Shown here: piece by piece, positions 1-64,000 of the stretch | How the letters are laid out: the number at the start of each line of letters is the position of its first letter | Position numbering within the stretch: the first letter of the stretch is position 1 | Notes under the pieces: model-generated | Told to the model about the DNA's origin: nothing | Databases searched by the model: none | What the model saw: only the letters and a program-made list of their open reading frames with translations | Translations under genes and position numbers: made by a program | Source of the DNA: Liolophura sinensis | Taxonomy: Eukaryota > Mollusca > Polyplacophora > Chitonida > Chitonidae | Direction: 5' to 3' | DNA: 64,000 nucleotides | Assembly: GCF_032854445.1 (NCBI RefSeq) | Contig: NC_088299.1 | Span: 6,733,001-6,797,000 of the forward strand

Positions 1-18
1 TTTCTATGAATGGTATAT

Positions 19-28
19 ATTATATATA

Positions 29-104
<76 letters not shown>
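19..104. repeat. TA microsatellite
   Basis: Nearly uninterrupted (TA)n at the window start. Confidence 0.95.
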
Positions 105-1308
105 CATAACCCATGCATGTATATACCCATGCGGTGACAGCTGGCGGTTTAAAATGAACATCTCGTGGCGTTGAGAGCTACTGAAAAAATCTAATGTTTT
201 TATGTGAATTTAAGAATTAGTGATGAGAACTGCTCAGTTGCGTGTGTAAAAGCGTGCATATTAGGTAAGATGCACGTGCACATATGCATGAACACACGTG
301 ATCGGTAAAATCAATCAACTTATGAATTTACTTCAGTTAGGATTTTGTTCTAATTGTTCACGCAAATGCTTACACATTAGCAAATTACACGCAACATATA
401 GCACCATGGCTTATATAAGAAGAATATGCTCCAAAAAAAATGAATGAAGCGATGTTAGCTGTAATTAGGCCTAAAGACAAATTCCATGTAGAAAGATGTA
501 GTTTCATGTAAGAGTTTTAATACCCGCAAGAAAACGCTTCAGAGATGATTGAAAACACCTTTGAGAAATGGTATCTTCATATGACGTCACAGAAGCGTGC
601 CAACTTGACCTAGTATAACTGTTTGCCGCAGAGGGCACGTGCCCGACCCACCCTTCCTTGATAAAGCTTATATCCGCCACTATTAATAAGAAAGACTGAT
701 GGAGTATAGCCGCATATACTGAACAGGGGCTGTCACGCGAAGGGGCCCCTCAACAGCAGCAGGCACGAGTACGGCACATTTCTTATGTAATCGTATAGAC
801 TCTTATCTCTGCTCCGTATCTCAGTTATTTGCCCAGACGGAGGAGTAAAAAAATTACGGTTTTAACTGAAAACATCTGTCCGCAAGATTCTCTGTTTCTG
901 ATTAGATTTGATGCGAGATTGTGTTGAAATGCTGGAGCAAAGAAAAATAACCAGGCAATTCGAGCCATGGCAATTACATCGCCGCGTGCACTTCGTTATC
1001 ATGTCGGGCAACTTTTGACAAGGCACAAATCCACGATGATATGTATCCCAGACGAGAGCGCCACCTAGTGTTGGAATAGTTATATAACTACACATTTGTG
1101 TACATGTCTCTGTATTATCCTACAACTATACCAATACGTATATGCACACCCACGTCACAACCAATCATTTCTAGCGAAATAGCTCAGTTCATACAAAGAC
1201 ATAGGCACTGATTGTTATTTATACAGGTCTATAATTGAGTTTATCTATTTACATTTACACATTTATTTTTCTCGTGTTTATTTATTGATTGATTGATTTA
1301 TCGTTATT
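105..1308. other. No recognised feature
   Basis: AT-rich single-copy-looking sequence. The minus frame at 862-1095 has no domain or splice context. Confidence 0.6.
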
Positions 1309-1514
1309 TATTTATTTATTTGGGTTTTTTTTACGCCGTACTCAGGTACATTTAACTTCTACGACGGCTGCCTACATTGTAGTGTGAGGAAACTGAGCAG
1401 AACCTCGGGGAAACCCACGACCATAGGCAGGTTGCTGCAAGACCCTTCTATGTACGACCGGGAAGGCAGCCGGCAGGAGTTTGACTTGAACTCGCAGCGT
1501 GAGACGCTCCTGTA
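1309..1514 (-). repeat. V-SINE-like element, diverged
   Basis: The tail GCCGTACTCAGG and core GAAACCCACGACCATAGGCA are recognisable; the tRNA head is lost. Confidence 0.8.
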
Positions 1515-2726
1515 GTTATAGAGTCATATTTATGACCACGAATTCTGTCCCACTGGAATCCAATGTACCCAAGGCACAAGACACGACCAGGTACGTGTTG
1601 ACTTTTGGCGACAAAGGACCAATGCAACCTGTAAATGTCGATTGTGTATTTGCTGGACCGTAAGTCTCCTGTAGGAGCTTTTTCGCCTATAATTTGTATT
1701 TTTTTATTTTTGTTTTTGATGGTTGGGAAAGGGGTGGGGGTGGGGTGGGAGGTAGGGGGAGGGCGAGGGGCTTGGAGGAGCATTTAATAGCCCTGCAATC
1801 GTCTCATTCGAGAGACGCTTTCCAGGTAAGGTCACATATGCTCGACGCCGTATTCATGAATTTTTCCTATAATACGATATTAATCAGTCTTACGGATGGA
1901 CGGAGCCGGAGTGCCCGGGGTGGACCACCGATCTTGGGCACTTAAGATCCTGACGAACTCCCACATTGGCTAAGTACAGCAGTGAGAGAGGAGGAATGTA
2001 CAAATTCTCTATCTAGAACAGGTTTTGACTTACATCTCTTATGCACCTCTTAGAAATTGAAATTCCACTGCATGGCCTCTGTCACGTTTCCACCACATTT
2101 AAAAACCTGACGACCCTTTAAATATACAGGTAAAGCATCGAGTATAGATTTTGTACGATATCTAAATACCGTGGTTTTAAACTGGTTTGCTAGGTCAAAC
2201 TGTACGCATGGAATGAATATATATAATACAATATATCTGTATATAAGTTTGCTTAATAGAGAAAACAAAACACTTTATACGCATCGATAAAGTATAATGA
2301 ACATAACTTTATATTTTTCCCATGCTGAATAATAAAGACATCAAAGTTCAAAGTAAGCAATAATTTCGCACAATGAGAAAGTCGGGTGCGCAACCATGGT
2401 ATCAGTTTTAACTAATCAGGAAGGAGTTATTTCTATGCGCAGCTGTTTCCACTGACGTCACCCGAACCCCTCTTTTTTCCTTAATTCCTTAATTCACAAG
2501 TGTGTAGGCTACGAGTGACGCGACACTGTGTATCCCATGACTTTGTAAGCATTACAGGTTAAAAGTTGATTCATAGAGTTACCAAGAAAGTCAGAACTAA
2601 ATGGTTGTGGATGTTCAGGTATGTTTCCTCCAATCATTGGAAACAACTATGGCGTTATACAATGTTTTGTCTTTCCATTTTAGTGAACACTTGATTGAGA
2701 CGCGTATATATAGGCCTACTTAAATA
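1515..2726. other. No recognised feature
   Basis: Contains a G-rich run near 1735-1765 and a TGACGTCA at about 2454. Nothing coding is supported. Confidence 0.6.
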
Positions 2727-2993
2727 TTTATTTATTTATTTGATTAGTGTTTTACGCGGTACTCAAGAATATTTCACTTATACGACGACGGCCAGCATTA
2801 TGGTGGGAGGAAACCGGGCAGAGCCCGGGGGAAACCCACGACCATCCGCAGGTTGCTGGCAGACCTCCCCACGTACGGCCGGAGAGGAAGCCAGCAGGAG
2901 CTGGACTTGAACTCACAGCGACCGCATTGTTGAGAGACTCCTGGGTCATTACGCTGCGCTAGTGCTCTAACCGACTGAGCCACGGAGGCTCCC
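2727..2993 (-). repeat. V-SINE-like element, full length
   Basis: On the minus strand: a tRNA-like head with A box (TGGCTCAGTCGGTTAG) and B box (GAGTTCAAGTCC), the V-type core (GTGGGTTTCCCCCGGGCTCT, CCTCCCACCATAATG), and a tail (GAATATTCTTGAGTACCGCG) ending in AAATA repeats. It resembles molluscan RUDI-type V-SINEs. Its open frames are not genes. Confidence 0.88.
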
Positions 2994-3076
2994 TTAAATA
3001 ATTATATTTATAGGATATATTTCAGGGTACTAAGAGTATTAATGCATCAAAGATCAATTGTAAACTAGGATCTGCT

Positions 3077-3168
3077 CAGCTTCCTCCCACCATAATGCTG
3101 GCTGATGTCGTATGCGTGAAATATTCTTGAGTACGGCGTAAAATATCAATCAAATAAATAAGTAATCA
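3077..3168 (+). repeat. V-SINE tail fragment
   Basis: CCTCCCACCATAATGCTGGC to AAATAAATAA; 5'-truncated. Confidence 0.85.
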
Positions 3169-3290
3169 TAAGTAAATCATAACCCATGCATGTTTATACC
3201 CATGCGGTCTCAATACTATGTATATATCCTAATTCCTCATATTTTTAGGACAGATATTAGAAGTGCTGAAAGCAAAGAATTATATATTTC

Positions 3291-3562
3291 TATTTATTTA
3301 TTTATTTTATTTGATTGGTGTTTTACGCCGTACTCAAGAATATTTCACTTATAAAACGGCGGCCAGCATTATGGTGGGAGGAAACCGAGCAGATCCTGGG
3401 GAAAATCCACGACCATCGGCAGGTTGTTGAAAGACCTTCCCACATACGGCCGGAGAGGAAGCCAGCATGAGCTGGACTTGAACTCACAGCGATCACATTG
3501 GTGAGAGACTCCTGGGTCATTACGCTGCGCTAGCGCGCTAACCAACTTAGCCAAGGAGACCC
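3291..3562 (-). repeat. V-SINE-like element, full length
   Basis: Head, core and tail all present, less than 300 bp from the copy at 2727 in the same direction. Confidence 0.88.
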
Positions 3563-5073
3563 CTATATATTTTTCTACTAGCTCTTTGTAAAAGTAAAGA
3601 TATGAATATGTTGTTCATTAGATGGACTAACCATGTGAAAAAAAAGCTAAATATTCATGTACACTGGCTAAAGTGAGCAGGCCAGGTGTCACAAAAAATA
3701 AAACAATTATACAGGGTGTGTTACTCCCCCGACTGATTATAGAAGTAGGCCTAGATGACCCATTCCTCTTATGCCATGCAAGTGCCAGGTCAAGACCTCG
3801 TGCAAGATAGACAATCTTTAGGTTTAATATGAGTATGATTCTACTGGATCTTGAACTCGCGTCTCTCTGCCATAAATACAAATTACCCCATGAATGAATG
3901 ATCGGGTTTAACGCCACGCTCTATAAATGTACGAGGCCGTCGCTGTAATTACCTATATCAGCCAGTGTTACATGTGCCGTCCTTCCTATATACGGGTTTC
4001 GATTGTATTTTTATAACTAGTCTAATATGTAATTATAAAGTAATTATAATCGTATAAGTAGCATTCAGTCAAATTAAAATATAAAATACTTTTATAAACT
4101 TATCTTATAATACGCCAGACGTAAGTGGAAAGCAGGTTGCAGATGGGCTGTGCCGGGTTTCCTCCCACCATGATTCTGGCCACCGTTGTATAAGTAAAAT
4201 ATAATCTTGCAAGAGTACGGCGTAAAACACCAATCAAATAAATAAATAAATAAATAAATGCGTCACTAAGTCTTTCTAGACAATATAACATTTCTTGATA
4301 ATTTTATTCATTAAAACATATATAGTAAACATAAAACTGGATATGGTTAGAATTTTCAGCATTTAATAAGGCAAAAGAAAAAGAAAAACAACAAAGGAAA
4401 AAGAAGTCCATGTATGACGATTTTCATACCAAGGGAGAGCACTGGTGTACCAGCTAGTGGTAAAAGTATCGATAAGGGGACATTACTCTAACATAACTAA
4501 ACACAAGACGACAACAAAACATCACAGGCTGACATTCTTGCAAACAAACCTATTTTTACCATATCAAGGAAAGGATCCTATCTAGAATTTGACATATACA
4601 TAATAAAACAAGCTAATAAAAGATACTCTCAAAAAGCAAATGTATTCCGTTTCGTACACATGTATGTGTTTGAGGGATGTAAACAAGGTGTGTATCACAG
4701 GAATACACAATTTGGTGCACAAAGCACACGTGTAGGTACGGCTTGTATAAAGATGATATATGCAAGGTACACATTATTGTTCCTGTGCAACTTGTTACGA
4801 TTATTGTGTTCCTGTGGTACATATCTATCATTTTGTACACACTTGCTTGTAGGGAGTACAGGCCTCGTCATATATATTGTGCGACCGTTTTGTGTGACAT
4901 GTTTCTACAGTGCATTTGTATGTATGGAGGCATTTAAAAATTTGCATTCAAACTTGTCAGTCAGCTTCCATGCATGCCCCATACGTTTGACCACATGAGT
5001 GTAACCATGACGGACTAAAGAACTCTTACCGATATCGGCCTACATCATTTCTTTCATCACATACATGTATGCT
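3563..5073. other. No gene seen; repeat fragments
   Basis: Besides the listed SINE piece at 4128, a stretch at 3870-3935 (GGGTTTAACGCCACGCTC) looks like another dispersed repeat. The rest is unassigned. Confidence 0.55.
4128..4259 (+). repeat. V-SINE 3' fragment
   Basis: Core end and tail with (AAAT)n. Confidence 0.82.
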
Positions 5074-5158
5074 CGGTTTCCTCCCACCCTAATGCTGGGC
5101 GCCGTCGTATAAATGAAATATTCTTGAGTACGGCGTAAAACACCAATCAAATAAATAT
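5074..5158 (+). repeat. V-SINE tail fragment
   Basis: CGGTTTCCTCCCACCCTAAT through AATAAATATA. Confidence 0.82.
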
Positions 5159-5273
5159 ATATAATAAAGTAAATAAACAAATAATGTATGTCTCTGGGCT
5201 ATTGATAATTTGTTTACGTAATTAAAGATATTGAATTATTGATATTTATTTATCTTATTAGTATCACGCCGTA

Positions 5274-5277
<4 letters not shown>

Positions 5278-5330
<53 letters not shown>
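5278..5330. repeat. TA microsatellite
   Basis: Pure (TA)n of about 50 bp. Confidence 0.95.
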
Positions 5331-5334
<4 letters not shown>

Positions 5335-5359
5335 GCAAAAATTCATGCAAGTAAGGAAA

Positions 5360-5517
5360 CATGACTGGTTGGCCCGGTGTCAGTATAATGTGACTGGGTG
5401 GAGTGTCATGTCTGTTGTCTTCGACATGACCCTTCACGGGTGGCAGCACTTTATCGGCATGAACTTGCTCTGCCACAAGAAGACACAGTAAACACACCTA
5501 ATGACTCCTCGTCATGC
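5360..5517 (+). repeat. Second SINE-like family, fragment
   Basis: Shares GGCCCGGTGTCAGTATAATG, TGTCATGTCTGTTGTCTTCG and CTAATGACTCCTCGTCAT with 27960-28200 and 34318-34585 (opposite strand). Confidence 0.65.
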
Positions 5518-5713
5518 TATGGCCTATACATAGGCCTACATATAATAATACATATTATTCATCAAGATGTGTATGCAAAACTACTGTGTCTGTGTTGTTA
5601 TGCCTACGTACGCTACATATCATGTATATGTTTGTACGAAAATTGCTTTTAGAGAGTTGAACTAAATAATTAGTAAAGTATTTTTGTTTGTTTTCGTGTT
5701 TCCTTCTTGTCAG

Positions 5714-5835
5714 CTACTAGCTGCCCTGATGTTTGTCCGAAAAATGGATCTTTGGCGTTCATTGTTTGCAGCGAAGATGAAGAAAAAAGACAGAACCTGA
5801 AGGGAGCAATACAAAAGGAGCTAGGCCTAGGATAA
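5714..5835 (+). CDS. Possible orphan terminal exon
   Basis: A strong polypyrimidine-AG acceptor (TTTCCTTCTTGTCAG) precedes a 39-codon frame with a coding look (SCPDVCPKNGSLAFIVCSED, then a Lys/Glu-rich helix). It ends at TAA, directly overlapped by a polyadenylation-like ATAAATAAA. It could be the last exon of a gene starting before this window or a chance frame. I do not recognise the family. Confidence 0.3.
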
Positions 5836-7284
5836 ATAAACGGCGCACGCTCTGCTTTTTTCAACACAGACCCAAAGAACAGTTGTATGTTAAATTAGCA
5901 AATGTCAGATGCTCAGATGAACCTGTTTCAATATAGGCATTTACTTTTGTCAGTGTCAGTCAGCACAAAACATCAACCTAAAAATTCATAAACTCGCGTC
6001 CCCTACACGCATTGTGACGTCACGGGCACCTGTGGATTCATTTGTTTACACACCGGTATCAACATTGTTCGTGACGTCAAACTCAGCTGGACATGAGGGG
6101 ATGCAGGTGGGGTTGATCGGGCTAACTCCCTCAGAACCACTAGTTTTGTCCCATCGTGAACCTCCTATTTAACCATGGCATCGTGATGTATTTCATGAAA
6201 CAGCCGTGCATACAGGTAACGCGTTCAAGGATATGTAATACGTACAGGCTTATATACAGGTCACCTGTCACGGATTTTGTAGAGAATACACGCATTATTT
6301 CAGTACAAAATATGAAACTGCTCAATGCATCTTATGTGTCAAAGATTTATTTTCATCTGATATGCATATATCTACCCCAGTAAACTCAGTGAAAATTTTG
6401 AATTTTTTCGAAATTTTAAATGTCAATCGACAAGTATAAACTCTGCCGACTTGGTATGTGTATATACTGCCTATATAGATGGCATGCGTTGAAGTTAAAC
6501 TCTCTCTGTACCTGGACTGAATTTCCTCCGGATTCGTGATTTTTCTTTGATTTTATATGATCTTAGATATTTCTGTAACTATGACTACATATCTGATATG
6601 ACCGAAAAATTGTATTTGAGCCACGCTAGACCCCATTAACATCCAATAATTAAACCCACTAAAACACACACACACACACACAAACAAAAAAAAAAGAAGC
6701 AAACAAACAAAATAAAAACTCTGTCGTAACATTTACTGTTTTATTATTATTTTAATTTTTTTATTTATTTATTTATTTATTCATTAATAAACTGTTTTGT
6801 TTACCTTTCCTTCATCAGGTTCTTTCACAAACCATTAGGTATTAATGGACTCCTGCACACCCGGGTGACCCAGTTTATTAACCAATGTAATACATGTTAA
6901 AATCCGCAACAATGTTCCCCTCACGGCAACAGTTGTCCGTTTCTCCGATAGCGAGAATATGCTACACGGGATGAGTTTACGTTTGTGGCCTATAGGCCTA
7001 CCCTTCTCAGCGTATCCTGTCGGGAGGTAAAAGAAAGAAAAAAAAAATCTTCTGGGGTATACACATAAAAACTGAAATTATGATGCCTAAATGCGAAGGA
7101 AATCATTATACATTAGAAATGTCGATGGCTATGCATGTCAGAAAAAAGTCACTGGCACCCAACACCAGTGATTGGCAAAAAAACAAAACAAAAAACGATC
7201 AACCCAAATCCAATCGAATTTTTGCTATTACTTTAGAACAGCTGTAATAATTACCCGTCACAAAAAATCGGTCTCTTCTATGTA
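5836..7284. other. Intergenic region upstream of the HLH-HMG-CW gene
   Basis: Two CRE palindromes near 6.0 kb, a CA tract at 6665-6683, T-rich runs near 6750. No exon supported. Confidence 0.55.
6015..6079. promoter_or_regulatory. Two CRE palindromes 57 bp apart
   Basis: TGACGTCA occurs at 6015-6022 and 6072-6079. Paired CRE sites are common in promoters. The next recognised gene begins 1.6 kb downstream, so the target is uncertain. Confidence 0.3.
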
Positions 7285-7500
7285 CGAGTGACCTGTGACG
7301 CAGTACAATGATTCAAGAGCCTCTCATCAGTGCAGTCGCCGTGAGTTCAAATCCAGCTCATGCTGGCTTTCTCTTCAGGCAGTCGTAAATGAGAAGGTCT
7401 GTCAACAATCTGTGGATGGTCGTGGGTTTCCATCTGTCTCAGCTCAGTTTTTTCCCACCATAATGCTTGCTGCAATGGTATAGTACGGGTATATTATAGT
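7285..7500 (+). repeat. V-SINE-like element, diverged
   Basis: GTGAGTTCAAATCCAGCTCA, GGATGGTCGTGGGTTTCC and CCACCATAATGCTTGCTGC; an old copy. Confidence 0.8.
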
Positions 7501-7678
7501 GAAATATTATTATTATTTATTTTTTTCTTTTATACAGGAGAAAAATAATTAATTTAAACTTGGTTACCAGAATTCGACATTTGATGATTGGAATTTTGCC
7601 CAAACTTGAATCATAAACATGTACCAATCACGACCAATCAGTCCACTGAATGACAGGAGGCGGAAAGAAAATGAATGA

Positions 7679-7889
7679 ATGAAATGTATAAAATGTACAA
7701 CACTGAAACATGTGTTCCATTTGTGGGACAGGTGGTCCACGCGGTTCTCGGTACAGCTCCACTCGGCAACATTCGTCAGTCATACAGCACATTTCACGGA
7801 GCATATCGAGGTAAACTTGAACGGCATTTCACCTGAGGAGACGGTGATTTCTATTCCAGTGGAGTTTCTCAAAGACGATACGATGTTGG
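7679..7889 (+). CDS. HLH-HMG-CW gene, candidate exon 1
   Basis: The ATG at 7679 follows an in-frame TGA (7676-7678) and opens a frame running to a GTAGGA donor at 7890, phase 1. The peptide ends in a stretch rich in beta-forming residues (ISIPVEFLKDDTMLG). Alternatively this is an internal exon starting after the AG at 7731-7732 (TTTGTGGGACAG), with the true start further upstream. No domain is recognised. Confidence 0.45.
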
Positions 7890-10800
7890 GTAGGAAATAA
7901 TTCACTCCCAGTTCTATAATATACTTGCTGTCTGTCAGTTTGCATTGTTGCTGTTCGTTTGTTTGTGCTGAATCTGGGATATTCCAGCAAAACCGTTTCC
8001 GCAAATACTAATACCATGCTATTTGTTTTTTACTCATCCGTTCAATAATGTATGTTTTTTCTTGAATCGTTATTTGCAAGTATATGCATTTTCAGGGGAT
8101 TACAACAGTTCCGATGAAGACGTAATGGAAACCGTGGATCCAGCCAGGTGGCTTGTGATTACGCCGACGTGAATGGCGTCGTGGGAATTTCAGCGGAGCG
8201 TGGAAGCCATTTTCCGTTTTTTAAGAAGCCAGTCAAAAATTTCGCTGCAGTAACTGTTATACATGCGGTGTTTGCGGAAGATTGTAATAATATGTCATTG
8301 TGAAAGGAATCTGGAAAATGCTGAGAGAATAGGTGTATTTGGAAATGAGTTAGGCAAAACCATGTCATTGGCGAGTTTTTAGTCTCTATCAGTGGTAAAA
8401 AATAAAAACATTTCTCAATCTAAAATCTTTGTAGTATTTTATATACCTTCCAAAACTAAAACCTCAGTTTTAGAAATCCGCTTGCAGGTAATATCATATC
8501 GAACGACGATGGCAGTAATTTTTCACCACACGTGTCTTCTCTGATCGTACCGTTGGGAGCGAGACGCAAATCCAGGGGAAATTTTTTTAAACATGTGATT
8601 GTGAATATTTAATCAAGAATAAGGGCTTTCCAACTTCATAAGCTGTGTATAGAGATGAAATGTTTTTTTTTACTTAAATTAGCCAACCATGAAATTCATG
8701 TATTTGAATGCATTTTTGTGTTGTAAAAAGAAAAACAATATTAAATCTACAATCACTAATGGACAAGTGTAGAACTGAACAGAGGGGTAAATTTTTAAGA
8801 AAGTACTTATCTTTGATTCTTAGTTTCATTATTCCTGGGATTTTTTTCTTTCTTCTTTTTTTTTTTTTTTGGATCCTGGCAAATTGTGTAAATACATTAC
8901 CACATAATATTCGAAACATAGTATTTCATACTTTTCATGACAGTGATATGATACAAGCACCTTGTCATACCACAAAGTTTCGGGTAAGGGTTAACCTCAT
9001 GTTAGTGACATGCAAATGTTACACCATAGATGTGACAGATAAGATGCTTCCTACTTGTTAAAATTATTGTTAAGTATATTAAAATTATTTGTCTAATCAC
9101 TGATGTCATGAAACTGCAGTTGAATTTCATGTTATTGCTGCTATTCTATGTAGTAAATAAGTACCAAAGTTGGAATACAAGCCAGTTACAGATCTTGCAT
9201 TTATGGGGTTAACATATACTGGAAAGTTCCTCTCTGACCATGCATAGGAAGGTCTGACAGCAACCTGCGGATAATCGTGGGTTTCCCAACTCTCACCATA
9301 ATGCTGGCCACCATTGTATAAGTAAATATTCTTGAGTACAGCATAAAACATCAATCAAATAAATCAGTAAATATATACTGGACAGATAACTTGTGAAAAC
9401 CATGTCACAATGACTGTACAAATTATTTCAACCCTGAAACCCTCTGACCATGACTATCTGATAGGAAAAAACTTATCTTCTAAAAACCATGTCGGTTTAA
9501 CTCATGAGAACTATTTTGTTTATTAAAACCATGCCACTTTCACTCTTGGTAAACCACTTGAAAACCATTCATAAGTAATTTTCCGTCATGGGAATCATTT
9601 AACTATAAATGTAACCTATGACAACAAATGTCAGTAAGGATTAAGTCCATACCACAGACTTTTGCATTCTGCTTCATTTTGTTTGTGTTTTTTTATGAGT
9701 ACCATACTGCTCAATATATGCATAAATATTCTACACTACTCATGAAAAAATATAAAATTCATGAGAACCTTATTGTTCATGCAAAAATATGAAATTAATG
9801 ACAACCACACTGCTCATGCAGACATAGTCCTTTCATGAGAACCACACTGCTCATACAAAAATATACCATTAATGAGAACTATACTGCTCATGCAAAAATA
9901 TTCCATTAATGAGAGACATACTGCTCATACAAAAATATTCCATTCATGGAGCCATACTCCTGAAGCAAAAATACTCCATTCCTAAGAACCATATAGCTAT
10001 GCAAAATGTGGCATTCATGAGAACCATACTGCTATGCAAAATGTGGCATTCATGAGAACGCATTCATGAGAACCATACTGCTATGCAAAATGTGGCATTC
10101 CTGAGAACCATACTGCTATGCAAAATGTGACATTCATGAGAACCACACTGCTATGCAAAATGTGACATTCATGAGAACCATACTGCTATGCAAAATGTGG
10201 CATTCGTGAGAACCACACTGCTATGCAAAATGTGGCATTAATGAGAACCATACTGCTATGCAAAATGTGGCATTCATGAGAACCACACTGCTATGCAAAA
10301 TGTGGCATTCATGAGAACCATACTGCTATGCAAAATGTGGCATTCATGAGAACCATACTGCTATGCAAAATGTGGCATTCATGAGAACCATACTGCTATG
10401 CAAAATGTGGCATTCATGAGAACCACACTGCTATGCAAAATGTGGCATTCCTGAGAACCATACTGCTATGCAAAATGTGGCATTCGTGAGAACCATACTG
10501 CTATACAAAATGCGACATTCATGAGAATCACACTGCTATGCAAAATGAGACATTCATGAGAATCACACTGCTATGCAAAATGAGACATTCATGAGAGCTA
10601 TACAGCTCAAGCAAAATGTTGCATTCATGAAAATGACAAAATTAAGAGGGTGATGTATAGTTTTCTTTTTTTCATCAAAGTGTCTGTCTCATTCCTGCCA
10701 TAGGTAAAATTTTGAACAGTTTATTAGCGCATATTGTTTTCTTTCTCAGGAAGTGACTGACATGTGCGACAGAGTGCTGGATAGACTGGCAATGTTGCTG

Positions 10801-13800
10801 CCTACTCCATATTCCTATCAACTTCACAGTGAAGACAGGATGGTAACAACAGTTTTCTAATGACACTTATCTTGAGATAAGTTTTCAATATCCACTGAAT
10901 AAAGACATTAGTAAACACTTTCAGGATAATCTATGTTAATATTGAAACAGACGAAGATGGTGTCTAAGATGTTATTTTTCATAGATTTTGCATTGTTGCT
11001 GGCTGGTTTTTACATAACAAAAATTTGGCATACCTTCATATTAACTACAATTTGGGTCTGCCAGATTACAAGAGCATTTTATGTTTAACAAACATACTCA
11101 AACCTTTCTAGTTGATTGTTATTCATGCATGTCAAGAAATGGGCCCAAATAAGGCGTAAACGGTAATTTACCAAAGTTTTGTTACCTACATTTTTCTCTT
11201 TCAAATTGTTTCTTAAGGGCAAGTCAAAAAGACATTTCCAAAATCAGTGGTCTGCATTTTGATTTCCAAACAACACATTCATTCCCTGCTGAACAGAGGT
11301 CAAAATGTTTGGTTCTTTGGTGTAAATAAAAAATTCGAACATGTGAAGTCTACCCCTAGGTGTGGTAAGGGTGTGGGAGTCATTTGGCCTAATAAATATT
11401 TTCTTTTCTCTGTGCAAATTATTGTTCTGGTCTCTCAGATGAAGTGATCTGTTAGATTCAGGATATAGAGCTGCCTACCTTGCTTACATGGGAGAGTTAA
11501 CTCCCCTATTCATTTCTTGGTATATACATACACAAGTACATGCATATCAGGATGGATATAGCTATAGTTATTTTTCAGTACCACATGAAAACTCATAGCT
11601 GCATGACAAATTTACATTTAATGGATGGAGAAGTTTAATTTATTTTTTGATGAACTAAAATCAAATTGAGGTCATCATAAATTATATATTTTTAGACTTA
11701 GAAATTTCAGATTTCAGAGTTTAATTTTCCCAGACATGTACAGAGTAATGGACAGGGCTAAGGTTTAATCTGTTTTATTTTGCCAAACGCTTGTATATAA
11801 GGCATATAATGAATGTAATATTGCCATGAGACAGCCATAGCAGGAATCTTATTTGTTAGGTATCTGTTGCTTTCTTCCTATACCATATGATCAAGCCAGG
11901 AAGCCATGCTGTTGTGTTCACTTTGTTAATACTTGTAGATTGTCAGCCTGGGGTTTATACTTTTTGGCATTTCATGATATTAGAGTGAGATTTATATTAA
12001 AGGATTCAAGAAAAGTAACTTGAAGATTTTAAATAAGATTATGGTTTTGTAGAAAACTGTGGCAGATTTCATTTTTTGGGACATACTTTATTTAGCCATA
12101 TGGTGCATATTTTTTATGAGGGTCAGGCAACTTCAGAATATTATGTCTGCAATGAAATTGATGAGGTAGACCTGCTTATTATGAGGGTCAGGCAACTTCA
12201 GAATATTATGTCTGCAATGAAATTGATGAGGTAGACCTGCTTATTATGAGGGTCAGGCAACTTCAGAATATTATGTCTGCAATGAAATTGATGAGGTAGA
12301 CCTGCTTATTATGAGGGTCAGGCAACTTCAGAATATTATGTCTGCAATGAAATTGATGAGGTAGACCTGCTTATTATGAGGGTCAGGCAACTTCAGAATA
12401 TTATGTCTGCAATGAAATTGATGAGGTAGACCTGCTTGTTCTGACTTCCGTCACAGAATTGTCACAGTCACGCTTGACTGAAGGCTACTTAATTTTTGAC
12501 TGACCACTGGGAGCTGTGGAAGACTAATTTAAAGCCATTTTGACCGATCAAGAACTGTTCTGTACGTTTATATACAATGCTTGTATTAACCACAAATCCT
12601 TAAACTCTATATTAAGAAATAAAAAGCATGTTTCATCAGTCCTTTCAAACAAGGTGAATTCAGTGAGACAGTCCCTCTCCAGGGAAACGCGGAGTAATCA
12701 TGGACCCGAAATAATTCTGAATGTGATATCAAAGGCAATGTGACAAATTTTGTTTGCTGTTTATGTTGTAAATTTTGTCTTTGGCTTATTTCCAGAGAAA
12801 TACACACCATCACGGATGCTATAACATGTAGTGTGTTTTGTTCATGGCAGGCAGCCATTGTGAGTGGTGCTGTTGACTACATCTCTTACCTGCAAGGCTT
12901 CGCCTTTCTGTCAGACCCGGCCTCCTGCTCATCAAGTGACAGCGGAGGGAGTGTCTGCCAAGAGGCGAGTGACGTCGAGAGCCAATCAAGTCCCACCAGC
13001 AGTCAGGGATCCTGTAGAACCTTCCTTGCAAAATGTACGATTTATTTATTTATTTGTGTGTTTGTTTGTTTGTTTGTTTTAAGCCATACTCAAGAATATT
13101 TCACTTGTATGACAGCTTATAAGGGAGTTATCAGAATGAATAAAAATATAGAGATATATTACCTCCCTTTGTTGTATTATCACTGCACGTGGAACTAGGA
13201 GAGTTATTTCCCATGTTTGTCTCTTGTCTCATATACAGTGTATACGTAAGCCTGTCATTCTTCATGATGGATATGCATGCAGTCATTGTTTAACAGAGTG
13301 GAAACTGAAAACTTTACGGATGGACAAGTAATGATTTTTGTGTTTTTAATATTTGGGGGTGGGAGACTTGAGAGTGTTTTCACTATTAGAGATTTTATAG
13401 CATCATTTTGTCACAGTTAATTGGTATTCAGTTCACATTTTATCTGACAGCAGCAGAGCCTAAGAGGCCTAAGAATGGCTTCATCCGATTTTCAATTGAA
13501 CAACGGCGATGGCTTTCTGTAGATCACCCTAAACTTGACAACAGAGAAATCTCCAGGATGTTGGGAGCTAAATGGCGGAAAATGACGACAGAGGAAAGAA
13601 AACCCTATGAGTGAGTTCATACTGTAGTTGTTGAGAAAGATTTGAGAATGACAGAAATATAAAATCTTCATAAGCAGAAAGGAAAACTGAATGTATGGAA
13701 TGAACAAATGAGCGCATATGATCCATATGACTGATCTGGAACATATTCCTGCTGTTTACTACAACTACTGATTATTAAAGTTGAGCTTTTTTTTTTTTTA

Positions 13801-16800
13801 AGTGACACATTTTACGTCATTCTGATTGATTTATTCATCTTATAGAACCGCTTTGTTGTTTTTGTGAAGTTTGGTGGATTTGAGTTGGCATCACCAGTGT
13901 CATTGACTTAAAGGCCATTATGGGCCTTTATTAGATGAAACACATTATTCTTGAACATCATACAATTACGGTTTCAGAGATGAGTTTGAGATGGACATGA
14001 AATTAATCCGTGAAAACTTCCCAGGGTGGCGATATGCACCAATGAAGAAAGGAGCGCAGGAGCTAATAGAGCCTATGCCTACACGTCTGAGAGACAGGCG
14101 TTGCTTGAAAAGAAAGGCAGGTTTAATTATTAGGATTTACAGATCTGTAGCCCTATCAAAGAATTTACGAAGGGTCTTGCAGTCAGTACAAAAAGTGAGG
14201 CTCTTATTATCAACGAAACCGTAGATCTGCTTGAACCTTTATGGGATTGCCACCCAGCAAAATTAGAAGTCTGAAATTTGTAATATGAATGGAACAGAAG
14301 ACCCATCTGTGCCTTTACAGAATATTCTTCCAGCAAGTTCGGTGTATGAGATTTTAAATATCAGTGGAACCTATCTGTGCCATTACAGAATGGTCGTCCA
14401 TGAAAATCCAGTGTATTATATTTTTATTATCAACAAAACCCGTAGATCTGCTTGAACTTTTATGGAATGGCCGTCCAGCAAAATCAGAAGTCTGAAATTT
14501 GTGATATTAATGGAACCATTAAATTTTGATTATCAGCGAAAGCCTGGACACATATGAGACTTTACAAAATGGTCTTCCAGAAAATCTAATGGAACCCTAG
14601 TCTCATCATTGCCTTTGCAGAAGGCCTTTCCAGCCACTCAAATATATCTGATTTTGAATTCTAGCAGATCTCATCTTTGCCTTTACATAAAGGTCTTCCA
14701 GCAGATGCGGTGGTTCTTCAAAGAATTTAAATAATAATGGAAGTCTAGCCCCAAATGAGCCTTTACTGACAGGTCTTCCAACAAATAAAATGTGTGATAT
14801 TTTTAATATTATTGGAACCCTAACCCCATTTTCGCCTTTACAGAAAGGTCTTCCAACAAATCCTGTGTATGAGTTTGTAAAATTCAGTGGAACCTTATCC
14901 CCATCTTTGCCATTACAGAAAATTTTTCCAGCCAATTAAACTCCAAAGCTACTGTTTGTCGTTCACAATTTGGTAACGCTGTGAGGATTGTTCTGTTGTC
15001 TGACATACTGTGATTTCGGCGGCGATTATTAGCTGTAGTTCAAAGAATTATTATTCACAGTTCTTCATATCCCGATTCAGTCCCATGTTATAATTTTTCA
15101 CCTTGTTGTCTGCTTCCAACTGCCCTAGGCGAGAGTGCGGACATGTGCGATCTCGTAATGTTATCCTCTGTCATCCTCATCCTCTGTCGTCTGTCCCCTC
15201 CATCTCCCGTGGCTCGATCTCCTAATATGCTTCTACTCTAAAGCTCAACAAGTAGATCAGGTTGGGTTGTCGTCTGAGATTGTTCCAACGTTAGGTTTAG
15301 CAAAATTTTGTTTGGCCAAGGAGACCCCAAACCAACTTCAGTGCGCACTCCATTAAGAGACATGATACAATTATCCGTGGCAGCGTGTTTTAGACAAAAA
15401 TTACCCATCAAATCGTCTCCACGGCCTTAAATTTATCAGTTGATGTTTTGCAAACATAAGATCTGTTATTTCCTCGGTCACGTGGGTCGGATCTAGATTC
15501 CTTGGTGATGCTCAAAAAGTAACCCACAATAATGACAGTCTCGACATATTTGACAGGTAGGCCCAATGTTAAGCTGGACCATTAAGGTGCGCTATCTGTT
15601 GTTAGCATTTCTAGCAATAGTTTGCATCTAAATAGCATTCCTCAGTGCAATCCCATTTTACAATATATTTGCTAATTAGCATTTCAAATCCACATTAAAT
15701 GGTTGTAAACTAGCATCACCAGAAGATTATATTTACCTTAGAATTTCAAAGTATTGTCTAATTAGATGCCAGGGTAAGTAATCAACACAATATACTTACT
15801 AATTAGCAATTTCAGAGTATTATCTAAATTTATGCTTGATATCACTGCGAGGATCTTGTAACTCTTACATCACAATATATTTGCTAATTAGCAATCTGAA
15901 AGTATTGTCTAAATAGTTGGTATTTATCACTACCAGGATCATGTTATCTTTACAACACAATATATTTGCTAATTAGGAATTTAAAACTAGTTCATCCAGA
16001 TCAGTTTTCAGGCATATTTATAATGTATTTACACTGATTTCTAAAATGTGTACATTAATATTTCTAATAGTGAGATATACTTACTAGTTTCACAACTTTG
16101 CATTCTGCAATTAATAGCATAATACACAGTTCAGTTTTCTAGGTTACACAAGCAATGTAGGACCACTGGCCTTGCAACACGCCCCATTTTAAACTTATGT
16201 GCCTACTCATCTTGGCAAAATGTATTTTACTAGACAACGGAATTATAGCAGTGCTAATTAGCAAATATTTTGTCCCACCAAAAAACTGCAGGAATTTACT
16301 CCTTGATACAGCGATAAATATTTAGTTTGTACATAGTGCTATTCCAGCAGTGCTTGTCCTTTTAACACATCCACACAGATGGCCTGATAGTTAGCTTCTA
16401 CATAGTGCTATCATAGAAGCCCTAAATCTGCACAACTGGCCTCTTTGAAAGTTAGCTTCTAGATAGCGATATCACATCAGTGCTAAAAGACAAATCTGCA
16501 TAGAATGTCTCTTTGATAGTTAGCTTCTACATAATGCTATCACACAAGCGCTAAATAACAAATATATTGTCCTCTCAACATATCTGCTTAGAGCATCTCT
16601 TCGATAGTTAGCTTCTACATAGTGCTATCATAGCAGCGCCAAATGGCAAATATAATGCTCTTCCAGAAAATCTGTACAGCAGGCCTCTTCAATAGTTAGC
16701 TTCTACATAGTGCTATCGTAACAGCACTAAATGGCAAATATATTGCTCTTGCAGAAAATCTGCAGAGCAGGCCTCTTTGATAGTTAGCTTTTACATAGTG

Positions 16801-19800
16801 ACACTCTAGCAGTCCTATAAATATCATACATTGGTTTGTCTACTAATCTGCTGAACTGGTATCTCTGATAGTTAGCTTCTACATAGTGCTATCATAGCAG
16901 CGCTAAATAACAAATATATTGCCCTTCAAACAATTCTGAACAGATGGCCTCTCTGATAGCTGGCGTCTACCTGGCGCTATCATAGCAGCGCTAAAGACCG
17001 AATATATTGTCATAAGCAGATCTGCTCAGATGGTTTCCTTGATAGTTCGCTTACACATAGGGCTATCATAGCAGGACTAAATCTGTACTAATCAGCGCCT
17101 ATACTTCCCTGTCCTGAAAATCTGCCAGTGAGTATCCCTACATTGCACAGACACACACATGCAACCATAGCTAAATAGCAGTGAACATTAAAACAGGAGA
17201 AGAAAAATGGCAAAATATCTGTAAATTATTGTCTGGAAAAATAATTAGCACCATGTTAATAAAATGAGGAGAGAAAAGTTTAGCAGAGAAAAAGCAGATA
17301 GTGAACTAACTCAGCTGGACGTTCCTACAATAACGCCCAGCTTCGGTCATATAGACTTCCACGCGGACAATTTCACTAAAAAAAACCCGGCTCGAACCCT
17401 ACCTTATTTTTGCTATCCACTAAAACGACCGAAATGTAATATGTCAAAGTCAACATTGGTCAACCATCTGGCAACAATGATCCAGCCATTTAAACTTTCG
17501 AATCGGACAACTCAAATCAACGTCTGCCATGTTTGGAATTTTTTTTCAAATTCGGGCAAGGTGATGGGCCGCGAAAATTTTATCCTACCCAGGATTCTCT
17601 TCAAGAAATGCATGCCCTGTAAACAGAATGTTGGGTGCGATAAGATTTTCACCCAGACTGAAGAGGAAAAAAATTTCCAAACATGACAGACGTTGATTTG
17701 AGTTGTCCGACTCGAAAGTTTGAACGGCTGGATTATTGTTAAGATAGTAAGATGGTTTACCAATGCTGGCTCAAATCAGCGTTTGCCATATTTGGATTTT
17801 TTTTTTCTTTTCAACGCCGAGCAAAGTGATGGGCCACGAAAATTTTATCCTAAAAGTGATTGCATGCCCTGTAAAAAGAATGCTGGGCGGGATAAAACTT
17901 GGCGGCCCATCACCCTGCCTGAAGATGAAAAAAGAAAAATCCAAACATGGCAGACGTTGATTTCAGATATCCGATTCGAAAGTTTAAATGGCTGGATTAC
18001 CTTTGAAAGATGGTTAACCAATGCTGGCTTTTACGGAATCTGTGGATATCAAAAATAACGTAGGGTTCGAGCCGGGCTTTTTAGGGGAAATTGTCGGCGT
18101 GGAAGTCTATAGGACCGAAGCTTGGCATTACGGTAGGAGCGTCCAGCTTAGCTGTGGGCTATACGGGTAGTTATGTCGACCAGATTGCATTATTACTAAA
18201 AGGTAGCTTGCTTTATTCAATATAGTTCTCATTTAAATAGATTCCACCAGTGAATGAAATTCTGGGCAAAAAAAAGCCGAGGTCTAGCAAAAGACGAATT
18301 GCACGAGCAGGAGGGAATCTATGGATTAAGTGTTCATTGTGCCGGAAGTGGAGGAAACTAGCAGCCTCTGCCGATCCAGCCTCTCTTCCAGAACAGTGGT
18401 GCGTAACAGTTACTCCTGTTAAGTTGCCTAAAATTACCTGTACTTTATTCCTAGAATTCGTACCCCTGTACCTAGGAATCTGATCTTTAGCCCATGGGTA
18501 AGTAAAAACTATACCAGAAGAACAAAAAAAAGAGTAATGCACATGGAGGTTTCCGGCCGTGGTGAATTACAGCAATCACTCTAGAATTTGCTAAAAGCAC
18601 ACATACAAAAGTGATTTATTTATTCACCTATACAACTCCAGACAGCACTATAGTGGGTCTGTGTGTGGTGGGTTGGGGGGGGGGGGTGCGTCATTTAACT
18701 GGGCAGAACCCATGGGCACCCACGACTATCCGCAGGTTGCTGGGAATCCTTCCCATATTCAGCCGGAGAGGAAGCCAGCATGAGCTGGATTTGAACTCTC
18801 AACGACCACATTTGTGAGAGGCTCCTGGGATATTGAACCGCACTACCTTGGCCACAGAGGTCCTACAAAACTTATCGTTCTACTTGTAATATAATTATGA
18901 GAATGTTGTCTAATCTATGCCTTCCCAGATCAGAGACATCTAGGTGTTGTTTCATTTCTAAATGATATTTAAATGGGTCATTATGCCGTACGCTCGTAAT
19001 ATCAATGGATATTAACTCGCCATCGCTTTCACTGTTAATGAAAAGCAATCTGCGAGATTATCCACGGGTATAATGAGCGTGACTACGAAATATAAAATTA
19101 TACTTACCTTTCCAGATATGGGATGGGAAAATGTAGTAAAAAAATTTCCTGTTTGTTATACTGTCGCTGTAAAGATCATGATCAAAACAGAGCTTACCTT
19201 AATTCCTCAATCATTTCGAATATGAAAGAACAACTTTCAGTGAAATTTATGCACATTTGTAATTTTGATTTTGGAGACAAAACTACATTGGTTGGATTGG
19301 CCAGTTTCAGGGCTTTACAAAAGCCATAATTGTATCAGTCAGCATAAAGTAATGAATTCAGAATATGCTTGAATAAACACCTTGCAAACATACGAAAGGG
19401 TTGAAGAATTACTGTAACAGTAATGTATTAAACTTCTAGTCAGCTTATGATTCGCTTTCCGTCTAGCTTGCTGATTATTGCCACCCATTCTTGAGTATTA
19501 CTGGGGTTTATAGGAGTTTTGTGGTAAAAAATCGATTAAGGCAAAGCCAGTCAAATTTTCCTGTTATCTTGGAATAGCCCAAATAATTATCTTTCAAAAA
19601 TATTAGCCTCGCCTGTGCATGTAGCACCCTTCAAAATCAGTACCATAATAAAATTGCGAAAAAGTTTTAAAGCTGTTCACATCATAACTTTTGCAAACTT
19701 TAGGATCATTGTATTGAATGAAATTAATGCGTGCAACATATGTTCAGAATTTGTGGAATTCCTCACTGCACTGCTCTCGTATCGGGATTAACTGCATTGT

Positions 19801-19953
19801 TTTTTAGACCAGATATCCTAATTTATTTTCATTTTTATTCTCTACAGGTACTGTGCACTGAATCCAGATTTTAGATTCAACAATTGCGACACGCCACAAC
19901 AAAACAGTTTATCCAACTCACCCGATGCAGATGATTTCTTGTCAGTTATATAA
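7679..19953 (+). CDS. MEIOSIN: MEIOSIN-like HLH / HMG-box / CW zinc-finger protein (spliced, 9 exons)
   Basis: Predicted nuclear transcription and chromatin protein. Exons 7679-7889, 8096-8147, 8468-8594, 10750-10842, 12851-13034, 13451-13610, 13978-14120, 18251-18398 and 19848-19953 have AG/GT borders, matching phases at every junction, and sum to 1224 nt (407 codons plus stop). Residues about 120-178 form a (b)HLH, 226-297 an HMG box, and 347-390 a CW finger with Cys 351, 354, 375, 386 and Trp 348, 357, 373. Known: HLH plus HMG box occurs in vertebrate MEIOSIN (BHMG1) and, less clearly, STRA8, which together switch on meiotic genes; CW fingers elsewhere read H3K4 methylation. Inferred: this is the molluscan MEIOSIN-like gene carrying a CW reader. 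Exons 4 to 9 are well supported. Exons 1 to 3 rest on phase and composition, and further 5' exons may exist. A STRA8-like or lineage-specific gene is the alternative. Confidence 0.72.
8096..8147 (+). CDS. HLH-HMG-CW gene, candidate exon 2 (acidic)
   Basis: The 52-nt exon has an acceptor after TTTTCAG and a GTGGCT donor. It is read in phase from exon 1 and encodes an acidic stretch (GDYNSSDEDVMETVDPA). The phase fits both neighbours. Confidence 0.45.
8468..8594 (+). CDS. HLH-HMG-CW gene, candidate exon 3 (basic region)
   Basis: The exon runs from the acceptor ACCTCAG to a weak GTGATT donor. Its last residues (GARRKSRGNFFKH) place an Asn exactly 22 residues before the Pro that ends helix 1 in exon 4, the spacing seen in canonical bHLH proteins. 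The usual Glu of the ER pair is absent, so DNA contact by this region may be weak or atypical. Confidence 0.45.
9225..9366 (+). repeat. V-SINE 3' half in intron 3
   Basis: Core and tail, ending ATCAATCAAATAAAT. Confidence 0.82.
9700..10625. repeat. 35-bp minisatellite in intron 3 of the HLH-HMG-CW gene
   Basis: The unit begins ATGTGGCATTCATGAGAACC and repeats every 35 bp, cleanly between about 10000 and 10600 and degenerate before that. About 25 units. Confidence 0.93.
10750..10842 (+). CDS. HLH-HMG-CW gene, exon 4 (HLH helix 1 and loop)
   Basis: The 31-codon, phase 0/0 exon lies between TTTCTTTCTCAG and GTAACA. The peptide VTDMCDRVLDRLAMLLP fits HLH helix 1, with a loop (TPYSYQLHSEDRM) after it. 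It joins helix 2 in exon 5 without a frame change. Confidence 0.75.
12116..12440. repeat. 65-bp tandem repeat, 5 units, in intron 4
   Basis: Starts at 12116, 12181, 12246, 12311 and 12376 (ATGAGGGTCAGGCAACTTCA...). The units are virtually identical, so the array is young. Confidence 0.95.
12851..13034 (+). CDS. HLH-HMG-CW gene, exon 5 (HLH helix 2, Ser-rich linker)
   Basis: The exon starts after TCATGGCAG and ends at donor GTACGA, phase 1. It begins AAIVSGAVDYISYLQGF, a typical HLH helix 2, and continues into a Ser/Gln/Asp-rich linker to the HMG box. A SINE tail starts within a few bases of the donor, so the first intronic bases are now SINE-derived. Confidence 0.8.
13040..13120 (-). repeat. 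V-SINE tail fragment at the exon 5 donor
   Basis: TTTATTTATTTATTTGTG and CATACTCAAGAATATTTCAC begin within 6-10 bp of the splice donor at 13035. Confidence 0.7.
13451..13610 (+). CDS. HLH-HMG-CW gene, exon 6 (HMG box, first part)
   Basis: This encodes the start of an HMG box: PKRPKNGFIRFSIEQRRWL, then LGAKWRKMTTEERKPYE. The Pro-Lys-Arg-Pro opening, the aromatic Phe pair and the W-x4-T-x-EERKPYE stretch match SOX/HMG boxes. The donor is GTGAGT in phase 2. Confidence 0.92.
13978..14120 (+). CDS. HLH-HMG-CW gene, exon 7 (HMG box, end)
   Basis: It continues the HMG box in phase (DEFEMDMKLIRENFPGWRYAP), which resembles helix 3 and the Y-x-Y-x-P end of HMG boxes. A basic tail follows (RLRDRRCLKRKA), possibly a nuclear localisation signal. 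The donor is GTTTAA, phase 1. Confidence 0.88.
14220..14940. repeat. Degenerate tandem repeat in intron 7
   Basis: The motif CTTTACAGAAAGGTCTTCCA with GTGTATGAGATTTT and AGTGGAACC recurs irregularly about every 80-90 bp. Confidence 0.75.
15600..16000. repeat. Degenerate repeat of about 85 bp in intron 7
   Basis: CAATATATTTGCTAATTAGC recurs near 15660, 15790, 15875 and 15957. Confidence 0.75.
16380..17080. repeat. 88-89-bp minisatellite in intron 7
   Basis: GATAGTTAGCTTCTACATAG followed by TGCTATCATAGCAGCGCTAA recurs near 16513, 16602, 16691, 16780, 16868, 16958 and 17040. Confidence 0.85.
17313..18148. mobile_element. Palindromic foldback / MITE-like element in intron 7
   Basis: The ends are inverted copies: AGCTGGACGTTCCTAC at 17313 and the reverse complement of GTAGGAGCGTCCAGCT at 18148, continuing inward (CTATAGACTTCCACGC, GCCCGGCTCGAACCCTAC). 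The arms continue to about 17580 and 17880. Inside are two further imperfect palindromic modules with GTGATGGGCC and CGTCTGCCATGTTTGG. No coding capacity and no clear target duplication. Confidence 0.8.
18251..18398 (+). CDS. HLH-HMG-CW gene, exon 8 (CW finger, first half)
   Basis: It begins with a Lys/Arg-rich segment (KKKPRSSKRRIARAG) and then the CW start LWIKCSLCRKWRKLA, ending LPEQ plus two bases of a Trp codon. The phase matches exon 7 across a 4.1-kb intron. Confidence 0.93.
18612..18864 (-). repeat. V-SINE-like element in intron 8
   Basis: The tRNA-like head (reverse GCCACAGAGGTCC), B box and core are present; the tail is degenerate and contains a G run. Confidence 0.8.
19848..19953 (+). 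CDS. HLH-HMG-CW gene, exon 9 (CW finger, second half, stop)
   Basis: The exon begins after TTCTCTACAG. It completes the Trp and gives YCALNPDFRFNNCDTP, the conserved second half of a CW domain with the third and fourth zinc Cys. It ends after an acidic tail (SPDADDFLSVI) at TAA 19951-19953. Confidence 0.93.
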
Positions 19954-20189
19954 GATGGTCCTGGCATCTTGCTCACCTCAGTGGCAGTTTGATCAGTCGG
20001 GAATCTTGCTGCATCTTACAGATGGAAGAGGTTTTCACTCTGTTGAATTTGACAAAAGATATGTTTACTCCTGTGAATGTAACCAGGCATTCCTTACCCT
20101 GTTTAGTCTTGTGATACATATGGGCCTGTTTTTTCAAACATTCGGAAATGAAGATTTGATCATCCCGAATTGGGCGTAAAATATTACAT

Positions 20190-20790
20190 CCGGCTGATTT
20201 GGCGGAAAAGCATTGCAAACCTGCTGGAGGTAGGCGAAGAGCATTGCAATCTGCTGAATGTAGGCAAAGAGCATTACAAACCTGCTGAATGTATGCGAAG
20301 AGCATTGAAACCTGCTGAATGTAGGCAAAGAGCATTGCAACCTGCTGAACTTAGGCGAGGAACATTGCAAACCTGCCGAACGTAGGGGGAGAGCAGTGCA
20401 ACCTGCTGAATGTAGGCGAAGAGCATTGCAAATCTGCAGAATGTAGGCGAATAGCATTACAAACCAGTTGAATGTAGGCGAAGAGCATTGCAACCTGCTG
20501 ACTGTAGGCGAAGAGCATTGCAAACCTGCTGAATGTAGGTGAAGAGCATTGCAAACCTGCTGAACTTAGGTGAAGAATATTGTGACCAAGTGAACTGGGT
20601 GAAGAACATGCATGGCATCGTGCCAAATTGGGCAGATAACATGCATTGGAACCTTCTGAGACAGGCGAAGAACACTTAATGTTGGCCAAGAACATTGCAG
20701 TCTTCTAAATTGGCCAAAGAACATGCATTGCAAACCTGCTGAACGTGGGCGAAGAGCATTGCAACCTGATGAATGCACAGTGATTTTCAC
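20190..20790. repeat. 30-31-bp minisatellite downstream of CW exon
   Basis: GAAGAGCATTGCAACCTGCT then GAATGTAGGC, about 18-20 degenerate units. It probably lies in the 3' UTR of the HLH-HMG-CW gene. Confidence 0.92.
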
Positions 20791-21046
20791 GTTAGTTACA
20801 TGCACCTGTTCCAAAAAGTTTGTGTCTTTCTACTATTTTTTAACAATTAAACTGATCATGTTGGAAAAACCAAAATGTGTGTTTAGTAGTTTGTGACATT
20901 CGGTCCATGGCTTGGCCTACTGTATCAGTTTTATGAGTACATGTAAATATTTTCATTGGAAGTGTCGTTTGCATATAAATGCACACACATGAATCATGAA
21001 CCAAATATGTTTTTCCCATTTGTATAAAATGTGAATACTGTATATG

Positions 21047-21055
21047 AATAAAGAC
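21047..21055 (+). terminator. Candidate polyadenylation signal (AATAAA)
   Basis: GAATAAAGAC followed by a GT/T-rich stretch (CCAGTTTTGTTATTTT) lies about 1.1 kb past the stop of the HLH-HMG-CW gene. It would give a long 3' UTR containing the 30-bp minisatellite. Confidence 0.4.
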
Positions 21056-21429
21056 TTTTTCCACCTTCATGTACCAGTTTTGTTATTTTATTGCCCAGTT
21101 ACTTTGTTGCAAATACCATAGTCCATGCATAATTACCTGTACTCTGTCTTCACCATGTGGTATGACTTTGCTCTATGTCTTTAGATTATGGTTAAATTAG
21201 GCAAGGAAATTTGAGTGCAGTTTATGTGGAATCGGTTAGTCTTGAGTACTCTTCAATCTTTGATAATCACAGAGGCTATACCAGGGATTTTCGGCCAAAA
21301 AATAAATCGGCGCAAATCCACTCATATTTTGGTATTATTTTGAAATAGCGCAACTAATTTCATAAAAAAATCTGCACGTGTTACCGTTCTCAATCAGAAA
21401 TAAAGATTCCAAAATTCATGAAATGAATG

Positions 21430-22230
21430 GCTTTATCACACTGGAGGGTACATTTGGTGTGTCCTAGCTGTGTTGATCAACTGTATAGAGTACTGTGTGT
21501 GTGCTGGCTGTGTTGATCAACAGGATAGTACACTTGCTGTGTGCTGGCTGTGTTGTTCAACTGGATGATACTCTTGGTGTGTCCTGGCTTTTTTGATCAA
21601 GTGAATAGTACACTTGCTGTATGCTGGCTGTGTTGATCAACTCGATGGTACACTTGCTGTGTGCTGGCTGTGTTGATCAACTTGATGGTGCTCTTGGTGT
21701 TTGCTGGCTGTGTTGATCAACTCGGTATACTTGCTGTGTGCTGGCTGTGTTGATCAACTTGATCGTACACTTGGTGTGTGCTGCCTGTGTTGATTGACTT
21801 GATGGTACAGTTGCTATGTGCTGGCTGTGTTCATCCGTTGGATAGTGCACTTGATATGTCCTTGCTGTGTTGATCAAGTGGATGGTACACTTGGTGTATA
21901 CTGGCTGTGTTGATCAAGTGGATGGTACACTTCTTGTTTGCTGGCTGTGTTGATCAACTCGACGGTACACTTGCTGTGTGCTGGCTGTGTTGATCAACTT
22001 GATGATACACATGGTGTGTGCTGGCTGTGTTGATCAACTTGATGATACACATGGTGTGTGCTGGCTGTGTTGATCAACTTGATGGTACACTTGGTGTGTG
22101 CTGCCTGTGTTGACCCGTTGGATAGTGCACTTTATATGTCCTGGCTGTGTTGATCAACTGGATAGTACACTTTGTGTGTGCTGCCTGTGTTGAACAACTC
22201 GATGGTACACTTGGTGTGTCCATTCTGGGT
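21430..22230. repeat. 40-bp minisatellite
   Basis: The unit reads GATGGTACACTTGGTGTGTG then CTGGCTGTGTTGATCAACTT, about 20 units with single-base and indel variation. Confidence 0.93.
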
Positions 22231-24080
22231 TAACAAGATGGACGGTACTTGATGTGTGCACCCCGGACTGACAACTTTATGAAATTACATGTAGGTATGT
22301 ACACTCTGTATGGACAACGAGTTGGTAACTGGTGTGTCCACTCTGGGTTAACAAAAAGGATGACACATGTAGTTCGTGTGTTCACTCTGAGCTGGACGCC
22401 ACTCTCAATCTGGGCGGTCACACCTGATGATACTTGATGTGTCCAGTCTAGGTTCACACAATAGATGACATTTAGAGTGCCCAATCATGGTTGACACACA
22501 GCATGGTACTCGGTGTGCCCACTCATTTTTGACACAGTAGGTGATACTTGTTGTGTCCAATCTGTGTTGACGAACCGGATGGAATTTGGTGCGTACAGTC
22601 TGTCTTGACAACTGGATGGCGCCTGGGGTGGACACTCTGTCTTGACAACTGGATGACGCCTGGTGTGTACAGTCTGTCTTGACAACTGAATGGTGCCTGA
22701 TGTTTACATTCTGTCTTGACAACTGGATGGCGCCTGGTGTTTACAGTCTGTCTTGACAACTGGATGGCGCCAAGTGTGTACACTCTGTCTTGACAACTAG
22801 ATGTCGCCAGGTGTGTACACTCTGTCTTGACAACTGGATGGCGCCTGGTGTGGACACTCTCTGTTGACAACTGGATGATGCCTGCTGTGTACTGTCTGTA
22901 TTGACAACTGGATGGCGCCTGGTGTGTACACTCTGTCTTGACAACTGGATGGCGCCTGGTGTTCACAGTCTGTCTTGACAACTGGATGGCGCCTGGTGTT
23001 TATAGTTTGTCTTGACAACTGGATGGCGCCTGGTGTGGACACTCTGTCTTGACAACTGGATGAGGCCTGGTGCGTACAGTCTGTCTTGACAACTGGATGG
23101 CGCCTGGTGTTTGACAACTGGATGGCGCCTGGTGTTTATAGTTTGTCTTGACAACTGGATGGCGCCTGGTGTGGACACTCTGTCTTGACAACTGGATGAG
23201 GCCTGGTGTGTACTGTCTGTCTTGACAACAGGATGAGGCCTGGTGCGTACAGTCTGTCTTGACAACTGGATGGCGCCTGGTGTTTACAGTCTGTCTTGAC
23301 AACTGGATGGCGCCTGGTGTGTACACTCTGTCTTGACAACTGGATGACGCCTGGTGTGTACTGTCTGTCTTGACAACTGGATGGCGCCTGGTGTTTACAG
23401 TCTGTCTTGACAACTGGATGGCGCCATGTGTGTACACTCTGTCTTGACAACTGGATGGCGCCATGTGTGTACTGTCTGTCTTGACAACTGGATGGTGCCT
23501 GGTGTTTACAGTCTGTCTTGACAACTGGATGGCGCCTGGTGTTTATAGTTTGTCTTGACAACTGGATGGCGCCTGGTGTGGACACTCTGTCTTGACAACT
23601 GGATGAGGCCTGCTGTGTACTGTCGGTTTTGACAACTGGATGAGGCCTGGTGTGTACAGTCTGTCTTCACAACTGGATGGCGCCTGGTGTGTACAGTCTG
23701 TCTTGACAACTGATGGCGCCTGGTGTGTACACTCTGTCTTGACAACTGGATGACGCCTGGTGTGCACTGTCTGTCTTGACAACTGGATGTGTACATTTTT
23801 TCTTGACAACTGGATGGCGCCATGTGTGTACTGTCTGTCTTGACAACTGAATGCGCCTGCTGTGTACAGTCTGTCTTGACAACTGGATGGTGCCTGGTGT
23901 TTACAGTCTGTCCTGACAATTGGATGGCACCAGATGTAGACAGTCTGTCTGGATGGCGCCTGGTGTTTACTGTCTGTTTGACAACTGGATGGCGCCTGGT
24001 GTTTGACAACTGGATGGCGCCTGGTGTGTACACTCTGTCTTGACAACTGGGATGGCGCCTAGTGTGTATGCTCTGCATGG
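22230..24080. repeat. 37-bp minisatellite
   Basis: The unit reads GATGGCGCCTGGTGTTTACA then GTCTGTCTTGACAACTG, about 48 units, with intermediate forms at the left end. All long frames here are repeat artefacts. Confidence 0.95.
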
Positions 24081-25555
24081 ACAATTTGATGGAATTGGGT
24101 GTGCCCTTACAGCTATGAAGTCCACACCTCAGTGTGAGTTATAGATGAATATGGGGTTTACGCCTCATGTACACCTTAGTGTGAGGTATAGATGAGGTGT
24201 ACACCATGTTTTTTTCTGAGGTGCACGGTAACCCCTAGTAAACCCCAGCCGTATACCTATACCTCAGATGTACCCCAAGAACTTTGAAAGAAAATCAACA
24301 CCTGGAAGATGTACCTCAGGTACACCTTAGAAACCTTGAAAGTTAAAAACCACCTCAGTTTTTAAGTCCACCTCAGCAACTTTGAAAAAATCAACACTTA
24401 AAAGATGTAAGAAAAAGTAGATGATGTAACTTTGACAGTTTTAGATTATAATTTAGTGGTCATGTACCTCAGGTACACCTCAGCCACTTTTTTAAAGTTC
24501 TAAAAGAAGAGATCAGATATACAATTTACTTCAGACAAAATGGTGAGTACAAAATTACAAACATTTTTGTGCACAAGAAAAATGTTTACTAAATAAATTT
24601 AAGCCTTTGTCTCACCCTATAATGACTTGCCATTAAATGTGCAAATATTGACCAATCACACAGTGCAGAGATATTTGCCCCTGATTGTTCCAAGGTGGCG
24701 GCTCTGAACAAGATGCATATATATTCCGGGCTGTCGGAAAAGAACCCAATTATACACTGATTGATGCTTCTTGGGACAGAATTTGTAACATGTTTGGGCA
24801 CACGAGCATTCTAAAAGGCATAAAAAAGGAGTAGCACTAAATTTTGATCAAGCAGCTAGAAAGCCTCATGTAAATGTATATTACTGTTGTTGTTGTAAGT
24901 CAGCCGAGGTTTACAGATACTGTAAACAAAGAAAAGCATGCGATTAAAAATTTACTTAGATTTATCTACAATTTGTAAAGCCAATATTTAAGTGTTTTGA
25001 GCTTGTTTTCTATCAATATACAAGTACACAGTGCCTTCGAATGACGCAACGGTAACGTCACTCTGCTAATGCTGATGCAGCGAGATTGCCACAACGCAAA
25101 AAGACAGACTAACACCGAGGGCGTATAATAATTTGGTATATGTTGCAACCTTGTATTCGGTATGGTTCATCATTTCATATATCATTGTAGAGCAAAGTAT
25201 CAATTTCTTCAAAAAAAATTATTTGGAGGATTTTGGAAGGAGATAAATCGATGGATAAGTTTTGATTATTCAAGAGATTGAAAGACTTATTTGTTCTAAC
25301 AATTCTGACTTTTCTGATATGCATTGATCATGTATAAAACGTCTCTAATCTTCATGTGTTGTTAATCTTTATTTTTCCCAGATAACAACCGTGGGAATAA
25401 AGTAACATTTTAAACTTTCAGGTGTTTGTCTTTAATTGTAGGACAAGTGTAGAACAAACTGTAATGAAATCTTAATGGTTCTTTTCTTCGAAACTAGCCT
25501 TATGTAATCTATAGCACGAACTAGTCTGATTACCCTATGAACACTCAAAAATAAT
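24081..25555. other. No recognised feature
   Basis: Around 24115-24490 short motifs (GTACACCTCAG, TCAACAC) recur irregularly, a decayed repeat. The rest is unassigned. I looked for exons 1-2 of copy 0 here and did not find them. Confidence 0.55.
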
Positions 25556-25750
25556 CTGTTAAATTTAACAGAAAGTCTGTTGTCTGAGTGATGCTAGAAT
25601 GTATACGGATATTATAACATAATATTCAGTTACTCTAATGCAATATTTGTGTTGAGTTGATAGAATACATGCACTATATTTAACACAATGACACAATAAC
25701 AGAATGCATTCTAGCAACCCCAGACAACAGACTTCTGTCAAATTTAGCAG
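25556..25750. mobile_element. MITE-like inverted-repeat element (about 195 bp)
   Basis: The left end CTGTTAAATTTAACAGAAAG and the reverse complement of the right end (CTGCTAAATTTGACAGAAG) match and continue with TCTGTTGTCTG and TGCTAGAATG. No coding potential. Confidence 0.75.
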
Positions 25751-25789
25751 ATTGTTCATTTAACGGCAGTAGTTTTCTTATTGTACATG

Positions 25790-27000
25790 TGCTGGTTTTA
25801 TCTAAGCCAGAGCAAAATGTGATCAACTTTAAACCTTTATGTTGTTTTCTTATTGTACATATACTGGTTTTATCTAGGCCAGAGCAAAATGTGATCAACT
25901 TTAAACCTTTATGTTGTTTTCTTATTGTACATATACTGGTTTTATCTAAGCCAGAGCAAAATGTGATCAACTTTAAACCTTTATGTTGTTTTCTTATTGT
26001 ACATATACTGGTTTTATCTAGGCCAGAGCAAAATGTGATCAACTTTAAACCTTTATGTTGTTTTCTTATTGTACATATACTGGTTTTATCTAAGCCAGAG
26101 CAAAATGTGATCAACTTTAAACCTTTATGTTGTTTTCTTATTGTACATATACTGGTTTTATCTAGGCCAGAGCAAAATGTGATCAACTTTAAACCTTTAT
26201 GTTGTTTTCTTATTGTACATATACTGGTTTTATGTAAGCGGGAGCAAAATGTAATCAACTTTAAAACTTTACGTTGTTTCTTATTTGTACATGTGCGGTT
26301 TTATGTAAGCTGGAACAAAATGTAATCCACTTTAAACCTTTATGTTGTTTCTTATTGTACATATACTGGTTTTATGTAAGCGGGAGCAAAATGTAATCAA
26401 CTTTAAAACTTTACGTTGTTTTCTTATTGTACATGTACTGGTTTTATGTAAGCTGGAACAAAATGTAATCCACTTTAAACCTTTATGTTGTTTTCTTATT
26501 GTACATATACTGGTTTTATGTAAGCTGGAACAAAATGTAATCCACTTTAAACCTTTATGTTGTTTTCTTATTGTACATATACTGGTTTTATGTAAGCTGG
26601 AACAAAATGTAATCCACTTTAAACCTTTATGTTGTTTTCTTATTGTACATATACTGGTTTTATGTAAGCTGGAACAAAATGTTATCCACTTTAAACCTTT
26701 ATGTTGTTTTCTTATTGTACATATACTGGTTTTATGTAAGCTGGAACAAAATGTAATCCACTTTAAACCTTTATGTTGTTTTCTTATTGTACATATACTG
26801 GTTTTATGTAAGCTGGAACAAAACCTAATCCACTTTAAACCTTTAAGTTGTTTTCTTATTGTACATATACTGGTTTTATGTAAGCGGGAACAAAATGTAA
26901 TCCACTTTAAACCTTTATGTTGTTTTCTTATTGTACATATACTGGTTTTATGTAAGCTGGAGCAAAATGTAATCCACTTTAAACCTTTATGTTGCTTCTT
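25790..27000. repeat. 72-bp minisatellite next to decayed copy 0
   Basis: The unit reads TATACTGGTTTTATGTAAGC then TGGAACAAAATGTAATCCAC and so on, about 17 units. The first six alternate CTAAGCC and CTAGGCC, a 144-bp higher-order repeat. The period is a multiple of 3, hence long open frames on both strands. Confidence 0.95.
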
Positions 27001-27959
27001 ACTGATTATAAACCTGTCGGCTTTCTTTTTTATGCTAGTGTTTTATGACTTCGTTCTCTTTTGGTCAGCCTTTATTTGTGACCACAGAGAAGATCTCGTC
27101 GTCACCGGATTCAGAACCAGGCCCCACTGAAGTAAAAATTGTATATGGGGTTAAAAGAGTTATGTGGTGAATACAACATCATCGTGGACAAGTTGTAATT
27201 TAAGATGCAATACTGTTTATACCAACAAGAATTTGGTCAACCAAACAGGCGTTGGTCGGCCAATGCATGAGTGGCCCCAAAAACTTGTTTAGGTTTACAT
27301 GTATATGGTTAAAAGCTGCTATTACCCGACACGATGATAAACGTCCAATGTAAATGACTTAAGTGCATACTAAGCAAAAGATGATTAGAAAGGTCCAAAT
27401 ATATTGTTAACCAAACATCGAAAAGAAGAGTCACATTCAGCACTTTTCACTAGTGTTTAAACACAATACTTCTGTAAAATACTTGGAGGCAACGTGTCAA
27501 AAGTACTAAAAAGAGCTTGTCCTTCGGACAAGGCAATCCAAGCCAAACATCAGTATATCAGTTCAAACTGTGTTCGGATAACCTGGAATTTCTGATCTTG
27601 CAAAACCGCAAATGTACTTATATCCACAAAACTGTAATTATAGGTGATTATTTTTTATGATAACGAGTATATTGTAAACATTAATCAAACGCCTAAGAGT
27701 ATCGAGGGACGTGTTTTCTCCGGGTAATAGATATATACATGACAATACCATAGCGAGTGTAAGACTATCACGTGATTATCCATGGCCAAATCTAGAGGAG
27801 CGGGAACTGCCTGATTCTTACGGACTAAGATCTGAAAGAGCAAGGTGAAAGGTGAGTAAAGTTTTGTGTAGCGTTGGGTGTAGTAGCGGACAGCCATGGC
27901 ACGTGTATATGGATAAGGGAATCGTAGGCCCTCTAACAATATGTATGTATATAGGCTTG

Positions 27960-28200
27960 AGGTTGAAAATCGTACTTGACAATTTTGCAGTATATGACGA
28001 CGAAGAGTCATTTGGTGTGTGAACATATAATGTGTCTTCGGGTGGCAGGGCAAGTCCATGCCGCCAAAGTGTTGCCGCCACTGAAGCATCATGTCGAAGA
28101 CATCAGACATGACACCCTACCCCTCACATGACACCGGGTCAACCAGTCCCGTTTCCTTGCTCTAACCCCTCAGTGCTGTAAGCTCATGCGAGGCGGTAGC
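27960..28200 (-). repeat. Second SINE-like family, copy
   Basis: Reverse-strand match to 5360-5517 and 34318-34585. Confidence 0.65.
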
Positions 28201-28669
28201 AAGTACCATTTTTAAAGTCTGTTCCGACCCAGGTTTGACCTTCTAACAAAATGGCATCATAAATAGCATTTTGTTAAATTGAAGGATGCACATGTGTTGA
28301 TGTTGAATATCCAGGCCATTTCCAGTAACATTTTTGGCAAGTCACGTGATACACTAGAAATGTTTTATCTTTAGAGACGAAAGTGTTCGGTCACAAAACT
28401 CCTCTATACTGAAGGTGAACGATAGCTTTCATGCACGGGGGGGGGGGGGGGGCGGGGGGAGGGGGCTTACATCTTTTACGACTTTGTATGTACTGCTTCA
28501 CCTGTACACAATGCGTATATAATAGTAACTATTGTCAGTTGAAGTTTTTGCTGTTTTCCTTCATGTACACTATATTTGTGTCCATGGCTAAGTTAAGAAA
28601 TTCATGTCAACGTGAGGTGTTTTTTTCTTTATGTTTGTCGTTTTCCAAGTACACATAGATGGTTAAACT

Positions 28670-28711
28670 TATGTATTTATTTGATTGGTGTTTTACGTCG
28701 TATTAAAGTTT
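28670..28711 (-). repeat. V-SINE tail stub
   Basis: TTTATTTGATTGGTGTTTTA with CGTCGTATT. Confidence 0.65.
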
Positions 28712-28969
28712 GGAAGCTTTTTGTCTTTTCAAGCACACTTTATCTCTGAAGGATTCGGTTATTGTGGTCTTAAAGTATTACGAATGATCCATTGGCAGAC
28801 ACTGTCTTAATAAGTACATGCGTTATATTTTACTTCTTTTGCGGTTTGAGATAGATGAATGCAAACGGTAGAAATAAATACCTACGATTATGCGCATTTG
28901 CCTTTATAAACATTGACCTGATATATGTTATATCCGTGCTATACGTCTTTAATTATATTGTATTCTTGC

Positions 28970-29160
28970 ATAAACCCGGATTTTGCTGGTGGACTAAGCA
29001 TCCTCGAGGCCTGGTCCCGTTTCATTATTTTAATGTGATTGTACGTTAAATATGATGACAACACAGCAATTTGAGTAATTCTTTGATCAGCGACGTCTAA
29101 TAAACTGCAATAAACATCACTGTATTTTCCCCTAATTGTGTTTAAGCCATGTGTTAGAGG
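28970..29160. repeat. Segment shared with 52010-52140
   Basis: GCATAAACCCGGATTTTGCTGGTGGACTAAGC-type sequence (in parts) and ACGTCTAATAAACTGCAAT recur upstream of copy 3. This suggests it belonged to the ancestral duplicated unit. Confidence 0.6.
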
Positions 29161-29185
29161 GCGTGTGAATAGCTACTAGTCTAGT

Positions 29186-29326
29186 CTTCCAGCAACCTGC
29201 GGATGGTCGTGGATTTCCCCAGGGCTGTGCCTTTTTTTCTCCCACAAAAATGTTGGCCGCCATCGTATAAGTGAAATATTCTTGAGTATGGCGTAAAACA
29301 CCAATCAAACAAATAAATAAATTTTT
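29186..29326 (+). repeat. V-SINE 3' half
   Basis: AGCAACCTGCGGATGGTCGT through CAAACAAATAAATAA. Confidence 0.82.
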
Positions 29327-30059
29327 TACTAGAGCAAACAAAACCATACGAAGAATGCGGATTCGCCTGTATATATTTTCGTTGGTGTCTGGCATGTTTT
29401 GATGTATAAATGAGCACAAATTATAATTGAAGGCAGTGGCAGTAAACTACACACAGACTTTGCTTTTTGTGAACAAATGTAAATGTTTACAAGAGAAAAT
29501 TCTGAGAAACATGTATGTGCATTTAGGGAGGGGCTCATGTCTAGGTGCTCCAATATTAAAGATTTGATTTTTAAAGTGAATACTGACTTTTACACTCATT
29601 TCAAGGGTTATGTAAAACCCGTAGTAGGAAGAAAAACGATAAAATGGATTACCGTATATCGATTCCGGAATCAGTGCTATGTGTCCGAATATATGTAACA
29701 AAGAGTTTTTCTTTTCTTTTCTTTTTTCTTTTACTTTTGTTAAAACCAGATTAAAATATGGAAAATTTCTAATTGAGATAAAAACAAAAACTTTTCAAAA
29801 TATGTGGAACGTAAGTGTTGAAGATAAACGCATTTGTCTGCTGTTAATGTGATTGTGTTACACTTGTTACTTTGTTTTTTATTCTATAAACATATTTATT
29901 CTACAAACCTGACAAAAAAGCTGTGTAAAGAAAATATGGTTTACGGCCATTTTACCTAAATCATTCAGGCTATACCTAACGTATTCCGGTTTTATTCCAG
30001 ACCTATAATCTGACTAAATTGTGGCATGATGTAGTATCTATGTTTGACAATAAATTAAC

Positions 30060-30250
30060 AATCGTTCACTCCATACAATAACACAGACATACTGTGTGAT
30101 ATGCCATTAACGAACAATGCCTCACCCTGATTGAATTTACGTGAAACCCTGTCCTGGTTACTGATGTTAAGTGGGCTTAAATTCAACATTAAAGATGTGG
30201 CACGCTAACAAACAACCACATGAGAGGCGCAAATCCGGGTGAAGGGTGTT
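30060..30250 (+). promoter_or_regulatory. Diverged upstream block of copy 1
   Basis: It shares short segments in the same order with the copy 2 and 3 blocks (GTGTGATAT, GTGAAA-CCTGTCCTGG-TTACTGATG, GCAAATCCGGG). Most of the rest has diverged. Confidence 0.35.
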
Positions 30251-30305
30251 CCGAATTTCCCGGCGTACAGGAAGTGTGGATTGGTTTAATACCAGCCATA
30301 CGTGC

Positions 30306-30320
30306 AGTGTATATATAGAT
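30306..30320 (+). promoter_or_regulatory. Candidate TATA box of copy 1
   Basis: GTGTATATATAG lies about 115 bp before the ATG. It is downstream of a block conserved with copies 2 and 3. Position and sequence are only suggestive. Confidence 0.3.
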
Positions 30321-30430
30321 ATACATTTACGTACATGTTACGGGGTGTTATATGCAACGTGCGTGAAGACATACAGTACGGGCCGTACGTAAGTACATGA
30401 GACAAGAAAGCAACACGCTACTGAAATACA

Positions 30431-30993
30431 ATGGATTTTGTCCGGCTATGGACTTTACTCTTAGTCACCTTGATTTTGGCAATCTGGGAAGTTCGAGCTG
30501 CATCAAAGCGACAAAAGAAAGACAAGATGATACTTCGTCACCTCGAATTGTTAACAAAACGCTTTCAGAACATCGAATTGGAACTTCAGCAAGAAAAACA
30601 AATGAGCGAATTATTAAGAGAAGAATTAGACAAGGTTAAAAACACTGTGATTACAAGTGAAGAGAAACCGAAAAGTCTTGCACGAGCAGGGGAATTGCCA
30701 GCTGCCGTAAAGACACTGTCGGATCTCGCGAGAAAAACGTTCCAGACCGACCTTGCCGTGCTGAGGTCGGGAATGATCGCGGAAAAACAAAGAGCCGTGC
30801 ACACGGAGAATGCTATCCAGTTGTGTAAGATGACCCTGAAAAGCCATTCCTCTCGCTTCGACGCCATTGACGGAAGGTTGAGTGAACTGGAGCATAGTAT
30901 GACGAATCTCAACACAACCGCCATGACCGTAAACAAAAGCTGTAGTCAAGTGCTCTGGGCATGCGCCAGGAACAGAAAAAGACTTCACGTCAG
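30431..30993 (+). CDS. Copy 1 exon 1 (signal peptide, coiled coil)
   Basis: It carries the ATG, a hydrophobic leader and Leu/Glu/Lys heptads, with a CSQ motif near its end. The donor after CACGTCAG is GTAAAA. The extra base near 30947 breaks the phase to exon 2. Confidence 0.8.
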
Positions 30994-33518
30994 GTAAAAA
31001 CCACGAAGAAAATATCGACTTTAATAGCTATTTGTTAATTCAGTAATATTACCAAATATTGATCAATACTCAGAGCCAATATTTTGAGTTTTTTTTCTTC
31101 TGTTTTCAATTATTTTGAAATATATTTACATCTAAAGTTTTATTGTTTATATAATATTCTACAAGAAAATTAAACCAAATATTGTCATCCTCAGCACTAG
31201 CATACTTACTCTAGCTATTTATTATGTTTTTGTGATTTGTTTTGAAATCGTTTGTCTATATCCTCTAAATTTAGTTGCATGGCACTGGAGAAGAGACAAG
31301 ATGTGTTATGTGTTTCACGATTCGCGTGTATTCCATGCACTGTTCTACTTCTATGTTCCAGACAAATGTCCTCTGTCTGAGCGCTTATTAATAAGCAAAC
31401 AAACACCACGCAATCTGGGAACAGCGGTGTGTAAAAGCCGAAACTTTGCGTATGGTACGTTAGCTTGATGTCCTTATGGAACGTGTTTATTTAATGAGAT
31501 TACATACCCTAGGACAAAATGTAATGAATTTTTAATGAACACTGGATTAATGAAGCCTACAGAACAGGAGTAATAGACTGCCTTAAGGTTGCTTTCATGC
31601 TAAACACTGGCTATATATCCTAGGATAAAATGTAATGAGCACTAGAGTAATGTAACCTTCAGGACAAAAGGTAATGAACTCTTACTGAACACTGGATTAA
31701 TGTAGACTACAGAACAGGAGTAATAGACTGCCTTAAGGTTGCTTTCATGCTAAACACTGGCTATATATCCTAGGACAAAATATAATAGAGCACTGGAGTA
31801 ATGTAACCTTCAGAACAAAATGTAATAAACTTTCATACTAAACACTGGTTTTATGTATGTAATAAATTCTTACTGAACACTGGATAAATGTAATCTCTAG
31901 GACACAATGTAATAAACTTGCTGCCTCGTCGTTGCTTTCATACTAAACACTGGTTTTATTTATCCTAGGACAAAATGAAATTAAATATTACTAAATATTG
32001 GATTGATGTTACCTAGGAAAGAATGTAGTTAACTTTCAACCGCACGGTTGTTTTCTTATTGAAGACTGACTATATGTTATATAGGACATCTCCAAAAATC
32101 TTCAAACAACGTGTAATAAACTTTCAACCTCGTTTTTCACTTTTGTGTACTGAACCTAAACCATCTTTATTACAACTCTGTTCTCTGTTTACCAGCCTTA
32201 TATGTTACCGTTGAGAATACCACGCCCTCACCTGATTCAGAACCTCATAAGGCTGAGGTAACAATTGTCGATATGGTTAAAATAGGTAAGTTGTGAATAC
32301 ACCGTATCCTTGACAACTTTCTGTTTGAGCAGGAATACCCATAATGCTCTGCTAGAACAATGTGTTCCTTCTGCATGATCAGAGAGAAAATGGTCGAAAA
32401 GTGAATAACAACCTGGTAAGAAATATTTGTCGTAATGTACAGTAATATACCATGCAAAAACTACGATCCATGTCGCAAAGAACGGCAGATGTATACAATT
32501 TCACCTACAATTATTGGTTACATACAAAAGACCTAATGCTGTAAATTGATAACATAAATAAGTTACCACAGTGAAGTTGATGTTATGTGTATAATTATAC
32601 AGTAACATTTGCTGGTCAGTCATTTGCCGGTATTTTTCGCTGTAAATTTTGTTGTACCTGTTTCAAATATATATAAGAAAAATCCGTATAATTGGAGCAA
32701 ACCGTGCACCAAAATGGTGTAATTTCCAGGTGGCGGATATATCCAGGGCAGTAGAAGAACCAGTGTAAGTCTATCACGTGACTGTCCATGGCCAAATATA
32801 GAGGAGAGGGAGCACTACCTGATTCTTACGGACCAAGCCCTCAAACAACAGGGTCAAAGGTGAGAGATAGTGGAAGTCTTGTATAGCGTGGGGTGGAGAG
32901 GTCAATCTGCCGTGTGTATATGAATAAGTGAGGCCTTTCATATATTTCTGAAAAATAAACACCGTTTTAGCTCATACAGAAGTCAGCCGGGATTGTTCAG
33001 TAAATGCTTTATACGAAATCACATATAACTTCTCCTACCATACGTGAGAAGGTCTGCCAGCAACCTGGGGATGGTCGTGGGTTTCCCCCGTTCTCTGCCC
33101 GGTTCCCTTCCGCCATAATGCTGGCCACCGTCGTATAAGTGAAGTATTCTTGAGTATGGCGTAATACACCAATCAAATAAATAAATAAATAAATAAATTT
33201 TGTCTCTAATGGCAGAGGACCACTGCGCATGCCATTAAAACAATGTTTATGTTTATTACAGATGATTAATATTACATGTGGGTCTGAAAATGCATGTGTC
33301 TTTACGAAGGTGAACCTGAAGCGATGTTCCTTTTTTCGCAGAAAGGCGCTCACAGAATGTTATTGTGAACTGTATTTTCTTTCAGGTCTACGTTGTCTCT
33401 GATGAACTCTGTTATTGTGAACTTAATGTTTGACGGACCACCCTTCCGATATACCACCAAATTGTTGTATGATTTACGGAGAAGAAACTGGTATCAGTTG
33501 TGCAGATCGCGGAAATGA
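30431..33518 (+). CDS. Copy 1: secreted coiled-coil/NTR-domain protein, with an exon-1 frameshift
   Basis: Five exons: 30431-30993, 31362-31454, 32196-32285, 32730-32859, 33386-33518. The N-terminus is a signal peptide (MDFVRLWTLLLVTLILAIW) followed by coiled-coil heptads. Exons 2-5 form an NTR/C345C-like module: KCPLSER, VCKSRNFAYG, SLSRDCPWPNIEEREHYLIL, NWYQLCRSRK-stop. Against copies 2 and 3, one extra A near 30947 turns the CSQC motif into CSQV. It leaves exon 1 in phase 2 while exon 2 needs phase 1, so the spliced frame would stop soon after the junction. Everything downstream is open, so this is either a young pseudogene, an allele, or a base-call error. Without the extra base the product would be about 335 aa. 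Confidence 0.75.
31362..31454 (+). CDS. Copy 1 exon 2 (NTR start)
   Basis: The acceptor is TATGTTCCAG and the donor GTACGT. It encodes KCPLSERLLISKQ and AVCKSRNFAY, the first two NTR cysteines. Phase 1/1. Confidence 0.8.
31490..32130. repeat. Irregular repeats in intron 2 of copy 1
   Basis: Segments such as CCTAGGACAAAATGTAATGA and CATGCTAAACACTGGCTATA recur 5-6 times in imperfect order. The motif resembles the 72-bp unit of copy 0. Confidence 0.8.
32196..32285 (+). CDS. Copy 1 exon 3 (NTR strand)
   Basis: The acceptor is GTTTACCAG and the donor GTAAGT. It encodes LYVTVENTTPSPDSEP and AEVTIVDMVKIG, typical of the V-x-V and K-x-G strands of NTR modules. Confidence 0.82.
32730..32859 (+). CDS. 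Copy 1 exon 4 (NTR Cys and YLIL core)
   Basis: The acceptor is AATTTCCAG and the donor GTGAGA. It encodes SVSLSRDCPWPN then EHYLILTDQAL, matching the C-x-n-YLI core of C345C/NTR domains. Confidence 0.85.
33038..33199 (+). repeat. V-SINE 3' half in intron 4 of copy 1
   Basis: Core and tail with (AAAT)n. Confidence 0.84.
33386..33518 (+). CDS. Copy 1 exon 5 (NTR end, stop)
   Basis: The acceptor is TTTCTTTCAG. It encodes STLSLMNSVIVNLMF and ends NWYQLCRSRK-TGA, with the last NTR cysteine four residues before the end. Confidence 0.82.
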
Positions 33519-34194
33519 ACAGTTGAGATAATGCCCGATTATTTTTGTAAAGTTTGGAAATGTAAAGCTTTAAATGTGGAATGTACAGACTCTTGCTCAT
33601 CATAGATGAAGCGATTCCTGTCATTTAAGCGACAACATTGTTTTTTATTGCACTCTGTTGTGTTCTGTATCGTCTGAACGTTATTAAAATCAGCTGGTCA
33701 CCAGATTCGTATATCACGCTGAAATCCGTTTTGTTTTATACCACAAAATGACATGCAATAAACATAGCTGCTCCTGCCATTGCCATTGGCACTTGGAAAC
33801 AACTTGTAATCCTTAATAGATACATTGCAAGGAGCATTAAAACATGGAGTTCATGGATTTAAGGGAAATGATGAAAGTTATTTCACAAGGATGAATTTTG
33901 TCTTTCATTTTGGGAGCATGTTTTTTATCTTCTAAATAACCCCTCTTATTTTAGGCATGCATGCATTTTCCGTCAGAGGTCAGCAGCGACGTCATCGATG
34001 ACCTTACTGGGGAAAGGAGATTAGCTTATGATAAGTAAAATAAGACAATAAGATAAATAATACTTAAAACCGAAAGAGGACTTGATTAGCATATTGTGGC
34101 ATTTTTTTCGCAAATCATTCCACGAAATGGAATAGAATATAATTTATGTATGTTATGTGTGTCATAATCCAAACGGTTTTATTATCAAACAAGC
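33519..34194. other. 3' flank of copy 1
   Basis: ATTAAA at about 33684 and AATAAA at about 33757 could be poly(A) signals. No other feature seen. Confidence 0.45.
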
Positions 34195-34302
34195 CATTTA
34201 ACCTTCCTGGGAAGGTCAGCCAGGAACTTACCGATGGCCTGGGGTGTCCCCCAGGTTCTGTCCGGTTTCCTCCCAGCATAGTTCTGGTCGCAGTCGTATA
34301 AG
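34195..34302 (+). repeat. V-SINE core fragment
   Basis: GGTTTCCTCCCAGCATAGTT with a diverged upstream core. Confidence 0.7.
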
Positions 34303-34317
34303 CTGGGATTAAGAGAC

Positions 34318-34585
34318 CAATGCTTGGGGTTTACCGTCGCGCTTAACAATTTTTCAGTCGTATGACGAGGAGTCATTAGATGCGTGTACATATACCCTAT
34401 CTTCTTGTGGCAGGGCGAGTCCATGCTGCCAAAGTGCTGCTCCCGCTGAAGTATCATGCCGAAGAGACCACACATGACACCCCACCCATTCACATTATAG
34501 TGATACCGGGTCAACCAGTCACGTTTCCTTGCTCTAACCTCTCAGTGCTGAGCGTCAATCTAGGCAGAAGCAAGTTCCATTTTTA
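34318..34585 (-). repeat. Second SINE-like family, copy
   Basis: On the minus strand it ends CGTAAACCCCAAGCA preceded by GACTGAAAAATTGTTAAGCG, the tail shared with the element at 61237. Confidence 0.7.
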
Positions 34586-35547
34586 ATGTCATTTGTATGA
34601 TCCGATCTGATATTATGAATTAGACTGGATAATTGTTAAGGTATGGTGTTACGTAACGTGTGACAACTGTAGCAAAGTCATACATGAATCCCGGTTGAGA
34701 GCACGTGATCTTCTACTTATCATTAACATATTATGTGTAGCGGAAGTATAAAGCTGAAAGTTACATTTGTTGCATATTTATTTAACTGATTGATGCATAA
34801 CTGCGTGTTCAAGAAATTTTCGGAAAGTCACATTTGTGGTGCAGTGATTTAATCCACTACACAGTGTCTAATGTTTAAAAAAGATATTTCAGTGCAACTG
34901 AAGAAGGCTACCATTCTTCGATGTTATGACCGATGCATCGCCTTAATGCATATTTGGAGATTCATAAGCCGCATACTTGCCATATAACAGGAAAAGAGGA
35001 GTAACACAGAACTGAAAAATGTGGCCTTATGAGTGTGTCCTGAACTGTCACTCACGTTATTGCTGTTTCGCTTCTTGCACTGGGGCAAGAAGCGAAACTG
35101 CGATAGAGTGACACACCCATCAACCGTTCTGGAGCAGTGGCACTGGCCGAACAACGTGCACTTGTCACGGTAAAGTGACCAAGTAGCATGAAATTGATGA
35201 CCAATGTTGTTCACGCCGAGTTGAGATCGGTTATCAGGGTGTTCAAATGTCCAAGTCTAGAATCTGATATAGAGCCAGAGATTGTCTTCACATTGCAGTA
35301 AATTTACCTTCGTGAACATTTTTTGCCTAATCTAGCAGTTCATTTTAAAAAAAAAAATAAGAAGCTTTTTTCTTTTTCATTATTTTGTTTTTAATTCGTT
35401 AAGATACAAATTTAACCAGCTCATTGCAAGGGGCCTCTCACTGCACTTTCTCCCGTTCCTGTGCACCAATGGTACATGACTCGTTAATGTCATTTTCATT
35501 AGTGAATCTCCACTTCTTATATACAGTCCGTCCCTGCTGCTTACTTG

Positions 35548-35745
35548 CTAGCGCACCACAATGATGTAAGAGCCCCTCATCGTTGTGAGTTCAGATCCTG
35601 CTCATGCTGGCCTCCTCCCCGGTCTTACGTCCGAAGGTCTGGCGGCCTTCTGTCGGGCTCAGCATACCACCATAATGCTGGTCGTCGTTCTACGAGTGAA
35701 ATACCCTTCAGTGCGCCATAATCAGCTGTCCAACCAAATAAATAT
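35548..35745 (+). repeat. V-SINE-like element, diverged
   Basis: Head fragment, core and a changed tail (CCTTCAGTGCGCCATAATCA) also seen at 50968. Confidence 0.75.
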
Positions 35746-36522
35746 CGTCTCCGTATCGTCTCTGTGCGGGAATTCCTTCCATTTGACAGGCTGTAGAAAT
35801 ACTGCTTTCGGCAGCTGGATGGAAAATTTTGACAGAGTAGTAAATATCAGTTTTCTTGGTATGCGCCATAGCCTCGGCACTCTCCGGTCACGGAGCGTAA
35901 CGTCTGACGACTTCACTCTCTAGAAAAAAAAGATAGATTTTAATATTGGTGGCGTCATAAGAGTGGTTCGCGTGATCAGATTTCTGTGTTCTGAGTGGAT
36001 AAATGGGGGAAAACCAAACCGGGATGAAAGCTGTTTTGGGTTTTGATTGGTGTAAGCAGAAGGTGTGGCTAAATACACAAGAAGAGGAAACATATATCCG
36101 GTAATGAACAACAACAACGAGGACGAAGTGGCGACTGGTATTCAGTTATTGTCGACTAACTGTTTACAATTTCTTAGTAAGTATCAAGGGGCCCAGCATA
36201 CGCTTGAAAATATGCTGTGAAAATTTAAATCCTGAAATTCAGATTTAAAAATTATTCCTTTCATAATTTGTTTTCTGCTATAAGAAATATGGTTCTCGTT
36301 ATTTATTTGCATTATTCACCTCTGATCTTTATTTGACACCACGTATGAAAGTTACTGGGGATTAATCAGGTTGAATTGTTGCTTTTTGTTGTACTCAAAA
36401 ATTGTCACGATAGCTGTCTGTGCAGGAAATCTGACTCCCCGGAATAAACTTCATGACGATCTTTTACCCTTGTGGCGTACAAATATGTACGCCATCTTGG
36501 AGCGCACCGCTGCGCCAAGCGC

Positions 36523-36566
36523 ATTAAGTACGACGTTAAACCCCAAGCACTCATTCACTCAAGCGC
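36523..36566 (+). repeat. Second SINE family tail fragment
   Basis: TTAAGTACGACGTTAAACCC then CAAGCACTCATTCACTC. Confidence 0.65.
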
Positions 36567-37079
36567 ATTAACCATGGTGACGCATCCCTTCTTCATTGTA
36601 TTTTGACATGGAAATAACACCTGGCGTAGTTTGCGGCAGCTTGGCTGAATTGACCCTAGTGAAATATAAGTAGTATTTAACGTACGCCACACTGTGGTCC
36701 CACAACCGTGGCCAACCGTTTACTTTTCACTACGACTTTGCCAGTTATCAGGCAGTCGTCGCTGCTCTGGTCTTACTCTCTAGGCTGTACGTCTTAATTA
36801 TATTAAATAAATACCTTGTCCAAGGCCGGTACTGAACCCACGCCTCGGGTTTTTTTATATGATATAGCTTAGGCCCTTGTACAAAGTTTCTGTCTCTGAA
36901 CACTGTGCGATACAGTTACAACGTGTTTGTAGGTAGTGGTTCTGCGCATGTGTAAATGAACATGTTCAACAGTAAACGGAGGCAATGTTAAGACATTGGC
37001 ATAAGTACCGTGGAAGAGGTGCCGTTGCTTATAGGTTTTACCTCAGGTCTAGGTTGACCAAGTTGTAACACGATATCGT

Positions 37080-37300
37080 ATCCGTGTTCAGTAATAAACA
37101 AACAACTTTACACTCACTGCATTAATACAGACCGGGGGTGTGATATCGCATTAGCTAAATGTAATTCAACCTTCTGTCTTTGTGAAAGGCTGTCCTGGAT
37201 TACTGATGATGACAAGATAAAGTTAACTTTTGTAAGACGTCACATGCAAGCTAGTAACCAATCTGGGGACGCACATCCGGGGAAGGGATAGTGGGGACAC
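37080..37300 (+). promoter_or_regulatory. Conserved upstream block of copy 2
   Basis: This block (AATACAGACCGGGGGTGTGA, then AAGGCTGTCCTGG, CACATCCGGGGAAGGG) recurs at 54140-54350 before copy 3 and, diverged, at about 30060-30250 before copy 1. Conservation with position suggests promoter or enhancer function, but shared ancestry alone could explain copies 2 and 3. Confidence 0.4.
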
Positions 37301-37350
37301 GATTAACAGTACAACAGCTCCACTGTGCATGTGTGTAAGTCAGGTAGGCA

Positions 37351-37357
37351 AAGTATA
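37351..37357 (+). promoter_or_regulatory. Candidate TATA box of copy 2
   Basis: TATAAAG precedes the ATG by 41 nt and is identical in copy 3 (54418). This implies a very short 5' UTR. The surrounding 60 bp are almost unchanged between copies. Confidence 0.45.
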
Positions 37358-37391
37358 AAGTGGACTGTTCACGAAACAACCAGACGCATTC

Positions 37392-37956
37392 ATGGATTTT
37401 GTCCAGCTATGGGCGTTCCTCGTGGTCATCTCGACCCTTACCGTCTGGGAAATCCATGCCATATCAAGACGACAGAAAAGAGACGATGTGCTATTTCGTC
37501 GCCTGGAATCTTTATCAAGCCGCGTTGAGAACATCGAAGCGGACCTCCGCCAAGAACAGCGTAAAAGCCGATCCTTAGAAGCAGAATTAAACGAGCTTAA
37601 GAAGAGAATAACTACGATTGAGGAGAAACCGAAAGGCCGTGGAGAGGTCGGAGAATTGCCAGAAGCTGCCGTAAAGACGCTGTCCGATCTCGCGAGAAAA
37701 ACGTTCCAGGTCGACCTTGACGTGCTAAAATCGGGCATGATAGCGGGGAAGCAGAGAGCCGTCCAAACAGACAAAGCTGTTGAATTCTGTAAACTGTCTC
37801 TCAACAGGCAATCCTCTCGTTTGGACGATATTGACCGAAACGTGAGTGAACTTGACGGTCGTCTGAGGAATCTCAGTACAACCGTCACGGCCGTGAACAG
37901 AAGCTGTAGTCAGTGCTCTGCGCGTGCGTCAGACAAAGGAAGCGAGATTATATCAG
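37392..37956 (+). CDS. Copy 2 exon 1 (signal peptide, coiled coil, CSQC)
   Basis: The ATG lies 41 nt after the start of a TATAAAG. It encodes MDFVQLWAFLVVISTLTVW, the coiled coil and CSQC. The donor after TATATCAG is GTAAAA, phase 1. By eye about 21 of 188 residues differ from copy 3, mostly in the heptad region. Confidence 0.88.
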
Positions 37957-40900
37957 GTAAAAGCGTGGGACTGTCTTTTGAAAGTTAATCTAAGTTATTT
38001 AGCATTGCGATAATCATGGCAAAGATGAAAATGGGATGTATTTTGTCCAGAGTGAAATTATAAATTGTTTTTAGTCTCGTTAAAGATGAATTCAGTCCAA
38101 AAGATCTGAAGTATTTTATTTCTGATGTTCGTCGTGGTCTATGGGTACTGCAAGCAAATGAGAGTATTCGTGTAATGAGTGCGAGGATAACCCTTGCTCT
38201 CTTGAATAGACTTTAAGACTTTACCCGTCATCCCTCCCCAACTTAGGGCTTTTACAATGTTTTAAAAAATCTTATCCGGTGTAATCTGTTTGAAAGGAAT
38301 ATTTATATGATACCAGTAAAATAATCGAGAAAGACCTATTTTGTCTACTAAATGTATATAGATTTTAATTTGATTTGTCAGAAAACTTTGAGGTTTTTAT
38401 TGCATATATATTACATGACACTGGGAGAGAAAACAAGATGTGGTTCGTTTATGGCTCGGTATATTATACTGGTTTGCGCGATCTCCTTCCAGGAAAATGC
38501 CCACTGTTTGAGCGGATAGTAATAAGCAGAAAAACACTAAGCAGCGTCGATTTGTTGCAGCTTCTACAACCGGTGTGTGAAAAGCAAAACTTCGTGTATG
38601 GTAAGTCGGTCTGTTGTCCGTTGTAAAGTTGGACAATCATGTACAATGTGATTCATTTATGACATATTGATTTTAAACTTTGTGACAGCTGGCTTTGTAG
38701 AACGTAGAACAAATTGTGGTGAATTCTTACTTATGCACTGGTGTTATGTCCTTCAGCAAAAAAGTAACAGATTGGACATTGTCTTCAGGTAACATGGCAA
38801 AAACTAACAAATCCTTCACCATATATATGGTTGTTTTCATTGGACAGTAACTTTTAAAAACCGAGTAAAAAATGTAACAAATTCTTAACCATAGTTATTG
38901 TAGTTTTTCATTGGACACGGATTTTAGGTAACCTATCAAAAGCTGTAACAAATTCTTGTTTTCCTTGGACACTAACTTTCGGTAATCAAGCAAAAAGTGT
39001 AAAAAAATTCTTAACTATGTGTACGGTTGATTACAATATTCAAAGATCCACCTTAAATAACCTATCAAAACCTATCAATACCTTAACATATATACATAAA
39101 GTAGTTTTTGTTGAACACTGACCTTATGTAACCTAATGGTGAACACTGGCTCTATGTAACCTAACAGTGCATACTGACTCTATCTAACCTAAAAGGGAAC
39201 ACTGACTATATGTAACCTAACAGTGAACACTCGCTCTATGTAACATAACAGTGAAAACTGACTCTATCTAACCTAACAGGGAACACTGATTATAGGTAAT
39301 CTAACAGTGAACACTGACTCTGTGTAACGTAACAGTGAATATTTACTCTATGTAACCTAACAGTGAATACTGACTCTATGTCACCTAATAGTGAACACTG
39401 ACTCTATGTGACCTAATGGTGAACATTGGCTCTATGTAACCTAACAGTGAATACCGACTCCATGTAACCTAACATTGATCACTGACTCTATGTCACCTAA
39501 TGGTGAACATTGGCTCTATGTAACCTAACAGTGTATACTGACTCCATGTAACCTAACAGGGAACACTGACTATATATAACCTAACAGTGAACACTCGCTC
39601 TATGTAACCTAACAGTGAATACTGACTCTATCTCACCTAACAGGGAACACTGACTATATGTAATTTAACAGTGAATACTGACTATATGTAACCTAACACT
39701 GAACACTAGCTCTATGTAACCTAACAGTGAACACTGACTCTATCTAACCTAACAGTGCATACTGACTCTATCTAACCTAACAGTGCATACTGACTCTATG
39801 TGACCCAACAGGGAACACTGACTATATGTAATTTAACAGTGAATACTGACTATATGTAACCTAACAGTGAACACTAGCTCCATCTAACCTAACAGTGAAC
39901 ACTGACTCTATCTAACCTAACAGTGCATACTGACTCTATGTGACCCAACAGGGAACACTGACTATATGTAACCTAACACTGAACACTAGCTCTATGTAAC
40001 CTAACAGTGAACACTGACTCTATCTAACCTAACAGTGCATACTGACTCTATCTAACCTAACAGTGCATACTGACTCTATGTGACCCAACAGGGAACACTG
40101 ACTATATGTAATTTAACAGTGAATACTGACTATATGTAACCTAACAGTGAACATTAGCTCCATCTAACCTAACAGTGAACACTGACTCTATCTAACCTAA
40201 CAGTGCATACTGACTCTATGTGACCCAACAGGGAACATTGACTATATGTAATTTAACAGTGAATACTGACGTTATGTAAAACTAACAGAAATTGTAACAA
40301 ACTCTTGACCATATATATGTTTTCATCGGTTTTTTAGTTTTATATTAATACTGAGTTCGTATAACCTAGCTAACAAACTGTTATCTAAATGGTTGCTTTG
40401 TTTGAACGTTGGCTTTATGTAGATTGTAGCATAAGATGTCATCTTTACCTTACTACTTACTTACTGATCAGTGTTCTTTGTAATCTCCATTTCCATTTTT
40501 TATTCACCATAAACCTTAAATTAAGTACATAAGTATACATGAGTAATACATTAGGCGGGAATAAAGCTCACATGAGCTTGTCCTATTCCAAGAAAAGTAG
40601 AATGTTACGTAATAGAGTATATACATAGATTAATTACTCACTTACTGAGCAGTGGTTTTTGTAATCTAGGACAAAATGTCATCAATTAATAACCTTAGTG
40701 TTGTTTTCTTTTGGTAGTAAGAGACTAAACATAAGTTTCTCTCTTCCTGAATGTTCTATGTTCTGAATGTTCCTGTGTGTTCTATAGTGATTGATTGAAG
40801 GAGTGGCGTCTTTTCCAATCGGTCACGGTCCGCTGGCTCAATTATGTAATGCAAATATACACGATGTCGTCATAACCAGCCTTCAAACATTGTGTAATAA

Positions 40901-43900
40901 AGGTTTTATTTATTTATTTTTTTATTATTTTATAGTAATCTGTTAAACGAGTTTTTAAGACATCATTATGACAATTCCGTTCTCTGTTCATCAGCGTTCT
41001 ATGTTACTGTACAGAAGATCATGGAGCTACCGAACTCGGAATCTCGCACAGCAGAGATAACAATTGGCGCTGGGACTAAAATAGGTATATAGGGAATAGG
41101 CCTACAGTTTTGGCACTGACATCTTTGTATTTAAGACACAGAACCTGTTTCTCTGTTGTACGAATTTTGCCCTTCTGAATGACATTACTGTTCGAACTTT
41201 GCATTATAAAATAGAATTTGGAAGTACTTTAATTTTTTTTAACACCTAATGTTGAAGCTTCCTTTACGTTCACAACATAAAATTTTGACAGAGGTAACTT
41301 ATTTTTCTGGCAAATATAATTTTTTTTTAAAGAGAGATTCAACAAAAGCCCTAAGAATATCGTGGGTCATGTGTTATTTAGGTGATCGACAGATTCATCA
41401 CAATACTCGTGCCGTTGTAAGCTTATCACGTGACTGTCCTTGGCCAGATGTACAGGAGAGCAAGCACTACCTGATTCTTACCGACCAAGCCCTGATTGCA
41501 CATGGTCTAAGGTTAGAGAATGTTAGTGAAGTGTAGCATAGTGCGCAGTGATACATTTATTTATTTATTCATTTATTTATTTATTTTTTTATTTGATTGG
41601 TGTTTTATGCCGTACTCAGGAATATTTCACTTATATGTAGGTGGCCATCATTATGGTAGGAGAAAACCGGGCAGAGCCCGGGAGAAACCCACGACCACCC
41701 GCAGGTTGCTGCCAGACCTTCCCACGCACGGCCGGAGTGGAAGCCAGCATGAGATTGAACACAGCGACCGCATTGGTGACAGGCTCCTGGGTCAATACGA
41801 TGCGCTAGCGTGCTATTCAACTGAGCCACGGAGGCCCCCACGCAGTGATAGATGACAATTTTATTTTATTTTATATTTATTTATTTTATTTATTTATTTG
41901 ATTGGTGTTTTACGCCGTACTCAAGAATACTTCACTTATACGACGGCGGCCAGCATTATGGTGGGTGGAAACCGGGCCGAGCCCCAGGGAAACCCACGAC
42001 CATCCGCAGGTTGCTGACAGACCTTCCCACGTACGGATTACCATTCTTATCGCATTTAAAAGCAAAACTCCTACTTCATTTGATTCCACGTTTTTACATT
42101 GCAAACATCAACAAGGTTTCAGTCAATAGCTATGTTTAGCTAAGGGTTAAAAAAGAAATGAACGAGTGCCAATTGTACAGTGTTCAAACACGGAAATTTA
42201 AGGAAAGCATTCAGGACTCGAGGAAAAATTTCTTAGTAAACGGTGGTAACACAACATTCGGTCATGTGCTTCTGATATACTGGGACTTTGCACATGAAGT
42301 TATGGTCTCAAAGGAATCATTCTCGTAATTTCCAGTAAGTTATATTCTGTTTTGAAGTTCTAGTTAAAAGCATATATAACTGATGGATGCTGTGTGAGTT
42401 GTAACATACATCTAATGCATATCCGTGGAGCATTTGTATAGACTAAAATGAACATTGGACGCCGTTGAAATATTTAGCTGTTGTCTGGATTTCTTTAGAG
42501 TACGCATGTCACCATTTGATCTGACATGCGTATTTGATCTGACATTCTTTATATCACCAGTGGAGACGGACGGTAACCAGTATTTCCACTACCCCCTTAA
42601 TGCTGAACGCCAAGCGAGAAAGCTCCAATTTCTTCTTTTAAGGTCTTAGGATTGACCCTGGATCTACCGTTCCCGAAGCAGATGTTCAACCAACTGTGCT
42701 CGTGGGGGCCAGTAAACATATTTAGAAGTTTATTTTCTCCCTCAGGAAAGGGATAATACAATAATCTTTTTGTTGGAGTCCTCCGTGGCCAACGCGGCGC
42801 AATGACCCAGGAGTTTCTCACCAATGTGGTCGCTGTGAGTTCAAATGAAGATCACGCTGGCTCCTTCTCCGACCGTACTTGGGAAAGTCTTTCAGTAACC
42901 TATGAATAGTCTTGAATTTTCTCCGGTCTCTGCCAGCTTTCCTACAACCATAATGCTGGAATAAGTGAAATATTCTTGAGTACGGCGAAAACACCAATCA
43001 AATAAATCAATTAATAAATCTTTATGTTGGGAACAAGTCAACCATCGGAAGTTATTAGTCATTATTATAAGGACGGTCAGTATCACAATCGCGCCCGAAT
43101 GTTACTGTGATATTGTGAACGAGATGTTCTCATCCGGATGTAGTGTTTATGGTCGATTACGACATATGAGTGGCTGCCAATACATATATCATTGTATGCC
43201 GAAAAGTGGCTAGCGAGTAGCATGGCAGTGAGTGTAGGCAGACATGTTGTAAACAGAACTCAGTGTCATTAAATTGAAGTGTTTTATTGACTGAAAGTAA
43301 AGCCTTTATAGCTGGATATCACATTATGGCGACGAGGATGAGCACTGCCGACCGGACACAGGACTGTGAGAGCTCGATTCTGTCACTTCAGGTATGAACT
43401 GTCGTTGCCTGCCACGAAAACTAGACACCTAATGAGCTTTTCTGAACTCTACTTATGGACTCGATAGCTTAACTCAGCTCGACCTATGCCCCTTGCAAAG
43501 TGCTACAGTCCATCACAACAGCCCATTCAAGCGACGTTTGCCCTTGCCGTGTGCGCTTTCAAGAGAACGGCTGCAAATGTGCCCGTTTTCCCCAGGTTGG
43601 ACTAAATGCTATTGCGCTTGGAGCGTCTACTGATCGTACTAGACATCCAAAGCCCACTCTGTAAGCGTGCCTTACTGCTTCATTACGCTGGCGTTAATGA
43701 AATCTTCGACACACTTCCTGATACTGGAGAGAGCGATGACTATGACACTGCTGTTGGAAAACTGAGTATCTTTCTCCCAAAGTGAACACTGCTTACGAAC
43801 TGTATAGCTTCCGCCAAGCAAAACAAGGGGAGAATGAAACACTAGACTCCTATCATACCCGATTACGACGCCTGGCGAAAACTTGTGAATTAACGAATGT

Positions 43901-46900
43901 TGATAAGGAAATAACTTCACAAATCGTCCTGACGTGCACATATCAGAGACTTCGGCGAAGTGCTTTACGTGAAAACATGGAGATAAAAGACTTCTTAGAT
44001 GCAGGACATGCCTTTGAAGTCAGCGAAATGCAAGCCAGTCGTGTGGAAGATGACAACAATCAACAGTCAGCACTTGTAAATGCTATCCAACGCCTGCAAG
44101 GTGACTCTGACCCGTCGCGTTATTCGCGAGGTCGGCGAGGTGGGCGGACACCAAACAAACACAGATCGCAGTCGCGAACCGCGTACGACCTGCAGGTAAA
44201 AAAAATCATGTCCTGCGAAGGGAAAAACTTGCAACTATTGTCAAAAATTAAACCACTTTTCGCCTGTATGCCAATCACGACTCCGCAAGTGGAATAAACA
44301 AGACGTACGTAACGTGCGTGAAGAATCCCGACCAAAGTCTGGCATTGACGATGAATACGTTTACTCTGTCTCAGCTGCTGTCATTGGCAAAGTGAATGAA
44401 GGTGACACTCTGCCATACGACAATTGGTACTGAATGAACCCTCAATACCATTTATGACTGACTGGCTCATCTGTAAACATAATTGACATTGACACCTATG
44501 ACAGCATTAAGCATGCTAATCCAAACCTCAGTCTAAAGCCATCGAATACACGCCTATTTCCATATGGTACAAATTCCCCCCTTCCTGTCTCTGTTTTCTG
44601 ATATTGGCCATGACAACATTACCACATCAGAGAAATTCTTTGTTGTCACTGGTAAGACCGGTAACCTCTTGAGCTATCAGACAGCAAAGAAACTTAAAGT
44701 GTTGTACATTCGACCTAGTGTGAGCACTATGTCAGCGAACCAGTCACGTGACTCCATGTCATGAAGACAAGCGTTAACCAATCAGTTTTCTGATTTGTTT
44801 GAGGGTATCGGCAAAATCAAAGACAAGCAAGTTCACCTTCACATTGTCGGAAACACCAGCCGTAGCGCCGCGTCCAGCCGTAGTTCCACGCTAAGATGTC
44901 GAGGCAGAGCTACAGAGATTAGAATCTCCAGACATAATCGAAAAAGTCGAAGGACCAACCCCATGGGTCAGCCCCTTGGTCGTCGTGCCGAAGAAATCTA
45001 GAGGCGTTCGGGTATGCGTCGGTATGAGGGAGGCGAATGAAGCAATCAAGCGCGAAAACCATCCAGTGCCAACAGTCGATGACCTGATCGCCAATCTGAA
45101 CTCTGCCACAGTGTTCAGTAAGTTAGATTTAACGGCTGGATACCACGAGTTAGAACTCGATGTTGCCAGTCGCAACATAACCACTTTCAGTACCCATCGT
45201 GGTCTAAGACGGAACAAGCGTCTCATGTTTGGCGTCAACGCATCCTCGGAAATCTTCCAAAATGCAATCGCGGAGCTGATCCGTGACCTCCCAGGTTCAA
45301 TGAACTTATCAGATGACATCATGGTTCATAGAAACCAATGTGAACACGACACAAATCTCCAAGCCGTATTGCAGAGACTGCACGAAAATGGTGTAAAACT
45401 AAATGCTGACAAATGTGTATTCTTTACAAACCAAATCGAATTCTACAGACACATTTTGGACGCATACGGCATCTCACCAGATCCTCCTAAGTTTGACGCG
45501 ATCACAATGAAGCTCCTATGAACGTGAGTGAGCTAAAGTCCCTTCTGGGTATGGCTTCAATACGTATCGCGTTTTGTGCCAAATTAGGTTTCTATGAGTG
45601 AGCCGCTCAGGCGTCTGACACACAAGGACATCGACTGGACATAGGGTCCACGCGAACACAACGCACTTGATGAACTCAACCGTGCTCTCACCAGCGCCGA
45701 GATGATGAGTTTCTTTCATCCGAACCTGCCCACGGAACTGCTAGTCGATGCCAGCCCTCAAGGATTGTTGGCAATCCTTTGTCAAAAGGGCAAACTGATT
45801 AGCTACGGCAGCCGCGCATAAACCGACACAGAGCAACGCTACTCTCAAACCGAGCGTGAAATGCTCGCCGCCGTTTGGGGAGCAGAGCATTTCCACTTGC
45901 ACCTGTTTGGTTCTGACTTCACCATCATGACAGACTATAAACCTTTGCTAGGCATCTTTCAGAGTCAAAAACCGACCTCAGCTCTTCTCGAACGCTGGAG
46001 TTTACGTCTCACGGCGTACAAATGTAAACTCGTTTACCGACCTGGAAAAGATAAGAACAACCTAGCTGACTTTATTGGCCGTCATCCGCAAACTCCACCA
46101 ACGACAGAGAAAGTTGCTGAAGCCTACATTAACTACGTTGTTTCCAACGCAGTTCCGAAAGTCATGACACTTGACGAGGTCAGACAGAACACTCAGAATG
46201 ACCCTCAGATGCAGAAATTGCTGAAAGCCATTTCCACTGCTGATTGGACAGATTCAGACGTGAGTGACTGTGCGACTGACGATGTGCAATGGTATCGTCG
46301 TCCACGGCAATCGAATCGTGATTCCTCAGCCTCTGAGAGCGAAAGCTGTAGACCTTGCCCACATTGGTCACCAAGGGATTGTGAAGATCAAACAACTGCT
46401 TAGACAGAAAGTCTGGCTTCCAGGTATTGACAGGTCACCCGATCGATGGATCAGCTCATGCCTTCCCTGCCAAGCTTCTACGAGCCGTCCGTTAACGCTC
46501 GAGCCACTACTCTACACCTACTCGTCGTTGTTGACGAATACAGTCGCCTCCCAGAAATCGAAATCCTGACTTCCACGTCATCCAGAGTGGTAATTCCGAA
46601 ACTCGACAAGGTGTTCCACAAAGAGTCAAATCCGATAACGGACCGCCTTTCAACAGCCGGGACTTCAAAGACTTTGCCGCAAACCATGGTATCAAACATC
46701 AGCGCGTTACCCATCTCTGGCCCGAAGCCAACGGTGAGGTAGAACGTTTTATGGCAACCCTAAAAAAAATCAGTCGAACAAAGCAGGAATTATTCAAATT
46801 TCTCAGACATTACCGTGCGACACCACATTCCTCCACCCATGTTTCGCCATTTAAAGCACTGACCAGATGTCAGATGAACATTGTTCTTCCACAGATGCCG

Positions 46901-48336
46901 ACTACCTCTGATAGTCACAGCAGAATTGCTGATCACGACGCCCTCAGCAAGCAGAAGGCGAAATCATACGCCGACAACAGACGCAAAGCAAAACAAAATG
47001 AACGGTCTGTGGGTGACACCGTACTTGTGCGACAATGGAAAAGAAACAAACTTTCTACACCATTTGATCCTCGTCCATACAGAGTCACTAGTCTGAGGGG
47101 CAGCATGGTTACTGCTCAGTGTGGCCAGAACGCCATCACCCATAATGCATCGCATTTCAAGCCAGTCGTCGGAGATGTTAATCCTACCTTCGAGGAGGAG
47201 AAGGAGGAATATGCTGATCTCAGCATCGCACTACCCAACAGCCCTCCAAGGCCGACAACTCCTCCGAGTTCACCAACGCAGCTGTCGAATGGTCCCTCCA
47301 CGCAGCTTCGTCCCTGCCTGAAACCTCCAGGTGAACAGCGGAGATCAACACGGAAAACAAAGCCCCCAGTTCGTTTCAAAGACTTTGTCGTATAGACACA
47401 CTCACTGTATATCATCCTCTGCCACAGTCGCCTAGTCACCGTAGTTTTACAAGTCCCCTTCTAATGTATTTGACATTAAGCATCATTCTAGTGACATTAT
47501 ACATGAATATTCCATTTCAGTGACATTATGCGTGAACATTCTTTTCCAGTTTTAATTCCAACGATGTTGTGCACGAATGTTTCAGTTCAGAAAATCTATG
47601 TTAAAGAAATGAATGTACAGGCATGTACCCTTTATTTTGTTTAACATGTAATTACGTAAAGTTACCTTTCCGTGTTTGATGTTCAAAACCCTTTGTTTAA
47701 TAATCCAAAGATTCTTAAAAACTTCATTCCTAAGAAAGGGAGAGATGTAGTGTTAATGGTCGATTACGCCATATGAGTGACTGCCTATACATATATCATT
47801 GCATGCCGAAAAGTGGCGGGCGAGCAGCATGGCAGCGAGTGTAGGCAGAAATGTTGTAGAAAGAACTCATTAAAGTGTCATTAAATTGAAGTGTTTTTCT
47901 GACTAAAAGTAAAGCCTTTATAGTTGGATATCACACCGGCTTCCATATTTAACCCAAATTTGTAGTATTTAGAGTACATGCAATGCGAATCCATGCATTG
48001 TCAAGCCTGTCCGTGAGTGTATGCACGACGCATAAGGTATATGAATAAACGAATGAATGAATTCTGCGGTAATATCGTGGAGAACACTTGCTTAAAATGA
48101 CGGCGGAGCTATTATATAGTATAGTAAGATTGTATATCCAGGGGTTTATAGGGTATTATTTAATATGAACTTCATTCTCTTTCAGGCGCAGTTTATCTTT
48201 GAAGAACTCGGTTATTTTTAATTTTAACTATGAAGGACCGCCGGACATCAATCATCTTCTGAATAGATACATCAGATTTCTGCTCTATAGTTTACGGAAG
48301 GAGAACTGGAGGCGGTTGTGCAGAGCGCAAAAATGA
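37392..48336 (+). CDS. Copy 2: secreted coiled-coil/NTR-domain protein, intact
   Basis: Five exons (37392-37956, 38493-38600, 40995-41084, 41382-41511, 48186-48336) with consistent phases total 1044 nt and encode 347 aa. Residues 1 to about 24 are a signal peptide. Residues about 35-170 are coiled coil with a conserved centre (VKTLSDLARKTFQVDLDVLK). C172 and C175 form CSQC, perhaps for oligomer disulphides. Residues 191-343 are an NTR/C345C-like domain with Cys 191, 217, 273, 343; classical NTR domains have six. Known: NTR modules occur in netrins, complement C3-C5, TIMPs and PCOLCE and bind proteins outside the cell. Inferred: a secreted oligomeric binding protein. Ligand and role are unknown. 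Intron 2 holds a 28-bp minisatellite; intron 4 holds a Ty3/gypsy element and SINEs. Confidence 0.82.
38493..38600 (+). CDS. Copy 2 exon 2 (NTR start)
   Basis: It lies between CTCCTTCCAG and GTAAGT. It encodes KCPLFERIVISRKTLSSVD, then PVCEKQNFVY, and has three more codons (Leu/Gln-rich) than copy 3. Confidence 0.88.
39110..40290. repeat. 28-bp minisatellite in intron 2 of copy 2
   Basis: The unit reads CAGTGAACACTGACTCTATG then TAACCTAA, about 42 units. A variant (TGACCCAACA) returns at 39801, 39941, 40081 and 40221, a 140-bp higher-order period of five units. Confidence 0.95.
40995..41084 (+). CDS. Copy 2 exon 3 (NTR strand)
   Basis: It lies between GTTCATCAG and GTATAT. It encodes FYVTVQKIMELPNSES then AEITIGAGTKIG. 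It is nearly identical to copy 3 exon 3. Confidence 0.87.
41382..41511 (+). CDS. Copy 2 exon 4 (NTR core)
   Basis: It lies between TGTTATTTAG and GTTAGA. It encodes RAVVSLSRDCPWPDVQ then SKHYLILTDQAL. Phase 1/2. The donor GTTAGA is weaker than the GTGAGA of copies 1 and 3. Confidence 0.87.
41553..41838 (-). repeat. V-SINE-like element in intron 4 of copy 2
   Basis: Nearly full length, 40 bp after the exon 4 donor. Confidence 0.86.
41860..42038 (-). repeat. V-SINE-like element, head truncated
   Basis: A second copy in the same direction, directly behind the one at 41553. Confidence 0.85.
42595..42690 (-). repeat. Second tRNA-SINE family, head fragment
   Basis: The reverse complement matches the B-box region of the 61237 element (GGTAGATCCAGGGTCAATCC and TCGCTTGGCGTTCAGCAT). 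Confidence 0.7.
42780..43012 (+). repeat. V-SINE-like element shared by duplication units
   Basis: CCGTGGCCAACGCGGCGCAA to AATCAATTAATAAATC. Its counterpart at 61745 shows it predates the duplication. Confidence 0.83.
43139..43323 (+). repeat. 5' LTR of the Ty3/gypsy element
   Basis: It matches 47746-47935 with scattered substitutions, plus a small indel. The LTR divergence shows the insertion is not very recent. Confidence 0.88.
43782..44297 (+). pseudogene. gag remnant of the Ty3/gypsy element
   Basis: A 171-codon frame with a capsid-like helical pattern (ETLDSYHTRLRRLAKTCELT) and an Arg-rich end. The CCHC zinc knuckle (CNYCQKLNHFSPVC) is read in the +1 frame at about 44226-44270, so the gag end is frame-shifted. 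Upstream gag sequence back to 43400 is also broken. Confidence 0.75.
44430..44760 (+). pseudogene. Protease-region remnant
   Basis: TGSSVNIIDIDTYDSI is visible in one frame, typical of the retropepsin active-site region, but the catalytic Asp is out of frame and stops follow. Nonfunctional. Confidence 0.6.
44976..45521 (+). pseudogene. Reverse transcriptase remnant of the Ty3/gypsy element
   Basis: An open 181-codon frame with RT blocks: RVCVGMREANEAIKRENHPV, VFSKLDLTAGYHELEL, NLSDDIMV (the active-site x-x-DD, with Ser in place of the usual residue) and VKLNADKCVFF. It is followed by stops before RNase H. Confidence 0.85.
45735..46095 (+). pseudogene. RNase H remnant
   Basis: LLVDASPQGLLAILC, YSQTEREMLAAVWGAEHF and YRPGKDKNNLADFIGRHP are typical of gypsy RNase H. 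An in-frame stop (TAA in GCGCATAAACC, about 45818) breaks it. Confidence 0.8.
46264..47395 (+). pseudogene. Integrase remnant
   Basis: An HHCC-type start (HIGHQGIVKIKQLLRQK then CLPCQAS) and a C-terminal domain in the 46751-47395 frame (FLRHYRATPHSSTHVSPFKAL, VLVRQWKRNK). The catalytic core between them is split across frames, with apparent deletions. Confidence 0.8.
47746..47935 (+). repeat. 3' LTR of the Ty3/gypsy element
   Basis: Direct repeat of the left LTR, preceded by a polypurine tract. Both end in GGATATCACA. Confidence 0.88.
48186..48336 (+). CDS. Copy 2 exon 5 (NTR end, stop)
   Basis: The acceptor is TCTCTTTCAG. It encodes RSLSLKNSVIFNFNYEGPP and ends NWRRLCRAQK-TGA. It is separated from exon 4 by 6.7 kb because a retrotransposon and SINEs entered intron 4. 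Confidence 0.85.
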
Positions 48337-48461
48337 ACAGGTTGAGATAATGAGCAGCTCTGCATGGGGCGAAAATGAATAGCTTCAGATAATGCGCAAA
48401 TACGTTTATTACACGTTGAATTTATGAACAGTTTCTAGCCTTAACACGATTTCTTTATTCG

Positions 48462-48588
48462 CGGATTGCCGAACGTGAGATGGTCATGGGTTTCCCCCGG
48501 GCTATGCCCGGTTTCCTCCCATCATAATGCTGGCCACCATCGTATAAGTGAAACATTCTTGAGTCCGATCAAATAAATAAATAAATCA
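48462..48588 (+). repeat. V-SINE 3' fragment
   Basis: GGTTTCCCCCGGGCTATGCC through AAATAAATAAATAAATC. Confidence 0.82.
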
Positions 48589-48675
48589 TTCACGTATTAG
48601 TTTGTTTTTCTTTATTGCGATCAATCCAAGAAAATTAAAATGTGCCTCAGAATTGCTTACTCTCAAGTAAGTGAT

Positions 48676-48934
48676 CTGATAAATTTAAAATGAAGTCTGT
48701 TGGGAAAGTGATGCTAGAATGTATTCTGTTATTGCAGCAGATTGTCCTGTCACAGTAGATTATTCTGCCATAGTAGATTATTCTGCTAAATAAAACACAC
48801 ATATAGTCTATTTATTCGACATTACCATTATATTAGACTAATAGGATACTATCTTGAATTTGACACATTATATTATAATAGGAGAGTACCTTCTAGCATC
48901 ATTCAGACAAGAGTCCTTTTGTTAAAATTAACAG
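48676..48934. mobile_element. Second copy of the MITE-like family
   Basis: Left GTGATGCTAGAATGTATTCT and right (reverse) GATGCTAGAAGGTACTCTCC are inverted ends of the same family as 25556. The arms are more diverged. Confidence 0.7.
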
Positions 48935-48941
48935 AATTTGA

Positions 48942-49008
48942 TTTATTTGATTATTTATTTAATTGGTGTTTTACGCCGTACTCAAGAATATTTCTCTTAT
49001 ACGACGGA
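48942..49008 (-). repeat. V-SINE tail fragment
   Basis: AATTGGTGTTTTACGCCGTA then CTCAAGAATATTTCTCTT. Confidence 0.8.
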
Positions 49009-49604
49009 TTTGTATAGTGAACGATGCACATATAAGCCTCGGTCAGTCACAGTGCAGGTCACAAATACACGTATAGCTGAAATTCGAACTAATTATTGTT
49101 TCATGTTTGAACTGTATTAATTTAAATCAATGTACTTTCATTCCGAATGGTTTTTGTTTACAATGTCTCCTAAAATAATGGATTTTTTGTACAGGTATTT
49201 TGAAAACTTCACTTTTCATTTGGATTTTCACGCTTGTTGACATGATTTTTGTTATAGTTAAAGGCAAAGGGCACTCTAAAATGAAGTATGTATTAGATGA
49301 AAGACTTAAAAACTGCCTAGGAAAATAGTTTGATAAATTTTTTTACAGTTTGTTTGACCTAGTAAAATGCATTTAAATATATTATTCTGTGGTGGGTTTT
49401 TTCTGACAACAATGCTACCAATGACGTCACATACGGTTGTTGCTACTTAACACACATTAGACTACTACATTTCATCGTTCAAAACACATATATACATAGA
49501 TCTATGAATGTATTCAGGCTTCGCCTTGATGCAATGTTGTGTAGTCCTCGTCAATCATGGGGTAACCTATACATGGCAATGACATGTTTTAAGCAGGTCG
49601 TAGG

Positions 49605-49908
49605 TCGATTTGCGATCGTAAGCAACTTGGTCCAACTAGACGCAGTCGAGCTACGCGTATGTCGAAATACTTGACAAAACCTTACAGTCGTGAGCAGCTG
49701 GCGGCGTCTGATCAGATTAAGTTTCGGTGTACGTAGGTCGACTACGACTGGTGGCATCTGTAAGCAGAAACTTAGCAACGTGACTATCATGTAGAACTGT
49801 TGAGTCCGCAGTTGTCGGTGATCGCAAGCGTGTGGAGATCGACTAAAACCAGCGTCCGATCGTATGCTCACAGTTGCTCCTAGTTGCTTGCGGTCGCAAA
49901 AACCCAGT
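49605..49908. mobile_element. Possible MITE with CG-rich inverted ends
   Basis: TTTGCGATCGTAAGCAACTT on the left and the reverse complement TTTGCGACCGCAAGCAACTA on the right enclose a 250-bp CG-rich centre unlike the flanks. Repeated at about 63304-63605. Confidence 0.55.
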
Positions 49909-50204
49909 TGCTACCAGTAACAAGCTCGATCTACGCCCGGCTTTAAGCCATGTGCTTTTTCTGATTGGTCAACCTTCCTCAGTTCAAATCAGAGGGTCAG
50001 ATTGTGTCTAATTTTGGGGACGTATATTCAAAGTGTTGAAATAGATCGCACTTTGGATATATGAACAGATGCAATCAAAGTGCAACTAAGATACCTATTT
50101 TATTATCGACAACTTATATACTAGCATGGTACACTGATTTGAATACTGATTTTACTTGTTCGTTGTTATGACCTATACATCGCTTTAGTGCATGTTTGGA
50201 GCTA

Positions 50205-50452
50205 TATATTTATTTATTTATTTGATTGGTGTTTTACGCTGTACTCAAGAATATTTCACTTATACGACGGCAGCCAGCATTATGGTGGGAGGAAACCGGA
50301 CAGAGCCCGGGGAAAACCCACGACCATCCTCGGGTTGCTAGCAGACCTTTCCACCTACGGCCGGAGAGGAGGCCAGCATGAACTGGACTTGAATTCACAG
50401 CCTGGGTCATTACGCTGCGTTAGCGCGCTAATCAACTGAGCCACGGAGCACC
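50205..50452 (-). repeat. V-SINE-like element (left of a pair)
   Basis: Nearly complete, with a small deletion in the B-box region. Confidence 0.87.
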
Positions 50453-50467
50453 CCCTAGAGCTTTTGA

Positions 50468-50746
50468 TTTTTTTTTTTTTTTTTTTTTTTTTTTGATTGG
50501 TGTTTTACGCCGTACTCAAGAATATTTCACTTATACGACGGCGGCCAGCATTATGGTGGGTGGAAACCGGGGAGAGCCCGGGGGAAACCCACGACCATCC
50601 GCAGGTTGTTGGCAGACCTTCCCACGTACGGCCGGAGAGGAAGCCAGCATGAGCTGGACTTGAACTCACAACGACCGCATTGGTGAGAGACTCCTGGGTC
50701 ATTACGCTGCGCTAGCGCTTTAACCGACTGAGCCACGGAGGCCCCC
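50468..50746 (-). repeat. V-SINE-like element (right of a pair), full length
   Basis: A near-consensus copy with a poly-T (poly-A on its own strand) tail. It shares the flank CCCCCTAGAGCTTTTGA with its left neighbour, consistent with a target duplication or tandem event. Confidence 0.9.
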
Positions 50747-50967
50747 TAGAGCTTTTGAAGCCACGTGCTTATCATATAACAGGAGAAGAAGAGTAACACA
50801 GAACTGAAAAAGTGGCCTTATGAGTGTGTTTTGAGCTGTCACTCACGTTGTCGCAGTTTCGCTTCCTGCACTAACCGCATCCACCACAGCCACCACCCCT
50901 CTTTACCTACCATACAAGGTCCTTTGTTCCGAAGTTCACTCATGTTTATATTCATAACCAATAATGT

Positions 50968-51086
50968 CAGTGGACGGATATTTGAGCAGCCGCCCAATTT
51001 TTCTCATACCATAATGCTGGCCATCTTCCTATAAGTGGAATACTCTTCAGTGCGCAGTAATCAGCTGTCCAACCATATAAATAAAT
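50968..51086 (+). repeat. V-SINE 3' fragment, diverged
   Basis: ACCATAATGCTGGCCATCTT and TCAGTGCGCAGTAATCAGCT; counterpart of the copy at 35548. Confidence 0.75.
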
Positions 51087-52224
51087 ATGTATGTATATAC
51101 CTTCGTGAGGGGCATGTTGTTCCGTATCGCTTCTCTGGGCGACAATTCCTTCCATTTGACAGCCTGTATAAACACTACTTTCAGCAGCTGGATGGGAAAT
51201 TCTGACAGAGTAGTAGGTATCAGTTTTCTTTACATGCGCCATAGCCTCGGCATTCTCCGGTCACGAGCGTAACCCTCTAGAAAATAACGATAGATTTTAA
51301 TATTGATGACGTCACAAGAGTGGTTCGCGTCATCAGGTTTCTACGTTCTAAGTGGATAAATGGGGAAAAACCAAACCGGGATGAAAACTGTTTTGAGTTT
51401 TGATTGGTGTAAGCAGGAGAAGTGGCTGATCAAAATATAAGAAGAGGAAACATATAGCCGGCAATGAACAACAACGACGAAGAACGGCGTGGCGATTGGT
51501 ATTCAGTCATTGTCGACAAACTGTTTACAACTTCTTACAAAGTATCAATGGCTCCAGCATACGCTTGAAAATATGTTGTGAAAATTTGAATCCTGAAATT
51601 CAGATTTATAAATTATTCCTTTCATAATTTGTTTCCTGGTATAAAAAAATGATTCTCTTTTTTTCTATTTACATAATTCATCTCTGTTCTTTATGTGACA
51701 CCTTGACACCTCTGTGTAGGAAATTTGAGACGCCGGAATAAAGTTCCTGACGACCTTTTACCCGTGTGACGTACAAATATGTACGCCATCCTGGAGAGCA
51801 TCGCTGCGTCAAGCGTATTAACAGAGGTGACGCATCCCTTCTACACTGTATTTCGACATGGAAATGACACATGGCTTCGCTGAACTGGCCCCAATAAAAT
51901 ATAGGTCCTATTTAACGTACGTCAGACTGCGGTCCCACGACCGTCGCCAACGGCTTAGTGTCACTACGACCCCTCAACGGACAGGGGGAGCGGGTGGCTC
52001 TTTATCCCTGCATAAACTAGGATTCTGCTGGTGGACTAAGCATTTTCAAGGCCTGGTACCAGTAACGTCTAATAAATTGCAATTAACACCCGTTTTTTTA
52101 TCTTATTCTACTTAAGCTATGGTGCCAGGGGGCGTGTAAATTGCTGCTATTTATGCATTTACATGATAAGTGAGAATGTAACCCTAAGTGAAGTAAATGG
52201 ACAAGAGGACGTATTTCACCGGTA

Positions 52225-53832
52225 ACGTAGGACTATTTACCAGCTATCACACTGTCGTCGCCGCTCTGGTCTTACTCTCTAGGCTGTACGTCTTTCACAC
52301 TGTGGTCACTGCTCTGGTTTTACTCTCTATGCTGTACGTCTATCACACTGTCGTCGCTGCTCTGGTCTTACTCTCTATGCTGTACGTCTCTCACACTGTC
52401 GTCGCTGCTCTGGTCTTACTCTCTATGCTGTACGTCTCTCACACTGTCGTCGCTGCTCTGGTCTTTCTCTCTATGCTGTACGTCTGTCACACTGTCGTCG
52501 CTGCTCTGGTATTACTCTCTATGCTGTACGTCTATCACACTGTCGTCGCTGCTCTGGTCTTACTCTCTAGGCTGTACGTCTGTCACACTGTCGTCGCTGC
52601 TCTGGTATTACTCTCTAGGCTGTACGTCTGTCACACTGTCGTCGCTGCTCTGGTATTACTCTCTATGCTGTACGTCTCTCACACTGTCGTCGCTGCTCTG
52701 GTCTTACTCTCTATGCTGTATGTCTGTCACACTGTCGTCGCTGCTCTGGTCTTACTCTCTAGGCTGTACGTCTATCACACTGTCGTCGCTGCTCTGGTCT
52801 TACTCTCTAGGCTGTACGTCTCTCACACTGTCGTCGCTGCTCTGGTCTTACTCTCTAGGCTGTACGTCTGTCACACTGTCGTCGCTGCTCTGGTATTACT
52901 CTCTATGCTGTACGTCTATCACACTGTCGTCGCTGCTCTGGTCTTACTCTCTAGGCTGTACGTCTATCACACTGTCGTCGCTGCTCTGGTCTTACTCTCT
53001 AGGCTGTACGTCTGTCACACTGTCGTCGCTGCTCTGGTCTTACTCTCTATGCTGTACGTCTCTCACACTGTCGTCGCTGCTCTGGTCTTACTCTCTAGGC
53101 TGTACGTCTATCACACTGTCGTCGCTGCTCTGGTCTTACTCTCTAGGCTGTACGTCTGTCACACTGTCGTCGCTGCTCTGGTATTACTCTCTAGGCTGTA
53201 CGTCTGTCACACTGTCGTCGCTGCTCTGGTCTTACTCTCTATGCTGTACGTCTATCACACTGTCGTCGCTGCTCTGGTCTTACTCTCTAGGCTGTACGTC
53301 TGTCACACTGTCGTCGCTGCTCTGGTCTTACTCTCTAGGCTGTACGTCTGTCACACTGTCGTCGCTGCTCTGGTCTTACTCTCTATGCTGTACGTCTGTC
53401 ACACTGTCGTCGCTGCTCTGGTCTTACTCTCTAGGCTGTACGTCTATCACACTGTCGTCGCTGCTCTGGTCTTACTCTCTAGGCTGTACGTCTCTCACAC
53501 TGTCGTCGCTGCTCTGGTCTTACTCTCTATGCTGTACGTCTGTCACACTGTCGTCGCTGCTCTGGTCTTACTCTCTATGCTGTACGTCTATCACACTGTC
53601 GTCGCTGCTCTGGTCTTACTCTCTAGGCTGTACGTCTGTCACACTGTCGTCGCTGCTCTGGTCTTACTCTCTAGGCTGTACGTCTATCACACTGTCGTCG
53701 CTGCTCTGGTCTTACTCTCTAGGCTGTACGTCTGTCACACTGTCGTCGCTGCTCTGGTCTTACTCTCTATGCTGTACGTCTATCACACTGTCGTCGCTGC
53801 TCTGGTCTTACTCTCTAGGCTGTACGTCTATA
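52225..53832. repeat. 48-bp minisatellite upstream of copy 3, about 33 units
   Basis: The unit reads TCACACTGTCGTCGCTGCTC then TGGTCTTACTCTCTAGGCTGTACGTCTG in total 48 bp. Variable sites are few (TAT/TGT/TCT, AGG/ATG). Open in two frames (547 and 406 codons) only because 48 is divisible by 3. A single related unit lies at about 36750-36795 before copy 2. Confidence 0.96.
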
Positions 53833-54139
53833 TATATTAAACACATTCCCTTTGTCGGCACAAGGCCGGCACTGAACCCACGCCTCGGTTTTTTTTTTTT
53901 GGTTTTTTTTTTTTTTCGATTATATAACTTAATCCCCTGAACAAAGTGTCTGTCTCTGAACACTGTGCATTTGATATAGTTACAACATGTTTGTAGAAAG
54001 TGGTTCTGTGCATGTGTAAATGGAAATGTTCAACAGTAAACGGAGGCAATGTTGAGACATTGGCATAAGTACGGAGGATGAGGTGCCGTTGTTTATAGGT
54101 TTTACCTCAGGTCTAAGTTGTAACACGATATCGTATCCG

Positions 54140-54350
54140 TGTTCAGTAATAAATAAACAACTTTACACTCCCTGCACTAATACAGACCGGGGGTGTGATA
54201 TCGCATTAGCTAAATTTAATTCAACCTTCAGTCTTTGTGAAAGGCTGTCCTGGTTTACTGATAATGACAAGATAAAGTTAACTTTTGTAAGATATCACAT
54301 GCAAGCTAGTAACCAATCTGGGGACGCACATCCGGGGAAGGGATAGTGGG
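54140..54350 (+). promoter_or_regulatory. Conserved upstream block of copy 3
   Basis: Counterpart of the block before copy 2, nearly identical, ending about 105 bp before the ATG. Confidence 0.4.
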
Positions 54351-54454
54351 GACACGGTTAACGTGATACAGTACTAATAGCTCCACAGTACATGGGCGTA
54401 AATTAAGTAGGCAGAGTATAAAGTGGACTGTTCACGAAACAACCAGACGCATTC

Positions 54455-55019
54455 ATGGATTTTGTCCAGCTATGGGCGTTCCTCGTGGTCATCTCGACCC
54501 TTACCGTCTGGGAAATCCATGCCATATCAAGACGACAGAAAAGGGACGATTTGTTTTTTCGTCGCCTGGAATCTTTATCAATCCGCGTTGAGAACATCGA
54601 AGTGGACCTCCGCCGAGAACAGCGTAAAAGCGAAGCCTTACAAGCGGAATTAAACGAACTTAAGAACAGAGTAACTACGATCGAGGAGAAACCGAAAGGT
54701 CGTGGAGGGGTCGGAGAATTGCCAGATGCTGCCGTAAAGACACTGTCCGATCTCGCGAGAAAAACGTTCCAGGTCGATCTTGACGTGCTGAAATCGGGCA
54801 TGATAGCGGAAAAGCAGAGAGCCGTCCAAACAGACAAAGCTGTTGAATTCTGTAAACTGTCTCTCAACAGGCAATCCTCTCGTTTGGACAATATTGACCG
54901 AAACGTGAGTGAACTTGACGGTCGTCTGAGTAATCTCAGTACAACCGTCATGGCCGTGAACAAAAGCTGTAGTCAGTGCTCTACGCATGCGTCAGGCAAA
55001 GGAAGCGAGACTATATCAG
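54455..55019 (+). CDS. Copy 3 exon 1
   Basis: Same length (565 nt), leader and CSQC as copy 2. The TATAAAG is 37 nt before the ATG and the donor after TATATCAG is GTAAAA. The frame is fully open. Confidence 0.88.
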
Positions 55020-58000
55020 GTAAAACCGTGGGACTGTCTTTTGAAAGTTAATGCAACTTATTCAGAATTGTGATAATCTTGGCAAAGATGAAAATGGGAT
55101 GTACTTTGTCCAGAGCGAAATTATGAATTGTTTTTAGTCAGTGACACGGTATTTGGTGCTTGCACTCGTTAAAGATGAATTCAGTCCAAAAGATCTGAAG
55201 TATTTTATTTCTGATGTTCGTCGTGGTCTATGGGAGCATTTGCGTATTATGTACGAGGATAACCCTGGTTATCTTGTATAGACTTTAAAGCTTTACCGAC
55301 ATTCTTCCGCAACTTAGGGCTTTCACAATGTTTTTAAAAATCGTATCCGGTGTAATCAGTTTGTAAGAAATACGTATTTGACACCAGTAAATAATCGAAA
55401 GAGACCTTTTTATTCTACTACATATATATAGCTTTTTATGTGATTTGTTTTATAGCATATATATTGTTACATTATACTGGTTTGGGCGATCTCCTTCCAG
55501 GAAAATGCCCACTGTTTGAGCGCCTAGTAACAAGCAGGAAAACACTACGCAGCATCGATTTGGGACAACCGGTGTGTGAAAAGCAAAACTTCGTGTATGG
55601 TAAGTCGGTCTGTTGTCCGTTGTGAAGCTGGGCAATCATGTACAATATGACGAAAACAGTTTGATAACATATTGATTTTAAACTTTGTGACAGCTAGCTT
55701 TGTAGAACGTAGGACAAATTGTGGTGAATTCGTACTATGCGCTGGTGTTATGTAGTCCGGCAAAATAGTAACAGATTTGGACATTGTCTTCAGGTAAGAC
55801 GGCAAAAACTGTAACAAATTCTTAACCATATATATGGTTGTGTTCATTAGACACTGACTTTTGATAACCCACCAACAACTGTAACAAATTCTTAACAATA
55901 TATATGGTCGTTTTCATTAGACACTGACTTTTGATAACCCACCAACAACTGTAACAAATTCTTAACAATATATATGGTTGTTTTCATTAGACACTGACTT
56001 TTGATAACCCACCAACAACTGTAACAAATTCTTAACCATATGTATGGTAATTTTCCTTGAACGCTGACTTTTGGTAACCCAGCAAAAACTGTAACAAATT
56101 CTTAACCATATCTATGGTTGTTTTCACTGGACACAGATTTCAGGTAACAGCTGTTGTAACTTCTTGTTTTCCTTGGACATTGACTTTCGGTAATCAAGGA
56201 AAAAGTGTAGAAAATTCTTGATTATGTATATGGGTGATCACATAGAGGATATTGCACAGTGAATGTTGAATACCATAAACTTCTAGTGAGAGGTGGAAAT
56301 GATAACCCACGAGACGCCTTTCACGAGAACAATATTTATGGTATTCAACATTCAGGGGCAATATTCTATTTATTATTTATACCCTGACATTTTCTCTACA
56401 TGTATATCAATACGTATCAATTTATCTTTTGCATCCGTTAAAATAAATAAGCAATGTGCGATCTTCCTCGCATTTCTGATTTTATTCATACGCGCTGCAA
56501 TTTCATTCACGCCCGCGCTCACAAAACCTTTTTACAGTTTTAAACGTTGTCTGTAAGTAATTATACATTGTACAAAGGTTCTTAATGCTAATGTAATACA
56601 GGTACTTACGTAAATTAAGCAGATTTCCTACCTCTTTTTTGGCGAACTATACATTGTATAAAGTAGTTCCGGCAAGGTCAACTGTGGGTCATGGGTCAAG
56701 ATCTCCAGCAGGGTAATGGCAAAATGCTATAACAAAAGTGATATATAACTAGTGGAGATATTGTTTTTATCAGTGAAGGAAATGCTGGGATTTTGCTGAT
56801 GTATAAATAATAAAATATTGAAAATTCACCATAAGTAACCTAGCAAAAACTAACAATACCTTACCATATATACATGAAGCTGCTTTCGTTGAACACTTCG
56901 TCGTCATATGACTGAAAAATTGTTGAGTACGACTTTAAACCCCAAGCACTCACTCGTTGAACACTAACTCAATGTAACCTAACAGAAATTGTAACAAACT
57001 CTTGACCGTAAGTATGTTTCTTTTTTGATGGGTTTTTTATTCTTTTTTTTAGTTTTATACTAATACTGATGTTTGTATAACCTAGCTAACAAACTGTTAT
57101 CTAAATGGTTGCTTTGTTTGAACGTTGGCTTTATGTAGATTGTAGGACAACATGTCATCTTTACATTACGGATACTTACTTACTGATCAGTGGTTTCTGT
57201 AATCTCCATTTCCATTTTTTATTCACCATAAACCTTAAATTAAGTACATAAGTATACATGAGTAATACATTAGGCGGGAATAAAACTCACAAGAGCTTGT
57301 CCTATCCCATGATAGTAATAATGATAAGTAAAATGTTATGTAATAGAGTATATACATAGATTAATGGTAATGGTGATATAACATTGTGACATATATATAC
57401 ATACATGGTAACAAACAATTGTTCGCAACCAGGAAGCATAAAAGATGTTGGAAACCTTAGGATGAACTTTAGGGAACTTTTTTTGGTCATTAACCTACAA
57501 AAGCAACCAAAATGTGTCTTAATCAAATTGCTCAAGGAGATATAATTTAAGTCTGGATTTAAAAAGAGATGTGGAATTTATAATACGAAGAGTGGTGGAT
57601 GGTTTATTCCATTCTCGATGGCAAATTGTTCTTAATGACAAGTACAAGTTCGTTCTGTACATAGGTCTATTATAATCCAATCGAGTTGCTCTAGTCACAT
57701 AGTGATCGGTAGCAGATTGTTTTAACAGATAAGTTTCGAAGCTATGAGGAATAAGTTCGTGATGATAAAAAAAGGCTTGTGTCCTAAGAGTGATAGAGTT
57801 AGAATGTTCATCTCTCGCAGTGGCAAGATGGATAGTTGACGGAACAAAGACACCTTTGCACTAATATAGTCGATATGGGAAATCCAGTTAAGTTTGGAAG
57901 TGAAGACCATTCCAAGAAATTTGAATTTATATAATCTTTCTATTCCATTGTCACATATTTTAAGAGAGGGTGGTGAGTTTATTTTCTTTTTAGTGAGAGT

Positions 58001-60543
58001 GGTTATGGGAAGATATTTTGTCTTCGTAATGTTCAGGGATTGGCGGTTACAGCAGAATCAAGTATGAAGTTTTTCAAGTTCAATGGACATAGTATTATAG
58101 AGATCATTTATATTATGAGAGGAGTAAACTGTGCTGGTATCATCTGCAAATAAAAGAAAATGAAGAAGGTTAGATACATGAGAGATATCGTTGATATAAA
58201 GTAAGAACAAGAAAGGTCCTAAAATAGAGCCTTGTGGAACTCCACATTGTACAGATTCAGTTGATTATAAAGTGTCAGAAAACGATACACACTGAGTTCT
58301 ATTATATAAATAACTTCTAAACCAAGAGTTAATTATGCCTCTAAAACCATAGTATCCAAGTTTACGCAAATGTATGGCATGATTTACTGTATCGAATGCC
58401 TTCTCCTGCTAGCTTCTCCTGCTTTGTATACAGGGGGACACTTTAGCAAGTTTCATGTAGTCAGGAACTTTGCCTGATACGTAAGTTAATAATATGTGAC
58501 AGAGGGGCAGAAATGTGATCGGAGACAAGTTTAACAACTGGCATTCGAATTCAAACATTCAAATGTGACTATACTGTACAGTTTGTTGGTGAGATCCGCA
58601 GTCGACGTGATTATCGTTATTTTGTCGTCATGAGTTTTCACATAAATTTTACCATCACGTGACCAGGCAAATATAACTTGAGAGTTTTCATTAGCAGATT
58701 TTGATAGGGACTGATTTTGTCGAGTGAGGTCCTCGCGTATTACACTTTGTTACTTCTAGATAATTTTACAATTACGCCCCGTGGGTTAGACTGAGAGTTG
58801 GGACGCAAGGGGCCGAGTCTATGCGCAGTACTTATATCAGTTGTTTTGGTAGTCATCCCCAATTTGTTGTTTAGAAGTTCAACAACTTTCTCAGAACAGT
58901 CAGCTAACGTTTCTGTCTTCTCGTCACCCTGAATTCCAGAAATTCGGACGCCTCTTCGTGTGTATCGTTCAAGACCATTGTGATGTTTACATACATCATC
59001 AAGTACATTCTTTACCCGGTTCAGTTCTTCACAGTCTTTCTCTCGCTCCGAGACCACAATGCTTTGTCCTCCCTTGAGGCGTCATTTTCTTGTTCGAGGT
59101 GGAATATTCTATTTTCTTGCTGGTCAATTTTCTCCGTAAGTGTTTTTATAATACGGCTCTCACTCACCTCAAGTTCTTTTCTCAGCATAACAGCCGTCAC
59201 AACATAATTCAGTTTGTCGACAATGGTGTTAAGATGCTCCTCGACTGTCATGGTACCTTTTTCACCTTTTCCCAGGAGGTTTACTCATTGTAGCAAGAGA
59301 ATGGTCATTAGAGCTCCGCGAACAAATAATTCGACATCTAGCTTAAGATTTGGTCTTAGTTTTAGATTTGTTCAGTTCCATTCCCAGTTGAAATAGCTAA
59401 TGTATGGTAAGTCAGCAGCTGGCCACAAGTTCGGGTTGCATAGGTAGACCGGTTTGACAAGTTAGGGAAACCGTGTGCATGACCTGTGTCAGCATGGATG
59501 GATTACCTCATCTTATCTGCCTCCAGCCGTTGATCAGGATCTGTAGACTATATTTTCAAAATATGAATAAATTTAGCCCACCTTCATAATAGTTTACAGT
59601 TGTGTAGATGATTCATTTTCGGTCAGTATCTTCGGATGGAAGGAGCCAGTCTTAGCCATCGTCATGATAGTATAGGTACGGAGCAAATATTTAGTGTCAC
59701 CATTCGGCCGCCATGTTGTCTCCAGACAAAATGTCATCAATTAATACCCTAGTGTTGTTTTCTTTGTGTAGTAAGAGACTAAATATAATCCAGTTTCCCT
59801 CTTCCTGTGTGTTCTAGTGATTGAAGGAGTGGCGTCTTTTCCAATCGGTCACGGTCCGCCAGCTCGATTATGTGATACACATATATAGGTTGTCTTCATA
59901 ACCAGCCTTCAAACATTTTGTAATGAAGGTTTTATTTATTTATTTATTTATTTATTATTTTATAATAATCTTTTAAGCGAGTTTTTAAAACATCATTATT
60001 ACAATTCCGTTGTCTGTTCGTCAGCGTTCTATGTTACTGTACAGAAGATCATGGAGCTACCGAACTCGGAATCTCGGACAGCAGAGATAACAATTGGCAC
60101 TGGGATTAAAATAGGTATGTAGTGAATAGGCCTACAGTTTTGGCACTGACATGTTTTCATTTAAGACACAGCACCTATTTCTCTGTTATACGAATTTTGC
60201 CCTTCTGAATCACATTGCTGTCCGGACTTTGCATTATAAAATAGAATCTGAAAGTACTTTAATTTTTTTTAACATCTAACGTTAAAGCTTCCCATACGTG
60301 TACAACATAAATTTTTAACAGACCTAATTTATTTTTAAGGCAAATATATATTTTATCTTAAAAGAGAGATTCAACAAAAGCCCTAAGAATATCGTGGGTC
60401 ATGTGTTATTTAGGTGATCGACAGATTCATCGCAATACTCGTGCCGTTGTAAGCTTATCACGTGACTGTCCTTGGCCAGATGTACAGAAAAGCAAGCACT
60501 ACCTGATTTTTACCGACCAAGCCCTGAAAGCACATGGTCTAAG
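54455..60543 (+). CDS. Copy 3: secreted coiled-coil/NTR-domain protein, exon 5 lost in gap
   Basis: Exons 54455-55019, 55501-55599, 60025-60114 and 60414-60543 have matching phases and encode the signal peptide, coiled coil, CSQC (same position as copy 2), KCPLFERLVTSRKTLRS, VCEKQNFVY, FYVTVQKIMELPNSES and SLSRDCPWPDVQ-SKHYLIF. The last exon, with the fourth NTR Cys and stop, should lie downstream of the intron-4 SINE where 200 N begin. Intron 2 is 4.4 kb and holds a 70-bp minisatellite and a minus-strand LINE. Copy 3 is the tandem duplicate of copy 2. It appears functional as far as can be read. Confidence 0.8.
55501..55599 (+). CDS. Copy 3 exon 2
   Basis: It lies between CTCCTTCCAG and GTAAGT and is 9 nt shorter than copy 2. 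It encodes the first two NTR cysteines. Confidence 0.87.
55790..56160. repeat. 70-bp minisatellite in intron 2 of copy 3
   Basis: TTGATAACCCACCAACAACT recurs at 55861, 55931 and 56001, with flanking degenerate units containing GTAACAAATTCTTAACCATA. About 5 units. Confidence 0.92.
56261..56356. other. Perfect inverted repeat (hairpin)
   Basis: GAATGTTGAATACCATAAA near 56262 and its reverse complement TTTATGGTATTCAACATTC near 56337, with a spacer of about 55 nt, in intron 2 of copy 3. Confidence 0.8.
56898..56954 (+). repeat. SINE tail insertion with 11-bp target duplication
   Basis: CGTTGAACACT stands on both sides (56887-56897 and 56955-56965). The 57-bp insert is the GACTGAAAAATTGTTGAGTA tail of the second SINE family. 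Absent from copy 2. Confidence 0.8.
57360..59725 (-). mobile_element. Degraded non-LTR retrotransposon (Jockey/CR1-like LINE) in intron 2 of copy 3
   Basis: Minus-strand reading gives an ORF1-like coiled coil (59251-59021) and RRM-like part (59057-58740: RRGVRISGIQGDEKTETL, ISTAHRLGPLRP). RT pieces follow: GKVPDYMKLAKVSP (about 58490), KAFDTVNHAIHLRKLGYYGF, QGSILGPFLFLLYINDI, LHFLLFADDTSTVYSS (about 58150) and LNWISHIDYISAKV (57890). The endonuclease and early palm are missing, so it has an internal deletion and is dead. Copy 2 keeps the empty site near 40635-40675. Confidence 0.8.
60025..60114 (+). CDS. Copy 3 exon 3
   Basis: It lies between GTTCGTCAG and GTATGT. It differs from copy 2 by only a few bases and encodes AEITIGTGIKIG at its end. 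Confidence 0.86.
60414..60543 (+). CDS. Copy 3 exon 4
   Basis: It lies between TGTTATTTAG and GTGAGA. It encodes RAVVSLSRDCPWPDVQ and SKHYLIFTDQALKAHGL. Confidence 0.86.
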
Positions 60544-61236
60544 GTGAGAGAATGTTAGTGAAGTGTAGCACAAGATGGAAAGTGTTTAAATAAATAGCCT
60601 TGTACTCGGATATAGGAAGCAGGCTGAAAAAAGATTTCAGTTTTTTTTATGACAAGACAGAATTTATTAACTTTACTGGGTAGAGGCTGACATTATAATG
60701 TCATGCCGTCACAGCTGACAATCAGGAGTGCTTGGCAAAATGAACGAGTGCTAATTATACAGTGTTCGAACACGAAAATTTAAGGAAAACATTGTGGACT
60801 CGAGGAAAAAATTCTTAGTAAACGGTGGTAACACAACATTCGGTCATGTGCTTCTGATATACTGGGGCTTTGCACATGAAGTTATAGTCTCAAAGGAATC
60901 ATTCTCGTAATTTTCAGTAAGTTATATTCTGTTTTGAAGTTCTAGTTAAAAGCATATATAACTGATGGATGCTGTATGAGTTGTAACACACATCTAATGC
61001 ATATCCGGGGAGCATTTGTATAGACTAAAATGAACATTGGACGCCGCTGAAATATTTAACTGTTGCCTGGAGTGTTTTAGAGTACGCATGTCACCATTTG
61101 ATCGACATTCGCATTTACTCTGACATCCACTATATCACCAGTGGAGAAGGACGGTCATGCGCAAATTATCGTAACTATTATGTTAAAGTCATGAAGTCTG
61201 CAAATGGGCTAACTTTTGAGCTTCTTCTGTTGTTAG

Positions 61237-61592
61237 AAACCGGACCCCGATGGCTCAAATGGTAGAGCATCCGATTCAGGGGCGGTAGATCTAGGGTCAA
61301 TCCTGGGTTGAGTCAAAAGAGGAAGTTGTAGTCTCCTCGCTTGGCGTTCAGCATGAATGGGATAGTGCAACGACTGGTTGACTCGTATCAGTATAATGGC
61401 TTGGGTAGGGCGGCTTACCTTCCTTCAGTAAGTCGTCCAGTAAAGCAGCACTGGATAAAAGGGCGGTGGAAATCCGTCCTGCAATAAAGAGGCACATTAC
61501 ACGTATACGTACCCCAAGAAAAAGAACTTCTTGGTCTTCATATGACCGAAAAAGTGTTAAGTATTAAAACCTAAGCACTCACTTATTCACCA
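61237..61592 (+). repeat. tRNA-derived SINE of the second family
   Basis: The head GATGGCTCAAATGGTAGAGC is an A box and AGGGTCAATCC a B box. The tail is ATATGACCGAAAAAGTGTTA to AACCTAAGCACTCACTT. Not a tRNA gene, as there is no cloverleaf 3' half. Confidence 0.8.
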
Positions 61593-61744
61593 CTCCATTG
61601 TTGGAAAATATTATGTCATGGGTATCAGCGACATATGCAGCTTAGAAACAACGAAAAGCATGTTGTTTTAAGGACAAGATTAAACATATTGAAAAGTTCA
61701 TTTTCTCCCTCGCTAAAGAGAGAATACAATTATTTTTTTGTTGG

Positions 61745-61918
61745 AGTCCTTCGTGGCCATCGCGAAGCAATGACCCAGGAGCTTCTCACCAATGCGGTCG
61801 CGGTGAGTTCAAGTCCACCTCATGCTGGCTTCTTCTCCGGTTGTACTTGGGAAAGTCTTTCAGTAACCTGTGGATAGTCGTGGATTTGCCCCGGTCTCTA
61901 GCCGGTTTCCTCCAACCA
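61745..61918 (+). repeat. V-SINE-like element cut by the gap
   Basis: Counterpart of the copy at 42780, ending in N at TCCTCCAACCA. Confidence 0.83.
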
Positions 61919-62118
61919 NNNNNNNNNNNNNNNNNNNNNNNNNNNNNNNNNNNNNNNNNNNNNNNNNNNNNNNNNNNNNNNNNNNNNNNNNNNNNNNNNN
62001 NNNNNNNNNNNNNNNNNNNNNNNNNNNNNNNNNNNNNNNNNNNNNNNNNNNNNNNNNNNNNNNNNNNNNNNNNNNNNNNNNNNNNNNNNNNNNNNNNNNN
62101 NNNNNNNNNNNNNNNNNN
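61919..62118. other. Assembly gap (200 N)
   Basis: Exactly 200 N, probably an arbitrary gap size. By comparison with copy 2 it replaces about 5.5 kb (42952-48417), including exon 5 of copy 3. Confidence 0.98.
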
Positions 62119-62161
62119 TGAATTTATGAACAGTTTCTAGCCTTAACACGATTTCTTTATT

Positions 62162-62285
62162 CGCGATTGCCGAACGTGAGATGGTCATGGGTTTCCCCCG
62201 GGCTATGCCCGGTTTCCTCCCATCATAATGCTGGCCACCATCGTATAAGTGAAACATTCTGAGTCCGATCAATAAATAAATAAAT
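62162..62285 (+). repeat. V-SINE 3' fragment, post-gap
   Basis: Duplicate of 48462-48588 with small deletions. Confidence 0.82.
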
Positions 62286-62375
62286 CATTCACGTATTAGT
62301 TTGTTTTTCTTTATTGCGATCAATCCAAGAAAATTAAAATGTGCCTCAGAATTGCTTACTCTCAAGTAAGTGATC

Positions 62376-62634
62376 TGATAAATTTAAAATGAAGTCTGTT
62401 GGGAAAGTGATGCTAGAATGTATTCTGTTATTGCAGCAGATTGTCCTGTCACAGTAGATTATTCTGCCATAGTAGATTATTCTGCTAAATAAAACACACA
62501 TAATAGTCTATTTATTCGACATTACCGTTATATTAGACTAATAGGATACTATCTTGAATTTGACACATTATATTATAATAGGAGAGTACCTTCTAGCATC
62601 ATTCAGACAAGAGTCCTTTTGTTAAAATTAACAG
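62376..62634. mobile_element. MITE-like element, post-gap copy
   Basis: Duplicate of 48676-48934 inside the near-identical post-gap segment. Confidence 0.7.
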
Positions 62635-62644
62635 AATTTGATTT

Positions 62645-62711
62645 ATTTGATTATTTATTTAATTGGTGTTTTACGCCGTACTCAAGAATATTTCTCTTAT
62701 ACGACGGATTT
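62645..62711 (-). repeat. V-SINE tail fragment, post-gap
   Basis: Duplicate of 48942-49008. Confidence 0.8.
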
Positions 62712-63904
62712 GTATAGTGAACGATGCACATATAGCCTCGGTCAGTCACAGTGCAGGTCACAAATACACGTATAGCTGAAATTCGAACTAATTATTGTTT
62801 CATGTTTGAACTGTATTAATTTAAATCAATGTACTTTCATTCCGAATGGTTTTTGTTTACAATGTCTCCTAAAATAATGGATTTTTTGTACAGGTATTTT
62901 GAAAAACTTCACTTTTCATTTGGATTTTCACGCTTGTTGACATGATTTTTGTTATAGTTAAAGGCAAAGGGCACTCTAAAATGAAGTATGTATTAGATGA
63001 AAGACTTAAAAACTGCCTAGGAAAATAGTTTGATAAATTTTTTTTACAGTTTGTTTGACCTAGTAAAATGCATTTAAATATATTATTCTGTGGTGGGTTT
63101 TTTCTGACCAACAATGCTACCAATGACGTCACATACGGTTGTTGCTACTTAACACACATTAGACTACTACATTTCATCGTTCAAAACACATATATACATA
63201 GATCTATGAATGTATTCAGCTTCGCCTTGATGCAATGTTGTGTAGTCCTCGTCAATCATGGGTAACCTATACATGGCAATGACATGTTTTAAAGCAGGTC
63301 GTAGGTCGATTTGCGATCGTAAGCAACTTGGTCCAACTAGACGCAGTCGAGCTACGCGTATGTCGAAATACTTTACAAAACCTTACAGTCGTGAGCAGCT
63401 GGCGGCGTCTGATCAGATAAGTTTCGGTGTACGTAGGTCGACTACGACTGGTGGCATCTGTAAGCAGAAACTTAGCAACGTGACTATCATGTAGAACTGT
63501 TGAGTCCGCAGTGTCGGTGATCGCAAGCGTGTGGAGATCGACTAAAACCAGCGTCCGATCGTATGCTCACAGTTGCTCCTAGTTGCTTGCGGTCGCAAAA
63601 ACCCAGTTGCTACCAGTAACAAGCTCGATCTACGCCCGGCTTTAAGCCATGTGCTTTTTCTGATTGGTCAACCTTCCTCAGTTCAAATCAGAGGGTCAGA
63701 TTGTGTCTAATTTTGGGGACGTATATTCAAAGTGTTGAAATAGATCGCACTTTGGATATATGAACAGATGCAATCAAAGTGCAACTAAGATACCTATTTT
63801 ATATCGACAACTTATATACTAGCATGGTACACTGATTTGAATACTGATTTTACTTGTTCGTTGTTATGACCTATACATCGCTTTAGTGCATGTTTGGAGC
63901 TATA

Positions 63905-64000
63905 TATTTATTTATTTATTTGATTGGTGTTTTACGCTGTACTCAAGAATATTTCACTTATACGACGGCAGCCAGCATTATGGTGGGAGGAAACCGGACA
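63905..64000 (-). repeat. V-SINE cut by the window end
   Basis: Duplicate of the start of the copy at 50205. Confidence 0.85.

Follow-up and report, generated by a model that had tools for sequence, protein, structure and literature searches.

A predicted chiton gene joining a candidate HLH, an HMG box and a CW finger, and its possible kinship to STRA8 and MEIOSIN

The locus and its gene model

The window, the whole 64,000-nucleotide stretch of DNA analysed here, is part of scaffold_13 of the assembly of the chiton Liolophura sinensis, which confirms the molluscan origin given to the gene in the first-pass annotation. RNA-seq exists for this chiton from gonad (SAMN35319768) and four further tissues. 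Nine exons on the + strand, from 7679 to 19953, fit together in phase, each of the eight introns being bounded by GT and AG, and the spliced model yields a 405-residue frame with a TAA stop. That annotation supplied the two ends of the gene together with its joins at 14120/18251 and 18398/19848; the other exon borders were assigned in our analysis. Splice sites were weighted with approximate metazoan frequencies, and the bit scores are relative to these. Codon-usage scoring was trained on 55 of 60 kinase loci, with the strand chosen by a motif rule, and null draws were taken from the introns of the gene and from positions 2001-7500 of the window. For exons of more than 45 codons, the score per codon was compared with 45-codon null draws. 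Alternative N-terminal exon chains were sought in a rough search, from which 12 chains were listed.

Exon 1 (7679-7889) has a GT donor in phase 1 and an uncertain ATG at 7679. Its codon score was exceeded by 256 of 1500 null draws and is thus not clearly above intron; its 3' part (7860-7889), retained in all 12 chains listed, is the better-supported piece. Exon 2 (8096-8147) encodes an acidic linker and is bordered by an 8.8-bit acceptor and a 5.9-bit donor. Its codon score was surpassed in 7 of 1500 null draws, and its start at 8096 recurs in 12 of the 12 chains listed. The uncertain exon 3 (8474-8594), whose phases fit, would encode a basic stretch before the HLH. It has a second in-frame end at 8600, its exact borders occur in one of the 12 chains listed, and its codon score is again not clearly above intron (252/1500 null draws higher). 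The candidate helix 1 and loop of the HLH are located in exon 4 (10750-10842; acceptor 11.3 bits; 41/1500 null draws higher), and the candidate helix 2, with a sub-cut-off match to PF00010, is followed by a Ser-rich linker in exon 5 (12851-13034). In the rough search, other N-terminal chains outscore the one modelled here. The nine phase-compatible exons proposed at first hold together as GT/AG-bordered pieces of one frame, but exon 3 and the first part of exon 1 are uncertain and have no codon-usage support.

The first part of the HMG box is encoded by exon 6 (13451-13610), which alone scored 59.1 bits against PF00505 in a whole-genome scan, and the remainder by exon 7 (13978-14120, with an alternative in-frame end at 14194). 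Exon 8 (18251-18398, with an alternative in-frame start at 18241) carries a basic stretch and the first half of the CW finger; alone it scores 29.0 bits against PF07496, above the cut-off. Exon 9 (19848-19953; acceptor 11.8 bits) supplies the second half of the finger, the C terminus and the TAA, and its codon usage gives no support (703/1500 null draws higher). A likely polyadenylation signal, AATAAA, lies at 21047-21052 on the same strand. Further AATAAA motifs are present at 21301 and 21399, and an ATTAAA at 20846.

A search of the chiton genome with the gene gave 16 matches at E<=0.1 (all 23 candidates scored), six of which are its own exons. The remaining 10 are at most 43% identical and cover HMG-region or CW-region stretches only. 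Neither a second copy of the gene nor a processed copy attesting the exon joins was found among the 16 matches. Scans of viral contigs (4 pattern matches) and of contigs from prokaryotic genomes (47 pattern matches) returned no relatives, and no report of an HLH-HMG-CW fusion was found among the open-licence papers listed.

The HMG box and the candidate HLH

The HMG box read in exons 6 and 7 is borne out by its Pfam profile. In the whole protein, HMG_box (PF00505) matches residues 224-292 with 64.7 bits (E 1.1e-17), well above the cut-off of 25.4. The box lies C-terminal to the candidate HLH, a membership feature of the MEIOSIN/STRA8 family. Its best PDB matches in phmmer are SRY and SOX proteins, and it therefore does not point to MEIOSIN in particular. 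Of the other HMG matches in the genome, the one with the highest score is 38% identical and reads as a SOX protein by eye. SOX proteins have a SOX-type HMG box and neither HLH nor CW finger; a SOX identity was ruled out because the chiton box, although SRY/SOX-like, is followed by a CW finger.

The candidate HLH occupies approximately residues 117-174, encoded by exons 3-5. Compared alone with PF00010, this stretch scores 12.1 bits (E 0.18) on helix 2 only, below the curated cut-off of 20.7. A Pfam scan of the whole 405-residue protein at E up to 10 gave no HLH row, and a PDB search with the stretch returned no match in the same range. Against a home-made profile of 30 HLH domains from the Liolophura sinensis genome, the stretch scores 5.4 bits, and one of 1000 shuffles scored higher. 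An HLH upstream of the HMG box is at most suggested by these scores, and the HLH of the first-pass annotation is kept as a candidate, short of a Pfam-level domain.

MEIOSIN, BHMG1 and Gm4969 are names of one gene. Excerpts of two papers (PMC9604137; PMC6392498) attribute bHLH and HMG domains to STRA8 and MEIOSIN, in agreement with the earlier proposal that an HLH combined with an HMG box marks this family. MEIOSIN is proposed in the former excerpt to be a DNA-binding switch for meiotic genes. As portrayed there, MEIOSIN resembles the chiton protein in its HMG box and, if the divergent, sub-cut-off chiton candidate is one, in its HLH; the chiton protein differs in its additional C-terminal CW finger. 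Passages from the MEIOSIN literature, including those from PMC9604137, make no mention of a CW finger. In STRA8, as excerpted, an HLH near the N terminus precedes a predicted HMG box, the same order as that of the candidate HLH and the HMG box in the chiton protein; the STRA8 box is a Phyre2 prediction only (PMC6392498, excerpt). Mouse STRA8 combines a Glu-rich stretch with a Phyre2-level HMG box, whereas the chiton protein has a strong HMG box and then a CW finger. Among molluscs, the scallop gene ncbi_110441893, named for the HLH and HMG pair, is described in an excerpt of PMC6708199 as a hub of the male gonad with male-gonad bias; its likeness to the chiton gene is one of name. Excerpts of PMC13083884 and PMC8589329 contain nothing on invertebrate MEIOSIN, and those of a sea urchin paper name no sea urchin STRA8.

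We propose, with a probability of roughly 0.55, that the product of this single-copy gene, with HLH, HMG box and CW finger, is a germline transcription factor of the STRA8/MEIOSIN type; its role would be meiotic. The alternative that survives best, though we regard it as unlikely, is an HMG-CW fusion that acts as a chromatin or transcription factor and is not orthologous to STRA8/MEIOSIN; its apparent HLH would be helical by chance, and its role would lie outside meiosis. Such a factor would fit the sub-cut-off HLH score, the empty whole-protein and PDB searches for this domain, and an HMG box nearest to SRY and SOX. It is harder to reconcile with a stretch that beats 999 of 1000 shuffles and precedes the HMG box as in the excerpted description of STRA8, or with the gonad bias of the scallop namesake.

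The CW finger and its join to the HMG box

The CW finger assigned to exons 8 and 9 is equally secure. zf-CW (PF07496) matches with 53.3 bits (E 2.8e-14; cut-off 27.5), and the four zinc cysteines (C349, C352, C373 and C384), the cage tryptophans W346 and W355 and the core tryptophan W371 are all present. The join 18398/19848 within the finger also fits the model: its borders are GT/AG, the phases fit, the acceptor is strong and the zf-CW alignment spans it to residue 389. W346 and W355, the floor and wall of the aromatic cage, align with the pocket residues W410 and W419 of MORC3. The spacing of 9 between them is shared with MORC3 and MORC4, and 23 of 46 aligned residues are identical to the MORC3 CW finger (6o5w). 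The histone-binding cage thus appears intact, and the finger may read H3K4 methylation. A reading in which the domains are real but the CW finger has a purely structural role and binds no histone is rather unlikely. Some CW fingers do behave in this way: that of MORC2, which lacks the floor tryptophan, binds no histone, and residues outside the aromatic cage also matter according to an excerpt of PMC9043364. In the chiton finger, however, both cage tryptophans are kept at the MORC3 spacing, and half of the aligned residues are shared with MORC3.

Two families with CW fingers were considered as identities for the gene and rejected. MORC proteins have a GHKL ATPase before the CW finger, which the chiton predicted protein does not; HATPase_c_3 has three matches in the genome and none in the window, and a MORC identity was ruled out on these grounds. 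An apparent separate MORC-type gene is located on C1 (CW at 49548535, HATPase at 49542824). The CW finger of ZCWPW1 is linked to meiosis in an excerpt of PMC7314539; its tryptophans (256 and 267) are spaced by 11, compared with 9 in the chiton finger. ZCWPW1/2 were ruled out since no PWWP follows the CW finger, the chiton protein ending 16 residues after the CW match, and none of the seven PWWP matches in the genome falls in the window.

The computation shows one continuous frame that holds both a significant HMG box and a significant CW finger, each above its curated cut-off in the same 405-residue product, as the first-pass annotation had claimed. The exact join between exons 7 and 8 is another matter. 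The proposed 14120/18251 is GT/AG and in frame, but it is doubtful because its sites are the weakest of the model (donor 1.1 bits, acceptor 3.6 bits) and a better in-frame pair exists at 14194/18241 (donor 7.3 bits, acceptor 7.7 bits). The latter join adds 28 residues, extending the reading frame to 1302 nt, and the 24 scored codons of the extra stretch give -5.7 bits in codon usage. It keeps both domains (HMG box E 7.2e-18, CW E 1.6e-14), so the HMG-CW fusion survives with either join.

The intron between them, intron 7, is ~4.1 kb long and rich in repeats. A foldback element at 17310-18151 (+ strand) separates the HMG-box exons from the CW exons; its inverted arms (17310-17383 and 18078-18151) are 85% complementary, and a genome search in which 40 of 494 candidates were scored gave at least 94 rows that match it, many of them being the same place on both strands. 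Extra-exon candidates in the intron number none at strict site scores and two at looser scores after 14120, and one (15977-16069) and five, respectively, after 14194. In the frame of exon 8, the codon at 18238-18240 is a stop and no Met precedes the CW finger; exon 8 must therefore join something upstream. With an even spread of exons, a CW exon would be found within 4.1 kb downstream of an HMG exon on the same strand with a chance of ~0.0005, or ~0.003 if counted per neighbouring gene; both estimates are built on exon counts of 6 and 27, which are lower bounds and include the gene itself. The adjacency of the HMG box and the CW finger is more than chance. Two adjacent genes, one with HLH and HMG box that stops within intron 7 and another with the CW finger that starts between 14.2 and 18.2 kb, would suit the weak 14120/18251 sites and the long repeat-filled intron, but are improbable given the upstream stop and missing Met of exon 8, the good-scoring in-frame pair 14194/18241 and this low chance of adjacency.

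A possible route to meiotic promoters

The start of meiosis in animals outside vertebrates is poorly known. If the chiton protein is of the STRA8/MEIOSIN type, its HLH would pair with a partner, the HMG box would grip and bend promoter DNA, and the CW finger would keep the complex on nucleosomes bearing H3K4 methylation. Active or poised promoters would then be bound through DNA and histone simultaneously and could be switched on at meiotic entry. Whether STRA8 and MEIOSIN act by open-promoter binding and polymerase recruitment or otherwise is described as an open question in an excerpt of a review (PMC9604137).

The HLH and HMG pair is already known from the excerpted accounts of STRA8 and MEIOSIN, and the added CW finger sets the chiton protein apart. 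If a switch for meiosis does carry its own H3K4-methyl reader, a direct connection from promoter chromatin to meiotic entry could be tested in a mollusc, and the gene would help to trace where the STRA8/MEIOSIN pair came from. More speculatively, and in our view unlikely, the ancestral meiotic initiator of animals may have been an HLH-HMG-CW protein able to locate H3K4-methylated promoters by itself. In vertebrates it would have been split into STRA8 and MEIOSIN, with loss of the CW finger and promoter choice left to other factors, whereas the chiton would have kept the ancestral form of the gene.

In mouse, 97% of STRA8-bound genes have CpG-island promoters (PMC6392498, excerpt). The STRA8 motif CNCCTCAG occurs nine times in the window, compared with 3.8 expected. 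This excess was set aside as evidence for a STRA8 link because five of the nine sites are clustered at 24.1-24.5 kb; one other site lies in exon 1.

Exon model of the gene

The window derives from the chiton Liolophura sinensis, in agreement with the molluscan source guessed in the first-pass annotation; the species name of the assembly was later corrected by its authors from Liolophura japonica (PMC12441733). The assembly (G000) comprises 609 Mb in 632 contigs, and the window corresponds to G000:C5:6733001-6797000. On the forward strand, nine exons at 7679-19953 give a 1218-nt coding sequence of 405 residues with a TAA stop. Their proposed phase compatibility holds, with GT/AG borders and a single frame throughout. 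The GC content is 0.39-0.55 in the exons vs 0.33-0.38 in the introns. A codon-usage model was built from kinase and HLH loci of this genome (55 of 60 used), with 1500 stop-free non-coding draws as the null. It favours exons 2, 4, 5, 6, 7 and 8, for which 7, 41, 100, 62, 40 and 96 draws scored higher, respectively. It gives no support for exon 1 (256 of 1500 draws higher), exon 3 (252) or exon 9 (703). Exon 9 is accepted despite this result because the CW match covers it, while exons 1 and 3 are candidate exons with no rescue from any other line. In a small chain search, 7860-7889 and the exon starting at 8096 were kept in 12 of the 12 chains listed and the remainder varied; several N-terminal chains outscored a chain with exon 3. 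The N terminus of the model is therefore only provisional. The locus very probably represents a genuine gene whose set of domains is unusual, and no second copy was found in its own genome.

HMG box and CW finger in one frame

One frame holds both an HMG box and a CW finger. Profile searches of the 405-residue protein confirmed both proposed domains: HMG_box scored 64.7 bits and covered all 69 Pfam profile positions, and zf-CW scored 53.3 bits and covered 45 of 47. In phmmer searches against PDB chains, the HMG box has SRY and SOX proteins as its top matches and the CW finger has MORC3 (best 60 of 93 sequences).

The two domains were originally joined at 14120/18251. This join fits in phase, but its splice sites are the weakest of the model, with 1.1 bits for the donor (66th percentile of GT sites) and 3.6 bits for the acceptor (70th percentile of AG sites). 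The pair 14194/18241 is likewise in frame and scores 7.3 and 7.7 bits; it adds 28 residues, and the 24 codons scored among them resemble non-coding sequence (-5.7 bits). On this rough scale the second join is favoured by a few bits, and the domains are identical with either. Exon 8 cannot begin a protein, because its frame carries a stop at 18238-18240 and no Met precedes the CW finger. Scanning intron 7 for additional stop-free exons yielded, with strict site scores, 0 candidates after 14120 and 1 after 14194, and with looser scores 2 and 5. An additional exon may therefore exist, though the fusion would survive it. We infer that a single transcript crosses the fusion. A foldback repeat at 17310-18151 inside intron 7 yielded at least 94 matching rows across the genome from the scoring of 40 of 494 candidates; many of these rows are the same place on both strands.

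CW fingers are described as carrying four cysteines that bind zinc together with three tryptophans, of which a pair makes the methyl-lysine pocket (PMC9043364). All seven residues are present in the chiton finger. Its pocket tryptophan spacing of 9 is that reported for MORC3, whereas ZCWPW1 is reported to have 11, and 23 of 46 aligned residues are identical to the MORC3 CW finger. MORC4 is reported to bind H3K4me3 with a Kd of ~0.1 uM (PMC7596504). MORC2 is described as lacking both the floor tryptophan and histone binding (PMC5811534), whereas the chiton finger keeps both pocket tryptophans. Among the other CW exons of this genome (at least five), the spacing is 9 in L002 and 11 in L001, L004 and L005; L003 did not match the tryptophan-spacing pattern. 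An HATPase exon lies 5.5 kb from L002 on the same strand, so L002 seems to belong to a separate MORC-type gene. No PWWP match, as a ZCWPW1 gene would have, was found near L001.

Comparison with MEIOSIN and STRA8

The proposed HLH gave no Pfam row in the scan of the 405-residue protein. Searched alone, the stretch scored 12.1 bits (E 0.18), below the cut-off of 20.7, and a PDB search up to E 10 found nothing matching it. With a profile built from 30 HLH domains in the same genome it reached only 5.4 bits, and one shuffle in 1000 did better. By eye, the pattern appears HLH-like with a poor basic region. An HLH ahead of the HMG box is probable, at a score below the Pfam threshold.

According to one review, MEIOSIN and STRA8 both have bHLH and HMG domains and have in common a promoter motif distinct from the E-box (PMC9604137). 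In STRA8, the HLH is reported to span residues 28-79 and residues ~216-268 are predicted to form an HMG box (PMC6392498 appendix, section 40), an order also seen in the chiton gene with its candidate HLH. Because the HMG box and the domain order agree while the HLH is below cut-off, we call the gene MEIOSIN/STRA8-like, not MEIOSIN.

CpG-island promoters are typically H3K4-methylated. In mouse, 97% of STRA8-bound genes were reported to have CpG-island promoters (PMC6392498). A yesso scallop gene named for HLH and HMG box is reported as a hub gene, its module being at a much higher level in male gonads (PMC6708199); its likeness to the chiton gene is by name, not by sequence. Based on the MEIOSIN/STRA8 domains, CpG-island promoter binding and the scallop hub, the simplest mechanism would be a meiotic activator that dimerises, binds DNA and also holds an H3K4-methyl mark, for which a partner, target, histone mark and timing are presumed. 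A meiotic regulator with a chromatin reader is plausible but unproven. For the H3K4-reading meiotic driver in the first-pass annotation, the single frame of HMG box and CW finger and the presence of the cage tryptophans are supported, while the reading and the meiotic role are conjectural. No published report of this fusion was found in the open-licence literature.

Repeats and other features of the window

Tandem arrays lie within intron 3 (9735-10630, 35 bp unit) and intron 4 (12114-12444, 65 bp unit) of the gene. A 31 bp array at 20205-20576, in the likely 3' untranslated stretch, is upstream of an AATAAA at 21047. Three forward-strand copies of a coiled-coil protein piece with a hydrophobic start (30434-30994, 37395-37985 and 54458-55048) matched no Pfam family above its own cut-off. 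The latter two have 175 of 197 residues in common; the first has 95 and 100 of 172 in common with them, respectively. A retroelement at 43746-47395 on the forward strand contains several open frames and an RVT_1 match (4.6e-20); its integrase match is weak, below cut-off. Further arrays occupy 22552-24068 (37 bp unit), 25772-27001 (72 bp), 39112-40288 (28 bp) and 52247-53829 (48 bp), the last with long repeat-made open frames (547 and 569 residues).
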